The position numbers and the translations under genes are program-made. From contig JAGKQI010000061.1 of NCBI GenBank assembly GCA_018806915.1, positions 806,001 through 870,000 on the forward strand: 64,000 nt of DNA, given 5' to 3'. Each line of letters opens with the position of its first letter. Position 1 is the stretch's first letter. The DNA is from Phytophthora colocasiae. Taxonomy: Eukaryota > Oomycota > Peronosporomycetes > Peronosporales > Peronosporaceae. The notes beneath the pieces were generated by a model. The model was not told the origin of the DNA, did not search any database, and saw nothing but the letters and a program-made list of their open reading frames with translations. This document shows, in pieces, positions 1-64,000 of the stretch.

Positions 1-89
1 GCAGATCTATGTAGCTGTTTCCCACGCGTGCGTGGTCGAGCTCCGTTGTTGGGTATACGACGTCGAAGGCCCTGTATCATTCGCCAAGT

Positions 90-389
90 TGCCTCGCCGG
101 CAACGGACAGAAATCGGCAGCTAAGCGTGAGCGTGTGAACGCCAAGAAGATGAAGGAGGCCAAGCACAAGAACCACGCAGAGTCCAAAGCCAAGATGGAG
201 GCAGACCGGAATGGCCAAAAGTGCAAGATTTGTCTGGCCACATTCCTCATCACTGCTAGTGTACGTTCATGGTTTTGCAGATCTGTCACCTGTTGAAGTG
301 CTTTAACCTGTTGTGATCTTCAACAGAAAGCTCAGTTGAACGACCACTTCCAGAGCAAGCACGCCGCTAAGGGGTTCACTATTGAATAG
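90..389 (+). CDS. ZNF706/At2g23090-type small zinc-finger protein, 3' part
   Basis: Partial gene at the left edge. The readable coding part begins near 99 with a Gly-Asn-Gly-Gln-Lys-Ser segment and runs through a Lys/Ala/Glu-rich basic region to a C2H2-like finger (CKICLATF, then a DHFQSKH). A GT-AG intron at 261-326 separates the finger's Cys pair from its His pair, and the frame continues to the stop at 387-389. The order (4F5/SERF-like basic N-terminus, then one C2H2 finger, under 90 residues) is that of the conserved eukaryotic ZNF706 family, whose molecular role is poorly defined. The start codon must lie in an upstream exon outside the window or before base 90. Confidence 0.75.
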
Positions 390-483
390 TGTTTCCCTGG
401 CCACTCGTGATCATAGAGCAGTTAGGCAACAACGTACAAGGTGTTTGATGCAACGGTGTATGATCATGTGCAGTTCTATCTAT

Positions 484-2321
484 CTACTTTTTTCCTTTGA
501 AACGGCGAGGAGTGAAGTGTCCAGTCTTCTGCTTCCTCGTCAAGGACGGCTTTTTCTTGGGGGACGACGTCTCTGGCTTCGACTCAGCCACAGGTTTCTG
601 CGTCTGACGCTGCTTACCGTACAAGACGCTGCTCGTTCGCTGCTGGAACTTCTTGCGCTTCTCGAACGGGTTCTCCTTGTTCCCTCGCAGCAGCAGACGA
701 GCTGGCACACCAACCATGTCAAACTCCTCTCGCAGTTGGCTTAACAGAAAGCGCTGGTACGACTCGGGCACTTCAGACGGGTTACTGACGAACACTGCAA
801 ACGTAGGTGGGCGAGTTTTGACCTGTGTCGCGTACTTGACGTTCAGAGTCTTCCCTTTGACGGTTGGAGGCGGGTGGTGACGAGCCATAGCCTTCAGCCA
901 TCGGTTCAAGCGGCCAGTGGTGACGCGAAGGTCCCATTTCTCATACGCCTTGAGCACTTCCGGCACCAGTTTCTTGATGCCGTTGCCCGTGAGTGCAGAG
1001 ATGGGCACGACAGGCACACCCCGCACTTGCGCTAGAGAGTCCTGCAGCTCGTTCTGGATCCGCTGCATCTCGAACTCGACGCTGGAACCAGCGAGGTCGC
1101 TCTTGTTTGCGGCCAGCACGAGTGCGCGACCTTCTTCGATCACGCGTTGGGCAATCGTCAGGTCCATGTGAATGAGCTTCGGCTCGCTCATGTCGACGAC
1201 AACCACCACCACTTGAGCCGAGTCAATCGCACGGAAAGAATCGCGTACTGAGAGGTTTTCGATCTGGTCGTCGTGGTCGCGTTTGCTGTATCGTCGGATA
1301 CCTGCGGTATCCACGAGCTTAATGGGGCGTCCGTGGAACGTCCACGGCACTTCCACCGAGTCGCGGGTCACACCGGGCCTAATAGTGAATAAACAACGCA
1401 CATTTAGTTATCAAGAACTTCAAAGTCTGTTCGTAAAACGATCGACATACTCGGGGCCCGTGAGAACGCGGTCATTGCGAACGATTTTGTTGAGTAGCGT
1501 CGACTTGCCAACATTCGGGCGACCGACAATTGCCAGTTTGATAGAACGCGGCTGGTAGAGAAACACAAATCGTCAGTAATTGCATCAATCCGTATTGATC
1601 TCCATCTCATCCAACGTACATCATCTTGTTCTTCTTCTCCTTCCTCTTTCTTCAATTGCGCCTCCTTCATCTCTTTCTTCTTCTCAAACTTCTCGTATTC
1701 TGGGATAATCTCATCCAACAGCAACGTAATCCCTTCTCCATGCTCTGCAGACAACGGGATCGCTCCGCCCATTCCCAATTGATAACAGTCATTCAGTTCA
1801 TTCTCCCAGCGTTCCGGATCCCCTTCCAATTTATTAGCCACCAAGTGGATCGGAGCCTCAGGGTTTTCTTTACGTAACCACCGAGCAAAGTGCTTGTCAA
1901 TGGGTGTAATACCTTGACGTCCATCTATCAGGAAGAAGATCAGATCTGCTTCATGCAGAGCCAATCGTGTCTGTTCCAGCATTCCTTCCTCCAATGTCCC
2001 CGAGGGCGCGTCTTCCAGTCCTCCAGTGTCCACCACATCAAGTTCCAATCCGGCAACTGTAGCCTGCTTGTATCGACGGTCTCGTGTTGTTCCTGGTACG
2101 TTATGGACGATTGCCGAGCGGGTTTTGGTCAGACGATTGAAAAGTGTGCTCTTCCCCACGTTTGTACGTCCTACGAGCGCAATTCGCAGACGAGGGTGGT
2201 CCTCCAGGAAGTGACGAGGCTCCGAGTCGTCCACAATTGACGAAAAGCAGCGCGCAGGACGTAGCAGCCCCGTAGAGACGCGCGTAGAGCGCTGCATTAA
2301 GTTCCGCAACATGATGGTCAA
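484..2321 (-). CDS. Organellar Der/EngA double-GTPase
   Basis: Predicted 565-residue protein from three exons: 2321-1620, 1551-1451 and 1378-484. Introns are GT-AG and all junctions keep frame. Two Era-like GTP-binding domains follow each other: G1 motif GRTNVGKS near residue 52 with DTGG (G3), then GRPNVGKS near residue 243, DTAG and NKSD. A C-terminal KH-like region ([15 protein letters not shown]) and a very basic tail complete the Der/EngA plan. Der proteins act in assembly of the large subunit of bacterial-type ribosomes. The N-terminus ([20 protein letters not shown], Arg-rich with few acids) looks like a mitochondrial presequence, so the target is probably the mitoribosome. The G4 motif of domain 1 reads NKLE, not NKxD. 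A Lys/Glu-rich linker joins the two G domains. Confidence 0.93.
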
Positions 2322-2439
2322 GTGTGTGGTGTGAAAACAATCGACCTATTATAGATTAACCCTTTTAAATGGTATCAGAACAGAATCAGGTACGTCGTAA
2401 CAAAGTGCTTTTTTTAAAAAAAGAGGTTGGTGAAGAAAC

Positions 2440-3135
2440 ATGGGTCGCCCCCTACTACCAATATGGAAGGAGTTCGTGACGACGGTGCCGACCAGCAACG
2501 ACAAACGCAGTCCAGACGTGGCGTGTATGCACTGTAGAGAGGTGGTGTTAAACGCGCGTCCCGTGAACCTCATGCGTCACGCGTCGCGCTGTCGGGAGAT
2601 GCCGATGGAAGTGCGTTTGAGGCTGCAGAGCGACGTCCCTACTTCTGCCACTCTGTCGCGTGAAGAGCTGGAGATGGCCATGTCGGAGCGTCGGGAAGTG
2701 AATCGGAATGATGTACAGGTCCAGAATGACATTCAGATTCACAATGAGGACGTGGGGGAGGAACAACAGGAAGTGGAGACGCCACCGGAGCGTCGTCCAG
2801 TGTTGGGCAAACGACCGAGAGCTTCCACCCCTCCTACTGGTCTTCAGGAGCCTTTAGAGCGTGTGTTGACGTCCATTCGAGATGTCATGACTCAGACGTT
2901 GGAGCTCAAGCAGCAGGAGTTACAGTTGAGACGAGAGGAGCTACAGTTCCAGAAGGAGGCACTGGCTACGAAGATGGAGGACAGACGCCAAGCCAGGGAG
3001 GAGGACAGGAGAGACAGGAAGGAGCAACGAGAAGCTGATCGGAAGGAGAGGCTAGAGCTTGCCAAGATCGAGAACGAAAAGAATCTGGCTTTCCTCAAGG
3101 CGGTGATGGAGTCATCGGCGCAACAACGGCGCTGA
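2440..3135 (+). CDS. BED-like zinc-finger protein with coiled coil
   Basis: Single-exon 231-residue protein, divergent from the Der gene with about 120 bp between the two start codons. Residues 1-55 hold a BED-like zinc-binding pattern, CMHC followed by an HASRC pair, of the type that binds DNA in transposase-derived and regulatory proteins. Residues 130-231 are almost continuous Glu/Arg/Gln/Lys heptads (a long charged coiled coil) ending in SSAQQRR. The combination suggests a DNA-associated homo-oligomer, possibly domesticated from a transposon. I do not recognise a specific orthologue. Confidence 0.7.
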   Translation: MGRPLLPIWKEFVTTVPTSNDKRSPDVACMHCREVVLNARPVNLMRHASRCREMPMEVRLRLQSDVPTSATLSREELEMAMSERREVNRNDVQVQNDIQIHNEDVGEEQQEVETPPERRPVLGKRPRASTPPTGLQEPLERVLTSIRDVMTQTLELKQQELQLRREELQFQKEALATKMEDRRQAREEDRRDRKEQREADRKERLELAKIENEKNLAFLKAVMESSAQQRR

Positions 3136-3230
3136 ACAAAAGGAACAGGGGGAAGGAGAAGCATGTTACTAGTTCTGGTTATATACATATCGTAGTTTTA
3201 CGAAAGCAATGAGGGTAGGCTAAAGAGCTC

Positions 3231-4111
3231 CTAGCGCTCGTACTTCTTCCACAGGTGCTGGAAGTGTTCATCAAAACGGCCTAAAAAAACAGTTTTGCCA
3301 AGAAAATGTTTGAGCTCTTGGGAAGTCAAGATTGACAATGGAGGACGCCAACATACCGATGATGGGGCCGTCCTTGTGGATAACAAGGTTTTCAGCGTTG
3401 CCTACGACAGCCTGGCGACTCCAGTTGAAAGAACCTGCAGTACAACATCCTGTAAGAACAAGAAGATGGGTATCTCTAGTGTGTGAAAACCAACATACCA
3501 TTCAGCAAAACCTTCTTGTCGATGATGCAGAACTGTCAGTGGACAAATACAATATTGCATCAGTCAAACAGCACCCTATACTTTTCATGCTGTCTCAACG
3601 TTACCTTGTGGTGCATGTAGGTGTAAGAGTGGTCGTCTCGAACGGGGATTCCCTGTTCACCAGCACATGTCAGTAGCTGTGGTCATAAGTCTTAGGACTA
3701 GCAACGTACAGCGTCGATGAACTTCTGAATGTCGGAGCCTTTGCCTTTCGCCTGGCCATCGTCCGTGATGACGCGGATCTTGACGCCGCGTTCATGGGCT
3801 TCCAGCACGACGTCTGCAATCTGAAGACCAAGGGTTAATATTGCATCAAAGACTCAGACCATTGCACCTCGTACCTCGTCACAGGTGATCGTAAAGACGC
3901 AAATGTCCATCGTCTTCTTGGCTGCCTTAAGACACCCGAGCATGGTCAACAATGAGCTGTTCTGGTCGTGGATCTTCTTGCAGTTTTTGCGCGTGCAACC
4001 CTCGCCCGAGTGGAAGTTCTTGCACGGCATGGCCGTGTCTGGGAAGAACAACACGTCCACGAACGAGTCGCCCGTGATAGCCGTCGTATCCGTTCCTAGA
4101 CAATTGCCCAT
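3231..4111 (-). CDS. PLD6-type phospholipase D (mitochondrial cardiolipin hydrolase family)
   Basis: Six exons are predicted: 4111-3875, 3820-3710, 3652-3605, 3532-3499, 3434-3357 and 3280-3231. They give 185 residues with every junction in frame. A single HKD motif is present: HHKFCIID followed by LLNGSFNWS, which places the protein in the one-HKD PLD6/Zucchini group that works as a dimer. A CCCH finger (CKNFHSGEGC...CKKIH) sits before the catalytic half, as in animal PLD6. Family members hydrolyse cardiolipin or act as single-strand nucleases in piRNA biogenesis; which applies here is unknown. The N-terminus is MGNCLG, a potential myristoylation plus palmitoylation signal, in place of the transmembrane segment of animal PLD6. 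Its 3' end converges on the BED-like gene. Confidence 0.87.
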
Positions 4112-4575
4112 GTTGATACTACAGGACTGGAACTAGCTCTGCTGGAAACCTGGCAAATGAGAAAGTGAACCTGCTGGCCTGTGGGTAATGCTCAAAGCCA
4201 TTTGCAGCCACATCTGGCCAACTAGCGGCGACTGACGTACCTCACCGCCCATTATCTCGGAAGAATGAGGCGCTAGGAATGGTCTCAACTTCAAGAGAAC
4301 ACGACTCGAACATGCCAAGAATCCTTCTTACCGTGTACTTCAAAGTGCATACCTTACTACATCGAAGCAATTTATAGTAGCAGCCTTATACAGAGCACAA
4401 CTACTCTTACTGTAAATGCACTGCCATTGCTGGTCTAAATGTGCTTGACATACGCTTGGACATACGCACCGGAAGTGCTCGTCAATTAAGTTGAAGTGGT
4501 CTCTTTTCGACCAATCATAATACGTGTCCTTTCTCCGCCCAATGATCACCAAGCACTTTTGTATCATTATCCAAG
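4112..4575. other. Intergenic region between divergent genes
   Basis: About 460 bp between the start codons of the PLD6-type gene and the transporter gene. It holds short open frames only, none with recognisable protein features. It presumably contains both promoters; an inverted CCAAT (ATTGG pattern) is seen at about 4508-4516, close to the transporter start. Confidence 0.4.
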
Positions 4576-7500
4576 ATGCGCGAGTCTCTCCATCGCGAGG
4601 GCGTCCTCTCGGCCGTCGCTATGCTGGTGTCTGGCACCTTCAGCACTGTCATTATGAAGACGGAGTATGCGGTACGCTCTCACGGTACAGCCACGTGCCA
4701 GGACCCTCAAACGGGCGAGCAGACGACGTTGTGTCCCTTCGCCAAGCCTTGGTTCGGCGTCCTGCAGATGAAAGTGGCCATGACGCTGTGTCTCGCCTTC
4801 CTGTACGTGCGTAAATGCTCGCAACACCGTCAGTATCTGGAGACGCCCGTGCTAAGAATGCAAAAGGGTGGAAGACGGTACGTTGCTACTGCCCCTTCCG
4901 AAGAGGAAATGGCCACCATCAAACGCAAATACGCAGGCCACGCTGAGGCTGAGAACAAGGTGGACGCACTCAAGCGCAAGTACAGACCACACCGCAATGG
5001 TGAGACCAATGAGCAGTCCCCATTGCTGCCGTCGAGACTGTTAGGGGGAGACGAGGGACGAGTGTCCCTACGCACAATGGCTTCGATCGCGTTGCCATCT
5101 TTGCTAGACCTGTTGCAGACTGTGCTGTCAAACGTCGGGCTGCTGTGGATCTCGTCCTCCGTGTATCAGATGGCGAGAGGTTCCATTATTATCTTCAGTG
5201 CCTTCTTCTCGGTAAGACTCATGGGGAAGAAGCTATACGGATACCATTATGCGAGTATCTGGATCGTCATGCTCGCAGTGGCGCTTGTGGGCTACGCTGG
5301 GGTGGGACACCATCCAAACTCCACAGCTGCGGACGATGCTGACACGTTTAACGCGGTGCTTGGACTATTTTTCATCATTGCGGCGCAGATTTTGTGTGCA
5401 CTACAGATTGTCGTCGAAGAGCACATGATGCTGGCACTGAACGTGAGCCCCATGCTACTGGTTGGCTTAGAGGGACTGTGGGGACTGGTGTTCTACGTCA
5501 TTTTGGTGCCGATCCTCACTCTAACTCCTGCCACGGGCTCGGCGTTCGCAACAACATGGCACGAGGACTTCATCGACTCGTTTGTGCAGGTGAAGAACTC
5601 GCCCACGCTCATTGTTTTGATTCTGGCCTACATCGTGGCGGTGGGCACACTCAACGTCACGGGGAACTACGTCACCAAGCACCTGTCGGCAGTCATGCGC
5701 AGTATTACAGAGGTTCGTCTTGGCTGGTATTCAGCGAATTGGGAGCTGCTTCGTCTCATCTTCGATCTCCACTAACAGCTTTGCCACTTCTGTCTGCTTG
5801 TCGCTCGTTTTGTAGACGCTGCGCACTCTCGGCGTCTGGACGCTCAGTCTCTTCGTCTACTACGTGGCGCAGTGGCAAGGATCCACGTCACCTGGCGAGC
5901 AGTGGACGACGTACAGCTGGTCAGTTCTCCTTCTGCAGCGATTCGCCTTGCAGTGTTAATTAACCCTCTACTTTCTGTCTGTTTATTTGCACTTGTTAAC
6001 AGGCTGGAGCTGCTTGGCTTCGTGCTGATGGTTTATGGCACACTGGCGGTAAGTCAAGGCTCATTTGTTGAATGAGTTCTCCTGTCGACATTTGGCCAGC
6101 GATCGGCTCTCCTCAAGGAGAGCTCCGGTTTTTGCTATTGTCAACTTTCATTGTGAAATTTGACAGACAAAGCGTTTCGTACTCTCGACCAGCATATGAT
6201 GTACATTAGTTTGTTCGGGAAATCACAAGTATCGCTCCGGTTTTAAGCCTCAGGAACTAAAAAGTGATTGTTATTACACTTGCTGTTTGTATGCTTTAAA
6301 AGTATAGTTCCGGTTTCATTTCTCTCACACCAACCACTGCCAACCACCCACTCCCCCTCCTCGAGTCATTTTACGATTTCCAGTGACCAGTCCCCCAAGC
6401 ATCAGCGCGCCTCCCCTCCAGCCCCCATGTCCAGCCACCTGAGCCATCACTATGCCCCCCTCCCTACCGAACAATACGATCTCAATGCCGTCGTTGCATT
6501 GACAGCGGATGAGATGGGGGCTGTGAGGTGGTGGCAAGAAGCAGGCGTCCTGGAGCGGGAGATGTACTGCCCAGGATGCAGGCAGCTCATGCGCATCAAA
6601 ACGTCGGCTAAGAAGCCGACGTGGAGATGTAGCAAGAGTAAAAAGCATGAAAACGGTAAAGAAGTTGTATTAGTATGCTAACAAACACTTGGCTCCGATA
6701 TGTTCGCGACCTACGTGACTGAAAGGAAAACAAAACAGGGCACCAGGCTACGTACTCTAGCAAACAACCCCAAGCTACCGTAAAATGCGGATGGAGTGAG
6801 ACAAGTGCATTGAGTGCGACATCAAGCGATTTGTAGGGGTGACACCTCCTCCAATATAAAAATTAAAAAAATCCTGAAAGATAGAATTAAGAAAAAACTT
6901 GTGCATTTTGAAAAACCTATTATGCGCTAACGATAGTATTCTCAACAGCTTCCAGTTGAAAAGTGCTGAAGACATCCTGTTCGTTACGGGGGCCAATAGG
7001 TATCAGATGAGCTTTTCTAAATCCGCTAATGATGGTAGCAGGCGTAATTTCAGCCCAAGCCTTCGCTACCATCAGCGACAGCATTGCACGGCGGTCGCTT
7101 GCTGTCTTTGGAAACGGATGATCGACATGATACTCAATATACAGCCTCCTACACGCAGACGTACATCAGAAAACCTAGCATTTTGCAGAGAAAGTATACT
7201 GTACGTACTCGATAGCCGCCTTGAATGAGTGCATCACACTGACATCCATAGGCTGACTCAGCCCCACGTAAGTCCCGGAGGAAAGTACTCGACTTGTGTG
7301 TGGCAATGATCTTGCAGCTCATTCCTCACGCTAGCCATTTTGTGGACCTTAAGACTATCTAGAAGCAGCAATCTGCAGCCATCTAGATGTGGAACCCACA
7401 CCTTATTCACAAATTAAAAATTAGTAATAATAAAAATTAGATCGACAACCAAAACTTATTACCTCGTTAATCCATTTTTGCATTGTGTCGTGATCGGTCC

Positions 7501-9117
7501 ATGCCTTCCGCTGGACTGTGTGAGCACAAGATGGATCGCCGAATGTTGCTGCTTCAACCTCCTTTGAGACGGGCCCTCCAGGAACGCCGGTAACATACGA
7601 TAAACGGCGGGAGCTTTTCTCCCGTTGCAGACGCACAAAACACCGTGCAGCGAGGCCATTGATCGCTGTTCCCTGGACAACGTCAATATTTTTTGTACCT
7701 ACATAATCCACTGTTAAACGGCCAGGACTATCGATACACACGCCGGTCTGGTCCATATTGAACAGGCTGGAGTACTTCTCCGTGTATGAAGACAGTTTTG
7801 AGAGGACACCTTCCAATTCCACAGTTGTGTTTACAGCACTTGCAAATGCATCTGCAACTTCCTAATACAATATTAGTTAAAATAAAATAAATAAAAATTT
7901 TAAATACGTACTTGCAGGTCTTCCCGTCGTTTTGTGCCACGGTGCGTAATACGTCGGACAGTGAGACGGTTGCGCTTTAAAAAGCGAGTCACCCACGCTC
8001 TTAGTGCTCCAAAGCGGCGGGATAGAGCAAACGCTGGGTCAAACTTAGCAATTATAAGCATGATGCATTTTACAGTGACGCAGCGACTTTTTTCGCGTCG
8101 CATTGAATTGATCCAGTCGATTAATCTACAATAGAAAATAGATTAAGTTTTAATTTCAATGCGTTAATAACGTTCACAACTTACCGCGATTCCAGCTCTG
8201 GAAATCTAACATACTTCTTCTGCTGGGTTTGTACAGTGGTGTAGCATTTGTTAGGTGCTTTAGCCTTTGCGGTTGCTAACGTTTTTTTCTGAGCTTTCCA
8301 GCGATACACAGTTGACCTATGTACTTTGAAGTCTTTAGCAACGGCAACAGCTGATTTGGGCTTCAGCCGCGCAAGCTCCCTACAGTCACCACGTTCAGTT
8401 AGATACATAAGTAAAAGCATAGCGTTCCTAATAACTTACATGGAACTTCTTTCTGTTGCTGTTTTTTGGTTTCCGCATTGCGGAAAATTGCGCTCTGCCA
8501 GGATGGAAGTCGTGGCTGGCAATAGCCCGCACCAGCAATATAACCTCATAAGGTTTATTTATGTTTTGCTGTTTGCAGACCAATAAAATCTGTCTCACTC
8601 CATCCGCATTTTACGGTAGCAGACATGAGTTACAACCACAAATATGTCAACCACACCGAAAACTACGTCAACCCAGAAGATGGTACGCACACAAACACTA
8701 TAGAAGGCCTGTGGGAAATTCATATCAAGCGCCATATCAAGAACATGCGCGGTATGAATCCGAGTTGAACGGATACATCGACGAGTACATATGGAGATGC
8801 TGGTATTTCCCTAAGAAGGCGTCGACAGCTCAGATCATGAGTGGGTTAATGCAGTTAATTAAAAACACGGTTCATAATTTGTCTCTAATATAAACTTCAT
8901 TTGTCTGTCAAATTTCACAATGAAAGTTGACAATAGCAAAAACCGGAGCTCTCCTTGAGGAGAGCCCAGCGATCTGATACTGTCTGCTGTTCGTCTACAG
9001 TACAAGCAGCTGCTTCACCTGCCGCTATCAAAGCTGTACGAAGCCGAGCATCGCGAACTCCGTCGCGGACGAGAAGACACGGTCAAGTCGCCCTTTATGG
9101 CCAATCTGCACCTGTAG
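4576..9117 (+). CDS. CRT/SLC35F6-like drug/metabolite-superfamily transporter
   Basis: Four exons: 4576-5712, 5816-5919, 6003-6048 and 9001-9117. Together they give 467 residues with all junctions in frame. Multiple hydrophobic helices (for example residues 10-30, 165-260, 265-300, 335-365) and the segments SVYQMARGS and LNVTGNYVTKHLSAVMRSITE are typical of the SLC35F6/chloroquine-resistance-transporter branch of the drug/metabolite transporter superfamily. The likely location is an endomembrane or vacuolar membrane. The third exon ends at a perfect donor (GCG|gtaagt). The only downstream acceptor that restores a C-terminal exon lies at 8999-9000, beyond a 2.86-kb transposon. Reading through the donor adds only a few residues before a TGA at 6073-6075, a possible alternative short C-terminus. 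The substrate cannot be inferred. Confidence 0.85.
6427..6681 (+). pseudogene. Merlin transposase, N-terminal zinc-ribbon fragment
   Basis: Short frame of 84 residues from ATG 6427. It contains REMYCPGCRQLMRIKTSAKK followed by a WRCSKSKKHENGKE segment, the zinc-ribbon that opens IS1016/Merlin transposases. It ends at a stop before any of the DDE catalytic domain. The matching C-terminal fragment lies at 8625-8893, on the other side of the nested pogo-like element. Confidence 0.72.
6778..8616 (-). mobile_element. Pogo-like (Tc1/mariner superfamily) DNA transposon nested in the Merlin copy
   Basis: 1,839 bp with 26-bp terminal inverted repeats starting CCGTAAAATGCGGATGGAGT, flanked by TA on both sides (6776-6777 and 8617-8618). 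A TA target duplication and a DDE_1-type transposase on the minus strand identify it as pogo/Tigger-like. It interrupts the Merlin element and so inserted later. Confidence 0.88.
6950..8420 (-). pseudogene. Pogo-like DDE transposase, nearly complete but frameshifted
   Basis: Reading the minus strand, a helix-turn-helix segment (VAKDFKVHRSTVYRWK) at 8420-8185 is joined through introns ending near 8130 and 7862 to a DDE_1 core. The core holds FNMDQTG (first Asp), LLLLDSLKVHK (second Asp) and, after a one-base shift near 7265, LSQPMDVSVMHSFK (third Asp). The C-terminal motif, RRAMLSLMVAKAWAEI, follows near 7100-7050. The short introns have GT-AG borders. The frameshift in the catalytic region makes this copy presumably inactive. 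The extreme N-terminus, upstream of 8420, could not be resolved. Confidence 0.75.
8625..8893 (+). pseudogene. Merlin transposase, C-terminal fragment
   Basis: Starts with NHKYVNHTENYVNPEDGTHT and continues NTIEGLWEIHIKRHIKNM, the conserved C-terminal stretch of IS1595/ISXO2-like transposases that includes the catalytic Glu region. A stop after MNPS is followed by a frame change into ELNGYIDEYIWRCWYF, so the fragment is frameshifted as well as separated from its N-terminal half. Confidence 0.78.
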
Positions 9118-10134
9118 AGCTGCACGCCAACCCCCGCAATGCAAACACATTTGTTCACGATGACTGTTAGCGTTGGTCCTTGTCTCACAAGTCGCTTTCA
9201 GCGAGGACAACTTGGCGAGATCAGGAGCACGCATCACATCACGCAGTCGCACGCAGCGACACCTTTACCCAGGGAACGGTGACCCGCGTTTGCTTTTAGA
9301 TGGCAGGCAGGTCTAGGTAAATTGGACGGCAGTGTGGGGAGAAGCAAGGAGGCCTGAGGCAACGAGACGGAGAATGGGTCAGATCGGAAGCCCCACACTG
9401 TACTGTAGCCAGCTGCGGACACCTCGGCCGCCTCGGAACTTATCCAGGCTGCATGGGGTGGAGAAGCTCTTGGGGCGAGAGAACGGTCGTTTTCTGTACT
9501 GATGGCGATATGCACATAACCGGACGTAAATCGCTGTCGTGCGGGCACCCTTGTGCTTCCGATACGGCTGTGAGGAGTGAGTTGGAGGAGTCATTTCTTT
9601 TAAAAGGTTTTCTAATTATAGGATAGTGAGGACTTGTCCATGCTTTGCGATAATTATAGGATGGTAGAGGTTTAGTCGCGCAACGGTGGTGCGTGAGATA
9701 GGTTCTGGGAAAGGGGGACGATAATTTTCCTCCTAAACCTTATGACTGACTATTGTTGTGAAACAGATGACTTCTTTCATCTCAATCTAGTCATCACCTG
9801 TATAAAATACTGTTTCAGAAATATGATACCTGTTATTCTTTATACTATTTATTTATTGAATATGGAAAGACGATGGTCCCACGCGTGACTGTTCTGACCA
9901 CTTTGGGAAGGCCAGACATTGGCTCCTTATTCACCAATCCGATGTCTTATCCTTTTTCTTATCAGCCAATCCGAAATCGTTTTTCACGAACCCCGCTCTC
10001 CTTCTGGCTCCCCCTCTGCCACTTCCAAAGCTCCGCCACCTACCAGTGCAGAGGAGAACCGATATCCTGCCCTCTCTACTGCGTCCGCTCCCCCTCTCCT
10101 GCTTCCTCCTTCTCACACAGACACACGCACAGCC
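9118..10134. other. Intergenic region, no gene seen
   Basis: About 1 kb between the transporter's last exon and the START-FYVE gene. Only short overlapping frames are present. A short direct repeat of the form AATTATAGGATRGT occurs at about 9615 and 9654. CCAAT-type motifs at 9936 and 9965 may belong to the promoter of the downstream gene. Confidence 0.4.
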
Positions 10135-12507
10135 ATGAGCAACGGAGTGGGCTTCACCGTCTTCCAAGTGCCAGGCGCCAAGACGGCCAAACGCCCCACA
10201 ACGGCGCGACTAGGCGGCGGCCCCGTTCTCTCCAGTATCGGCAGTTCCCACAGTATGGGGGAGCCCTACTCGACCTCCAACTCGCACGTGGGCAACGCCT
10301 CCGTGTCCAGCACAGGCTCAAACAGCTCCCACCAGCGCACACAGCGCAATAGCGGCACGACGTTCGCGGCTTTCCAGCCACCTGGAGGTCTCCAGCCCAT
10401 CTCGCAGAACTCAGGCATCACGACGTCCATTGGCGCTCCTTATGCGGGAACTAGCGGCAGTATGGGCAGTCACAGCTCAAACAGCAGCAACTCGGGACTT
10501 GCCGTGCCTATGGGCGTTGGAATCGGCTTTAAAGCGGGACAGAGAGACGAGGAACAACCACGTGGCGGCGCCGGATGGATGCGCACAGGTCGCGTCATGC
10601 GCGTTAAAGACTCTGGAGACAGCTTCCGCTTCCCACTGGATACAGAACATCTACCTACAGTTAATGTGGGTGGGGAACAATTTGCAGCGCTCAAGACGAA
10701 GCTACAGGGAATCGCAGAGACTCACGTCAACTCGGCGGCTACGTGGCTGGATAATCCCAGTCTCAGTCCGCAGTACCGCAACCAGAGCTTGAAACCTCAT
10801 TTAGAAAAAAAGAACTGCGTCATCTACCGCCAAAAGGAGGCGGCTGATGCCAGCAACTTGCAGAGGAAGGCAATTTTACGAGCGAAACTGGATACGTCAC
10901 TGGAGGAGCTGGAATACGCTATTAACTGCGCCAACACGGAGGACCAACGCGCGTACATGTCCCACTGTTACCAGGAGAGCTTCCTCGACTCGGCTGTACT
11001 TCAGGTTCATGAAAAATCGTCCAACGACGACCCGTTCCAGTTTCTGGGCATCAAGTGGCTCGCTTACCAGAGCTCCGTGGATTCAGTGTTCAGCTGCCGC
11101 GACACGTTGGTCGTTGAGTTCTCCAAGACGATGGAGGATGCCAAGGGACAGAAAGTGCTGGTAAAAGTACAGCAAAGTGTCAACATGACCGACTGCAACG
11201 GTAGCGAGCGCAACTTCGGCTTCTCGCGGACGGCAGGCACGTGGGTGTGGCTCTTCCGCAGCATGGGTCCTTCCAGCGGCAAGGTGGACGTGTCGGTGTT
11301 CACAGAAGATCGCTTTGACGGCAACCGCAACACCCCCAGCTGGTTTGCCAACCGCGTGGTGTCGACGCTGTACACAGTGGCGATCCACCACGCCACGGCC
11401 GCGGACGCCAAGTTCCTCGTGCGAAGCCGTATGATCACAGACAAGGCTTGGGTGCCCAATAACGAGCGCCCGGCGTGCTCCGTGTGCTTCAAGAGCTTTA
11501 ACTTGCTGCGGTCGCGCCACCACTGTCGTGTGTGCGCTGAGATCATGTGTGGAGCGTGTACCATCGAGCTCGGAATTCAGGCCAGCAAGCTTCCGTCTGG
11601 TATGCTACCCGAGACGGGCAACAGCTTCATCGTAAGCGTAGAAAAGTTCTGTCTCAAGTGTATAAACAAGGCCCGACAGGAGCGTCGTAGCGCGCTCGCC
11701 GCAAGGAGCGCAGGGATTGACCTCGCCTCGGACGAAGCTTACGAAGGAAACGTGCCGTCATCCTACGCTTCTCGAGCCAGTGAGGTGTTCTACGGCCAGG
11801 TTCCTCCCGCCCGCGGCTCGATGTCTGACCACTCGGCCGATAGAGAAATCAACCCGCAGCAGAACCACTCGTTCGCGTCCTCATCGTCGTCTACAAGCTC
11901 AATAGGAGGTGCAAGCGGCACAAGCGGAGACAAGTCGGGCATTTCGTACGCCGGTTGGTCTACGAAGGTGCTTACTGCCATTAACCGAGAGAAGCCGGCA
12001 GATGGAGGAAAGGAGCAGTCGCTAGTTACGCTTACTTCCACCGGCAGCAGCAGGAATCTGGATACCGGGACTGGAATGCCTCGCACGACCCGACAAGCCT
12101 CGGGTGATCGAAGACGGCACAACTCGGACGCGTCTGGGGGTTCCACCAGCATCAGCTCCCAGAGCGACCGGAGCAGCAACTCGGTTTCGGACATCAAGAC
12201 CCGCAAAGATCCCGTTGCAGGTGACGCCGTTGTGCTGCTAGAGGAGCCCGACGATGTGCAGAACATTACGCCGCTACCTACGTCATTTACGAAGATGGAG
12301 GAGCAGATCGCAGCCCAGCAGGCATTATTGCGCTCGATGTTTATTGAGGGCAAGAAGATCATGGAGCAACAGCAAGCGTACGGCGGACAGGTGCACCCGG
12401 CACAACAGCAGCGTTACATCAACCAAATGCAGCCACCGGAGAGCGTGGAGGACAAGGGCCCACTCGCCCTGCCGCCGTCGTCGGCCTCTATCGAGTACAT
12501 TGACTGA
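10135..12507 (+). CDS. START domain plus FYVE zinc-finger protein
   Basis: Single-exon protein of 790 residues from ATG 10135 (MSNGVGFTVFQVPG), the first start in good context. The frame stays open for 72 codons upstream but is Pro/Ser-rich promoter-like sequence. A Ser/Gly-rich N-terminus (1-140) is followed by a START-like lipid-binding region (about 165-435). Next comes a canonical FYVE finger (about 442-520) with CSVCFKSF, the SRHHCRVC basic signature and a final Cys pair (FCLKC). FYVE domains bind phosphatidylinositol 3-phosphate on endosomes. The C-terminal third is Ser-rich and disordered, ending in a Gln-rich helix (QQQAYGGQ). Oomycetes carry many START-FYVE proteins. This one keeps the canonical FYVE signature, unlike the array at 49-62 kb. 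Confidence 0.88.
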   Translation: MSNGVGFTVFQVPGAKTAKRPTTARLGGGPVLSSIGSSHSMGEPYSTSNSHVGNASVSSTGSNSSHQRTQRNSGTTFAAFQPPGGLQPISQNSGITTSIGAPYAGTSGSMGSHSSNSSNSGLAVPMGVGIGFKAGQRDEEQPRGGAGWMRTGRVMRVKDSGDSFRFPLDTEHLPTVNVGGEQFAALKTKLQGIAETHVNSAATWLDNPSLSPQYRNQSLKPHLEKKNCVIYRQKEAADASNLQRKAILRAKLDTSLEELEYAINCANTEDQRAYMSHCYQESFLDSAVLQVHEKSSNDDPFQFLGIKWLAYQSSVDSVFSCRDTLVVEFSKTMEDAKGQKVLVKVQQSVNMTDCNGSERNFGFSRTAGTWVWLFRSMGPSSGKVDVSVFTEDRFDGNRNTPSWFANRVVSTLYTVAIHHATAADAKFLVRSRMITDKAWVPNNERPACSVCFKSFNLLRSRHHCRVCAEIMCGACTIELGIQASKLPSGMLPETGNSFIVSVEKFCLKCINKARQERRSALAARSAGIDLASDEAYEGNVPSSYASRASEVFYGQVPPARGSMSDHSADREINPQQNHSFASSSSSTSSIGGASGTSGDKSGISYAGWSTKVLTAINREKPADGGKEQSLVTLTSTGSSRNLDTGTGMPRTTRQASGDRRRHNSDASGGSTSISSQSDRSSNSVSDIKTRKDPVAGDAVVLLEEPDDVQNITPLPTSFTKMEEQIAAQQALLRSMFIEGKKIMEQQQAYGGQVHPAQQQRYINQMQPPESVEDKGPLALPPSSASIEYID

Positions 12508-12680
12508 GTGTTAGCGTCACGAGCTTTCGCCCCCTTAGTCGGTCGCCCGTGTCGTTGAATTCTGTCGCTCAGTTCTGCATTTTGCCTGTCCAAAGTGCCG
12601 CCTCGTCGTGTAATAAACAAATTTGTTGCTTCTTTCTAAATGAAATCCCCATTCTGGTTGGTGTATTAGTTCAACAGCGT

Positions 12681-15282
12681 CTAGCAAGCGATGCACCCAC
12701 AGAACAGTTTCTGTTTGGGGGCTCCAGTAGCGCCACCTCCTGTACTGTTACCAGAAGTTCCATCACAGAGTCCCGAATGAAGACTCGCTAGAGTCGTCGT
12801 CTCGCCATACAGAAGCTCCTCCTCCACATGCACCTGGTATTTGTGCGCTATAACGCCCTGAAGCTGTGTCAGGGCCATCGAGTCGAGTCCGAGCTCTTGC
12901 AGCGGCGTATTATCGTTTATTTGAGCCGCTTCCACCCCCAGAGTACGGGCGAGTTCAGAGACTAGAAAAGCACGCACTTGGTCAGGTGGAACGCCAGTGA
13001 TCACCGTCGGCAATTTGTTCTTAACTCCATCTTCGGTGGGGGCCACGCGAGGGCCATTGGCGTTCCGGTCCATCGTCTCCGCAGCTACTGCCTCATCCCC
13101 TACATCATCCACAACGTCTGCGATGATATCCTCATTACGGTAGAGCTCCTCCAGTTTCTTCTCTTCCAGAGCCTTTTTGCATCGAGATCGAGAGATTTTG
13201 CCACTTGTAGTCTTCGGAATAGAGCGAGGAGCTAGCAACACCACCAACGTCACTTTCACGCCGTGTTCACGAGCGATAGCAGTGCGAATGTTCCCACAAA
13301 GACTTGCTTTGCTGGTCATCGCAGGGTCACGGAGCTCCGCCACCACTGCGAGCTGCTCCTCGTCCTCGTTGCCATCTGAAGAATAGGAGAAAGCAGCACA
13401 ACAACCAGGTCGCAACTCTTCGTGAGACTCAGCAGTGGCCTCCAGGTCTTGAGGGTAATGGTTCCGACCACGGATAATCACGAGGTCCTTCATCCGACCG
13501 CAGATGAATAGCTCCTGGTTGTAGATCACGCCCAGATCTCCTGTCTTCAAGAATGTTTTGCCTTCAGCATCACCCACAACCTTGGCTTGGAATGTCTCGA
13601 CTGAGAATTCGCGCATCTCGTCGCCATAGTAACCCTGAGCCTTCGAAGCACTCGAGATCCAGATCTCACCGGTCTCACCTTCCGGTTTCTCCTCTCCTGA
13701 GTCAGCGTCGACGATGCGGACGTCGATGCCGTAGTCCTTCCGTGATGGCACACCACAGCCGACCATCTCCTTCGCCAAACCGGCAGTACTGGTCTTCTCC
13801 ACAATGCGGAAGACACGGTCGCTCTCCAATTGCTGTTTGTCCACCCACAGCCGCTGCTGCCCGCCACCACACACGTACACTGTGTGCTCTGCCAAACCAT
13901 AAGTAGGCTTTACGACGCCCTCAGACAGACCAAATGGCAAGAACGCGCGGTAGAAGTTGTCCATAGCCTCGCCTTGAATCGGCTCAGCACCATTGATCAT
14001 GTGTCGCACACTGGAGAGATCCACATTTTCTCCACCGACTGTAAGTCTGTCGCTCTTCCTTGCAAGCAGGGAGTAGGCGAAGTTCGGAGCCTGGAGGTGA
14101 GTCGCACGGTGCTTGGATACAAGTCGCAGCCACAAACATGGATCGCGGATGAAGCTGAACGGAGACAGATACACCCCTGTTCCGCCGTTGAAGATGGTGC
14201 CTAGGTAAGCGCCAATAAGGCCCATGTCGTGATACTGAGGCAGCCACGACACCACAACTGTGTCTCGTCCGGCCTGAAGAGCTGAGCTGATCGTACGCAG
14301 GTTGTGGTTCAAATTGCCATGTGAGAGCACTACACCCTTGGGGGCCGACGTCGAGCCTGAAGTGTACTGTAGAAACGCAGTGTTGTCGACCGAAGGTGAC
14401 TGTGTGAGCCAGTGTTTAGCTGGGTCGATTCCCTTGGCATCCACCAGGTCATCCGTAACGACCCACGCCAAATGCTCTGGCCATTGAGCTCCACTTGAGA
14501 ACGTGAACTTTTCTTTAATGGCTGAGATCTTCTTGACGTTGTAGTACATGGAGCAGGTGAGCGCCGTCTTGGCCTGGCAGTTCTCAGTCACAGCCACGAA
14601 CATACTGATGTCCTTCTTCATCTTTCGCGGGTCAGGTGGGTACACAGGAACAGCTACTACCCCTGCCTTTAAACATGCCAGAAAGGTTACAATAAAGTCT
14701 AAGCCTGGGGGATATACGAGCAGCACTCGATCACCCTGCTTCAGTCCCAGTCTACAATAAAAAATAACTATCAGAATGAGCCAAATCTGCAGCATGAAAA
14801 CTATTTTTTGGTAGATAGAGTAGCATTTCGAACGAACCCTTTGCTGTGTTGCTGTGTTGAAGCTATGAGGAGGCCTGCGAGGTTCTGCACGCGCTTGTTG
14901 AGCTCCTATAAGTGTCAAAACATTTAAAATATCAGTTGAGAAAGTCAAAGTCTCCGATACGTCGTTACTCGACTATTAGGAGGCTGTAGAAGGCGAAAGA
15001 AGAAGCATACCGTGCACGTAAGAGAGTCCGTCACGACGCCTTTGTCATCAGCAAACGACAGCATCGTCTAGAGCAATAAAACAAGGATGTAAGTATCAAA
15101 AATACCACACTAACACATTAGACGCCATTTCTCCGGTTTCCAAGCAGCGGTGAACCTCGTAATTTCGACCAGAGCATCTCCTACATCTTAGCTACATAAT
15201 GCACTATTATTCACCATCAACGGACCTTTGTGGGCGTCTCGGCGGCCCATTTCTCCACGCGCTCAAGTAGCTCCGACGACAT
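12681..15282 (-). CDS. Fatty acyl-AMP ligase with C-terminal acyl-carrier domain
   Basis: Four exons: 15282-15226, 15067-15011, 14905-14838 and 14751-12681. They give 750 residues with frame preserved throughout; the last exon holds most of the protein. The adenylating core has the P-loop-like YTSGSTSAPKG, the A5-type motif YGLAEHTVYVC, TGDLG and GRMKDLVIIRGRNHYPQDLE, the arrangement of fatty acyl-AMP ligases (FAALs), which activate fatty acids and pass them to a carrier protein. A carrier domain follows at about 655-725 with the phosphopantetheine site LGLDSMAL. The last residues are CGCIAC, so a CaaX-like CIAC terminus could allow lipid modification. Having both activities in one chain suggests loading in cis, but no polyketide synthase gene lies nearby. 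Confidence 0.9.
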
Positions 15283-15405
15283 TGTGGTGTGCTACGAAAA
15301 TGAAGAGCCAGCGCAATTTTGATAGTGTATTATATCTGTTATGAGAGGTTTCTACTTCAACTTTAACGACCAATCACAAGAGCAGAAACTGCTTCGCGTC
15401 CCTTC

Positions 15406-17176
15406 ATGTGCACAAGTGCATCGTTGACCATGCGAGCTGACCCCGCGGTCTCTCAGAGGCTACAGCAGGCCGCCGCGCAGCTTCAGGACGCCATTCGAAG
15501 CACCAGGAAGAGGCGAAAGACAAAAGGTAGCGCGGCCGAAAGTCCCGTTGGAATAGCGTGGGAATTGGAGCCGACAGTGCTGTTGACGTCCGACCGGGAA
15601 GATGCCCTTAGTGATGACACAAGCGAGCTACAGCAGAACGATGAAATAGACTCGATAGATACCTCAATTGAGTCGGAATCTGTGGCTCAGACACGTAAGG
15701 AATGAGGTGAAAGGGAGCTTAAAGGTCAAAGACTAACGTTTGCGTTTGGTATGCAGCAACGAAGAACGAGCAAGTGAGAGCTGTGGAGGCAGTTTACGAT
15801 AACCAACAGATAATAAACGCAGTGGAGAAAGACATGCGCAAGGCGTTGGGCTGGATGCAACAAGACGTGGAGAGGCAGGCAAGAGAAAACCGAACAGTTC
15901 GAGAGACACTCACGCGGGCGATCCACGACATCACGGACGTTATTGCGGACTTTGTGTCTTCAGAAGCTGCTGGGAAACTGCTTCGTACTGCTGCTGCTGC
16001 GACGGGAATATCTCCAGACAGAGACAACAATGCAGCTATGTCCCAGTTAGCTCCGGACAAGGTGGACGAGCTCATCGATCTGTGGGACGATGCTTTGGTC
16101 TCCTGGAGAGAGCGGAACCTCGTCGAGAAGCAAAAGCTGATGGAGAGTTTTACACATTTTGAAGAGGACTGTCTCGCTCGGATGAAAGCTGGCGAGGCAT
16201 CCCATAGGTTGGAGCAAGAACGACTGGCACTTGAGGTCAACCAACAACAGAGTGCGTTTGTCATTCACAAGATTTGCAACGAAGAAGGGAAAAACTAATC
16301 GTCTTTTGTTCAGTGATCGATGAAGACTACTCCAGCAGGCTCACACAAAAGCTCGAAAATGCAAATAGCATCATCGAACCTCTACAAGCAGAAAGGAAAC
16401 ATCTAACCGCTATAGCAAAGGCTCAAACAATCGAGACCGATGGGAAGGATGACAAGGAATCTGAGCTCACAGCATGTGCAAAGTCGTCCGAAATCAACGC
16501 TTTGCGTTCTGAAGTAGCTTTAGCGGAGCAAATACAGCGTGCAAATGAACTTGAAGCTCGCTTGCAAATGCTATTGGAAGAATGCAAGGCACCTCAACAT
16601 CGACGAGATCCTCCTTGTACGACTGAAGTCGTTCAGTTGCATCGACAGAAACTGGAGCTACTCGAAGGCCGCATGCAAGACGTTCTGCAACAAGTCGCGT
16701 GCGATCACGAACAGTTCGAGTATGAGCAAGCCAAGTGGGCACTGGAGAAGCGACATCACCGCGAGAAGTACGACGAGGTGCTGGATGCCAGTGTCAAAGT
16801 GCTCAAGGTGTTGATTATCCGGGAGAAACTCATGAAGAAGAACGAGCGAGCGCACAAGAGATCCAGCCAGAAGAACCAAGAGAAGCAGCTTGAGCTCGCG
16901 TGTCAGGCTGCAACGCTTCAGGGTATAGCGACTGAATTGATGCAGCAAAGTGCGATGGTGTTGCTAGTCCTGCAGCAGCTCAGTGTCTTGAAAGCCAACG
17001 TCAGTCAGCATCAAAACACACTCAACAACTGGACTTTACCTGCCAAGCCAATACAAATGAAGAACATGATCAAGCGGCTGAAGAAGGTTGAAATCGCATT
17101 AGGCCGACATGACTGGGCGTCGCTCACTCCAACTGCAGTTCCAACCACAAAAGTTTGCCCGTTTCCAGCAGTTTGA
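15406..17176 (+). CDS. Coiled-coil protein of unknown function
   Basis: Three exons: 15406-15694, 15757-16251 and 16314-17176. They give 548 residues (540 if translation starts at ATG 15430); both introns are GT-AG and frame is kept. The first 90 residues are Ser/Asp-rich. The rest is dominated by charged heptads (for example AVEKDMRKALGWMQQDVERQ and LEARLQMLLEECKAP), so a long coiled-coil rod is likely. No catalytic motif is seen. It could be a cytoskeletal or centrosomal scaffold, but that is a guess from composition. It is divergent from the acyl-AMP ligase gene, about 120 bp away. Confidence 0.75.
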
Positions 17177-17283
17177 TGAGATTTTGACTAGGTAACGGTA
17201 ACACGCACCCACGTCAGCTATTAGACATGCAGACTGGAACGATCTGCAGCCAGGTTCAGTTCTCAATCTCCTTTGCGTCAGCT

Positions 17284-17670
17284 ATGCGTGTGATTCAGCT
17301 GCTGTTCAACCTGTTCTTGGTGGCGATAATACCTGCAACTACCAACGCAGAGGCCTGCAATACGAAGGCGTGTACTCTTGATTGCCAGCCAGGCCAGAAG
17401 TGTGTGTTTCAAACGGTGACGTGCATTCGCGCTCCATGCCCTCCGATCCAAGTGTGCGTCGCTGAGAGCTCGACGTCGTGTATCAAGGCCTGCGCGGACT
17501 TCCAGGAATGCCGCGTTTACGAGCCGGACGGTAGCGAGTACTGCGCCGACGTGTGCACTGAGGGCCGTTGCCCTGCTGACTCAGCCTGCGAACTCCAAGA
17601 AGTGCAGTGTATTCGAGCCCCCTGCCCACTAGTGGCGACGTGCAAGAACGTATCCACTCCGAGTGACTAA
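17284..17670 (+). CDS. Secreted cysteine-rich protein with two VxCIRAPCP motifs
   Basis: 128 residues from ATG 17284 (an in-frame ATG at 17227 would add 19 residues and spoil the signal peptide). The N-terminus MRVIQLLFNLFLVAIIPATT is a clear signal peptide, with cleavage expected after NAEA. The mature part is about 100 residues with many cysteines, arranged as two related modules that each end in VTCIRAPCPPIQVC or VQCIRAPCPLVATC. It is likely apoplastic and disulfide-bonded. I do not recognise a named family; it resembles small Cys-rich secreted proteins of oomycetes only in general form. A damaged paralogue follows at 17975. Confidence 0.8.
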   Translation: MRVIQLLFNLFLVAIIPATTNAEACNTKACTLDCQPGQKCVFQTVTCIRAPCPPIQVCVAESSTSCIKACADFQECRVYEPDGSEYCADVCTEGRCPADSACELQEVQCIRAPCPLVATCKNVSTPSD

Positions 17671-17974
17671 GGCGCAGGTAGTAACACTGGAAAGTTCGCA
17701 ATACATGTACCTGTCATTGAGGTTGTCACTCGAAATCCGCCGTTGCAGGCACAGCGTGAAGCTCTTAGGCGTTTCGAGGCGTTAGAAAAAAATCTAGCTA
17801 GACCTTCTGGTTGAAGTGGAGCGTTCTGACCCGTTATGCTGTTTGTACATGAGCAACGGGTGTGCTCTCTCCTCCTTCTGGTGCGGCATGAACGTCTCGA
17901 AAGACATTCATTAATCAATCTTCCTCGAGCGAGTGAAGCCTCCTCCAAGCGTGACAAGACCCGTCGAAGCCAAG
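17671..17974. other. Intergenic region between the cysteine-rich paralogues
   Basis: About 300 bp with no convincing frame. It presumably holds the 3' end of the intact gene and the former promoter of the damaged paralogue. Confidence 0.4.
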
Positions 17975-18146
17975 ATGCGTGGATTTCTGCTTCTGCTGCT
18001 CGCACTTGCGGTGACGCTGGCCAGCGCTACGTATACCAAGGAAACGACTGCGTGCAACCCCGCGTGTGAGTGAGGCAAGACGTGCAAACTGCAGGAAGTT
18101 GTGTGTGTCAGGGCCCCATGCAATCCGATCCCGACTTGCGTCCCCA

Positions 18147-18674
18147 GGCACATACATAATAAAGGCCCGCATGTATACAGACTGTATACATACATCCGGA
18201 TTCGAACCTATAGGATCATGTCGGACATGTTGTTGAAGTCGTACACGTGACGGAGGTGCAGAGCGGGCCGAACAAGGACCTCCTTCACACCCTCGAGAAC
18301 AACTGATACTTAGCCGTGATGGGCTACAGCCATCAGTGGGTTAACCACTCTAAGAATTTTGTAGACCCCTCCACCGGCGCCCATAAAGATAAAGGCACGC
18401 CTGAAAAGTGAGCGGGGCATGCGGAAGAGCGTCGTCCCCCAGACCTCGATGAATGCCTGTGGCGATCTTGGTACTTCAATCAAACCAAGACGCCACAGGC
18501 AAGCCAGTACTTCCATGGGCTAGTGCTGGGAATTCGGCGCAAGTATCTGTTGTGATGTATACTTAGCTGTATAGGGTAATCTACTACAGTACATGTACAG
18601 TAGCAGGGTTTGCTGTGCATCCGGATACCCTCAATACAGTCTGTATACATGCGGGCCTTTATTATGTATGTGCC
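18147..18674. mobile_element. 528-bp MITE with 8-bp target duplication
   Basis: Terminal inverted repeats of about 40 bp start GGCACATACATAATAAAGGC. The exact flanking duplication CGTCCCCA lies at 18139-18146 and 18675-18682. No transposase-like frame is present inside. An 8-bp duplication fits hAT or Merlin; the GGC start is shared with the Merlin copy at 6105, but the rest differs, so I leave it unassigned. Confidence 0.85.
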
Positions 18675-18845
18675 CGTCCCCATCGAGTCTGAGCCCGCAT
18701 GCACGAAGACGTGCCCCAAGAACGAGGTGTGCCAGATCAACTCGGAGGACAACTCCCAGTTCTGCTACAACCCCTGTGCTGCGACGCTCTGCCTTGAAGG
18801 CACGACGTGCCAGGTCGAGCAGGTCCAGTGCATTCAAGCTCCATG

Positions 18846-18913
18846 CCCGCCTGTTGTAGTGTGCAAGCCTATCACGACGCCCGCCTGTTGTAGTGTGCAA
18901 GCCTATCACGACG
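18846..18913 (+). repeat. 34-bp perfect tandem duplication in the cysteine-rich pseudogene
   Basis: The unit starting CCCGCCTGTTGTAGTG occurs twice in succession (18846-18879 and 18880-18913). Since 34 is not a multiple of three, the second copy shifts the coding frame of the pseudogene. Removing one copy restores continuity with the conserved C-terminal part. Confidence 0.9.
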
Positions 18914-18942
18914 CCCTGCACCGCCAAGCGCGTACTCCGGGC

Positions 18943-21900
18943 AGAGACTACGTACACAGTCTGGGGGTAATTTGTGCACAGTCATACCAAGCCGTACACA
19001 GTCGTACACAGTTCAGTGTCCTTTCTGGTGGATTACCTTACCGCATGGTGGATAGTGTATCTGGATGGGAGTCACGTTTCCCTTCATAGACTAAGCAACG
19101 GTGTGATGAAGAAAGGCCCTTTGTTACTGTACGCACAGTATCAGAGTCTGATTCAGAGGCGAACAATTGATTCAGATCGCGAAGTACACGCAAGAGTAGC
19201 AGTGTTCGATCTAATTGAAAAACTCTTTTTGAAATTAATGTGTCAGAGCTCACATTGACTTAAGGATATGACTGATGTACCTATATCTAAAATACTGGAG
19301 CGCAATGGAGGTGTCGAAGCCGAATGGAACGACGTCCAGTATCATCATCTCGAAGAACATAAGCACAAAGACTCCGCAATTGTAGTTGTCGATTTGCGTC
19401 ACCCACTCGACTTGTTTGAATCTGTAGCGCTTGGGGGACGGTGGCTGCGGGAGCAACGGCAGCAATTCATCGTGCACATAGCTTCTCAGCGAGAGGAATC
19501 TGTCTCCGGTCAATTGAGGGTCGAATATGGTAATAGTGAGTTCGTTGAGGTCGATAGCGGTGGCACACCAGTGATCTTCAGAGAACAGAATAACAGCGAA
19601 CAGCCACACTCGTTTTGAAGAATCTTCCACAGCGGAGTTGCTCCACAGATTCACGCTTTCTACGGCAGCTCGAAGGTCGGCCAAAACGTTAGTCTCAGGA
19701 ACGAACTCTTTGTCCACTACAGGAAATCTCATCATGTACGAGGGCAAGAAAAAAACCTGATGTTCTTCGTCGTAGATTTTGGCGAGCGCAGCTAGAGCAA
19801 GGTCAAGACATGATAGCTCCACTAGGGACCGGTCTCGCAGTGTTGTCACCCAGAAATATTTATCGAGAACGTCCAGATCTTCGAGACGGCTGATACAATC
19901 GTCTGGGTAAAGCAATCCCATCCTCCAGCTATCGTCAGGGTTCCAGCTTGACAAGTCCATTCTCAGAATCCACCTAATAGTCTCACGGATGTCGTTAAAA
20001 TGCTGGACGGCTACGTGCCACGCGGACATAGCAGTAAGCATCTCGACGCTGTAAACAATTCCCCCTGTTTTAACGGAAATTGCAAACGGCGGCATTCTTA
20101 CTTCGTGGTCAGCGAACCAATTGTTCTGGAACCGTGCGACTTGGGTCTGGCACGACTGGATCCTTTGTTTGGGTAATACCGAGCGAATTATGGTAGGATC
20201 CGTGCATGGCATTTTTCTTCTCTCTGCCACTACGATTTTTGTTGAGCGAGTTTGATTCAAGACAGTCATCCCCAGCAGAGTCTTGCGGTCCTTGTAACGG
20301 AATGCCTTATTGCGTGCGGACAGCACCTTCTCCATAGATGGTATTGCGCCGGCAGCCACTGCTTCAACCAACCTCGACGTTTGTTTAAAAACATCTTTGT
20401 GAGCCTGTTTTCTAGCTTTTTTGGCAGCCTTCACCTGCCCAGACTTGTTTTTAGACGGCGCTATCTTCCAACTGGGTAGTGGCTTCCTCTGACTGTCATC
20501 GTCGGAGGCCAAGGTGTATGTGTCTGCGTGCTCGCCCTGCCGGTCATTTGCTGCAGGTTTCGTGGGCACAGCCTTGGGTTGTGCATCGGCATCGAACTGT
20601 ACAGGATCCAGCGAGTGCACCTCGATAGCCTCATCGCTAACATCGACAAAGAGTAGGTCGATACTTGAGTCCCCAGACTTGTCTACAGTCTCAGACTGTG
20701 TACTGGTTTCATAACCAGTCTCAGACTGTGTACTGGTTTCCAACTGTGTACCATTCATGCGTTCTCCCACCGTACCCGCTGCGGCATTCCTGAGAGAGTT
20801 ACGGGCTTCCTGTGCAGGAAGTTCGACACGTGGGCAGAGGCCGATTCGCACCGCATCCAAAACCTTCTCCAGCTCCACCCTCAGCTTCCCGTGAGCTTCA
20901 GTCCCCCACGATGCGCCATAATCCGCAACCTGCCGACCAATACTTAGTAACTCGTTGAACTTCTCGTTCTGAGGTTTGGCACGCACTGCAGTCTGGCGAC
21001 GGGTCTTCTTGTCTTCATATGGAAAATCAACGGCAGCACCTTTGGATGATTGTAGCTTCTTGAAGTTTTTCAGTAACCACCGGGGATGAATGATGCTTTC
21101 AGGAACAAGTTCGCAGCATCCTGTGACCTTCCTGTAGTAAATGATATGGCGACAGGGTAGAAGCCGTGTTACGCGAAAAATGCACGAGCAGCTCAATTGT
21201 GAGGGTTCATCATATACTCGTCATGTATGTCGCCATCTCCTGAGGCACTGTACTGCATCATTACGTACGGGCCAGTAGGATAGTATCGGAACTGGGTAGT
21301 TGACTGAAGGGCGAAATCATACTGCTGCTTAATGAGCTCCACGGCGTGCCTCGATACTGTGTTCTGCAGAGCGTTCATTTCTGTGTCGTACTCTGCATTC
21401 ATATACACTCCGATTTTTTTAATGTTCCGCTGCCAGATTTTCTCGTTCACTGTTTGCCAGAACAAGATTGCCACGACACAGTCATCGAGTGCGGTGGAAC
21501 GGTTAACCAGAGTCTTCAGTTTCTGCCAGCTCGATTCCAAGCGGTTGTTAGTCTGATTGCCCATGTGTGGAACATTTCCACGGTAAATGGAGCTCCACCG
21601 CTTCTTACAACTCGTCCAGTTGCGATCGAAGTAGTCGAACCACAATTGAATCTTGCCATTGGTGCGCAGCACCACTTTCATGGTAGCGATGGTGTCTTCA
21701 TAGACTTTTTCCGAAGGAGCGCTCACCAGCAACTGAATAAGTCGTTTCATTTCTTTCTTCGTGTACACATCCAAATTGTATTTCTCCTTCGCCACCTCCT
21801 CTTGCAGATACTTCACCACGTGAAAATGACACAACAAAATGCGAACAGCAGGAAACTCCTCCTCCAGGACCGAGATCTCTGTGAAATCCTTGTCCACTAT

Positions 21901-23620
21901 AACCACAGCCACAGAATCGTACGATGGATTGTTCTCTTTGAACTGAGTACATGCCAGTCGTAAAGTTTCCTTCCTTTCGTTTTCAAGGAGACAGTGCTGC
22001 ATACACGTAAATCCCACCGTTAAATAGTGCCCGAAAAAGTTACCCAGTCTAAGACTGGTACACAACCACAGATGTTACCTGAACGTGCTGCCCTTTTCCC
22101 ATAGCGTCGTGAATCATGAAGCTGAATAACTTGTAACGGGAGGAATTGGTGTCGTGCGTGGCGTCAATAAGCAACACTTCGGGGAAATTGGCACACATCT
22201 GGCGCATATGTGAAGTCTGGATGTAGATGCAGTCGACCACATCCTGTGGCAAAAAATAACGCGTCACCATTACATAAAATCTAATTGACAAACACTTCAA
22301 ACCTCTTCGTTCGACAACACCCGAGCCACGTTCCCGGGCTTACCCGTGAAGTCCTCTAGGATAGCGCGGACCCTCTCCTCCACCGTTGGAAAACTGTACG
22401 ACTCCATCGTCAGCTTGGCCACTAAATTGTGGACGTCCTTCATAGATGGATCTACGGAAGAGTTCTCCCTGATGTACTCAAGTATTTTTTTCCTGTTTGC
22501 ATCTGCCCGGTGGAGTGTACGAACCCCAGACAGTACCTCTTCATCCGAGACTCGGCGAGCTTCGTGGTAGTGCTCGTAAACATCGCGGTTCACTTCGTGA
22601 TTGTGGTTTGTTATTTGCTTCGTAACGACGATCTCCCATCCGTCTGCCTCCCTCACACAGGCATTAATCTACTCAACCTTTAGTATTGAATTCAAATGAA
22701 AAGCAGCAAAATGACATCCGCACCTGGGCAGGGCAGCCGATCTTCCGTGAATGCTGATGGGGGCGTTTACCGCGACTTCTGGTTTGTCTAGGGCTGCCGT
22801 GGTGTGTGCAGACGAACGTTTTGTTGTAATACCCGAAGTGCTCGGGGATTTTGTTGCCTGGATTGGTACTGTTCGCGATGCGCGTATTCCGTGTTCCAAC
22901 AGGAGTGGCAGTACGCACAGAGTACACCTACGCCAAATGCAACAAACAGAGTTCAAAAGTTAAAAAAAACTTGTACACAGTACGAGACTGGAAGGCAGTC
23001 CCGGGTTAAAGAATTACCTGGAAAGTCCTCTTACTGTAGCTTCCCAGGTATTGTTCTAGCTCTTCCCAACTTTCGAACACCTTCACATCCAGCGCCGGAA
23101 CGCCCATGTTCTCGTCACGGGGAGATATGTGCCAGGTGTTATCTGTTTCGCTATCCGAATTGGATGAAGAGTGTCGTGTTGATCTCAATGAGCGCCGAGA
23201 AGTCCTTCGCTTCGGCCTCTTTTTCTGGCGCGCACACGGACGAGAACTCCGTGCCTTTCGCTTCTTTTGAGTTCGCGACGTCGATGAAACGGGGCTTTCC
23301 GAGTCACTTTCGCCTCCTTCCCCGGTTGACGAGGCGGATTCTTCGTCTGCTGAGCTGTCACTGGGTGGCGACGAGTCTTCTTCATCATGGGAGCTATACT
23401 CCACTTCCGGTGGTCTGCGAGAATGTCCCCGATGCTGTCGTGAAGGCATGTCGGCGTGGCGTCGGGTATGCGTTCAACGGGGTTTTGAAATGAGAACCGG
23501 GTGGAGCTCAGCCACAGGCTTGGATCGTCAGAAAGGCTGCACCATCTGCGTGGATAGGGGATACAGGTCCCACAGTGGGCTAAAATCGCCCCTTTTAATT
23601 ACTGTGTACGTAGACACTTT
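18943..23620 (-). mobile_element. Mutator-like element (MULE) with transposase and Ulp1-like protease
   Basis: 4.68 kb flanked by a 14-bp direct repeat (CGCGTACTCCGGGC). This is a little longer than the 9-11 bp usual for Mutator, so part of it may be chance identity or belong to the element. The ends share only a short inverted repeat, CTACGTACACAGT, a few bases in from each border, so it lacks long terminal repeats. The coding strand is minus. The C-terminal cysteine protease resembles the Kaonashi-type MULEs described in plants. Confidence 0.83.
19250..23449 (-). CDS. MULE transposase with SWIM finger and C48 (Ulp1) peptidase domain, frameshifted
   Basis: Predicted exons on the minus strand: 23449-23018, 22927-22724, 22668-22303, 22243-22079, 21996-21193, then 21196-19250. 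In order they encode a Ser/Arg-rich basic N-terminus and a FAR1/FLYWCH-like zinc-binding region (FVCTHHG...GCPAQ...NHNHEV). The MULE DDE transposase core follows (LLIDATHDTN, VIVDKDF, LCHFHVVKYL), then a SWIM finger (CSCIFRVTRLLPCRH). The chain ends in a Ulp1/C48 cysteine peptidase with EDHWCATAIDL, IFDPQL and QIDNYNCGVFVL (His, Asp, Gln, Cys). The transposase frame ends in TGA at 21195-21193, overlapping the next frame by one base step (TTGA), so a -1 shift separates transposase from SWIM/protease. It may be an inactivating indel. Confidence 0.85.
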
Positions 23621-23650
23621 CGCGTACTCCGGGCGACAGACAACGAGTAA

Positions 23651-24918
23651 GTGATTAAGAGGAGGATGAGCGATGCATGTTTGACATGTTTCATGAATCT
23701 ACTCAAGATCTTCTTAGTCGATTAGTACGGGTGGGGATTATGGTTGTCGTCGCATTGCAAGATATCGTCGTTGCATTGTACGGCATCATTGCGATTGTCA
23801 AGCATTTCTCTCCTTTACCTCCTTACTTTACCTGGTACTTTGGTACACACGGAAGAACATCCTTCGTTGAGGGGCAACTTGGCCTGAGGCTATACATCAT
23901 GTACTATGTATTAATATACTGTATGTACATGTATTACTTCCTAAAGCATGAAAGTACACCATGACTCATGATCTCCAAACACCATAGGAGCGATAACCTA
24001 CCGGTTCATTTCGTTATTACAGTAGTTAACGGACGAGCGTGCAATGCAAAGGCCGGACGAGTGCTTCAGCATTTGGTGCGCCCCGTAAGCGTTGGATTCC
24101 AAACCCTCCCGAGTGCAAAGCTCACTGTACCATCGTGTTACGTGGAGCAGAGTGCACTGCAGCACCACCGCAAGTGCATTCTGGTGTGACTTATCCCCAC
24201 GCGGAATTCAGTCGTCGCGGACAGAGATTGAAGCGAGAACGACGGAGATTAAAGAGTTGAAGACGGGTGTGCCCTCTTCTTCGTTCCCATCCGATGAAAC
24301 GTTGAGCCACCCATTCATACGTCTCGTAGAGAGAGAGATTGCGAGCGTCCCAAGGGATCCATCCCAACGTCACCCGACCAAATGGCTCGTTCCCAACTTG
24401 GGATTCCCCAGACCGTTTGGCCAAGTACACAGCGTCACTGGCCAAGTGACTCGAGATGGCGTTCCCGACCAGGGTATCCTCTGTGGAAGCGTCTCAAAGC
24501 GAGGCTTTCTCGGTCGTCGCATTGCTTGTCAGAACACCGAAGGTCATCTTGTCCTCGGTTTACGGACTGCAAATCCGACTCGGGTGCAAGCGCTCAGGTA
24601 CATTTCATCCAGCTGGTTCGCGACGCTTGTAAGCTTCGTGCCGCTGAACCAAAGGCACGTCTGGCTCTGGCGAGCTCGCCCGCACTCAGCTGGAGATCGG
24701 CCGCGGCGAAAGACACGGCGAAAGACAAGGCATTGGCGAATGAAGCCCCAGCTTTTTTTGTGGCAAATCCCGGTTCCCAGGCGACTTGACAAACCCAGCC
24801 TGCCTGTCGGAAATGTCCAGGGGCCCCACCTTTTCTCGGAGGTGACAGCGCCACTGCCCAAACCATTTCCCAATCTGCTCGCAGCGCCGCACGCCGACAG
24901 CTTCCGTACTCAGCACCA
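23651..24918. other. Gene-poor stretch with a possible third cysteine-rich remnant
   Basis: About 1.27 kb. Open frames of up to 313 codons exist (24092-25033 plus strand), but the composition is unlike a known protein and the frame runs into the GH131 gene in another phase, so I do not call it. Near 24038-24180 the sequence resembles the mature part of the cysteine-rich family (GCGTGCAATGCAAAGG against GCCTGCAATACGAAGG in the intact gene), with no continuous frame. This could be a very decayed third copy. Confidence 0.3.
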
Positions 24919-25881
24919 ATGGTCTTCTCCTCTGCGATCTTCGGCGTGGCCGCTCTCGCGACGGCCTACGTCGCATCCCCCGCCGCCGCTGCGGACGAAC
25001 CGCTCCCGTGGGATGGCCGTGGATTCGACCTGACCGTCGACACGCTCCAGGAGAAGTACCTGACCCACATCCTGACCATGCGCAACACCACGGACACCAA
25101 GGTGTCGGACTACGTGACGATCACCAAGGACGGTCGCTCGCCCGCCTACAACGGTGACACGGGCGTCATCGACATCGCCGTGGACGCTAAGGCCATTTTC
25201 AAGGCGCAGACGAACTTCCGTCGCTCGGAACTGGTCCAGAACGTCGCGGCCAACAAGGAGGGCACGACTTTCTTCCGCGCTAGCGTCATGAAGGAGAAGG
25301 CCTTCCTGAACCCGTACGCGTGGCAGATGATCTTCCCGGAGTCGCACATCTTCGAGATCCGTGTGGACGCCACGGCCAGCCCCGCCAAGATCATCTACCT
25401 GAACAACGGCACGTGGGACGCCAAGTGGGAGACGGAGTTCGTGCCCGGCACGTGGTACAACTTCGGCATTGGCGTGTCGGCCGCCACCTCGGGCAACGGT
25501 TCCGTGCTCGAGTTCTACACGAGCGAGGGCGACAAGGACCTGGCGCTTGAGGCCACCCATGACGTCGTGACCGAGTTCCCGTCGAACTACGAGTTCCACT
25601 ACGGTCTCCTGACCCTGTCGGACGACGGCAGCGAGCCCAAGATGAACGCCAAGCAGGACATCGTGTCCTACAACGGTGTGTCCGTAGAGGCTGACGTCTC
25701 GACGTCTGCTACTGGCACTGGTGCTGGTGCTTCTTCCAAGGCCCCTGCCACCACTGGCTCCGTTGGCGCTGAGTCTTCGGACCCCACCACACAGAACGAG
25801 ACCCCTGCTACCCAGAACGAGACCCCCGCCACCAAGACGGGCATCGTCAAGAGCTCGGACGGCTGCGCTCGCAGAGCGTAA
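24919..25881 (+). CDS. Secreted GH131-type beta-glucanase
   Basis: Single exon, 320 residues. Signal peptide MVFSSAIFGVAALATAYVAS, with cleavage near ASPAAAADE. The domain at about 28-255 has the GH131 pattern: LPWDGRGFDLTVDTL, then FRRSELVQ, GTTFFRASV, MIFPESHIFEIRV and EFVPGTWYNFGIGV. GH131 enzymes act on beta-1,3/1,4/1,6-glucans. The two conserved Glu positions (RSEL and PESH) are present, so the protein is probably active. Residues 260-320 are a Ser/Thr/Ala linker with TQNETPA repeats, probably O-glycosylated, ending SSDGCARRA. A GC-rich third-position bias contrasts with the neighbouring repeats. Confidence 0.85.
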   Translation: MVFSSAIFGVAALATAYVASPAAAADEPLPWDGRGFDLTVDTLQEKYLTHILTMRNTTDTKVSDYVTITKDGRSPAYNGDTGVIDIAVDAKAIFKAQTNFRRSELVQNVAANKEGTTFFRASVMKEKAFLNPYAWQMIFPESHIFEIRVDATASPAKIIYLNNGTWDAKWETEFVPGTWYNFGIGVSAATSGNGSVLEFYTSEGDKDLALEATHDVVTEFPSNYEFHYGLLTLSDDGSEPKMNAKQDIVSYNGVSVEADVSTSATGTGAGASSKAPATTGSVGAESSDPTTQNETPATQNETPATKTGIVKSSDGCARRA

Positions 25882-26658
25882 ACTTATATCCGTCTTCATT
25901 TCGCTGAAGTGATGTCTTGCCAGACCTACCTACCTTGATGAAATAAATGTCTACAGTTCGACTGCGTTTTGATGTTCGTTCATTTTTTGACGTCGTAGCT
26001 ATCTCTGAAGTTTGACCATCAACAGAGCCTCGTACACTGTGCCAGCCGGACAGCCCCAGCAATCACGAAGAGGATACAACAATGACCCAAACAATGCAGA
26101 ACGATGTGGATCTGGTGAATACTAAGCCGCAGTTGTGTTGCCAGCCTCCAGTTTTCGATACATTGTTTCAGAAGATATACTCCAGGGTCTACTTACTACC
26201 TTGACAGCTCTGTGTCATCCGACAATGTTATCTCTCCTCCATGTTCCCACAGCTCTTTCGGGGATTGGGCCATCGCAGCTTATACCATTGACTTTCGTCC
26301 GCTCTCCGTTGGAGTTTGCTGATAAGTCTCGATAGTCCTTTGCCGATACAAGAGCGTAAATATGATGCATGGACTTCCCAACTAGTGTGTTTATGCTGGT
26401 GCACTACCTTTTCTCCCTGGTGGACAGCTTGAAAAATATTAAGACAAAGTAGGCAAACGCTCCATTCCGATCCTACCCGATCACTTTCCTACTCTCCATC
26501 TGACGATTGCGCTCTTTAATTATGCCAAAGCTTCACGTGTGTGTCTTGATATTGAAGGCTTGTGTCAAGGTAGGTGAGCCAATCCAAAGATCACCGAGGA
26601 CTCGGTGCCGACAGCTCGCCATTCTACAATTTTCTCCCCGAGACATCCGTTAAACTCG
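25882..26658. other. Intergenic region between the GH131 paralogues
   Basis: About 780 bp with only short frames. It contains the 3' region of the first GH131 gene and presumably the promoter of the second. No repeat or RNA gene is recognised. Confidence 0.4.
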
Positions 26659-27327
26659 ATGCAGCTCTCCACCGTGCTTCTCAGCCTCGCGGCGCTTGTA
26701 GCGCCTCCCGTTGTTTCTGCTGCCACTCAAGGATACCATGCGTTGCCGTGGGACGGCCGGGCGTACAACTTGACCGTCGATACGCTGACCAACAAGTACT
26801 TGACCCCAATCTTCATTCAACGCAACGGCGGCAACAACGGCAACCCGGCTGACTACATCACCGTGCAGTATCAAGAACGCCCTGAAGGCTACAACGACGA
26901 CAGTGGCGCGTTGGCGATTGCCGTGGATGACAAGGCCATTTTTAACGACAACACTAGATCCCGTCAGTCCAATCTATTCCAACAAATTGAGAGAAACGCC
27001 GACGGAACCACTTTCTACCGTGTCAGCTTGAAGAAAGCGGAGGCTTTTCTCAACGCGCTCGACTGGCGACTGGTCTTCATGGGCTCTGGGATCTTCAAAG
27101 TTGGCGTTGATGCGTCTGTGGATCCTGCGATGATGTACTATCGCACGAACGGGTCGACTGAAGCCAAGTGGTCGACAGAATTCGTGCCGGGGACCTGGTA
27201 CAACTTCGGCTTTGGCGTGGAGAAGTCAGCGGACGGTGCCAACACAGTGGTGGAGTTCTACACGAGTACGGGCCAAAACGAGCTGGTTTTAAACAGCGGG
27301 AATGTTGATTTAATTTTCATTGGTTGA
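26659..27327 (+). pseudogene. GH131 paralogue, C-terminally truncated and lacking catalytic-type residues
   Basis: From ATG 26659 (MQLSTVLLSLAALVAPPVVS, a good signal peptide), 222 residues align with the first GH131 protein through LPWDGRAYNLTVDTL, GTTFYRVSL and EFVPGTWYNFGFGV. The frame then leaves homology after ELVLNSG and stops at 27327. About 55 residues of the domain and the Ser/Thr tail are missing. The two Glu-containing motifs are changed: RSEL reads RQSNL and PESH reads MGSG. AT-rich sequence with a small hairpin (TGGTTG...CAACCA) follows immediately. It may be a pseudogene or a secreted non-catalytic relic. An in-frame ATG at 26605 would add 18 residues. Confidence 0.72.
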
Positions 27328-27393
27328 AAAAAACAACCAATAAATGATTTTTATTTATTGATAATAAGTTGAAGTGGGTAAAGTTTTTATAAG

Positions 27394-28548
27394 TTAAAGG
27401 CGTAAGGTGGCGATATTACGTGCTCGACGGTTTGAAGGCACTTGCTGCTTGAATTGGGCCAAAGCTTGTTTTGCAGGAGGGAAGGAACAGGTTTCTGGTT
27501 CATTGTCACTGGGGTGGGAGAATTCTGGCACGAATTGCTTGTTAAGGATGCAGTCGGAGAGGGTGAAGGCTATCGAGAGTTTCTCTGCAGTCGTTTTCCC
27601 GTTGTTGTTGTTGCCTTCGTCGGACTCGTCGGATTTCTCGTCAGCTAATGGCTCACAGTCAGTTGCTTCGACCATCTCCGCAACTTCCTCATTGCTGCCT
27701 GCAGGTTGGCACTGGTTTGAGTACTCAGTTTCCAGTCGCAGAGTCTGCAGATCCAAGTCTATACAGACATGCAAGAGCGAGTTAGTTAGGCTCTAGATAG
27801 TGCAACAAGTATACATGTTCTTACCGAGTTCCATGCCAGATCCATCGCTGTCAGGACACGATTCGCTAGGCGTCGTGACCTCTTCAGCAGTTGAGCTCTT
27901 GTCAGGCTGTGCCACATTATCTTCAGCGTCTGTGGCCATAACGACGCACCTCTCGGTGGGAATGGCGTCCGTTTCTATGACGACACGACGCTCAGCAGAA
28001 ATTGCGTTGTCCAGGTTGGAGGCGTAGCTGCGGAGGAACTTGTTCAAGTTGTTCGAGCGTGCGTTCGCACTGATCTCACTCTCTTTTGTCAGATCACTAG
28101 ATAGCACCACAGGAGGGACGGCTGCTTCGCGAGCATCTCGTCGACGAGCTCGGGTCACCGTCAACGTCGGTACGTCTTCCGTTTTCTTAGTATTTGTGGT
28201 GTTGGTCTCACGCTCATTACTTGATACCTTCAAACGTGACTCAAATCTGCTGCAAAGATTCTGGACCATCTGACGAGAACGAAGCTCCTTCAATGCGCTT
28301 CGGATCGACGACTTCATTGGACCAACAGGCGAGTTAAGCTGAATTGAAGAGAGATCGGGTAGAGCCAACTTCAGACGACGCTCGTTGACAGGTTTCTGGA
28401 CGACGATCTCAACTCCATCAACGTGCAATTCCTCTTGCTTCTTTGAGTGATCTTTCAACTGCAATAGTCGTGCGCTCAACCAGCCTCGTGATACGAATCC
28501 TGCTACTGCGACGGCAATAAGTAACAGCAATCCAATGAAAGCTGTCAT
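27394..28548 (-). CDS. Single-pass membrane-anchored protein of unknown function
   Basis: Two exons, 28548-27825 and 27758-27394, with a GT-AG intron, give 362 residues. The N-terminus MTAFIGLLLLIAVAVAGFVS is a transmembrane anchor or uncleaved signal. The rest is polar, with a basic stretch (ARRRDAREAA) near 140 and an acidic C-terminal half (ADEKSDESDEGNNNN). The final residues are QVPSNRRARNIATLRL. No known domain is recognised. The truncated GH131 copy ends about 70 bp beyond its stop codon, converging on it. Confidence 0.7.
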
Positions 28549-28880
28549 TTATCTCAACTCTTTGGTCTTGATTCTTGATTTCACGTGGAGTCTTCAGCAA
28601 CACCGCGTATTCCAAAATGGTTTTCTTGGCGTAGCTAGCTGACACCATCACTTCAATAGAGATACCTTAGTGGTTCGTGAGCTTATTTTGGCTTGCTGAT
28701 ACCACCACACTCGAAGTCTTATCACTGGAATGTTCTGCTATAAATGATCGGTGCGCTCATAGAACCTCGATCATGCTGGCTAGGTGAGCGTTAGAACAAG
28801 AGGATAAGTTCCTTCCCTTATACTTCAGTCATCACGCCATTTTTGAGAACCATTTTCCACTTATAGGGCACCTTAGCTGA
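28549..28880. other. Short intergenic region
   Basis: About 330 bp between two minus-strand genes. It presumably holds the promoter of the membrane-anchored protein gene and the 3' end of the upstream gene. No other feature is seen. Confidence 0.4.
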
Positions 28881-30234
28881 TCATTCATCTTGTGGTGAAG
28901 GAACCCTCTCAACTTCATGCGTGACTGTCGTGTTCGGTTGGATGAGATAACCATTCGGTGACGGAGGCTGCAAATGTCCATCAGGCGCCGGCAGCGTCTC
29001 ACTTCCTTCATCGTGCATTGAGGAGTCAAAAGACTGCAGTTGCAGCATTTCTTCCATCGAGAGGGGCTGCTGCACCCGATCAAAGCGATCACTTCGAGCT
29101 GTGTCTGTACTTGTTCGTTCCGCACGATTGCGTGTCGATGCACTCTTGATAGACCCGCTAAAATGCTGAACAACCGCCACAGCTGCTTGTTTCAATCTTC
29201 GACCTTCAAGATTCAGGTTCATGTCACTCGAGTGCTTGAATTTGGACAGAACAGACAGTTCCTCCGGTGTTATACTGAGTAAAGAATGACAGGAACGACC
29301 CTGGTTAGAATGTACAACTGAGCACAATTACAGACGTCTGTACCTCCAAGAGTGGCGTAGGATATCTTCCACAAGCGTATACCGATCCATCTTCTTTAAT
29401 ATCCGCTTGAAGCTTTTGTTGTGCATCCACACTGAGTAGCACCGCTCACAGGAATCAGCTTGCCCTGCTCGGCCGCGATGTACAACCTCATTTTCACAGT
29501 CATGTGAGAACAACATCACTCTATTCTCACAGAGATAAATGAGTAACAATCATTAAAGTCCCCACAGTATCCACGAGTAAACCTACTTGTCGGATCGAAG
29601 ATCTCTCACCACATTAACTCGATACGTCCCCACATAATACTTAGCGAAAGCATGTACCAGCTCCACATTTTGCCGATAAAATGCGTCGGGAACAATTCCT
29701 GGACAGCGCCATCCGGTCGTAGGAAGATGAACCAGCTTGGCAGTACTGTGTTCTCTCTCCACTCCTTCATCTCCACTCTCCAATGGTTCTCCATCCTCTT
29801 CTTCACCAGCAACTCTCGGTCTCTTGGGCAGAATCCGTTGAGTCTCAAACTCCAGCTCAACCTCACGCCGCCTCTCTTCTAGAGCCGCTGTAGCCATCTC
29901 CGAAGTGTCTCTATGAGCCACCACACGACTCTTATGCATCACCCAAGCTGCCTCCTGGAATTTGCCATTCATTTTGACTTTGAATCCTCTTGGATCATTG
30001 GGTTTGCGGCCGCTCTGGGTCCTATACCAGCGAAATTAAGCAAACTATATCATCTGGTGAGTAAAAAGGAAGATAATACACTGCCTACCGCTCATAATTC
30101 TCAGCGCAGGTGCGACACAGCACCCACTCGCCCTTCTCCTCGTCTAATTCCTTGACCTCCGGGTCTTGGCGGACGCTCTCGGGCCACTCAGAGCGTTTAC
30201 GGCGAGCCTCGTAATGCCCAGCAACAGGTAACAT
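28881..30234 (-). CDS. Conserved-looking nuclear-type protein of unknown function
   Basis: Four exons (30234-30089, 30021-29587, 29520-29344, 29274-28881) give 383 residues with every junction in frame. The N-terminus MLPVAGHYEARRKRSEWPES is followed by a Cys pair (VLCRTC), a basic-acidic region with a PKRPR nuclear-localisation-like cluster, and PTTGWRCPGIVPDAFYRQNV. A second Cys pair (DSCERCYSVW) sits before a Ser/Gln-rich tail. The spaced CxxC pairs suggest zinc binding. I do not recognise the family. This gene lies directly downstream of the defective helicase copy at 30286, so it is probably the ancestral 3' neighbour of the helicase gene. Confidence 0.7.
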
Positions 30235-30285
30235 GTCAATTTCTTAGTGACATGGCTACATTCCTGTTGAAAACAAAATGGCTAC

Positions 30286-31244
30286 ATAATAAAGTCGATA
30301 TGGATACATGTTGAAGATGGCCTCTATTTGGTCTTGGTCTTGCGTGCTGAAGCAGTAAAGAGCGAAGCTGCACTGTCGTCAATATACCTGTCGTGATCCT
30401 TAGTGTGCTGGATAAGAGCTCGCCACGCTCGACTTTGCTTCAACAGGTTAGAGTTCCCGACAATCCACAAGCTGCTCTTGGCTCGAGTGATGGCTACATT
30501 CATACGACGTTCATCAGCCCAGAAAGCGTCGAGCACATCGTCTTCGTTATTGCTTCTGCTTCTTCTCCTCTTCCTGCGACCGCCATGACTGGTACGTACA
30601 CACGAGTAGATAATAATCTCCTTCTCGCGACCTTGGAAACCGTCCACAGTGTTCACTTCGATTCCCAAGCGGCGATCAAACTCCGTCTCGAGCTTCCCAA
30701 TCGCACCACGCACTTCGTAGATCTGCTGTTTGTACGGTGCAATGACGCCGATACGTTTCTTCCACTCGATGCGGGGGAATTCAGTCAGTAGTCGACGGAT
30801 GAGCTGCACCACAGCCTCGACCTCACTCATATTCCACCGCTGACGTCCGAGCGCTTTGTAGTGATGCTCCGATACGAATACGTGCTGTACCCTTTGCCTT
30901 TTGTAGAGTAGATAGACCAGCTCCATCGAGTAAAGCGGAAAGAAGCCCAAGAATGGTCTTGGTTTTACCTGTTCCAGGCTGCACAATCACCAGATAGTTA
31001 GAAAAAATGCACACGTACACAAGCAGCACAACGTACCGGTCCTTGAACAATAACCCTGCTGTCTTCGCCCAAGCACCCAAGAATGGCCTGCACTTGCGAG
31101 TTGTAGTGCTTATGCAGATACTTCAGCAAGCGAGGAGAGAGAATGGAAGCAGATGCCGCAGCTTTCTTCGTCACCTGCTCAGTTTTCGCGGCAGGTACCA
31201 GTTTTCCGGTTTGTACACTTGTTTTAAGTCATTGGAGAAAAAGG
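30286..31244 (-). pseudogene. Sen1-like helicase, 3'-end duplicate with an 806-bp internal deletion
   Basis: Nearly identical, and in the same orientation, to the 3' part of the full helicase gene at 40781-42552 (offset 10,495 bp). The fragment keeps motif V (TVDGFQGREKEIIIYSC) and motif VI (RRMNVAITRAKSSLWIVGN). Relative to the full copy, 806 bp corresponding to 41331-42136 are missing at 30835/30836. That removes the DEAA (Walker B) and DHRQLP motifs and breaks the frame. Homology stops at about 31244 in the region upstream of Walker A. It cannot make a working helicase. Confidence 0.9.
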
Positions 31245-32120
31245 ATAGAAAACTGGAAAAGCTTCACGAGCTGGTGGATACTGTTGGACAGGAAACACTT
31301 GGATTGGTGCAGTCTTCCCTTTCACTCGCATTTCCATCATATCTCGAAAGTGGACGAGAACCTTCGTCACAGTAGATTTCACCCACAGGGGCGGCGGACA
31401 TCAAGCGAGCTGCTAAATTGATGGAGTCACCCACCGGTCACAGCGTATTCAGCTCGAGCAAAACTACCAACTGTTGTAAACTGCCTTGACCTTGAATTCA
31501 GCCATTTGTTTCTCGTGCTGACGATTAAGCTTGTCTGCTTGCTCTACTCGGTCTTTGTGGAAAGACTCGACAGTAGCTTCCACATCGCTTCCTGTTCTGC
31601 TTGTGACTTCTGGATGGAGTGGTCAGGATCGTCGGGATCCTTTTCTTTCTGGAGTAAGTGACTGGACATCTCTAACATCGTTGACTCTGCTTTGGTTCAG
31701 CAGTTTCCAACATCTCTTGAGTTTGGCAAGTCATTTTCCCTGCCAAAGAACTCATTTTCTTTCGTGAGGAAGAGCTTTTCTTTCTCTAGAAACTCTGTTT
31801 CTCTGTGCTCACGCTTCAAAATTTCCATTTCCAGATCCACACTGGTGTTTGTATTGGTATCCTTCAAGATGAGGCGCTGTTGAGGATGATCGTCCGGTTT
31901 ATCAATAGTAGGTTTGGCAGGAGAAGAATTCATCGCCAGCTTCTCCACTTCCTGCTCTTCTTCGTCGGTTTAAATGCGAGGTGGTGGAAATTTGGTCCGT
32001 TTATCGTTCTGGTTCAGCCCCCGTCGTCCTTCAGGGGTTGCAGCTTTTCCTTTACCATCTTGTAGTTGCCGGTCACCACCTTTGTTTCCTGCGTACCAGT
32101 GAGCGATACTTCGGCATCCC
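31245..32120 (-). pseudogene. Decayed coiled-coil gene fragment
   Basis: The minus strand encodes pieces such as SSPAKPTIDKPDDHPQQRLI, EKEKLFLTKENEFFGREND and EQEAMWKLL, with frame changes between segments near 31590. They are Glu/Lys/Asn-rich and resemble a coiled-coil protein. The upstream part is also present in the right inverted arm (plus strand, 40040-40371). The right copy ends with a different tail at 40372. The family is not recognised. Confidence 0.5.
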
Positions 32121-32394
32121 ATTTCCTTCAAGATCGGGAACTTGATACTTCAAATACTTGAAGTAGGACGTGTCAGACCATCCAAACCTGACAGACTTCA
32201 GCAATGAAATTTAGTACGAACACGTTATCAACAAGCACCGAACAACTCACCAGTCATGTGCCATTGACAGCTCCTCCAGCTTCGGTAATTGTGGGAACCC
32301 CACCATGGACCTAATGCTGACAGAATAACAAGTCAGTTAAATCGCAATAACATCGAATCCTCTAGCTTTAACTACCTATTGGTACTGCAGCCAC

Positions 32395-32463
32395 TCGTAC
32401 ATCTCCGGGTGCTGGATCTATATTGGTTGATAGATCCACACGGAGATGTACAAGTGGCTGCAG
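32395..32463. repeat. Imperfect hairpin inside the left arm
   Basis: CTGCAGCCACTCGTACATCT and its near-complement on the other side form a 33-36-bp stem around a loop of under 10 bases. The mirror copy lies at about 39730-39798 in the right arm. It could be a small foldback element or a remnant of local inverted duplication. Confidence 0.75.
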
Positions 32464-32869
32464 TGCATGAGATGTGATCTCGTTGATGTAGCTACTCGAC
32501 AGACAAAGTTCACAGGAACCGAGAGATGGAGCTTGCACGGAAGACCCACGAGGCAGTTGTGGCGCAGCTTTCAGGCGAAGAGAAGTTCTACTGCATTGAC
32601 CTTGTTATCACTCTTTTACGGACTAGATGAGCTCCCTTCTGCCTGAGAGTGGTGGTGTCTGCCTCCAATAAAACCAATTTACAACACTCCCACCAAATGT
32701 AACTATTTTTGCTCAAACAAATTCTATTCCGCATTCACTTCCAGCGGATATATGAAAATAGTTATCATATTGTGATTATTTACAACAGCAAATAATGATT
32801 TTTTATTCCATCTCATATTATAGAATAAAAATAAACCTAAAAACAAAAATAATAATAATTAAAAATAAA

Positions 32870-32992
32870 TTATGAATTTATTTTTTTATCCCAAGGATTA
32901 TTAAATTCAAATAATCTGTATTGTTGCGATAAATTAATAGGTTCATAAACTACTCTTTTTTTTAAATCATTATAAAAAACTTCAAGAAATCC
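32870..32992 (-). pseudogene. nad9: Mitochondrial nad9 3' fragment, outer copy of left arm (NUMT)
   Basis: The minus strand reads [20 protein letters not shown], then [20 protein letters not shown] and a stop at 32872-32870. This is the C-terminal end of NADH dehydrogenase subunit 9, normally encoded in oomycete mitochondrial DNA. Only about 40 codons are present, joined at 32992 to unrelated AT-rich sequence. Strong AT bias continues on both sides. The corresponding piece of the right arm (about 39205-39330, plus strand) has decayed further. Confidence 0.82.
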
Positions 32993-32999
32993 ATATTTG

Positions 33000-33340
33000 C
33001 ATTACCATTGTTCAAGTGAAATTACTTGTCTGTTGTGCAGTACTTATAATTCCAATATCAGCGACTTTTTTTGGCCACCATGGATTAGGCAGCTAAACTT
33101 TAGCTGACTTGGTCACTGACACATATTAGTAATTATAGTTCTAATATATTTGTATTATACTTATGAAAACAAAATCAGAATTATTTACAACTTATTAGTT
33201 CTTTAAAACTATTACATTCAAAAGTATACAAGTTAAAGAGGATTTTTTACGCTTTAAAAGCTTTTTTATCTTAAAGATTTAATACTTTTACTTTTTTTAG
33301 AAGATTTTTTTATCTTAACCAGTTTCATGTAAAAAAGAAA
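33000..33340. other. AT-rich spacer of the left arm, possibly organellar
   Basis: Very AT-rich sequence with no sustained frame. Short lysine-rich minus-strand frames and a plus-strand start MKTKSELFTTY at about 33164 could be organellar remnants, but I cannot assign them. The mirrored copy is at about 38860-39200. Confidence 0.35.
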
Positions 33341-33378
33341 AAGTTGTTAGAAAAGGGCATGCCCTTTTCTAACAACTT
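33341..33378. repeat. 38-bp perfect palindrome and neighbouring AAAAGGGCAT repeats
   Basis: The 38 bases starting AAGTTGTTAGAAAAGGGCAT equal their own reverse complement. The same AAAAGGGCAT word recurs three times at about 33460-33512, each followed by TAACCG or TGC. Two ATACCGGTAT-like palindromes lie between. The mirror of the palindrome is at 38819-38856. Such clusters are typical of transposase-binding subterminal repeats. Confidence 0.9.
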
Positions 33379-33568
33379 CGCATATACCGGTATAAAAGCT
33401 CAGCGATAAACCTTTAAAAACTGCTTATATACCGGTAATGGGTTGGCAAAACCGTTTTGAAAAGGGCATTAACCGTGCTGAAAAGGGCATTAACCGTTTT
33501 GAAAAAGGGCATTGCAAAAAAAAAATTTTGGGGAGAGTCGATCTCGCTGTCCCTCATTTCTCGATTCG

Positions 33569-33958
33569 ATGCGTTTCGCATCATTAATCAAGTATCAGTT
33601 CTACCCGGTGGTCGACAGGACGGGTAACGACGCTGTGACGAGATACGCGTGCAAACATTGCAACGCCGTTCTCTGTGTTACCGACGCGTCAAGAAAGGGT
33701 GCTTTTCGGTCAAGTAATGCAGCGAAGCACTTAGCTTCAAAGCATAGAATTTACTTTGCTAACCCAGCAAGAAGGGGCAAGTATTTTGGCAGCGACAGGC
33801 TTCGCGGTCTTGCGTACACCAAAACTTACAAGATAACGGGGTTTCAACTGCAGCTATTACCTCTGTGCATCTATGTCAAGAGTAAGTTGAAGTTGCAATC
33901 CCCTCGGCTTAGACATGCCTCTTTTCATTTCTTAATGATAGCGCAGTCTTGTTACTAG
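33569..33958 (+). CDS. BED zinc-finger protein fragment, hAT-transposase-like, left arm copy
   Basis: From ATG 33569 a 129-residue frame contains a BED-type pattern, CKHCNAVL followed by HLASKH, after an FYPVVDRTG stretch. This matches the N-terminal DNA-binding domain of hAT transposases and BED proteins. No catalytic domain follows; the frame ends in LMIAQSCY and a stop at 33958. Upstream in-frame sequence (from 33512) lacks an ATG. It is more GC-rich than its AT-rich surroundings, so it probably belongs to a transposon inserted into the NUMT-like DNA. An identical protein is encoded in the right arm. Confidence 0.6.
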   Translation: MRFASLIKYQFYPVVDRTGNDAVTRYACKHCNAVLCVTDASRKGAFRSSNAAKHLASKHRIYFANPARRGKYFGSDRLRGLAYTKTYKITGFQLQLLPLCIYVKSKLKLQSPRLRHASFHFLMIAQSCY

Positions 33959-34842
33959 GAGCCGAGGAAGAAGAAGCCTAAGATGTTGCGCTTGTTTAGC
34001 GCCCCAGTCTCTGCTATCGCTGTTTATCTACTGAGTCATCGGAGTAGTCCTAATGGTGCAAACTAACAATTGAAAAACGTGTTTGTTGATTACTACCTTC
34101 ATCAGACCTCTTTTCTTCTGCACTGTTACCTCCTGCCAGTCTCCGATGCTTGCAGAACATTACATATTTATCAAAAAATTAAAGTAGTTAAGGAATAAAA
34201 TGAAAAAATTGTTTTTTAAATAACTTTAATAAATTTTGATTTGATTGTTTTAAAGATCATTATTTCTAGCTAAACCAGTTTTTTGTTAATTTTTTATAAA
34301 ATTATTTATTACTAAAATTTAAGCAATAGTAATAATCTTCATTTAATATTAATAATTCTGAAGTTTTATTTCCTGAATATAATTTTTTTAACCGTTCTTA
34401 GGGAACTGAAAAAAAGGTATTGCAATGTTAGATAATTTAGGCTTTAACAATACCACTGATGGTAGCCCCTTCGCGTACACAGTGACTTTGTAAACTCTAA
34501 AAACTCACCAATTGAAAATGGAAGGTAGCAAAACGCCTCCTTCGACGTGTAGCCATTTCAAAGGATTGGCAATACATGTTTTCTATTTTTTTAAATGGTC
34601 AACGATTATTTGCTACAAATTCTATTCCGCAAAAAACTTTCAGCGGATTTATGTAAACATAATTTTTTATGAAAATGGCCATTTTTTGCCGAAATCGTAA
34701 TGTGACTTTTTACAACAGCAAAAAAAATATTTTTATTCCTTCTCATACTATAGAATAAAATAAACCTAAAACAAAAACAAAATAATAATTAATAAATTAT
34801 GAATTGATTTTTTTACGTCAAGATTCTTAAATTCATAAAATA
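33959..34842. other. AT-rich part of the left arm, no gene
   Basis: Holds the 3' end of the BED-type frame and then AT-rich DNA. From about 34610 it repeats, with differences, the sequence downstream of nad9 already seen at 32700-32870 (for example ACAAATTCTATTCCGC and TTTTACAACAGCAAA). Each arm therefore has an internal direct repeat of about 300 bp. Confidence 0.5.
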
Positions 34843-34990
34843 TGATGGTTGCGATAAATTAATAGGTTCATAAACTACTCTTTTTTTTAAATCATTATAA
34901 AAAACTTCAAGAAATCCACTTAAAGGAAAATCTTTTCGTAATGGATGTCCTTCAAAACCGTAATCAGTTAAAATACTTGATGATTTATAA
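34843..34990 (-). pseudogene. nad9: Mitochondrial nad9 fragment, inner copy of left arm (NUMT)
   Basis: The minus strand encodes [20 protein letters not shown] followed by [20 protein letters not shown], the most conserved block of NADH dehydrogenase subunit 9. The frame diverges after LSQ, and the upstream side becomes irregular just before the piggyBac insertion at 35014. Standard codons are used. The right-arm mirror copy (37208-37355, plus strand) is nearly identical. This is strong evidence for mitochondrial DNA in a nuclear context. Confidence 0.9.
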
Positions 34991-35489
34991 ACAAATATAG
35001 GAAAATGAATAAGTTAACCTCTCTAAAGCGCTGCTCTGTATCATACAGATTAAGCTGTATGACTGCCTATCTTGCCATCAAGGTTTTCATCCGCATCTAT
35101 GCTGGGAAGATAGGTAGTGATTATTCACCCTCCATAAAAAATACGATATAAATCCGTAAGAGGTTTGCCGACCGTTCATTTGCGATTTTTTTCTCAACGA
35201 TGAAAAAGCATATTCTGTACATACAGAATACTAATGCTGTATCATACAGAACAAGTGCTACGCACAAACACAATGCCGTATGTCGTAATATTTTCTATGC
35301 TGTATTCTACAGAGTTGAGCTTTATCTTGGCAATGATACCAGTGCTGGACTGGCAAAAGGCGTGGCTCAGAGGGCTGTCGTTCGCAATGTTTCTAAGGCT
35401 CTCGCAGGTCATTGCAGACAATTACTACAGCTCGTGCGCTCTAGTGCTGAGACTGCTTGAGAAGGGCTACTACTATGTTGTAACCCGTT

Positions 35490-36010
35490 ATTTATAGCGT
35501 TCGTCGACATGGTAATTGTTAACGCGTTCATCCTGCACAAAGCGGTGCTTCAGAAGAAATGAGAGCAAGTTCCCACTCGTGCTAAGTACATGCGCCGTTT
35601 GCATGTGGAGCTTCTGAATGTATCCAAAGTCACGTTGCGGAGCAACATCAACGCGGAGGATTTAGCGACAGTGCCTACGCCAGCGGACGACCACACGCTT
35701 GTGAACACCGACGATATGTACGAAGGCGGGTAGAACGCGAAGAGGCACCATCACCTCTGCAAAGTTTGCTCGGCAATGGCTGTGCCCAAAACGAAAAGAT
35801 ATGAGAGCAGTTAGTACTGCCCCACCTGCACGGAACTTTGCGGAGGCTACGTACCTCTCTGCAATCGCGTCCGTCGAGAGGCGTCTGGAAGTATGTTGAC
35901 GTGCAGCCAAATTTGGCATCAATCATGGGCAAACAGAACAGAATCATTTCAAGAAGATTCGCTTCCGTGAGCGCAAGCGTAAGCGCCATGACGCTAAGGA
36001 GAAGAAAGAG
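35490..36010 (+). pseudogene. PiggyBac transposase C-terminal remnant
   Basis: Plus-strand sequence encodes FIAFVDMVIVNAFILHKAVL, the last part of the DDE_Tnp_1_7 domain. After several stops and a polar linker comes HHLCKVCSAMAVPKTKRYES, then YCPTCTELCGGYVPLCN, the Cys-rich C-terminal zinc-binding domain of piggyBac-like transposases. At least three in-frame stops show it is dead. The second piggyBac copy at 62.2-64 kb has related motifs (FLGLVDMALVNAFIVFRHYK, CKVCAIFKTKPRKYSKYYCP). Confidence 0.82.
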
Positions 36011-36059
36011 AAGAACAATGCCAGTGAGAATAGTGATTAGAACAGTCAGTGAGTTGAGG

Positions 36060-36160
36060 TTCGAACCTTATTGCTTCACACACCAAAGTTTTCGGCCAGT
36101 TCTATCCTAGTTCTTCTTCACTTCTGTCTAGTCTAGAACTGGCCGAAAATTTGGTGAGTG
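36060..36160. repeat. Small foldback sequence within the piggyBac element
   Basis: Two inverted arms of about 27 bp (ACCAAAGTTTTCGGCCAGTT and its near-complement) surround a spacer of about 30 bp. It has no coding capacity and may be a tiny MITE. Confidence 0.6.
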
Positions 36161-36387
36161 AATCGCATGGCACTTGCCTCCCTCCTCCAAACGTGTGGGC
36201 GCGAAACATGGCGCCAAAATCAGTTTTCAATCAATTTAGGCGTGAGGTGATTTGCTGATTTGTATAGCCAATCAGGAAACGTAAATCTGTCAGCTGGCTT
36301 TAAAATTGCAACGTTTCTACTACATCTCGCAGTACCTTTGCCACAAGCAGGCTTATAACAGACTATGTATGAGAGTTTTAAAAAGTA

Positions 36388-37121
36388 CCGTAGTATCGGT
36401 GTCAAGTGTCACCCCCCTCGGGTCGCCAAATCAAATGATAAGGAAAAGTACAAGGTGCTGGTTATGGATGGGACAACGATTGCGCTACTAATGCTGACTC
36501 TAATTTTGTGAATGTGTCTATCAACGACGTCGTCGTCCCAGGAAACTTCTCCTGCGCTGTCATCTAGCCACGACAAAGCTTGTAAGGCATTAGCCAGCTC
36601 TTCGTCGATTTTGTCTGCCCCTACATCTTCGTTTGAAAAGTCCGTGCGCTCGTCGAACACGTCGGTAGCGTTTTAGTTGCGCAGTCTTAGTTTTAGCAGC
36701 CATTTCCAAAATGTCAACCTTCTTTGACTTCCAGCGTCTAATAACACGTGCTTTAGACTGATATGTCGTGCTAGCTGGGTCGATTCCAGGCCACAACGTC
36801 CGAATCACGACCCGCATTTCTCGGGTTTCGTACAGACGGAGTGCAGCAGCCTTGAAAGCGAAAGTCTCCGACGTCAGCTTGAGCTGCGTAGGTTTCCGGC
36901 CTCCGCCTCGCCACGACACCCGCATTCGAGTCCTTGTTCGCCGGCTTCTTCTCTATTCTGCGGTTGTTCTGGTTATGCTGCACTGGCTTCAAGGAACTCG
37001 GGGCTGACACTTAACAAAACGGTGCGAATCCTACTTGTCCAACCCCCAATACACAGCTTTCATTGGTCAATATAGGGGGGTGACACTTGACAAATGCGGA
37101 CACTTGACACCGATACTACGG
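36388..37121 (-). mobile_element. 734-bp pogo-like non-autonomous element inside the piggyBac element
   Basis: Terminal inverted repeats start CCGTAGTATCGGTGTCAAGT and are flanked by TA (36386-36387 and 37122-37123). A second GTCAAGTGTC copy lies just inside the right end. The minus strand keeps only an N-terminal helix-turn-helix-type region and an acidic C-terminal tail of a pogo-like protein; the DDE core is absent. Confidence 0.82.
36409..36925 (-). pseudogene. Internally deleted pogo-like transposase remnant
   Basis: Minus-strand frames encode RRWKSKKVDILEMAAKTKTA (basic, helix-turn-helix-adjacent) and, in another frame from about 36660, FDERTDFSNEDVGADKIDEE, an acidic tail. The catalytic domain that should lie between them is missing. 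Confidence 0.55.
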
Positions 37122-37184
37122 TATACTAAAAATACAATATAGACTAATTCTGTATGATACAGAGCAGCGCTTTAGAGAGGTTAA

Positions 37185-40100
37185 CTTATTCATTTTCCTA
37201 TATTTGTTTATAAATCATCAAGTATTTTAACTGATTACGGTTTTGAAGGACATCCATTACGAAAAGATTTTCCTTTAAGTGGATTTCTTGAAGTTTTTTA
37301 TAATGATTTAAAAAAAAGAGTAGTTTATGAACCTATTAATTTATCGCAACCATCATATTTTATGAATTTAAGAATCTTGACGTAAAAAAATCAATTCATA
37401 ATTTATTAATTATTATTATTTTTGTTTTTAGGTTTATTTTTATTCTATAATATGAGATGGAATAAAAAATCATTATTTGCTGTTGTAAAAAGTCACATTA
37501 CGATTTCGGCAAAAAATGGCCATTTTCATAAAAATTATGTTTACATAAATCCGCTGAAAGTTTTTTGCGGAATAGAATTTGTAGCAAATAATCGTTGAGC
37601 ATTTAAAAAAATAGAAAACATGTATTGCCGATCCTTTGAAATGGCTACACGTCGAAGGAGGCGTTTTGCTACCTTCCATTTTCAATTGGTGAGTTTTTAG
37701 AGTTTACAAAGTCACTGTGTACGCGAAGGGGCTACCATCAATGGTATTGTTAAAGCCTAAATTATCTAACATTGCAATACCTTTTTTTCAGTTCCCTAAG
37801 AACGGTTAAAAAAATTATATTCAGGAAATAAAACCTCAGAATTATTATTATTGTATGAAGATTATTACTATTGCTTAAATTTTAGTAATAAATAATTTTA
37901 TAAAAAATTAACAAAAAACTGGTTTAGCTAGAAATAATGATCTTTAAAACAATCAAATCAAAATTTATTAAAGTTATTTAAAAAACAATTTTTTCATTTT
38001 ATTCCTTAACTACTTTAATTTTTTGATAAATATGTAATGTTCTGCAAGCATCGGAGACTGGCAGGAGGTAACAGTGCAGAAGAAAAGAGGTCTGATGAAG
38101 GTAGTAATCAACAAACACGTTTTTCAATTGTTAGTTTGCACCATTAGGACTGCTCCGATGACTCAGTAGATAAACAGCGATAGCAGAGACTGGGGCGCTA
38201 AACAAGCGCAACATCTTAGGCTTCTTCTTCCTCGGCTCCTAGTAACAAGACTGCGCTATCATTAAGAAATGAAAAGAGGCATGTCTAAGCCGAGGGGATT
38301 GCAACTTCAACTTACTCTTGACATAGATGCACAGAGGTAATAGCTGCAGTTGAAACCCCGTTATCTTGTAAGTTTTGGTGTACGCAAGACCGCGAAGCCT
38401 GTCGCTGCCAAAATACTTGCCCCTTCTTGCTGGGTTAGCAAAGTAAATTCTATGCTTTGAAGCTAAGTGCTTCGCTGCATTACTTGACCGAAAAGCACCC
38501 TTTCTTGACGCGTCGGTAACACAGAGAACGGCGTTGCAATGTTTGCACGCGTATCTCGTCACAGCGTCGTTACCCGTCCTGTCGACCACCGGGTAGAACT
38601 GATACTTGATTAATGATGCGAAACGCATCGAATCGAGAAATGAGGGACAGCGAGATCGACTCTCCCCAAAATTTTTTTTTTGCAATGCCCTTTTTCAAAA
38701 CGGTTAATGCCCTTTTCAGCACGGTTAATGCCCTTTTCAAAACGGTTTTGCCAACCCATTACCGGTATATAAGCAGTTTTTAAAGGTTTATCGCTGAGCT
38801 TTTATACCGGTATATGCGAAGTTGTTAGAAAAGGGCATGCCCTTTTCTAACAACTTTTTCTTTTTTACATGAAACTGGTTAAGATAAAAAAATCTTCTAA
38901 AAAAAGGGAAAAAAGTAAAAGTATTAAATCATTAAGATAAAAAAAGCTTTTAAAGCGTAAAAAATCCTCTTTAACTTGTATACTTTTGAATGTAATTGTT
39001 TTAAAGAACTAATAAGTTGTAAATAATTCTGATTTTGTTTTCATAAGTATAATACAAATATATTAGAACTATAATTACTAATATGTGTCAGTGACCAAGT
39101 CAGCTAAAGTTTAGCTGCCTAATCCATGGTGGCCAAAAAAAGTCGCTGATATTGGAATTATAAGTACTGCACAACAGACAAGTAATTTCACTTGAACAAT
39201 GGTAATGCAAATATGGATTTCTTAAAGTTTTCTATAATGCTTTAAAAAAGAGTAGTTTATGAACCTATTAATTTATCACAACAATACCGATTACTTCATC
39301 CTTGGGATAAAAAAATAAATTCATTTTTTGTTTTATTATTTTTTTGTTGTGAGTTTTTTTATTCTATAGTTCATGTATGAGATGGAATAAAAACATTATT
39401 TGCTGTTGTAAGCAATCACAATATGATAACTATTTTCATATATCCGCTGGAAGTGAATGCGGAATAGAATTTGTTTGAGCAAAAATAGTTTCATTTGAAG
39501 GTGGGAGTGTTGTAAATTGGTTTATTGGAGGCAGACACCACCACTCTCAGGCAGAAGGGAGCTCATCTAGTCCGTAAAAGAGTGATAACAAGGTCAATGC
39601 AGTAGAACTTCTCTTCGCCTGAAAGCTGCGCCACAACTGCCTCGTGGGTCTTCCGTGCAAGCTCCATCTCTCGGTTCCTGTGAACTTTGTCTGTCGAGTA
39701 GCTACATCAACGAGATCACATCTCATGCACTGCAGCCACTTGTACATCTCCGTGTGGATCTATCAACCAATATAGATCCAGCACCCGGAGATGTACGAGT
39801 GGCTGCAGTACCAATAGGTAGTTAAAGCTAGAGGATTCGATGTTATTGCGATTTAACTGACTTGTTATTCTGTCAGCATTAGGTCCATGGTGGGGTTCCC
39901 ACAATTACCGAAGCTGGAGGAGCTGTCGATGGCACATGACTGGTGAGTTGTTCGGTGCTTGTTTTGATAACGTGTTCGTACTCAATTTCATTGCTGAAGT
40001 CTGTCAGGTTTGGATGGTCTGACACGTCCTATCAAGTTCCCGATCTTGAAGGAAATGGGATGCCGAAGTATCGCTCACTGGTACGCAGGAAACAAAGGTG

Positions 40101-40371
40101 GTGACCGGCAACTACAAGATGGTAAAGGAAAAGCTGCAACCCCTGAAGGACGACGGGGGCTGAACCAGAACGATAAACGGACCAAATTTCCACCACCTCG
40201 CATTTAAACCGACGAAAAAGAGCAGGAAGTGGAGAAGCTGGCGATGAATTCTTCTCCTGCCAAACCTAGTATTGATAAACCGGACGATCATCCTCAACAG
40301 CGCCTCATCTTGAAGGATACCAATACAAACACAAGTGTGGATCTGGAAAAGGAAATTTTGAAGCGTGAGCA
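37185..40371 (-). repeat. Right arm of the large inverted repeat
   Basis: Reverse copy of 31806-35013, beginning immediately after the right TTAA of the piggyBac element. It contains the mirror nad9 fragments (37208-37355 and about 39205-39330), the BED-type frame, the 38-bp palindrome (38819-38856), the hairpin and part of the decayed coiled-coil gene. It is slightly shorter (3,187 bp against 3,208 bp) and its outer nad9 piece is more diverged. Confidence 0.92.
38239..38628 (-). CDS. BED zinc-finger protein fragment, right arm copy
   Basis: Minus-strand mirror of the 129-residue frame at 33569-33958, with the same CKHCNAVL and HLASKH motifs and no amino-acid change that I can see. Perfect conservation here contrasts with decay of the nearby outer nad9 fragment. 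Confidence 0.6.
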   Translation of the reverse strand: MRFASLIKYQFYPVVDRTGNDAVTRYACKHCNAVLCVTDASRKGAFRSSNAAKHLASKHRIYFANPARRGKYFGSDRLRGLAYTKTYKITGFQLQLLPLCIYVKSKLKLQSPRLRHASFHFLMIAQSCY

Positions 40372-40780
40372 AGCTATCCAGCGCTTGTCTGTTGGTCAAT
40401 AACCTCAAATTCACTCTCGGAGGTGCGCACAACGTCGAAACGGAACGCTTCTCCTTCGTATTCCGCCGCGAGATAGTGAAACTCGGCTGGATACTCCGAA
40501 CTGAGGTGTCCGTACCGCTCGGCGTATTAACTCGGTAGACTGTCAGCAGCAAAGTGTGTGTGTGACCATGATGTGGTCCATAATGTACTACTAGTACTTA
40601 ATATCAATCTCATTTGTGCATTGGTTCTGTCGGGCTAGCTGGTTGATTTCATTTACGACTTCTTCCACTGAAAATTCTGTCGCGTTGGCAGTCACTGGGG
40701 TGGAAACCCGCCAACTGAAGGTCACTGAGATGGTTAAGTCGCTCTTCTTCCTGGAGTGCGTGTGTAGGTGATTTCGACCA
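40372..40780. other. Unique segment between the inverted arm and the helicase gene
   Basis: About 410 bp absent from the left side. The plus strand has a short frame (NNLKFTLGGAHNVETERFSF...) ending in a stop at about 40537. It looks like a gene fragment that I cannot identify. The helicase homology begins at 40781. Confidence 0.35.
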
Positions 40781-40818
40781 ATAATAAAGTCGATATGGAT
40801 ACATGTTGAAGATGGCCT

Positions 40819-43800
40819 CTATTTGGTCTTGGTCTTGCTTGCTGAAGCAGTAAAGAGCGAAACTGCACTGTCGTCAATATACCTGTCGTGATCCTTAGTG
40901 TGCTGGATAAGAGCTCGCCACGCTCGACTTTGCTTCAACAGGTTAGAGTTCCCGACAATCCACAAGCTGCTCTTGGCTCGAGTGATGGCTACATTCATAC
41001 GACGTTCATCAGCCCAGAAAGCGTCGAGCACATCGTCTTCGTTATTGCCTCTGCTTCTTCTCCTCTTCCTGCGACCGCCATGACTGGTACGTACACACGA
41101 GTAGATAATAATCTCCTTCTCGCGACCTTGGAAACCGTCCACAGTGTTCACTTCGATTCCCAAGCGGCGATCAAACTCCGTCTCGAGCTTCCCAATCGCA
41201 CCACGCACTTCGTAGATCTGCTGTTTGTACGGTGCAATGACGCCGATACGTTTCTTCCACTCGATGCGAGGGAATTCAGTCAGTAGTCGACGGATGAGCT
41301 GCACCACAGCCTCGACCTCACTCATATTCCGAAGAGAAGTGGACCCGCTCACTTGGCTCTGACTTCCCTCTACATCCAGGAACAGCAATGGCTTGAAGGC
41401 ACGATCTTGATGATACTCCTGTGCAGTCCATTCACTCATATTGTCGTCCTGTACCAGTCGACCACCGTAGAAGTGAGATGACGGGAACTCGGCGATCTCA
41501 GGGTGCATACGGTATTGTTGATTCAGCAGCAGCACGGGCGAGTCATTCTCCACAAGCCGCTGCTGCAAACTCCGGTCATAGCCCATGGTCACGAGCTTCT
41601 TGGACATCACAGTGGCTGGTAACTGGCGATGATCACCCACTAGCACAACTCGGTGCGGTCGGAACTTGAACGGGATGAGGGTGCTAGCCTCCACCGCTTG
41701 AGCAGCTTCGTCGATGATTAAAGCATCAAAGTCTTGAGCGAATTCGCACATCGCCACGGAGCCAGCTCCACTCAGCGTGCAAAATACAATCTGTGCGTTC
41801 TTGATAATCGCCTGGCGAGCTTGCTTCACAGTAGGAAATGTGCTGCGGTGCTTCGTCACCAAGCTCTCAAGCAGGACCTCTTCCACCTCGCGAGCGTACT
41901 TTCGCATTTTCTTGCGGTTTTTCTTGCTTTCACTGGCTTCCCTGGCTGCAGCTAAGCTCGAAAGTTGCTGGCTGCTCTCCGGACGACCGACACGCACGAT
42001 TCGTGGACGATAGGACTCGCCCTTTCCACCATCAAATAGTCCTTCGCTTAGGACTCGGACAACCAGCTCATCGACGGCAGCATTGCTAGGTGCAGCCACA
42101 AGAACGCGAATGGAGGTTTCAGCCACAGTCTTGGATACCGCTGACGTCCGAGCGCTTTGTAGTGATGCTCCGATACGAATACGTGCTGTGCCCTTTGCCT
42201 TTTGTAGAGTAGATAGACCAGCTCCATCGAGTAAAGCGGAAAGAAGCCCAAGAATGGTCTTGGTTTTACCTGTTCCGGGCTGCACAATCACAGGTAGTTA
42301 GAAAAAAGATGCACACGTACACAAGTGCACAACGTACCGGTCCTTGTACAATAACCCTGCTGTCTTCGCCCAAGCACCCAAGAATGGCCTGCACTTGCGA
42401 GTCATTGTAGTGCTTATGCAGATACTTCAGCAAGCGAGGAGAGAGAATGGAAGCAGATGCCGCAGCTTTCTTCGTCACCTGCTCAGTTTTCGCGGCAGGT
42501 ACCAGTTTCCCGGTTTGTAGCACTTGTTTGAGGTCATTGGAGAAAAAGGATACAGACTTTATCGCTTGGAATTCGCGAGCACTTGTAGTTGTGTTGTGTA
42601 CTTGCTGCATCGACCATCGCCAATTAGGAACCCGCTGGTTTGAGAGACACAATTCCGTCAAGGCGCTGAAGTGTTCGACTGCATCGTCTTGATCTCGCTG
42701 TTGAGCACGTATCAGCACACAGATCTGATCGCTTTCTCCCGCCCCACCTTTGCCTCCAGGGCCAGACTTTCCTCCCACTGCAACTACGGAGTCACACAAA
42801 ACCACGCCAAACACGCACATTTCGTAGTTCTTCCAGCGAGGCGAGCGCAATAGCACCAAATCGCCACTTAAAAAGTCTGAAGAAGCCTTCTTACCCAGCG
42901 CGGAGGCATCAAATGTGAGAATGTAGTCGTTGTTGCCGGATGTGTTCCCAGTAAAGCCACTTTCAGAGAATATGGCGCCAAGACTCAGCCCCATCGAAGG
43001 TGTAGACATCCCTTGCCCACCGCAAGGCGATATTGACGCGAGTGATAGTTGCCGAGTTGGTCCTGAGCTTCCACCACCTCGCCTGTCCGTTGTATTGCTG
43101 ACAGATGCCATCAATTCTTCCATGATCGCCTCGATCTGTACAGAGCAATAGTCCTCGATGGAAGAATGTTGAGCTGGTAGTTTCCCATGCGAATATTTTT
43201 GAAGATGAAGTCTCTTCTTGTCGAACCCACGGACATTACCCGGTGATAAGTCCAACAGGAAGTCGTAGAATTCATCCAGAGCTGGCCACAGCAGAGAACT
43301 CTTAACACTCGGTGGCTTTTTACTGGTAGACGAAAGACCAGGGCTCTTCCGTTTCTTGGATGCGGATTTCACTGGAACTGACGGCGGTGACGTCGAGGCA
43401 GCAGCATGTAAATCTGGCTTGGGTTTTGGGGTATTGTTTTTCTTAACAGTGACACTGACTGTACTTGCTGGCTTCTTCGAATCTCCCCCCGCTGCTCTCA
43501 AAGCCGCTTCCAGTACATTCGAGCTAAGAGGGGTATCATCTTCTTCGTCATCATCGCTTTCCGACTCGGATGACGATGACGATGACGTTTCGATCACTTC
43601 TCGACGTTTTACACGGGTTACGATCGAAACATCTTCATCTTCACTTTCTTCAACTTTCTCTTCTGTGTTGTTAGGAGCAGTGGTTCGTTCGAGAATGTCA
43701 CTGCTCGCTGGTGTACCTGATTTTTGAACTGCATCAGGTTCGTTAATAACCATCGTCTCAGATGGGTACGGGTCAACAGGAGTAGATGCTGTCGGTGATG

Positions 43801-45628
43801 CTGGATCCACGTGTTCTTCGAAGGCAACATCCGTATCTCTATTCTCCTCCATGTCTTCATCTTCGTCTGCCTCATTATGAGCCTTGTACTCCGTGTAGTT
43901 TCCTGTGTCAATTGTTGAAGAGCGTGGAGCTGGGTCGGCATCCTCCATTTCTTGCTCTTCCTCTGGGTCCTGCTCAATTTCGTCCTCATCAACTTCTGCC
44001 ATGCTCACATCAGATACATCCCCATTATCGCTTTCAGCCGCGGCACGAACAGATTGTTCACCTACGTTCTCTTCCAGCGAAAGGGGCTCCATCGGCTCAT
44101 CTTTCTCGGGTGGCACAGCTGTCTCATCCAGGGTAGCAGGAGGATGATAACTGGGGGTAGAGCAACCCAATGATAGTGTTGACACCGGAGGATCTTGCGA
44201 TGTGGCTGTAGTAGAATTCTGGTCAAGTTCACGCTTTTGCTGATCTTGATGCGAGTTATTCTCGAGAGTAAGAGCCGATGTATCCCCTTGGGAGTTCGCA
44301 TCTAGTGGTTCTGGAGTTTCAGTAGAGTTTCTATCACCCTTGTGTTCCTGAATATCACCAGTTCCGATGGTCAAGAGTGTTTGCTTTAAATCATGATCAC
44401 TATCGCATCTGGTTAAGTCCAGGTATCGTGCAGCAGGGCCAGTGCTGTGTAAATTACCCTTGGGTGGAGTTGCTGGTTCATCTTTGGAGATACGCGCTGT
44501 GGAATTCTTTGATGAAGAGAGGGGTCGTTCATCTGCAGAGATCTCTGCATGGGCTGGTGATGTTACAGCAGCTTGTAGCAGCTCATTGGATCGCCTGAGA
44601 AGTTCATTCTCTCGTCTTAAGCGCTCCATTTCTTCCAGAACATCAGACGCCACCTCAGCTGGCTCGTGTTGCTTGATCTCATTCACGGTTTGTGTCAGCT
44701 GTGGCTGAACATCGCTAGTATTCGGGATGGGCTGTACTTCCACCTGCAGAGACGCAGGTTTTGCAGGAGAAGGAGAAGCCACTGGTGCCTGAAGACTAAC
44801 TGAAGCAGACAAAGTGTCAGTAGCAGCCAATACATTAGTAGAAGTTGGTGATTTCTGTGGCGGTGCAAGCTTTTGCTCCACCTCGTCAAGTGCCATTGCA
44901 AACAACAGATCTTCGTCCATGTCGTCAGCAATAAACACATTTTTCACCGGACTAGAGGGCAGATTGACGGTCGAAATCGATTCTCCACTCGTAGTCGGAA
45001 TTGTACTTGATGCTTGCATATCCACCTTATGATTTCCAACTGCAGACAAGTATTTCTGATCTGTTGCAGTAGGTACTGCTACCGTATTAAGTTCAGAATT
45101 CGTAGCATTCTGATTCTGTTGTTCCAGACTAGGAAGCTCCGTCTGAGTAACAGGAGTTGAAGCAACAGCAACAGGAGCATCAACTATAGCAGCATAGGAG
45201 ACGGAATCTGCACCAGTCGAACCTTTTGCCTGACGACGTAGTGTATGGATACGATACTCCACTCTCTCCTTCTGCTCTCTCTCCAACTGCACCTTCAACT
45301 CTGCCAGTGACAATTTGGGTGCAGCTGCAGTCTTCGCTCGTGTCGTCCTCTTCACAGGCGTCTTCTTCACAGTCGCACTTTTTGCTCCAATTGTCTTCTT
45401 CTCTGTAGTTTTATTTACCTTTGGCTTGGGTTTGGCTCTGGGTTTGACATTTTGTGTCAGATTTACGTCCACAGTAGCCGTAGCAGCTGCAGGAACGTCT
45501 CCAGCAGCTAAGCGCTTCTTGAACTCGCGCATCCCCACCTCCACACTCACGAACTCGCTCTGTTTACGCCGTGATTTCTTGCGCAACACAGCCATTGAAG
45601 CCGCCTTCCGCTTCCTGACGGCGTCCAT
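40819..45628 (-). CDS. Sen1/senataxin-like superfamily 1 RNA/DNA helicase
   Basis: Two exons, 45628-42338 and 42279-40819, give 1,583 residues. The frame is also open upstream to a TTG, but ATG 45628 is the first Met. The N-terminal 750 residues are low-complexity, acidic and Ser/Thr-rich with basic clusters. From about 830 a conserved region begins (LWPALDEFYDFLLDLSPGNV). The helicase core spans about 1080-1560: Walker A GPPGTGKTKT split by the intron, IIDEAAQA, LVGDHRQLPATV, QYRMHPEIAEFP, TVDGFQGREKEI and RRMNVAITRAKSSLW. Sen1-type helicases resolve RNA-DNA hybrids and act in transcription termination; IGHMBP2/UPF1 relatives are the alternative. It is divergent from RanBP1, about 220 bp away. 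Confidence 0.9.
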
Positions 45629-45846
45629 CGGTTGATGGACGTTATTGTATACAGCGTAGATTTCAGCCAACCACAGTCAAGTGTAGCCACTTTCCCCACG
45701 GATCTTATAAGGACTAAATTTTATAACTTAAGCGCGCTTCAATTTTATTTTAAGCGCATTACTGCAACCTTCACGCAACACTACCGCTAGACCGCCCGCC
45801 GCCAGTCGTGCCTCCCCAGAAATCAAAGAAATCCGAGCCAACGAAC

Positions 45847-46534
45847 ATGTCTGAGGTCGAGAAGAAGGAGGAGACGACGCCCAAGGTGGAGGCGGAGGAG
45901 GCTGATGCTGCCAAGGACCCGGAGTCGGAGGAGCCGCAGGCCTACTTTGAACCGGTCGTGAAGCTTGATGAGGTGGAGGTGACCACTGGCGAGGAAGAGG
46001 AAGAAGTTATCTTCAAGCAGTACGTCTATTTTCGCCCATCACTTATTTCAGTATATTTTTCTGATTTTGTGTACTGATTTTATTGAAAATAGACGTGCTA
46101 AGGCCTTCTGCTACCGCGAATCGCTGCTGGACAAGGGAACCGGCAAGAAGTCGTGGTGTGAGCGTGGCGTGGGCGACGTGCGCTTCCTCAAGCACAAGGA
46201 GCACCAGAAAGTCCGTATGCTCATGCGTCAGGAGAAGACCCACAAGATCTTGGTGAACCACCTGGTGGAGTCCCGTACGGAGCTCACGCCTAACATGGGC
46301 AGCGACCGTGCCTGGGTCTTTAGCTGCTACGACTTTGCCGAGGGCGTCGTGGAGGCGCAGGTCTTCGCTCTGCGTTTCGGAAACGCTGAGAACGCCCAGA
46401 AGTTTAAGGAGGCTCACGACGCCGCCAAGGCCAACAACAAGAAGCTGGAGGAGGGCGCCGATGCCGCTGACACTTCGGCCGGTGACGACGCTGCCAAGGC
46501 GCTCGAGTCGCTGGACGTCAAGAAGGAGGAATAG
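45847..46534 (+). CDS. Ran-binding protein 1
   Basis: Two exons, 45847-46019 and 46093-46534, give 204 residues from ATG 45847 (MSEVEKKEETTPKVEAEEAD). An acidic N-terminus leads into a Ran-binding (PH-like) domain: AYFEPVVKL, KAFCYRESLLDKGTGKKSW, CERGVGDVRFLKHKEHQKVR, MLMRQEKTHKILVNH, then DRAWVFSCYDFAEG and FALRFGNAENAQKF. The tail is Ala/Asp/Lys-rich. RanBP1 is a cytosolic cofactor that stimulates RanGAP and releases Ran-GTP from exporters and importins. Length and motif order match the family. Confidence 0.95.
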
Positions 46535-46763
46535 ACACGAGGCAAGAACGCTGCCGATAGCTCGAAGGGAGCTAAGTTGCAGGCGACAGGGGTCACATAT
46601 TGACAGGTGAACAGGTCAGCGATTTGGACTGGTGGCTGCTTGCTGAGGTTTGGCTCTTCTTCAAGAATTTTTTTCATTTACTACATTTTTTCAGACCATA
46701 TACCTCGTCTTTTTCGCGTTCTTTCAGCTTGCGTTTCCGAGATACAATGCAGTCACTTGAGTT

Positions 46764-48087
46764 CTATGGGTCTGCAGGTAAGAGTCGGTCGATGGACCCG
46801 TCCTGAACGTCGAAGGCGTCTCTGCAGCTGGCGGTTGTAGGCGGTGGGGAACGGTTGTAGACCCAAACGCCTGCTATGATGAACGAGAAGCCCACGAAGT
46901 AGAGGCTGCTGAGCTCCTCGTTGAAGAGGTACTTGGCTGCCACGACCGCGAAGAAGTCCGATGTGAGCAGCGACAAGTTGAAGACGGCGGCGTCACCTGT
47001 AGTAAGGAAGATCTGGACGAGAATTATTTGAGCTACAGCACATTCCGTTCAAGGCAATTGTGAGCTACGCACCGACGTCGACGTGTACATGAAGAACAGT
47101 GTGATGATGTAGCCGAGCAGACACAGAACACTGGGCCAAGTCCTGATTGAAACACATCGTGAATGAGTACGGCACCACCAAACACATCCTCCTCTCCTCG
47201 ACTACTGCAAAGAGGCAGCCAAGAACGTACCAGTCCACCGCTCGGACGACTTCTCCTTCGAAGTAAATTGCCTGCAACGAGCTGATGAGGAAGCCGAAGA
47301 AGCCGACCACGCCAAGGAACTCCATCTACAAACAGTGTCGAGTTAGAATACAGTTGGCATACTCCATCCACACATCGAAGTCTTCGTACGCGTCGGTTCT
47401 CCTTCTTGACAAGATACTCCTGCCCTACATTGGAACAGGCATACACCGCACTGCCAAACAAGCAGAGGAAATCTCCATACAGTGCAGAGACGTCCCAGGA
47501 CGCATTGAGCATCGACTCCTGGCTTCGTATCACATCCGAAACAACCAAGACACTAATTCCAACGAGACAGAACAACACCGCTGCGAAGTGTGAGCGCGTG
47601 TACTTGGCTCTGAGAAAGACTGTCGATAGCAGCATCACCACTGGGATCGTAAAGCAGTCCAGCAGCATCACACTCGAGATAGACGTGTACTTGTAGGCGC
47701 AAACCACTAAAAAGTTGCCCTCCACATCAGCGAAGGCCAATAGCAGATACTGCCACCACGGGATCTCGAGTTTGTAATCTCGTTGACGTCGGAACCGCAT
47801 GATGGGGTCCACTAGGTACACACATAAGAGCAGATAATTGCCAGCACTTTGCGTCACTGGGATCTGGATCTGTACGGTACGAATATGTACGTTTCATTCT
47901 ACACAACGGAAGTACCAATTCCTAAGTATCCCGAACGAATGCAAACCTGGAACGAGCCGCTCAATAGCTGCGAAAACACACCAGTGCAGGCAATCAAGAC
48001 GGAAATGAATTGACCGAGAATCAGTACGCGGTTCCTGTCATAGACAGCAGAGCACAAGGAGGAGCTCCGGTCTCCATTAGTCGCCAT
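46764..48087 (-). CDS. SLC35F1/F2-type membrane transporter
   Basis: Five exons (48087-47947, 47869-47390, 47325-47231, 47142-47073, 47012-46764) give 344 residues, all in phase. About ten hydrophobic helices are visible. Family signatures include PVTQSAGNYLLLCVYL, EIPWWQYLLLAFADVEGNFL, YTSISSVMLLDCFTIPVVML, SWDVSALYGDFLCLFGSAVY and GDAAVFNLSLLTSDFFAVVA. These fit the SLC35F1/F2/F6 (DUF914) branch of the drug/metabolite transporter superfamily, whose substrates are mostly unknown. Converges on RanBP1. It sits 81 bp downstream of the TALE gene on the same strand. Confidence 0.92.
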
Positions 48088-48168
48088 TGAAACTGGGATA
48101 AAAAGCACTTTTTTCCAAATGTGTCTTGAATGTAAGTGTAACTACAAGTAGGTCGGACTAGTGCTACT

Positions 48169-49152
48169 TCAGAGTTTGTGGTACGGCTCTTCAATCTTCT
48201 TGACCATCTTGTCGTAGAGCGAGCACTGACCAGCCTGCTTCTCGGCCATTAGTCTGTTAAGCATAGGTTTCCACTTGCGTCCACGTGTGTTAATGAACCA
48301 ATTGTTCACCTGTTCCAATGTGATACCTCCTTCACGCGCAAGCCACTCCTTCTCCTCTTCTGTGGGGTACGGATGGTGTAGATTGTGCTCGAACCAGTCT
48401 TGCATCAGTTTCTTCGACTTCTTCGACAGACTTGAGCGTTTCTTAGGCGTATTATTGCGAACTGCTAGCTCCATAGCGTACGGCGACACTTGTGAAAGCG
48501 ACAACGGTGATACCTCTTCAGTCTCGCTAGACTGCTGCATCTCTTCTTGCTGCCGGTGTAATTGCACTGTCCGTTGACCCCATTCACACAGGTTGTGCGC
48601 AGTACGAGTGTACTGAGCCTGAACAGCGGCATCTCCCACCTGCTCGGCTGCATCCGACATCTTCTGCATGGCGACGGCCTGCATGTACTGAGCTCTGCTT
48701 CTTTCGCCGGTGGAGATGGTGTCATTACCCCCGCCAAACCGGTGCGAACTGGAGGGCAACCGCTCAATCAGCAATGCGAGCGGGTCGACTGGAGCAGGTT
48801 GGAGGCCTGACGCGTTGGGGTTGTTAGGGAACATCAATAGCTGCTGGAAACTCTCGTTCCTCTGGAAAGTAGGGTCTTCCAGTAAGCGTTTCCGGGCGTT
48901 CTTCACGTCCAATACACTCTCCTCATCCGTAGGCATTGGCAGGGGCGACGCCTGTCCGCTATGGTCAGGTGACAGCGACGACAGCATAGAATTGAGCTCC
49001 TGTCGGATGCCGTCCGTAACTATCCGATTAAGTAGTGGCTTCTTCACCCCTATCGTTGCCTTACTAACCATCACGGAAGGCTTCTCAACAACGCTCTTGG
49101 GGTCTCGTTGTTGCTCGCCTGGTACGTAGTTTGCTCGGTTTGGGAATGTCAT
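48169..49152 (-). CDS. TALE-class homeodomain transcription factor
   Basis: Single exon, 327 residues. The homeodomain is at about 238-300, and the three-residue extended loop is indicated by HHPYPTEEEKEWLAREGGIT. The recognition helix is VNNWFINTRGRKWKPML, with the invariant WF-N-R set. A basic cluster (KKRSSLSKKSKK) precedes it. The N-terminal part is Ser/Asp/Gln-rich without KNOX or MEIS-type domains that I can recognise. The protein is expected to be nuclear and DNA-binding, with TGAC-like targets from family knowledge. Confidence 0.93.
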   Translation of the reverse strand: MTFPNRANYVPGEQQRDPKSVVEKPSVMVSKATIGVKKPLLNRIVTDGIRQELNSMLSSLSPDHSGQASPLPMPTDEESVLDVKNARKRLLEDPTFQRNESFQQLLMFPNNPNASGLQPAPVDPLALLIERLPSSSHRFGGGNDTISTGERSRAQYMQAVAMQKMSDAAEQVGDAAVQAQYTRTAHNLCEWGQRTVQLHRQQEEMQQSSETEEVSPLSLSQVSPYAMELAVRNNTPKKRSSLSKKSKKLMQDWFEHNLHHPYPTEEEKEWLAREGGITLEQVNNWFINTRGRKWKPMLNRLMAEKQAGQCSLYDKMVKKIEEPYHKL

Positions 49153-49285
49153 GGCGAGAAAGTCTGCAAATGAACTGAGTTCAAGTCAAGTCCCAAGTTG
49201 TCTAGACCCATCAAGCTTGAAATCTGAGATTGGGACATTGCTTCTACGTTTACTGTTTGGTGGGAAGTGACCAATTTTCACCGAC

Positions 49286-50841
49286 TTACATTGAAATAAT
49301 ACTGGAGGTGCTACCGACACTCATGCGTTCGTGCATCAGTCGATTACTGCGGCTTCGCTCACGGACGGAACGGGCAACTGCAGATTGTTCTCGTGTGAAC
49401 TGGAGCGTTTCTTCAACTTGGTTGGACATTTGCTGTAGTTTGGCCATCAACGACGTCTGATGCTGCTCCGTGTCGTCCGCGTGCGACGAACTTGTCGACG
49501 TCGTGGAGCTCCGACTGCGACGCGTCACTGGTGCTTTCTCGTAGATCACAACCGTCGTACTCTTCAACCTGCTCGAGTTGAGAACATCGCGGCCTTCGCT
49601 CTCATTGTCGATGTCGACCTCCTCGCCTTCTTCATCAGATGAAGCCCACCCGATGGACGACAAATTAGATGCACGGACGTCGCTGTGGCTGCCCAACATG
49701 TGCACTCGCATGGAAATATTGAGGTCGAACGACACCAGAGAACGCTCACTGCCCGGTATAGTTGACACCTCGACGTCTTCCTGTTGGTCTGTCGCGGCTT
49801 CAAGTCGAAGCTGATCAACAGAAAGTAAATTCATTTTCGAGAAGCATTGGCGACAAAAGTCTGCTCGCTTTGTGTGACCCAGCGTACCACAGACGAGAAT
49901 GGTCTCTCGAAAGCGACACTTCTTACACACCGGTTTGCTACAGCCAGTACAGCTTACGAAGCTGCTGAAGATGGACGAGCTGCCTTTGCAAATGTGGCAA
50001 GACTTCCGAAACGAGCTGTGCCACGCACCAAGACTATTCGCTGCCGCCATCAGGGCCAGTTTCTTGGCACGTGTACATTCCAGTGCATTGACGAAAGCCA
50101 ACAATACGTCCGACATGGCTTTCGTCACGAAGTAGGACTGGGTGCCGACGTCGATCTCCCCCTTCATGTAGACACCGACCAGGTCATCCTCCAGTTCCTC
50201 GAACAGGTAGCACAAGGACACGTGCGCGCGCTGGTGTTTCATCTTGTACGACGGATCCGCTACGTCCACGGACTGCATGACGTGGTACGACACGCTGTTG
50301 CTTGACGGACCATCCCCATCTTGTCGAAGTAACAGAAGTCTCGGTTGTTTCCCATGGTCAGCTTGATGGTCGCCCATTTGATTCCAGTGAAGGCGTATGG
50401 CTCGGTCCGCGACTTCTTCTGCACCACTTCCAGCACAGAACCGTCAGCCAGTCTCGGACACAAGAAGGTGTCCATGAGCTGCATATCCTCCGTGTTGTCG
50501 CAGTAAAGGCCTTCGAGGACGTCGTTGAATCGAGCGTGCAAGGTACCGATACACAGAATCGGGGTGTGACGAACGGAGTTGCCACCACGAAATAACCGGA
50601 CCCCACGCTTCGACTGCAGGGATTTCCACCGCTTGACGTCGATGTCTCCGTCCAACTTCCCGTAGGCGTTGATGGTCTCTGTTAATGCCTTCTCCGCTCG
50701 GTCATGGCAGCGGTCGAGGTCGTACAGCTCCAAATCCACAGTCGGATGTTCGGAACGACGACTACGCGGCGGCATTGGAACGGGGAGGAGGTTCATGAAC
50801 CTCTGGCCGAAACGGGGGCGGCTGGAAACCGGGAGGGCCAT
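49286..50841 (-). pseudogene. START/zinc-finger paralogue A, frameshifted
   Basis: ATG 50841 opens a protein like paralogues B-D (PRSRRSEHPTVDLELYDLDR, then YAFTGIKWATIKL, FCYFDKMGMVRQ). After VRQ only 17 nt separate the conserved Gln and His codons, where the others have 24, so the frame shifts near 50300. The correct continuation (SYHVMQSVD...FEELEDDLVGVYMKG) is open in another frame to the stop at 49286. It includes the zinc-binding Cys pairs CHIC, CTGC, VCKKC and FCRQC. Apart from this 7-nt net loss the gene looks intact, so it is either recently inactivated or a sequencing/assembly error. Confidence 0.82.
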
Positions 50842-51700
50842 GGCGTTGGGCGTTTAAGAACTGAGAAGGCGATTGCAAAATGGATCACGTCCGTGTGAAC
50901 TCCACAGTGGATCCCCAGGCCTGGGAAAGATTACTTGTAGAGTGACGCAGCAGCGGACGCGCAACACCATAGGACGTCCACGCGGGAAGACTCGCCGGCA
51001 CGCCACGCTCGGTTGGTGGCTCCGTGAAAGTCGCTTCGTACAGCAGCGGAGTCCCAACGTACAGGCTATGAGTCCAAAGACGTCGGACGTGGCTGCATCT
51101 GGTTTCGCGGTGAACATGCACTTTAAACATGGATAGACTCGGTGGAGTTGATCTGTAGCTTTCGGTGCGGTTGACCCCATCGAGATCTCGGGGCCGCACT
51201 TGCACTGGCCAATGTTCACGGTCATGGCAATGGGACGACGTCGTCTGTACGCCGACACTTCATGTGCATCTACATACATGTACTGTACTATAGTATTACT
51301 AGTAATACTTAGTAGAGCAGAAGACATTGCAATACCGCTGTGCAGCTATATTATCAGTGCGGTACATGCAGCTTTGCATGATAATGTATCTTAGGAAACG
51401 AAGCCATGTACTGTGGCTTTGGCTGAGTCAGTCGCCGAAATCAAAGATCCGCTGGCGGGCACATGTACAGTGAGCTTTGCCCGCTGGACGGCTCTTATGC
51501 ACGAACGCTTGTGTTATCCCGAGGAACGGTGCGTAGTCAATCGATTGATGAGACCGATTACTGTAGGTACCAAAAAAAGACAAAAATGACGAGAACATTA
51601 TCTTGCGCAAAAAACAACACTGATCGAGGAGTAAGACGTAAGCTTAATTAAGAGAGCTGGAAAAAACTTCAACAATAAGAGAATATGCGCATGCCTTGTC
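50842..51700. other. Intergenic region, duplicated upstream sequence of paralogue A
   Basis: About 860 bp. At 50960-51125 the sequence GCATCTGGTTTCGC and its surroundings resemble 55290-55400 upstream of paralogue C, so upstream DNA was duplicated together with the genes. A frame of 157 codons on the minus strand (51327-50854) has no recognisable features and is not called. TACTAGTA-type palindromes lie near 51297. Confidence 0.5.
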
Positions 51701-53248
51701 TTATTGTAAACGATCGAGTTCCTCTAACAGTGAAGGTGTGAAAATCTCCACGTTGTCTTCGTCATAATCAAACGACGTTGAAGAACTGAATGTTGCAGAG
51801 CTGCATCGGTGCAACATCTCGGGTAAAATCTTGGCCGTCGATACGATCGTATCGCTTTTCAGTCTACTCGCGTTGAGCACGTCTTCCTCGTCGCTTTCGC
51901 TATCGAGAGCCCCGAAATATTCCCCCACCACAGCCATCTGCCCCATGGACGACAAGTTGGAGGCCCGTTCATCACTGCCAGTATTCAATTCTTGCATCTG
52001 AATCGAGACTCTGCGCACGAACGTTGTTAAAACTCGTTGGTTGTCATCGTCCACGTCTTCGAGCACTTCCTCAACTGCAGCGGGTGCAGGAGCTGGTATC
52101 GTTTTATCTCCATCGCCTTCAAGGCGTAGCTGGGTGAGAGATGACAGGCTCACCTTGGAGATACACACACTGCAGAACATGGCTTGCTTTGGGCAGCCTG
52201 AGCTTATGTCGTGAGTAAAAAGATACTCCTTACTCCGACACTTCTTGCAAACATTTTCTCTGCATCCAGCACAGCTACTGAAGCTCTCGAAAAACGATGG
52301 TTTGCTTTTGCAGATGTAACAAGTCTTCTTTCGACTATAACGGGATACACTTGGACCATCTCCTGATATCAGAAGCTTCAGTTTCTTCGCGCGTGTACAA
52401 TCCAAAGCTTTGCTAACATGAGCTAGCAGTACTTCCGACACTGCACTTCTGGCGAAGTAAGACAGCGCAGAGTAGTTCAGCGAGCCTTGCATGTACACAC
52501 CGACCAAGTTGTCGTCCAGTTCTTCAAACAAGTAGCACAACGACATTTCCAAACGTTTGTGTGTCGGTATAGCGGGGATTTCCGGTAGATCCACGGACTG
52601 CAGGACGTGATAGGCCATTCTTTTCCCTGAAGACTGGCGCACCATCCCGATTTTGTCGAAGTAACACGAATCCCGGTCGCTCGCCACTGACACTTTGATC
52701 GTCGCGGACTTGACCCCCGTGAACTCGTACGGGTCCTCTGGACTGTGATGCTGCACAGTGTAACGCACCGCGCTATTGGAAAGTCTCGGACATTTGATGG
52801 CGTTCATGAGCAGAATCTCATCGGTATCTGCAGCATAAATCCCTTCGATGACATCGTCAAAACGACCGTGGAGAGTCCCTGCACAGAGCAATGGAGTCTG
52901 GCCGTCGCTATTCACGCGAACACCTCGGAATAGTCGAACAGTTTGTCGAGATCGAATGCATTTCCACTTTGACGGCTCAATAACTTGTCCTAATTTGCCG
53001 TAGTTTGCGATCGAATCGGTTAATGCGCGTTCGGCACGATCATGATAACGATCCAGTTCTGGTAAACCCAGCGCCACAACGGGAAGTTCGGTTGGGCGAA
53101 GTGGTAAAGTGCTCCTGGACTGTCGAGAAAGAGTGGCGGTTAGACGTTCCATCGCGTCGAGACTTTTGATACTGAGGTTTTGATACTGAGGTTGAGCGGA
53201 GTCAAAGCCTTTGACATGCGTGAGAGCAGCCATGTGGTTTTGACTCAT
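51701..53248 (-). CDS. START/zinc-finger paralogue B
   Basis: Single exon, 515 residues. Residues about 65-270 resemble the START-like region of its neighbours (LPELDRYHDRAERALTDSIA, CAGTLHGRFDDVIEGIYAAD, YEFTGVKSATIKVSVASDRD). An eight-Cys zinc module lies at about 310-370 (CYIC, CAGC, VCKKC, FCSVC) and replaces the RHHCR signature of true FYVE fingers. The tail is acidic and Ser-rich with FYVE-array motifs such as ERASNLSSMGQMA and DVLNASRLKSDT. The N-terminus is longer than in the paralogues and has a QPQYQNLSIK stretch; MAALTH, five codons later, is an alternative start. It is likely a lipid-responsive endomembrane protein, by analogy only. Confidence 0.82.
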   Translation of the reverse strand: MSQNHMAALTHVKGFDSAQPQYQNLSIKSLDAMERLTATLSRQSRSTLPLRPTELPVVALGLPELDRYHDRAERALTDSIANYGKLGQVIEPSKWKCIRSRQTVRLFRGVRVNSDGQTPLLCAGTLHGRFDDVIEGIYAADTDEILLMNAIKCPRLSNSAVRYTVQHHSPEDPYEFTGVKSATIKVSVASDRDSCYFDKIGMVRQSSGKRMAYHVLQSVDLPEIPAIPTHKRLEMSLCYLFEELDDNLVGVYMQGSLNYSALSYFARSAVSEVLLAHVSKALDCTRAKKLKLLISGDGPSVSRYSRKKTCYICKSKPSFFESFSSCAGCRENVCKKCRSKEYLFTHDISSGCPKQAMFCSVCISKVSLSSLTQLRLEGDGDKTIPAPAPAAVEEVLEDVDDDNQRVLTTFVRRVSIQMQELNTGSDERASNLSSMGQMAVVGEYFGALDSESDEEDVLNASRLKSDTIVSTAKILPEMLHRCSSATFSSSTSFDYDEDNVEIFTPSLLEELDRLQ

Positions 53249-53638
53249 TCCTCCTGGACATACACTTCAAGGAAACGGATCCAGTTTTTAGGGAAATGAA
53301 TGCCGCAACGGGCATTTTTCAATGAGGCACAACCCATTGACCCACTAACTCTAAACTGGTTTTTGGCTCATGATTGTGCCGAGGGCTTGCGTAGGAGGAA
53401 AGTGATACGATGTGGGAAAATCTCACCAAGAAACCGAGTGGCACGCATGTGACAACCGCCTTGTGATATGCAATACAGCACAGGCATGTGGGGACGTCGA
53501 ACTAGGAATCGTACGGTTGTTCCAGGTCGGAATAGGTAAGGGATGAAACTTCAGTTGTCAACGAAATACTAGAAACGGATCCCAAAATTTACGGAACTGA
53601 AAATACTACACACGAACATGGACAACAACGATTCCAAA
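53249..53638. other. Intergenic region between paralogues B and C
   Basis: 390 bp without a convincing frame. It should hold the promoter of paralogue B and the 3' end of paralogue C. Confidence 0.4.
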
Positions 53639-55204
53639 CTACTGACTCACGTATCCCAAACTGTCGGACGAGTGAGTGTTTCGACGACTACGTGCACGCA
53701 CCGAATGTGCGACCAAAGACTGCTCGCGAGCGTAAAACAACGTTTCTTCGGCCTGGTTGGTCACTTGCTGGAGCTTTGCAAACAGCGAGTTACGGAACTG
53801 TTCGGGGTCGTCGTGCTCGTGTCCGAATGAAGACGACGTAGTCGATGTCGTGGAGCACGGACTTCGACCTGACATATCCCTCTTCTTGTCCAGAACCACG
53901 AACTGACCGCTCTTGAGTCGACTCGAGTTCAGCACATCTTTGCTCTCATCTGGGTCGTCCTCCGACGCCTTCCCCATGGATGACAAACTGGACGCCCGGA
54001 TGTCGCCGCGTGCACTCAACTCCTGCATTTGAGCCGAGATTTTGCGGACAAAAGACGTTAAGGATCGGTCGCTGCCTGGGATATCTACCTTTACGTCCTC
54101 TGTCTCTTCGTCAATCCCGCAGAACGACCCGTTTTGCATCGTGCCCAACTCGGCCACGCTGTATCCGCCCACTTCCGCCCGAATCTGATCCAGAGAGGAC
54201 AAGTTCATCTTGGAGATACACACGTTGCAGAACTCGGCACGTTTCAGGTGCGAATCGGAAGTCAAGTCACGGGCGAGAACGTGCTCTTTAAACCGGCACT
54301 TCTTACACACAAGTTTGCTGCATCCCGCACAGCTATTCAGACTGTCGAAGAACGACGCACTTGCTTTGCAGACGTAGCAGTCCTTCCTCGAATTGCGTCT
54401 TCGAAGCCTAGAACGGTTCGCAGCTATACATGTAATCTGCGCCAATTTCTTTGCTCGAGTGCACTCTAACGTGTTGGCAACCGCCAGCAACACGTCTGAT
54501 ACTGCAGTCGTCGCGAAACAGGACATGGCAGTGTAATTCATCTGTCCTTGCATGTAGACGCCCACTAGATCGTCCTCCAATTCCTCCAACACATAGCAGA
54601 GTGACATTTGCACGCGTTTGTGCATCGATTGATGCGGATACTCGAGTAGATCCACTGATTGCATGACGTGGTATGCCATCCGCTTCCCCGACCGCTGCCG
54701 GACCATCCCCATTTTGTCAAAGTAACACAAGTCTCGGTTGCTCGCCACTGCCAACTTGACAGTCGCCCACTTGATGCCCGTGAACGCGTACGGTTCGAGT
54801 AGAGATTTCTTCTGTACGGCATACAATACGGCGCTTTCTGCCAGTCTCGGGCATTTGATGGCGTTCATAAGCAGCATTTCCTCCGTGTTGTCGCAGTAAA
54901 GACCTTCAAGGACGTCGGCGAAGCGTCCTCGTAGAGTTCCGACACACAGTAACGGGGTCTGTCCTGCGTCGGTCACGGATCGTCCACGAAATAGACGAAC
55001 GCCGTGTCGAGTGCGGATACTTTTCCACCGGTTGGTGTCCACATTCCCATCCAACGTCCCGTACGCTGCGATGGTCTCACTTAACGCTAACTCTGCCAGG
55101 TCGTGGTAACGATCGAGTTGAGGCAGCTCCAGTGTCACTGTGGGGTGGTCAGCTCGCCGACTTCGCAGCGACTTGGAGCGTGTCGGAACGGGGAGGCAAC
55201 TCAT
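53639..55204 (-). CDS. START/zinc-finger paralogue C
   Basis: Single exon, 521 residues from ATG 55204 (MSCLPVPTRSKSLRSRRADH). It shares with A, B and D the sequence LPQLDRYHDLAELALSETIA, PRLAESAVLYAVQKKSLLEP, AFTGIKWATVKLAVASNRDL and RMAYHVMQSVDL. The eight-Cys zinc module reads CYVC, CAGC, VCKKC and FCNVC (about 285-345). A polyserine tail (STTSTTSSSFGHE) and QVTNQAEETLFYAREQSLVA near the end are shared with A and D. This is the best-preserved member of the tandem trio and serves as the reference for the family. Confidence 0.85.
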   Translation of the reverse strand: MSCLPVPTRSKSLRSRRADHPTVTLELPQLDRYHDLAELALSETIAAYGTLDGNVDTNRWKSIRTRHGVRLFRGRSVTDAGQTPLLCVGTLRGRFADVLEGLYCDNTEEMLLMNAIKCPRLAESAVLYAVQKKSLLEPYAFTGIKWATVKLAVASNRDLCYFDKMGMVRQRSGKRMAYHVMQSVDLLEYPHQSMHKRVQMSLCYVLEELEDDLVGVYMQGQMNYTAMSCFATTAVSDVLLAVANTLECTRAKKLAQITCIAANRSRLRRRNSRKDCYVCKASASFFDSLNSCAGCSKLVCKKCRFKEHVLARDLTSDSHLKRAEFCNVCISKMNLSSLDQIRAEVGGYSVAELGTMQNGSFCGIDEETEDVKVDIPGSDRSLTSFVRKISAQMQELSARGDIRASSLSSMGKASEDDPDESKDVLNSSRLKSGQFVVLDKKRDMSGRSPCSTTSTTSSSFGHEHDDPEQFRNSLFAKLQQVTNQAEETLFYAREQSLVAHSVRARSRRNTHSSDSLGYVSQ

Positions 55205-56508
55205 GGATCGCTGGGAGAGGATCTTGATGGTTGCAATTTGAGAACTGACAAGGAAGCGCTTGGATTGGATGTGGAGTCATTTCCCCCGCAGAGGACGTCC
55301 ACCGGGAAGGGTGATCAAGGATGATACAGTGTCCGTGCTATGCCGGTTGTGGACGTGTAGGTCGCACGGGCATCTGGTTTCGCCGCGAGCACTGCTTCAA
55401 GGCAAAAAGTGCACGTAGATTTCGGTAAAGTCGACAGTTTGAAGATGTTGGTGGAGGTTTGCAATGCTTGGTTTGTAGTGTTCACGGCGTTGGAGCTGGT
55501 ACATGAACACGTCTCCAGTCTGGTCTCCAGGAGGAATGAAACGCGCTCGCTCGTGTATCCTGCATAGGACGGTCGCCAATTTCTCTCACGCTCTCGGTCG
55601 CTCGTACGACTAACTTAGTCGCTAAGAGCTGGTGACAGACGAGCGCGTGGTCTCACGTAAAGGCTTCTCCAGCATGAGTCAGTCATGCCATCACAGGATT
55701 CATCGGGGGATTAAGGTCCGTGGACCAAGCCTACAGTAGGTGCTTGGCAAGCACGCATGCGGCGCAGTTTGTGGCTGTACCGATGTCATCGGCTTTCGAG
55801 GTGATACAGTAGCAGTGTACAAAGGAAAGGAGCGATTGCTACTGTGTCCCTCGATTTCGATGGAGACGGATACCCTGATAGTATCAGGCTGATACTGTAG
55901 TCCATGTACATGTACTGTTCATCACGCTGATGTTTGTTGAAGCATTGACACGAAGCGGACCATTTGTACGAACAAAGGTGCTCGAGCTCGTACTTGTCGA
56001 CGTGATACAGGTAGGAACCCCCGCGCGTTGTTTCATAGACTTCCTGGCTACCGTTGAGTGTTGTGGTTGGTGGCGAAAAGTAAATCCTTGCAGGTATTGT
56101 CCTTAGAATCCTGTGCAGAAGTTCTGTTCAACGACCACTAGTTGATCTATAGCAGTCTCCGATAACTATCGGCCGTGTGAGTCGTGTAGCTTAGAGATCT
56201 GCGTATTCAATTTTACCAATTTTGAGAACCCGATACAGCATCCAAACTTTGTGAATTGAGCTGGTACACTCGCCACGAAACGTCTTCACTTCTACTGCAT
56301 TCATGTTAATGGACATCTCGCGAAGGCTGTATCATCTGGCGTGCAAGGCGTTCTGGTGCCTTACCCGGAGGGGACACTGTATCCTGGATACATTCAAGCA
56401 CAAAGCAAAATCATCCGACCGCCTTCCAACCAGAGTTTAATCTGTACGAAGTCGCTTCAACAAGGTCACACGCACATCAACAGCATAGTCCTTCACCTTT
56501 ACCAAATA
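55205..56508. other. Intergenic region, no gene seen
   Basis: 1.3 kb between the START/zinc-finger array and the AAA ATPase gene. The first 200 bp resemble the upstream DNA of paralogue A. The rest has short frames only, with no repeat or RNA gene that I can recognise. Confidence 0.4.
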
Positions 56509-58743
56509 CTATCTCCGTTGCCCGTCACGGAATCGCTCAAAGAATGCCAGCATCCGGCTATCAATCTGTGGTGTCACCACCGACAAAGCGCGAACAAAGT
56601 GTCGTTTTCCAACATTCGCGGCTGATCGGTCCTCCTCGACTGCATGAAGAGCAGCTTCGCGACAAAGAGCTTGGAGTTCTGCGCCCGAGAACTGAGCGGT
56701 GGCAATAGCAAGCTCCCCCAGGTTGACGTCTGATGCCAATGGGGTTTTCCTCGTGTGGATCTGCAAAATCTGCTGACGAGCAGGGACGTCAGGTGGGGAC
56801 ACGTACAATGCGCGGTCAATACGACCGGGCCGCATCAAGGCCGGGTCCAGAAGGTCTGGGCGGTTCGTTGCAGCCACCACCAACACTCGTTTCAGTGGCT
56901 CCAAACCGTCAAGCTCGGTCAGCAGTTGGCTTAGCACTCGGTCCGAAGCCCCACTGCTGCCTCCTGCTCCACGCGTGCTAGCAAGCGCGTCAATCTCGTC
57001 GAAAAAGACCACAGTAGGTGACGCAGCACGGGCCTTACGGAACACTTCTCGAACCTGTTGCTCAGACTCGCCAACCCACTTGCTAAATAGTTCAGGACCT
57101 TTAATGGCGATGAAATTCATCCCGCTCTCTGTGGCCAAAGCCTTCGCAGCCAACGTTTTACTGCATCCAGGAGGTCCATAAAGTAAAACTCCCTTTGGAG
57201 GTCGAATACCCATTCGCGTAAACGCTTCCGGATGCTGCAGTGGCCATTCCACCGCCTCACGAAGAGCTTGTTTCAATGCATCTTGGCCACCAATGTCATT
57301 CCACAGCACGCGCGGCACATCCACTGAAATCTCACGCAACGCACTCGGTCGAATCCCTCGCATCGCAAGTTTCAAATCGCTCAAGGTCACTTCGAAAGAT
57401 GGCAAGGAATCAGTGGACGATAAAACAGCCCCAGTTGATTGGGCATTGCTGGCAAACGCACGGTGGAGTGCTAACAACGCAGCCTCTTTGCAAAGTGCGC
57501 TGAGATCAGCTCCAACATAACCATGAGCACTCGAACTCAGCTCTTGAAGCTCTGAGTTGGTTAATTTGTGAGGTAATCGCCTTAATGCCACACGCAGGAT
57601 TGCCAGGCGATCTTTAGCTCTCGGAATACCGATCTCCACTTCTCTATCAAATCGTCCAGGTCTCCTCACAGCGGGGTCGAGTGCGTTGGGTCTGTTCGTA
57701 GCAGCCAGCACAACAACCTGGCGAGATCCACTCAAACCGTCCATCAGCGTCAACAACGTAGCTACAAGACGACGCTCCATATCTCCTACACGTGAGTCGC
57801 GTTTAGGACAAATGGCATCCAGTTCATCAATAAACACCAGCGATGGCGCCTCCCTTGCGGCTTGAGCAAAAACCGCTCTCAAATTCGCTTCGCTCTCGCC
57901 GACAAACTTGCTCACCACTTCCGGTCCGTTGATCGTGAACACCTTGGCATTCAACTCCTTTGCCAAAGCTCTTGCTATTAGTGTTTTGCCCGTTCCAGGT
58001 GGTCCAAACAATAAAACACCCTTCGGAGCAGCTAATCCAAACTTCTCAAATGTCTCTGGGTTGATCAAGGGTTGTTCCACCACTTCACGAATCGCCTTCA
58101 GCTCCTCTTGAAGCCCGCCGATAGCCGCAAACCCATCATGTTTAATCACCACTTTTGAATCTCTAGTTCCCACTTTTGCATCTTCTTGTTTCTCCCATGT
58201 CACTGTCAATGCCGTTTTAGCTGCAACAATTTTCACGATTTTCTGCCCGTCAGCTTTAACCACCCGGAAAACAGTATTCACACCGTGCAACGGCAATGAA
58301 ATCAGTGCATCTTGATGTACTAGAGCCCCGTCAATCATAACCACAATACAACGCGTCAGTAGTGCCCGTTCCTTCTCCGAGAGCTTCAGGCTTTGGCTGG
58401 AAGATCGGGACTCCAGTTGTAGTGTAATACTCTTGGCCACAGAACTGACAGCTTGAAGAACTTGCACTGTAACACTTTCTACTTGTCTCTCAGCTACTGC
58501 AGCTTCCCATATTGAGCTCAGACCCACTCCACGCCGCTTAATCTTGTCCATTGGCCATGCCAAGCCACACAACAGGAGCTTTGGTGCTTCACCATCTTTA
58601 ACTGAGCTGTAAAGCACCACTTGAGCACCTGATTCGAGACCAGAGTGCATCATATCATTGGGATTCAAGTAAACTTTCGATACAGTGCGAGCTGAGCGAG
58701 CTCCAGCACGTACGAACTGCACACGCGCCTCCATCGTCTCCAT
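56509..58743 (-). CDS. AFG2/SPATA5-type AAA ATPase (two AAA domains)
   Basis: Single exon, 744 residues. An N-terminal double-psi-barrel-like region (1-200) precedes D1, with Walker A GPPGTGKT at about 247, Walker B FIDELDAICPKRDS and the arginine-finger region RRPGRFDREVEIGIP. D2 has GPPGCSKTLAAKALA, FFDEIDALASTRG and MRPGRIDRALYVSPPD. GPPGCSKT (Cys-Ser in the P-loop) and the D2 sequences distinguish the AFG2/SPATA5/Drg1 group from Cdc48/p97. Yeast Afg2 strips Rlp24 from pre-60S ribosomes in the cytoplasm. The start codon lies 49 bp after the stop of the PH-domain gene upstream, so the two may share regulatory sequence. Confidence 0.93.
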   Translation of the reverse strand: METMEARVQFVRAGARSARTVSKVYLNPNDMMHSGLESGAQVVLYSSVKDGEAPKLLLCGLAWPMDKIKRRGVGLSSIWEAAVAERQVESVTVQVLQAVSSVAKSITLQLESRSSSQSLKLSEKERALLTRCIVVMIDGALVHQDALISLPLHGVNTVFRVVKADGQKIVKIVAAKTALTVTWEKQEDAKVGTRDSKVVIKHDGFAAIGGLQEELKAIREVVEQPLINPETFEKFGLAAPKGVLLFGPPGTGKTLIARALAKELNAKVFTINGPEVVSKFVGESEANLRAVFAQAAREAPSLVFIDELDAICPKRDSRVGDMERRLVATLLTLMDGLSGSRQVVVLAATNRPNALDPAVRRPGRFDREVEIGIPRAKDRLAILRVALRRLPHKLTNSELQELSSSAHGYVGADLSALCKEAALLALHRAFASNAQSTGAVLSSTDSLPSFEVTLSDLKLAMRGIRPSALREISVDVPRVLWNDIGGQDALKQALREAVEWPLQHPEAFTRMGIRPPKGVLLYGPPGCSKTLAAKALATESGMNFIAIKGPELFSKWVGESEQQVREVFRKARAASPTVVFFDEIDALASTRGAGGSSGASDRVLSQLLTELDGLEPLKRVLVVAATNRPDLLDPALMRPGRIDRALYVSPPDVPARQQILQIHTRKTPLASDVNLGELAIATAQFSGAELQALCREAALHAVEEDRSAANVGKRHFVRALSVVTPQIDSRMLAFFERFRDGQRR

Positions 58744-58791
58744 CGACTGGTGTTCACTGTAATCCCCGACTTAATGACATTGGTAGCCATG

Positions 58792-59719
58792 TCACTCTTT
58801 GATCACCTGTAGAAATCAATATAGCTACAGTGTTGCAGTTGTGAGTCACAACAGGAAGTAGAAGACGCTCACTTGTATGTAAAGCTCGTGAGTGATGGCC
58901 GGCCAGTCGATATGAAGATTGATACGACGTCGTAGAGATGTCCACAAGTTCCGTTTAGCTTTAGGTGGTTGGAAATCCTCTGGAGACTCGTGGTAGCTGC
59001 AGCTTCCAATGGCTGCACTGCTACATGGAGAAAGTGACCAATGATGAACATCTTGAGCGCTGATTCTTGACTCTAGGTAGTTGTCGGTGGTGTAGTTCAA
59101 GACGAAAAAGTCACTGGGCTGTTGCCAACCGTGGCTGAGGTCGTTGAAGTGCTGTTGAACATCTTTTTCTTCCTCCTCTGCTCTCTGTCGGACAGTGGCG
59201 TTGAATCTCGAGGTTCCGAAGTTGCTACTGTTCATAGTTGACGCGAGACTGGAGCACTCGAGGTAGTCTTGCTTTGGTTCTTCCGGTGTGAGATCGCAGC
59301 TTGCCAATGGCCTGCGCCCGGACTCCAATGCTGCTGTCACTAAACTTGTCCAACGTCTGTAAGTGTTCGCATCTGGCGCTCGTAGTCGAAGTTGCTTGGT
59401 GTGCCATCCGTACTCCAGTGCAAATTCTCGTTTGACTACCATTTTCATTGTCACTGGCAATAGACGGACAGGATGGATGCATGGGTCGAGAGGAACGCGG
59501 AATTCCCCGCCGAGAAGACCAGGACGACGGATCAACAGTATCGGCAATGCGTGACGATAGTCCTGACGATGGTATGTCAATTGCACAGGTGTCTTTGTCC
59601 TGAAGAAAGTGGTTTAGAGAGAGTTATGGAACGAGAACAAAGTGTGTGATAACGCACCAGAAGAGGTGGCATGAGCGGACTTTCAATGTGCCGGAGAACA
59701 CTGGGGGTTGCGCTTCCAT
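58792..59719 (-). CDS. PH-domain protein
   Basis: Three exons (59719-59658, 59599-58873, 58806-58792) give 267 residues; the last exon codes only VIKE and a stop. Residues 1-105 look like a pleckstrin-homology domain: FSGTLKVRSCHLFW at the start, REFALEYGWHTKQLRLRAPD, and the C-terminal helix YRRWTSLVTAALES with its conserved Trp. The rest is polar with a short basic Trp-containing segment (RNLWTSLRRRINLHIDW) near the end. PH domains usually bind phosphoinositides. The 3' end lies 49 bp from the AFG2-type start. If the second intron is retained, the protein ends SVFYFLL. Confidence 0.75.
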
Positions 59720-60561
59720 TGTTGCGGGTCAAGTGGTCGTTGACTTTTTCAAGAGTGAGTTACTGCGAGTAGCTTCTCTTTAGCTTAGTGAATCCTGTGC
59801 TTCTGTTTTAATTCCCCCATTGGCAAAGGGAAAGATCAAGGTTGAAGGCAACTAGAGAATTTATCCTGATGTCGGAATGAGAGGGGGTGTTTTTTCGCGT
59901 CGAACCTTTGCAGTGCAACATTTGCCCTCACCATTTCTAGGGACGAACAACTTGGGATTGCTCTGTGCCAAGGGATTTTTACATGAAATGCAACTGTGAT
60001 TGCCGTAAATGTTGTTCAGCCTATCCGAACAATCATGGCCACGGAACTCGGCAACTCTAGCACAGCAATTGCCATACATCGTATCCATAAATCCATGTGC
60101 CACGTTACACTACTGCCCAGGCCTCAAGTTCACTTTTGCTGACTCCATCTGACTGCAAACGAACATGTACAGTCCACGTTGAAGTGTAGAATAAGAATGA
60201 TCAATACGAAAGTTTGTCCATTGCTTTAGCGTTGGTGATAGCAATTGCAGCAGCTTCTCTACATATAATTCATATATCTTAAACACAAGCTATTGCCTGA
60301 ATAGGCAACTCAGTCCGTTGCTACCTAATGGAATCGGAGGCCATCCGGTCCGTGTGGCCTCCGTCGAGCAAAGGCAACTTGCTAGTGGTAACAGAACCCA
60401 TGATGCTCTGTCTGACTCGTACCGTGCCCCAGACTCCGGATGTCACCATATCCAAATCCCTCCCTGCACTCCAGCTAGTACATGTATTGCATCCAGTGGC
60501 ACTCACCACAAACGAAATCGTCCACGCGTAGCCTTGAACCATTTTCGATTTCGCCTTCAAG
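59720..60561. other. Intergenic region between divergent genes
   Basis: 840 bp between the PH-domain gene and paralogue D. Frames of up to 113 codons overlap each other on both strands and have no recognisable features. It presumably carries both promoters. Confidence 0.4.
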
Positions 60562-62181
60562 ATGGCACATCAACAAAGAACAAGCGTCAGTCGCTCCAGA
60601 GCTTCACAGCGTTCCATGCGTCGCCTCACTGTGCCAGCTCTCTCCATGTCGTTGCGTAGTCGTCGAGCAGAACACCCGACCATCACTCTTGGCTTGCCAC
60701 AACTCGACCGATTCCACGATCGAGCTGAAAAAGCTTTGAGCGAAACCATCGCAGTGTCCGCCAATGTGCAACAGAACGTCGACCAGGCACAATGGAAATG
60801 CCTCCGGTCACACAATGGCGTTCGACTACTACGCAGTCGTCTCCCCACTGCAACGGGCCAAATCCCTTTACTTTGTCTTGGAGCTCTGCGTGGCAGCTTC
60901 GAGGACATCATGGAAGGAATCTACTGCCAAAGTACAGAGGAAATGCTACTCATGAATGCCATCAAGTGTCCACGACTGACAGAAAGCGCCGTGCTGTACA
61001 CTGTCCAGCGGCAAACCATGTGCGAACCCTACGCTTTCACGGGGATCAAATGGGTCACGATGAAATTGTCAGTGGCGAGCAATCGAGATTTCTGCTACTT
61101 TGACAAAATGGGGTTGGTTCGTCAAACCATGGGCAATCGAATGGCTTACCATGTCCTGCAGTCGGTGGATCTACCTGAGTATCCACACAAAGCAATGCAC
61201 AAACGTGTGCAAGCTTCACTATGCTACGTGTTCGAGGAGCTGGAGGACGATCTGGTTGGTGTCTACATGCAAGGAGAAATGGACCAAACAGCTTTATCGT
61301 ACTTTTCCACACCGGCAATGTCAGACCTACTCCTGGCACCAGCCAACGCAATGGAATGCACTCGAGCCAAGAAACTCGCTGCAATGATGACACCTCCAAC
61401 GAACTGGAAACGTCGACCGTCTCGTCGATGCTGTGACGTGTGTCGTGGTAGTGCTTCATTCTTCGAAAGCCTGCAAGAATGTGCAGGTTGCGACTTCAAA
61501 TACGTGTGCAAGAAGTGCAGAGTGAAGGAGAACGTCCTTGCACGGGATATGACGTCGAACTCGCACCTGATGCGAGCTGAGTTCTGCCGTGTGTGTATCT
61601 CCAAGATGGACTCCTTGACTATTGAAGAGCTACGCATGCAAGTTGGAATGACTGGAGAACGTACAGCTGACATGAATGCCGCCTTTTGCGAAGTCGAAGA
61701 GGAGCCGGAAGACGTCGACATTCCTGGCAGTGATCGGTCCTTGACAGCTTTCACACTCAAGATCTCAGCTCAATTGCAGGATCTCAGCAGCCGCAGTGAT
61801 GCTCGTATGTCCAATTTGTCATCTCTAGAGAAGGTGTCGATCTCTGAGGATGAAGACGACGCAGCTGAAGGCCGAGACGTGCTCAACTCATTTGGAAAGA
61901 AGAGCAGCCAGATCGTGCCGTTTGAAAAGGATCCAACCGATACATCACGACGAAGTTCCCGTTCTACAGCATCAACGGCATCTTCATCATACTACCACGA
62001 CGACGATGAATTGGAGCAATATCGGTCGTCACTCTTTGCGAGGCTTCTGCAAGTGTCGAATCAAGCAGAAGCAACGTTTCACCTCACACAAGAACAGTCA
62101 ATTATTGCAAATTCCGTCTTCCATCGGAATCGCAGAGCCACACAAACATCAAACGGAGCTAGTAGGACACACTATCATTAA
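60562..62181 (+). CDS. START/zinc-finger paralogue D, stop codon at a piggyBac target site
   Basis: Single exon, 539 residues from ATG 60562. It has the family's START-like region (LPQLDRFHDRAEKALSETIA, YAFTGIKWVTMKLSVASNRD, RMAYHVLQSVDL), the eight-Cys module CDVC, CAGC, YVCKKC and FCRVC, and the polyserine tail (STASTASSSYYHDD). It is on the opposite strand to A-C and about 5.4 kb away, so the cluster includes an inversion or a separate copy. The frame ends THYH and then TAA, and this TAA is part of the TTAA at 62178-62181 where a piggyBac element begins. The C-terminus is similar in length to that of paralogue C, so few if any residues were lost. Confidence 0.85.
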   Translation: MAHQQRTSVSRSRASQRSMRRLTVPALSMSLRSRRAEHPTITLGLPQLDRFHDRAEKALSETIAVSANVQQNVDQAQWKCLRSHNGVRLLRSRLPTATGQIPLLCLGALRGSFEDIMEGIYCQSTEEMLLMNAIKCPRLTESAVLYTVQRQTMCEPYAFTGIKWVTMKLSVASNRDFCYFDKMGLVRQTMGNRMAYHVLQSVDLPEYPHKAMHKRVQASLCYVFEELEDDLVGVYMQGEMDQTALSYFSTPAMSDLLLAPANAMECTRAKKLAAMMTPPTNWKRRPSRRCCDVCRGSASFFESLQECAGCDFKYVCKKCRVKENVLARDMTSNSHLMRAEFCRVCISKMDSLTIEELRMQVGMTGERTADMNAAFCEVEEEPEDVDIPGSDRSLTAFTLKISAQLQDLSSRSDARMSNLSSLEKVSISEDEDDAAEGRDVLNSFGKKSSQIVPFEKDPTDTSRRSSRSTASTASSSYYHDDDELEQYRSSLFARLLQVSNQAEATFHLTQEQSIIANSVFHRNRRATQTSNGASRTHYH

Positions 62182-64000
62182 CCCCTTACTTCCCGACGCC
62201 AAAATGACCCGTAGCCGGGGCTCTTATGTAGTACCGTACAACATAAAAATATATATGGATTTGTATGCAGTGAATTTTCGTCCCGCTATGCTACCAGGAA
62301 AGTTCGGATTATGTCCGATTAGAAAAAGGCTCCTCCAACTTAGCATGGCTTTATGTTGGTTCAACAAGCACAGAGGACTATCCAAAGATGAATATTCCAA
62401 CATAGAAGCTGTCCCGGTTATTTGAACACCTCGTTTCTGAAACGTTGGAGGTGTTCATGAAGCTGGATTGCAAACGCTGCACCAATGAGAAGCAATATAA
62501 ATATAAAGCGCCAACTGATTACTTGATAGTTATGCAAGGCCCCAAACAAAAATAGAGCCACCCTGTCTGCACATCATCTCACTCTGCTTGCCGTGCGGAA
62601 GCGAGTCGCTGTCGAGAATCCTTCGTCGTCGACGTCGCCATTGTGTTCGTCACCATCATTGTCCGTCGTCGTCGCCGCTGTGCTCGGCGTCATGTCCTTC
62701 CTCGTCGCCGTTATCGCGACTGCGGTCTCTCTGTAGGAGCCACCCACAGCACCATCACCTGCAGCAGTCTGTACGTCCGCGCCGCTTCTTTCCCGGACGC
62801 TTAGCTGCCCCGCGTTCTCTGATCGCGTGCTCCTGTTCAGTCGCCGCGGTATGTTGTTTCCGTTGCTCAATCGAGGTGCCATATTTGAAAGCAGGTGCGC
62901 TCCCTCCCCTCGCGAACTACGTTGCACATATATTTTCTGAATGCATACTATCGTTAGGTTGGAAGAGAACAAGTTGATAATGCAATACATACCGAGCAAC
63001 AGCAGAAGAGCATTCAGGACAATAGTACTTGGAGTACTTGCGCGGCTTGGTCTTGAAAATAGCGCAAACCTTACATGATCGTTGACGTCTCGTCTTCTTT
63101 CCAGGTACTTTGTCGGCAGTGTCGAGCTCGCGACAAGCTCGTGGCCCTCATCAATCTGTGCAGGGGTTCGCTGGCCATTGCTAGTGCTGTATGCTGGTGA
63201 GACTGCCGTACGATCTTCAGCACGCGTCGCGGCCTGTACGTAGCACGACACACAAGAACATGGTTATGTTGGTGTTATGTTGTATCTCAGGATACCGATA
63301 AATAGCTTATGTTGTCTGGACATCATAGGCAGCCCCGTGAATACTCGAACGTCTCTGCGTCAACTGCCAGCAGTTGCTCCATCAAAGTCTCGAAGAATGC
63401 ATAATTGCTTGGCTGGACGCTCACCATTCACCTTCTTGTAGTGCCGAAAAACAATGAAAGCGTTGACCAAAGCCATGTCGACTAGGCCGAGGAACAGCGT
63501 CTTGTAGTATTTTCGTGACTTGTACGATAGTTGTACACTGTAACGCTGCATCCGGAGCTGATCGTGAACGTCAACCCCACCCATGTATCGGTGGTAGTCG
63601 CGTACCAGCCCGGTGCTTGCAATCTGGACGACGCCTCGAATACGTCGCTCTACAAGCAAAAACATGATGTAGAGTCAGATCATTTTCGGTCAGCATGGCC
63701 TCAACAAGAATCAAATACTCACGGACTGGTACCAGCTTTCGGCTTCCTCCACTGCTGAGCATGTGAACGGGATTGCGGTCCATCCACATGGCCGCGGTGA
63801 GCTGAGGAAACTGATTGTTTTCCGCCAACCTTGACAGTTCAGGACGAGGTACTAATTCTTGCACTCCGTTCACCGTCTCCGTCTTCTTTTCCGTCTTGAC
63901 GCCCATTGCATATCCTGCTGCTCTGGTTTTGAATGGTGCCTGTAATATACATACGTCGATGGAAGCAGCTCCAAAGCCAGCTTCACCGACGTATAGAAGC
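62178..64000 (-). mobile_element. PiggyBac-type element, right end outside the window
   Basis: The left border is TTAA (62178-62181) followed by CCCCTTACTTCCCGACGCCA, a CCC-start terminus of the piggyBac style. The transposase on the minus strand runs off the right edge. 62182-62866 is non-coding element sequence downstream of the transposase stop. The opposite end and its TTAA cannot be seen. Confidence 0.78.
62867..64000 (-). CDS. PiggyBac-like transposase, C-terminal part
   Basis: Predicted exons on the minus strand from the right edge: a coding part ending before about 63940, then 63939-63730 (AAMWMDRNPVHMLSSGG), 63651 downward (STGLVRDYHRYMGGVDVHDQ, YKSRKYYKTLFLGLVDMALV), a part ending at 62993 (SCKVCAIFKTKPRKYSKYYC), and 62936-62867 (CNVVREGRERTCFQIWHLD and a stop). 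These are the DDE_Tnp_1_7 domain and the C-terminal Cys-rich domain. The join between 63360 and about 63140 is not clear; a stop after DGATAGS means either an intron or decay. The C-terminus is better preserved than in the piggyBac copy at 35 kb. Confidence 0.72.

Follow-up and report, generated by a model that had tools for sequence, protein, structure and literature searches.

An inverted duplication around a piggyBac-like element in Phytophthora colocasiae, probably formed by fold-back copying through the element's own end repeats

Introduction

In a 64,000-nt stretch of the Phytophthora colocasiae genome, referred to here as the window, a piggyBac element lies in the middle of an inverted duplication, so that one and the same flanking sequence stands on both of its sides. 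How an element of this kind acquired two inverted copies of a single flank is the question that this locus raises. An initial annotation, made from the sequence alone, offered two answers, namely transposition using ends on two sister chromatids (alternative transposition) and fold-back repair of a broken excision intermediate. We compared the window with itself, with relatives of the element found by searching the same genome (92.5 Mb, 105 contigs), and with a paralogous gene on contig C22. Taken together, the comparisons favour fold-back priming or an equivalent strand switch, to which we assign a probability of about 0.84, counting break-primed and fork-based versions jointly.

Results

Self-BLAST of the window returned one large inverted pair, 31806–35052 and 37145–40371, with 96.8% identity over 3,272 aligned columns, which bore out the duplication of about 3.2 kb per arm described initially (Table 1). 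The arms had been described as starting exactly at the TTAA sites; instead, the mirror symmetry continued unbroken across TTAA and 32 bp into the element, with 35014–35049 being the exact reverse complement of 37149–37184. The true centre of symmetry is therefore 32 bp off its earlier placement, which points to fold-back through the transposon's end repeats rather than to transposition. Outside two AT-rich nad9-like blocks, the arms showed 16 mismatches in 2,493 aligned bases (6/866 and 10/1,627), and within the blocks they differed at 36/293 (12.3%) and 16/382 (4.2%) positions. The largest indel between the arms occupied 18 alignment columns, not the 16 bp previously given. The name nad9 is our presumption, based on a reading by eye; when nad9 or a mitochondrial contig was sought with Pfam PF00329, the genome gave 0 matches.

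Several other features of the locus were observed. The nad9-like blocks have exchange-like patterns between copies, a helicase gene is partially duplicated in direct orientation, each arm contains a small palindrome, and pieces of the C22-like gene are shuffled. The last three of these show that the locus has been rearranged more than once.

Table 1 Features in and around the inverted duplication (positions in the window)
Feature	Position	Strand	Basis or remark
Left arm (original)	31806..35013	+	Self-BLAST; order shared with paralogue C22 past the arm boundary
Make-up of left arm			In order: segment of a rearranged pseudogene (31806-32690); nad9-like block, AT-rich; middle segment; second nad9-like block (inner), reaching TTAA
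TTAA and piggyBac left end (LE)	35014..35049	+	Variant CCTCTCT in place of CCCCTCT
15-nt subterminal inverted repeat, left copy, TCTGTATCATACAGA	35035..35049	+	Near both ends in 6/6 complete relatives
Loop: interior of internally deleted piggyBac element	35050..36385	+	Genome search; PF13843 in 3.6-kb relatives
Nested MITE	36386..37123	+	734 bp with TA on either side; inverted ends of 25 bp
15-nt subterminal inverted repeat, right copy, TCTGTATGATACAGA (switch point)	37149..37163	+	Native right-end sequence on inner side, left-end sequence on outer side
Left-end copy GCAGCGCTTTAGAGAGG and TTAA	37164..37184	-	Complete relatives have ATAAAACCTCGCTTTAGAGGGG and TTAA here
Right arm, inverted copy of left flank	37185..40377	-	Self-BLAST; outer limit from paralogue C22
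Unrelated DNA abutting right arm	40378..40521	+	144 bp, 96% identical to C20:625053-625196
Dispersed-repeat segment	40511..40780	+	Partial copies on C54, C84, C26, C27 and C55; between junction and helicase gene

The insert between the TTAA sites at 35014–35017 and 37181–37184 measured 2,163 bp, as annotated, but it proved to be composite, consisting of a 1,425-bp piggyBac derivative and a nested MITE. The genome search revealed related copies of about 3.6 kb (C20, C33, C48 and C81) and about 1.5 kb (C80 and C95), which we call the six complete relatives, and a partial copy on C10, the seventh relative fetched, which was excluded from the six because it has no intact left end. The 3.6-kb relatives matched PF13843 (DDE_Tnp_1_7), which we take to be the piggyBac-type transposase domain, in two pieces, with E values of 5.6e-28 and 1.2e-21 for reading-frame pieces of two long copies (L062 and L061). 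The window copy differed from the C80 copy by 3.6% (50/1,407) and had no intact transposase frame, the longest being 130 aa; judged from these comparisons, it is an internally deleted, non-autonomous piggyBac relative. TTAA flanked both sides of all six complete relatives, which thus combine a TTAA target duplication with inverted ends. The right TTAA of the window copy belongs to the inverted copy and is not an independent target duplication. The MITE was missing from this site in all six complete relatives; elsewhere in the genome it had five near-full-length copies at 97–100% identity, the others being shorter or more diverged.

Comparison of the element ends located the switch. All six complete relatives had TTAACCCCTCTAAAGCGCTGC followed by TCTGTATCATACAGA at the left end, and TCTGTATGATACAGA, ATAAAACCTCGCTTTAGAGGGG and TTAA at the right end, where the terminal 22 nt are unlike the left end. 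These native ends have a 15-nt inverted repeat in common, share their outermost bases again and are dissimilar in between; the partial C10 copy has a damaged right end of the native type. The window copy follows the native right end through the 15-nt repeat. Beyond the repeat stand the left end of this same copy, TTAA and the left flank, all in reverse complement. Its right terminus has been replaced by left-end sequence, and the change falls within the 15-nt repeat. A genome search for the left end with up to 3 mismatches gave 15 places, 2 of them in the window, and the CCTCTCT variant was present at both window ends and at none of the 13 others. The native right terminus had six matches in the genome, all in the complete relatives, and was not found in the window at up to 3–4 mismatches. 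The perfect terminal repeat of the window copy, which the annotation had ascribed to the transposon, is not native, since the two ends are dissimilar in all six relatives; on sequence grounds, it is most readily explained as having arisen through the rearrangement. As expected of a fold-back, the inner junction lies within an inverted repeat that predates the event (present in 6/6 complete relatives), and the sequence distal to it has been lost and replaced by an inverted copy, with the loop unrepeated in the window by Self-BLAST.

Seven of the 13 other left ends were located on C50. With up to 3 mismatches allowed, none of these seven had a native right end, and inspection of three of them did not identify a right end of any other type; the seven are therefore neutral, neither for nor against fold-back. 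Since the closest facing left ends on C50 are about 63 kb apart, they do not form elements with two left ends like the window copy. Two of the three inspected left ends have the same flank and look like duplicated DNA.

The state of the ends also bears on alternative transposition, in which an inverted flank results when transposase joins element ends that lie on sister chromatids or that belong, in reversed order, to two elements. Sister-chromatid transposition of Ac/Ds is said, in the excerpted text of PMC3744419, to yield flanking inverted duplications. Transposase acts at termini, yet the native right terminus is gone from the window and the change lies 22 nt internal to it. The outer boundaries 31806 and 40377, where the target junction would need a transposon end, showed no left or right end of the family within 3 mismatches, so that this mechanism is unsupported. 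With neither junctions at native termini nor a transposon end at the target junction, we rejected it, and we regard it as scarcely credible for this locus.

A palindrome could also have come first, with TTAA at its exact centre, the element inserting there and a later conversion between the arms replacing the right terminus with left-end sequence. Gene conversion between palindrome arms is a known process, the nad9-like blocks show patterns of that kind, and TTAA, the piggyBac target, is self-complementary. This order of events needs a series of coincidences, however: an unexplained palindrome with no spacer, a TTAA exactly at its centre, an insertion at that site, and a conversion tract ending within the 15-nt repeat. 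Private substitutions of the element number 22 in 1,346 columns, compared with 16 arm differences in 2,493 columns outside the nad9-like blocks. This dating of element against arms is a weak argument against a palindrome that came first, and only weakly informative, because private changes may be older than the insertion, and homogenisation may have made the arms more alike. All in all, a pre-existing palindrome appears improbable.

The direction of copying was read from the paralogous gene on C22 (locus L059), which aligned with the left arm and past its outer boundary (31561–32133 against 4848–4200, and 31468–31560 against 5199–5101). The alignment of the right arm ended at 40377. Because the C22 order continues beyond the left arm but stops at the end of the right arm, the right arm must have been copied from the left; as a fold-back would leave them, the left arm stands in its ancestral context and the right arm at a new junction. 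The right arm retains bases shared with C22 that are gone from the left arm, which places its true end near 40377; the annotation, although correct about the inverted pair, had ended it at 40371. The outer junction is abrupt, and no base of microhomology was shared at 40377/40378 when C22 was used in place of the template. Comparison of the DNA beyond the right arm did not reveal the original right flank.

Within the 624 columns covered by C22, two differences were derived on the left arm, three on the right arm, and one was unpolarised. The initial argument that differences between the arms speak against an assembly artefact is thereby strengthened. Mis-joined haplotypes or an amplification chimera could in principle create such a structure. 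Amplified DNA is known to contain chimeras formed via short inverted homologies, and haplotype differences could mimic part of the arm divergence. Derived changes on both arms, C22-matching bases in the right arm that the left arm is missing, and divergences of 12.3% and 4.2% in the two nad9-like blocks argue against this origin, which we consider very unlikely.

No inverted flanks were found at the six complete relatives, where about 2–3 kb was checked per side. The remaining 71 loci that were fetched, partly overlapping and amounting to 276,344 bases, gave inverted pairs of at least 150 bp in two cases, L056 and L063, and in L063 one partner of the pair lies within the element. A search of the genome with the arm returned two near-full copies, a count that is a lower bound.

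Discussion

The preferred reading, fold-back copying, can be laid out as a sequence of steps. The starting point would be a non-autonomous piggyBac element within an AT-rich, nad9-like flank. A break or a stalled fork would expose a 3' tail on a strand ending in or beyond the right end of the element. The right-end copy of the 15-nt subterminal repeat would then pair with its complement near the left end of the same strand, and the interior of the element would form a loop, measuring about 1.4 kb, or 2.1 kb with the MITE already in place. Once the overhanging native right terminus had been trimmed or corrected, synthesis would copy, in inverse orientation, the left terminus, TTAA and about 3.2 kb of the flank beyond them, and end joining at 40377/40378 would attach the new end to other DNA. 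From this outcome we infer a single event, and likewise the type of lesion, the polymerase at work and the pathway by which the ends were joined. The fold-back repair of a broken intermediate suggested initially thus fits well in its outline, with the amendments that the fold runs through the 15-nt subterminal repeat, that the right end is replaced, and that the copy does not start at TTAA.

By analogy, work in yeast supports each of these steps in kind, as far as the cited excerpts describe them, with several of the precedents coming from repair mutants. In yeast, the loops of fold-backs can reach thousands of nucleotides, and short stems are used at most about 50 bp from the break (PMC7467729), and inverted repeats up to 30 kb apart interact within single-stranded DNA (PMC10164571). 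Pol delta trims heterologous flaps, with correction to a perfect palindrome (PMC10622511), and fold-back priming is followed by capture of the other end through end joining (PMC11724301). Some points weigh against fold-back copying: the 3.2 kb of copied flank far exceeds the local fold-backs of 2 to about 150 bp in the excerpt of PMC11724301, later gene conversion from arm to arm could in principle also replace the right terminus, and the original right flank was not recognised at a locus that has been rearranged repeatedly.

The same 15-nt repeat could have served for template switching between leading and lagging strands at a replication fork (ODIRA-like or MMBIR), which is a version of the fold-back reading and shares in its probability. 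Such switching would leave an identical inner junction, the excerpted text of PMC10766183 prefers replication errors to breaks for junctions of this type in yeast, and the right flank is a patchwork, with other small rearrangements close by. ODIRA predicts an inverted triplication, however, and the arm search returned two near-full copies (lower bounds); ODIRA with its triplication was rejected on this count of arm copies. Apart from the triplication, the fork-based and break-primed versions look the same by sequence. We regard the fork-based version as possible, without favouring it.

More tentatively still, the piggyBac transposase itself may have made the break, through abortive or one-ended cleavage at the right terminus. 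Such a cut would fall 22 nt from the shared repeat and so be well placed to start a fold-back. If the break did arise in this way, a failed piggyBac excision would have a built-in fold-back route that duplicates the left flank, and its outcome would be an element with two left ends.

The process itself is already known, and the window is an unusually clear natural example of it. Because sister copies of the transposon reveal the end that was lost, the inner switch point of this natural fossil can be placed within 15 nt. The locus suggests that the end repeats of a cut-and-paste element could seed a palindrome, and it also calls for caution, since perfect terminal repeats and a palindromic site may arise by rearrangement and not as features of a transposon. 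Our literature search found no paper combining piggyBac with fold-back inversion, and no comparable case involving transposon ends was recognised among the titles and abstract openings.

Compared with known systems, as the cited excerpts describe them, the window shares with Ac/Ds alternative transposition (PMC3744419) the duplication of flanks beside a cut-and-paste element, but in the window the switch lies inside the element, and no end of the transposon family was found at the outer junction at up to 3 mismatches. It shares with ODIRA (PMC10766183) a strand switch at short inverted repeats, but its arm is present in two near-full copies (lower bounds) and not as an inverted triplication. 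Like templated inverted insertions (PMC11724301), it suggests local fold-back synthesis followed by end joining, whereas those insertions measure 2 to about 150 bp and the window copy 3.2 kb. It likewise resembles the fold-back inversions of yeast (PMC7467729, PMC10622511), with which it has in common a short inverted repeat, a loop, loss of distal sequence, an inverted copy of the proximal flank and a secondary join; unlike in these yeast cases, the repeat is formed by the two ends of a transposon, the loop is the transposon itself, and the arms, at 3.2 kb, are short and have an interstitial position.

Rearrangement and possible exchange within the arms

Because the outer-left and inner-right nad9-like blocks (AT-rich) have in common a stretch that is unmatched in their respective arm partners, the pattern of these blocks suggests exchange between the copies, later than the proposed fold-back duplication that made the right arm.

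Each arm also holds a small palindrome, which was not found in the paralogue of the left arm on another contig of the same genome (C22) and probably represents an older, small fold-back at the same locus. The counterpart of positions 4910-5099 of the C22 locus is missing from its expected place at 31560/31561, and pieces matching it lie nearby in altered order and orientation; this displacement is older local shuffling.

Other repeats in the window

An AAA_11/AAA_12 helicase gene, presumably Sen1-like, is partly duplicated in direct orientation. The copies match in two pieces (550 bp, 99.3%; ~410 bp, 8 mismatches), and the left copy lacks 806 bp between them. Segments ~72-77% alike, repeated in both orientations, are possibly a local gene family. 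A perfect 67-bp inverted repeat, with 2.7 kb between its halves, was also observed.

Positions of the features in the window
Feature	Positions
nad9-like blocks (4)	32764-32993, 34694-34918, 37280-37504, 39214-39427
Small palindrome, left; right	32384-32464; 39729-39809
Missing C22 counterpart	31560/31561
Displaced C22-matching pieces	32519-32680
Helicase copies	30286-31247, 40781-42552
Repeated segments	50161-50524, 52422-52900, 54483-54961, 60864-61281
67-bp inverted repeat	6105-6171, 8900-8966
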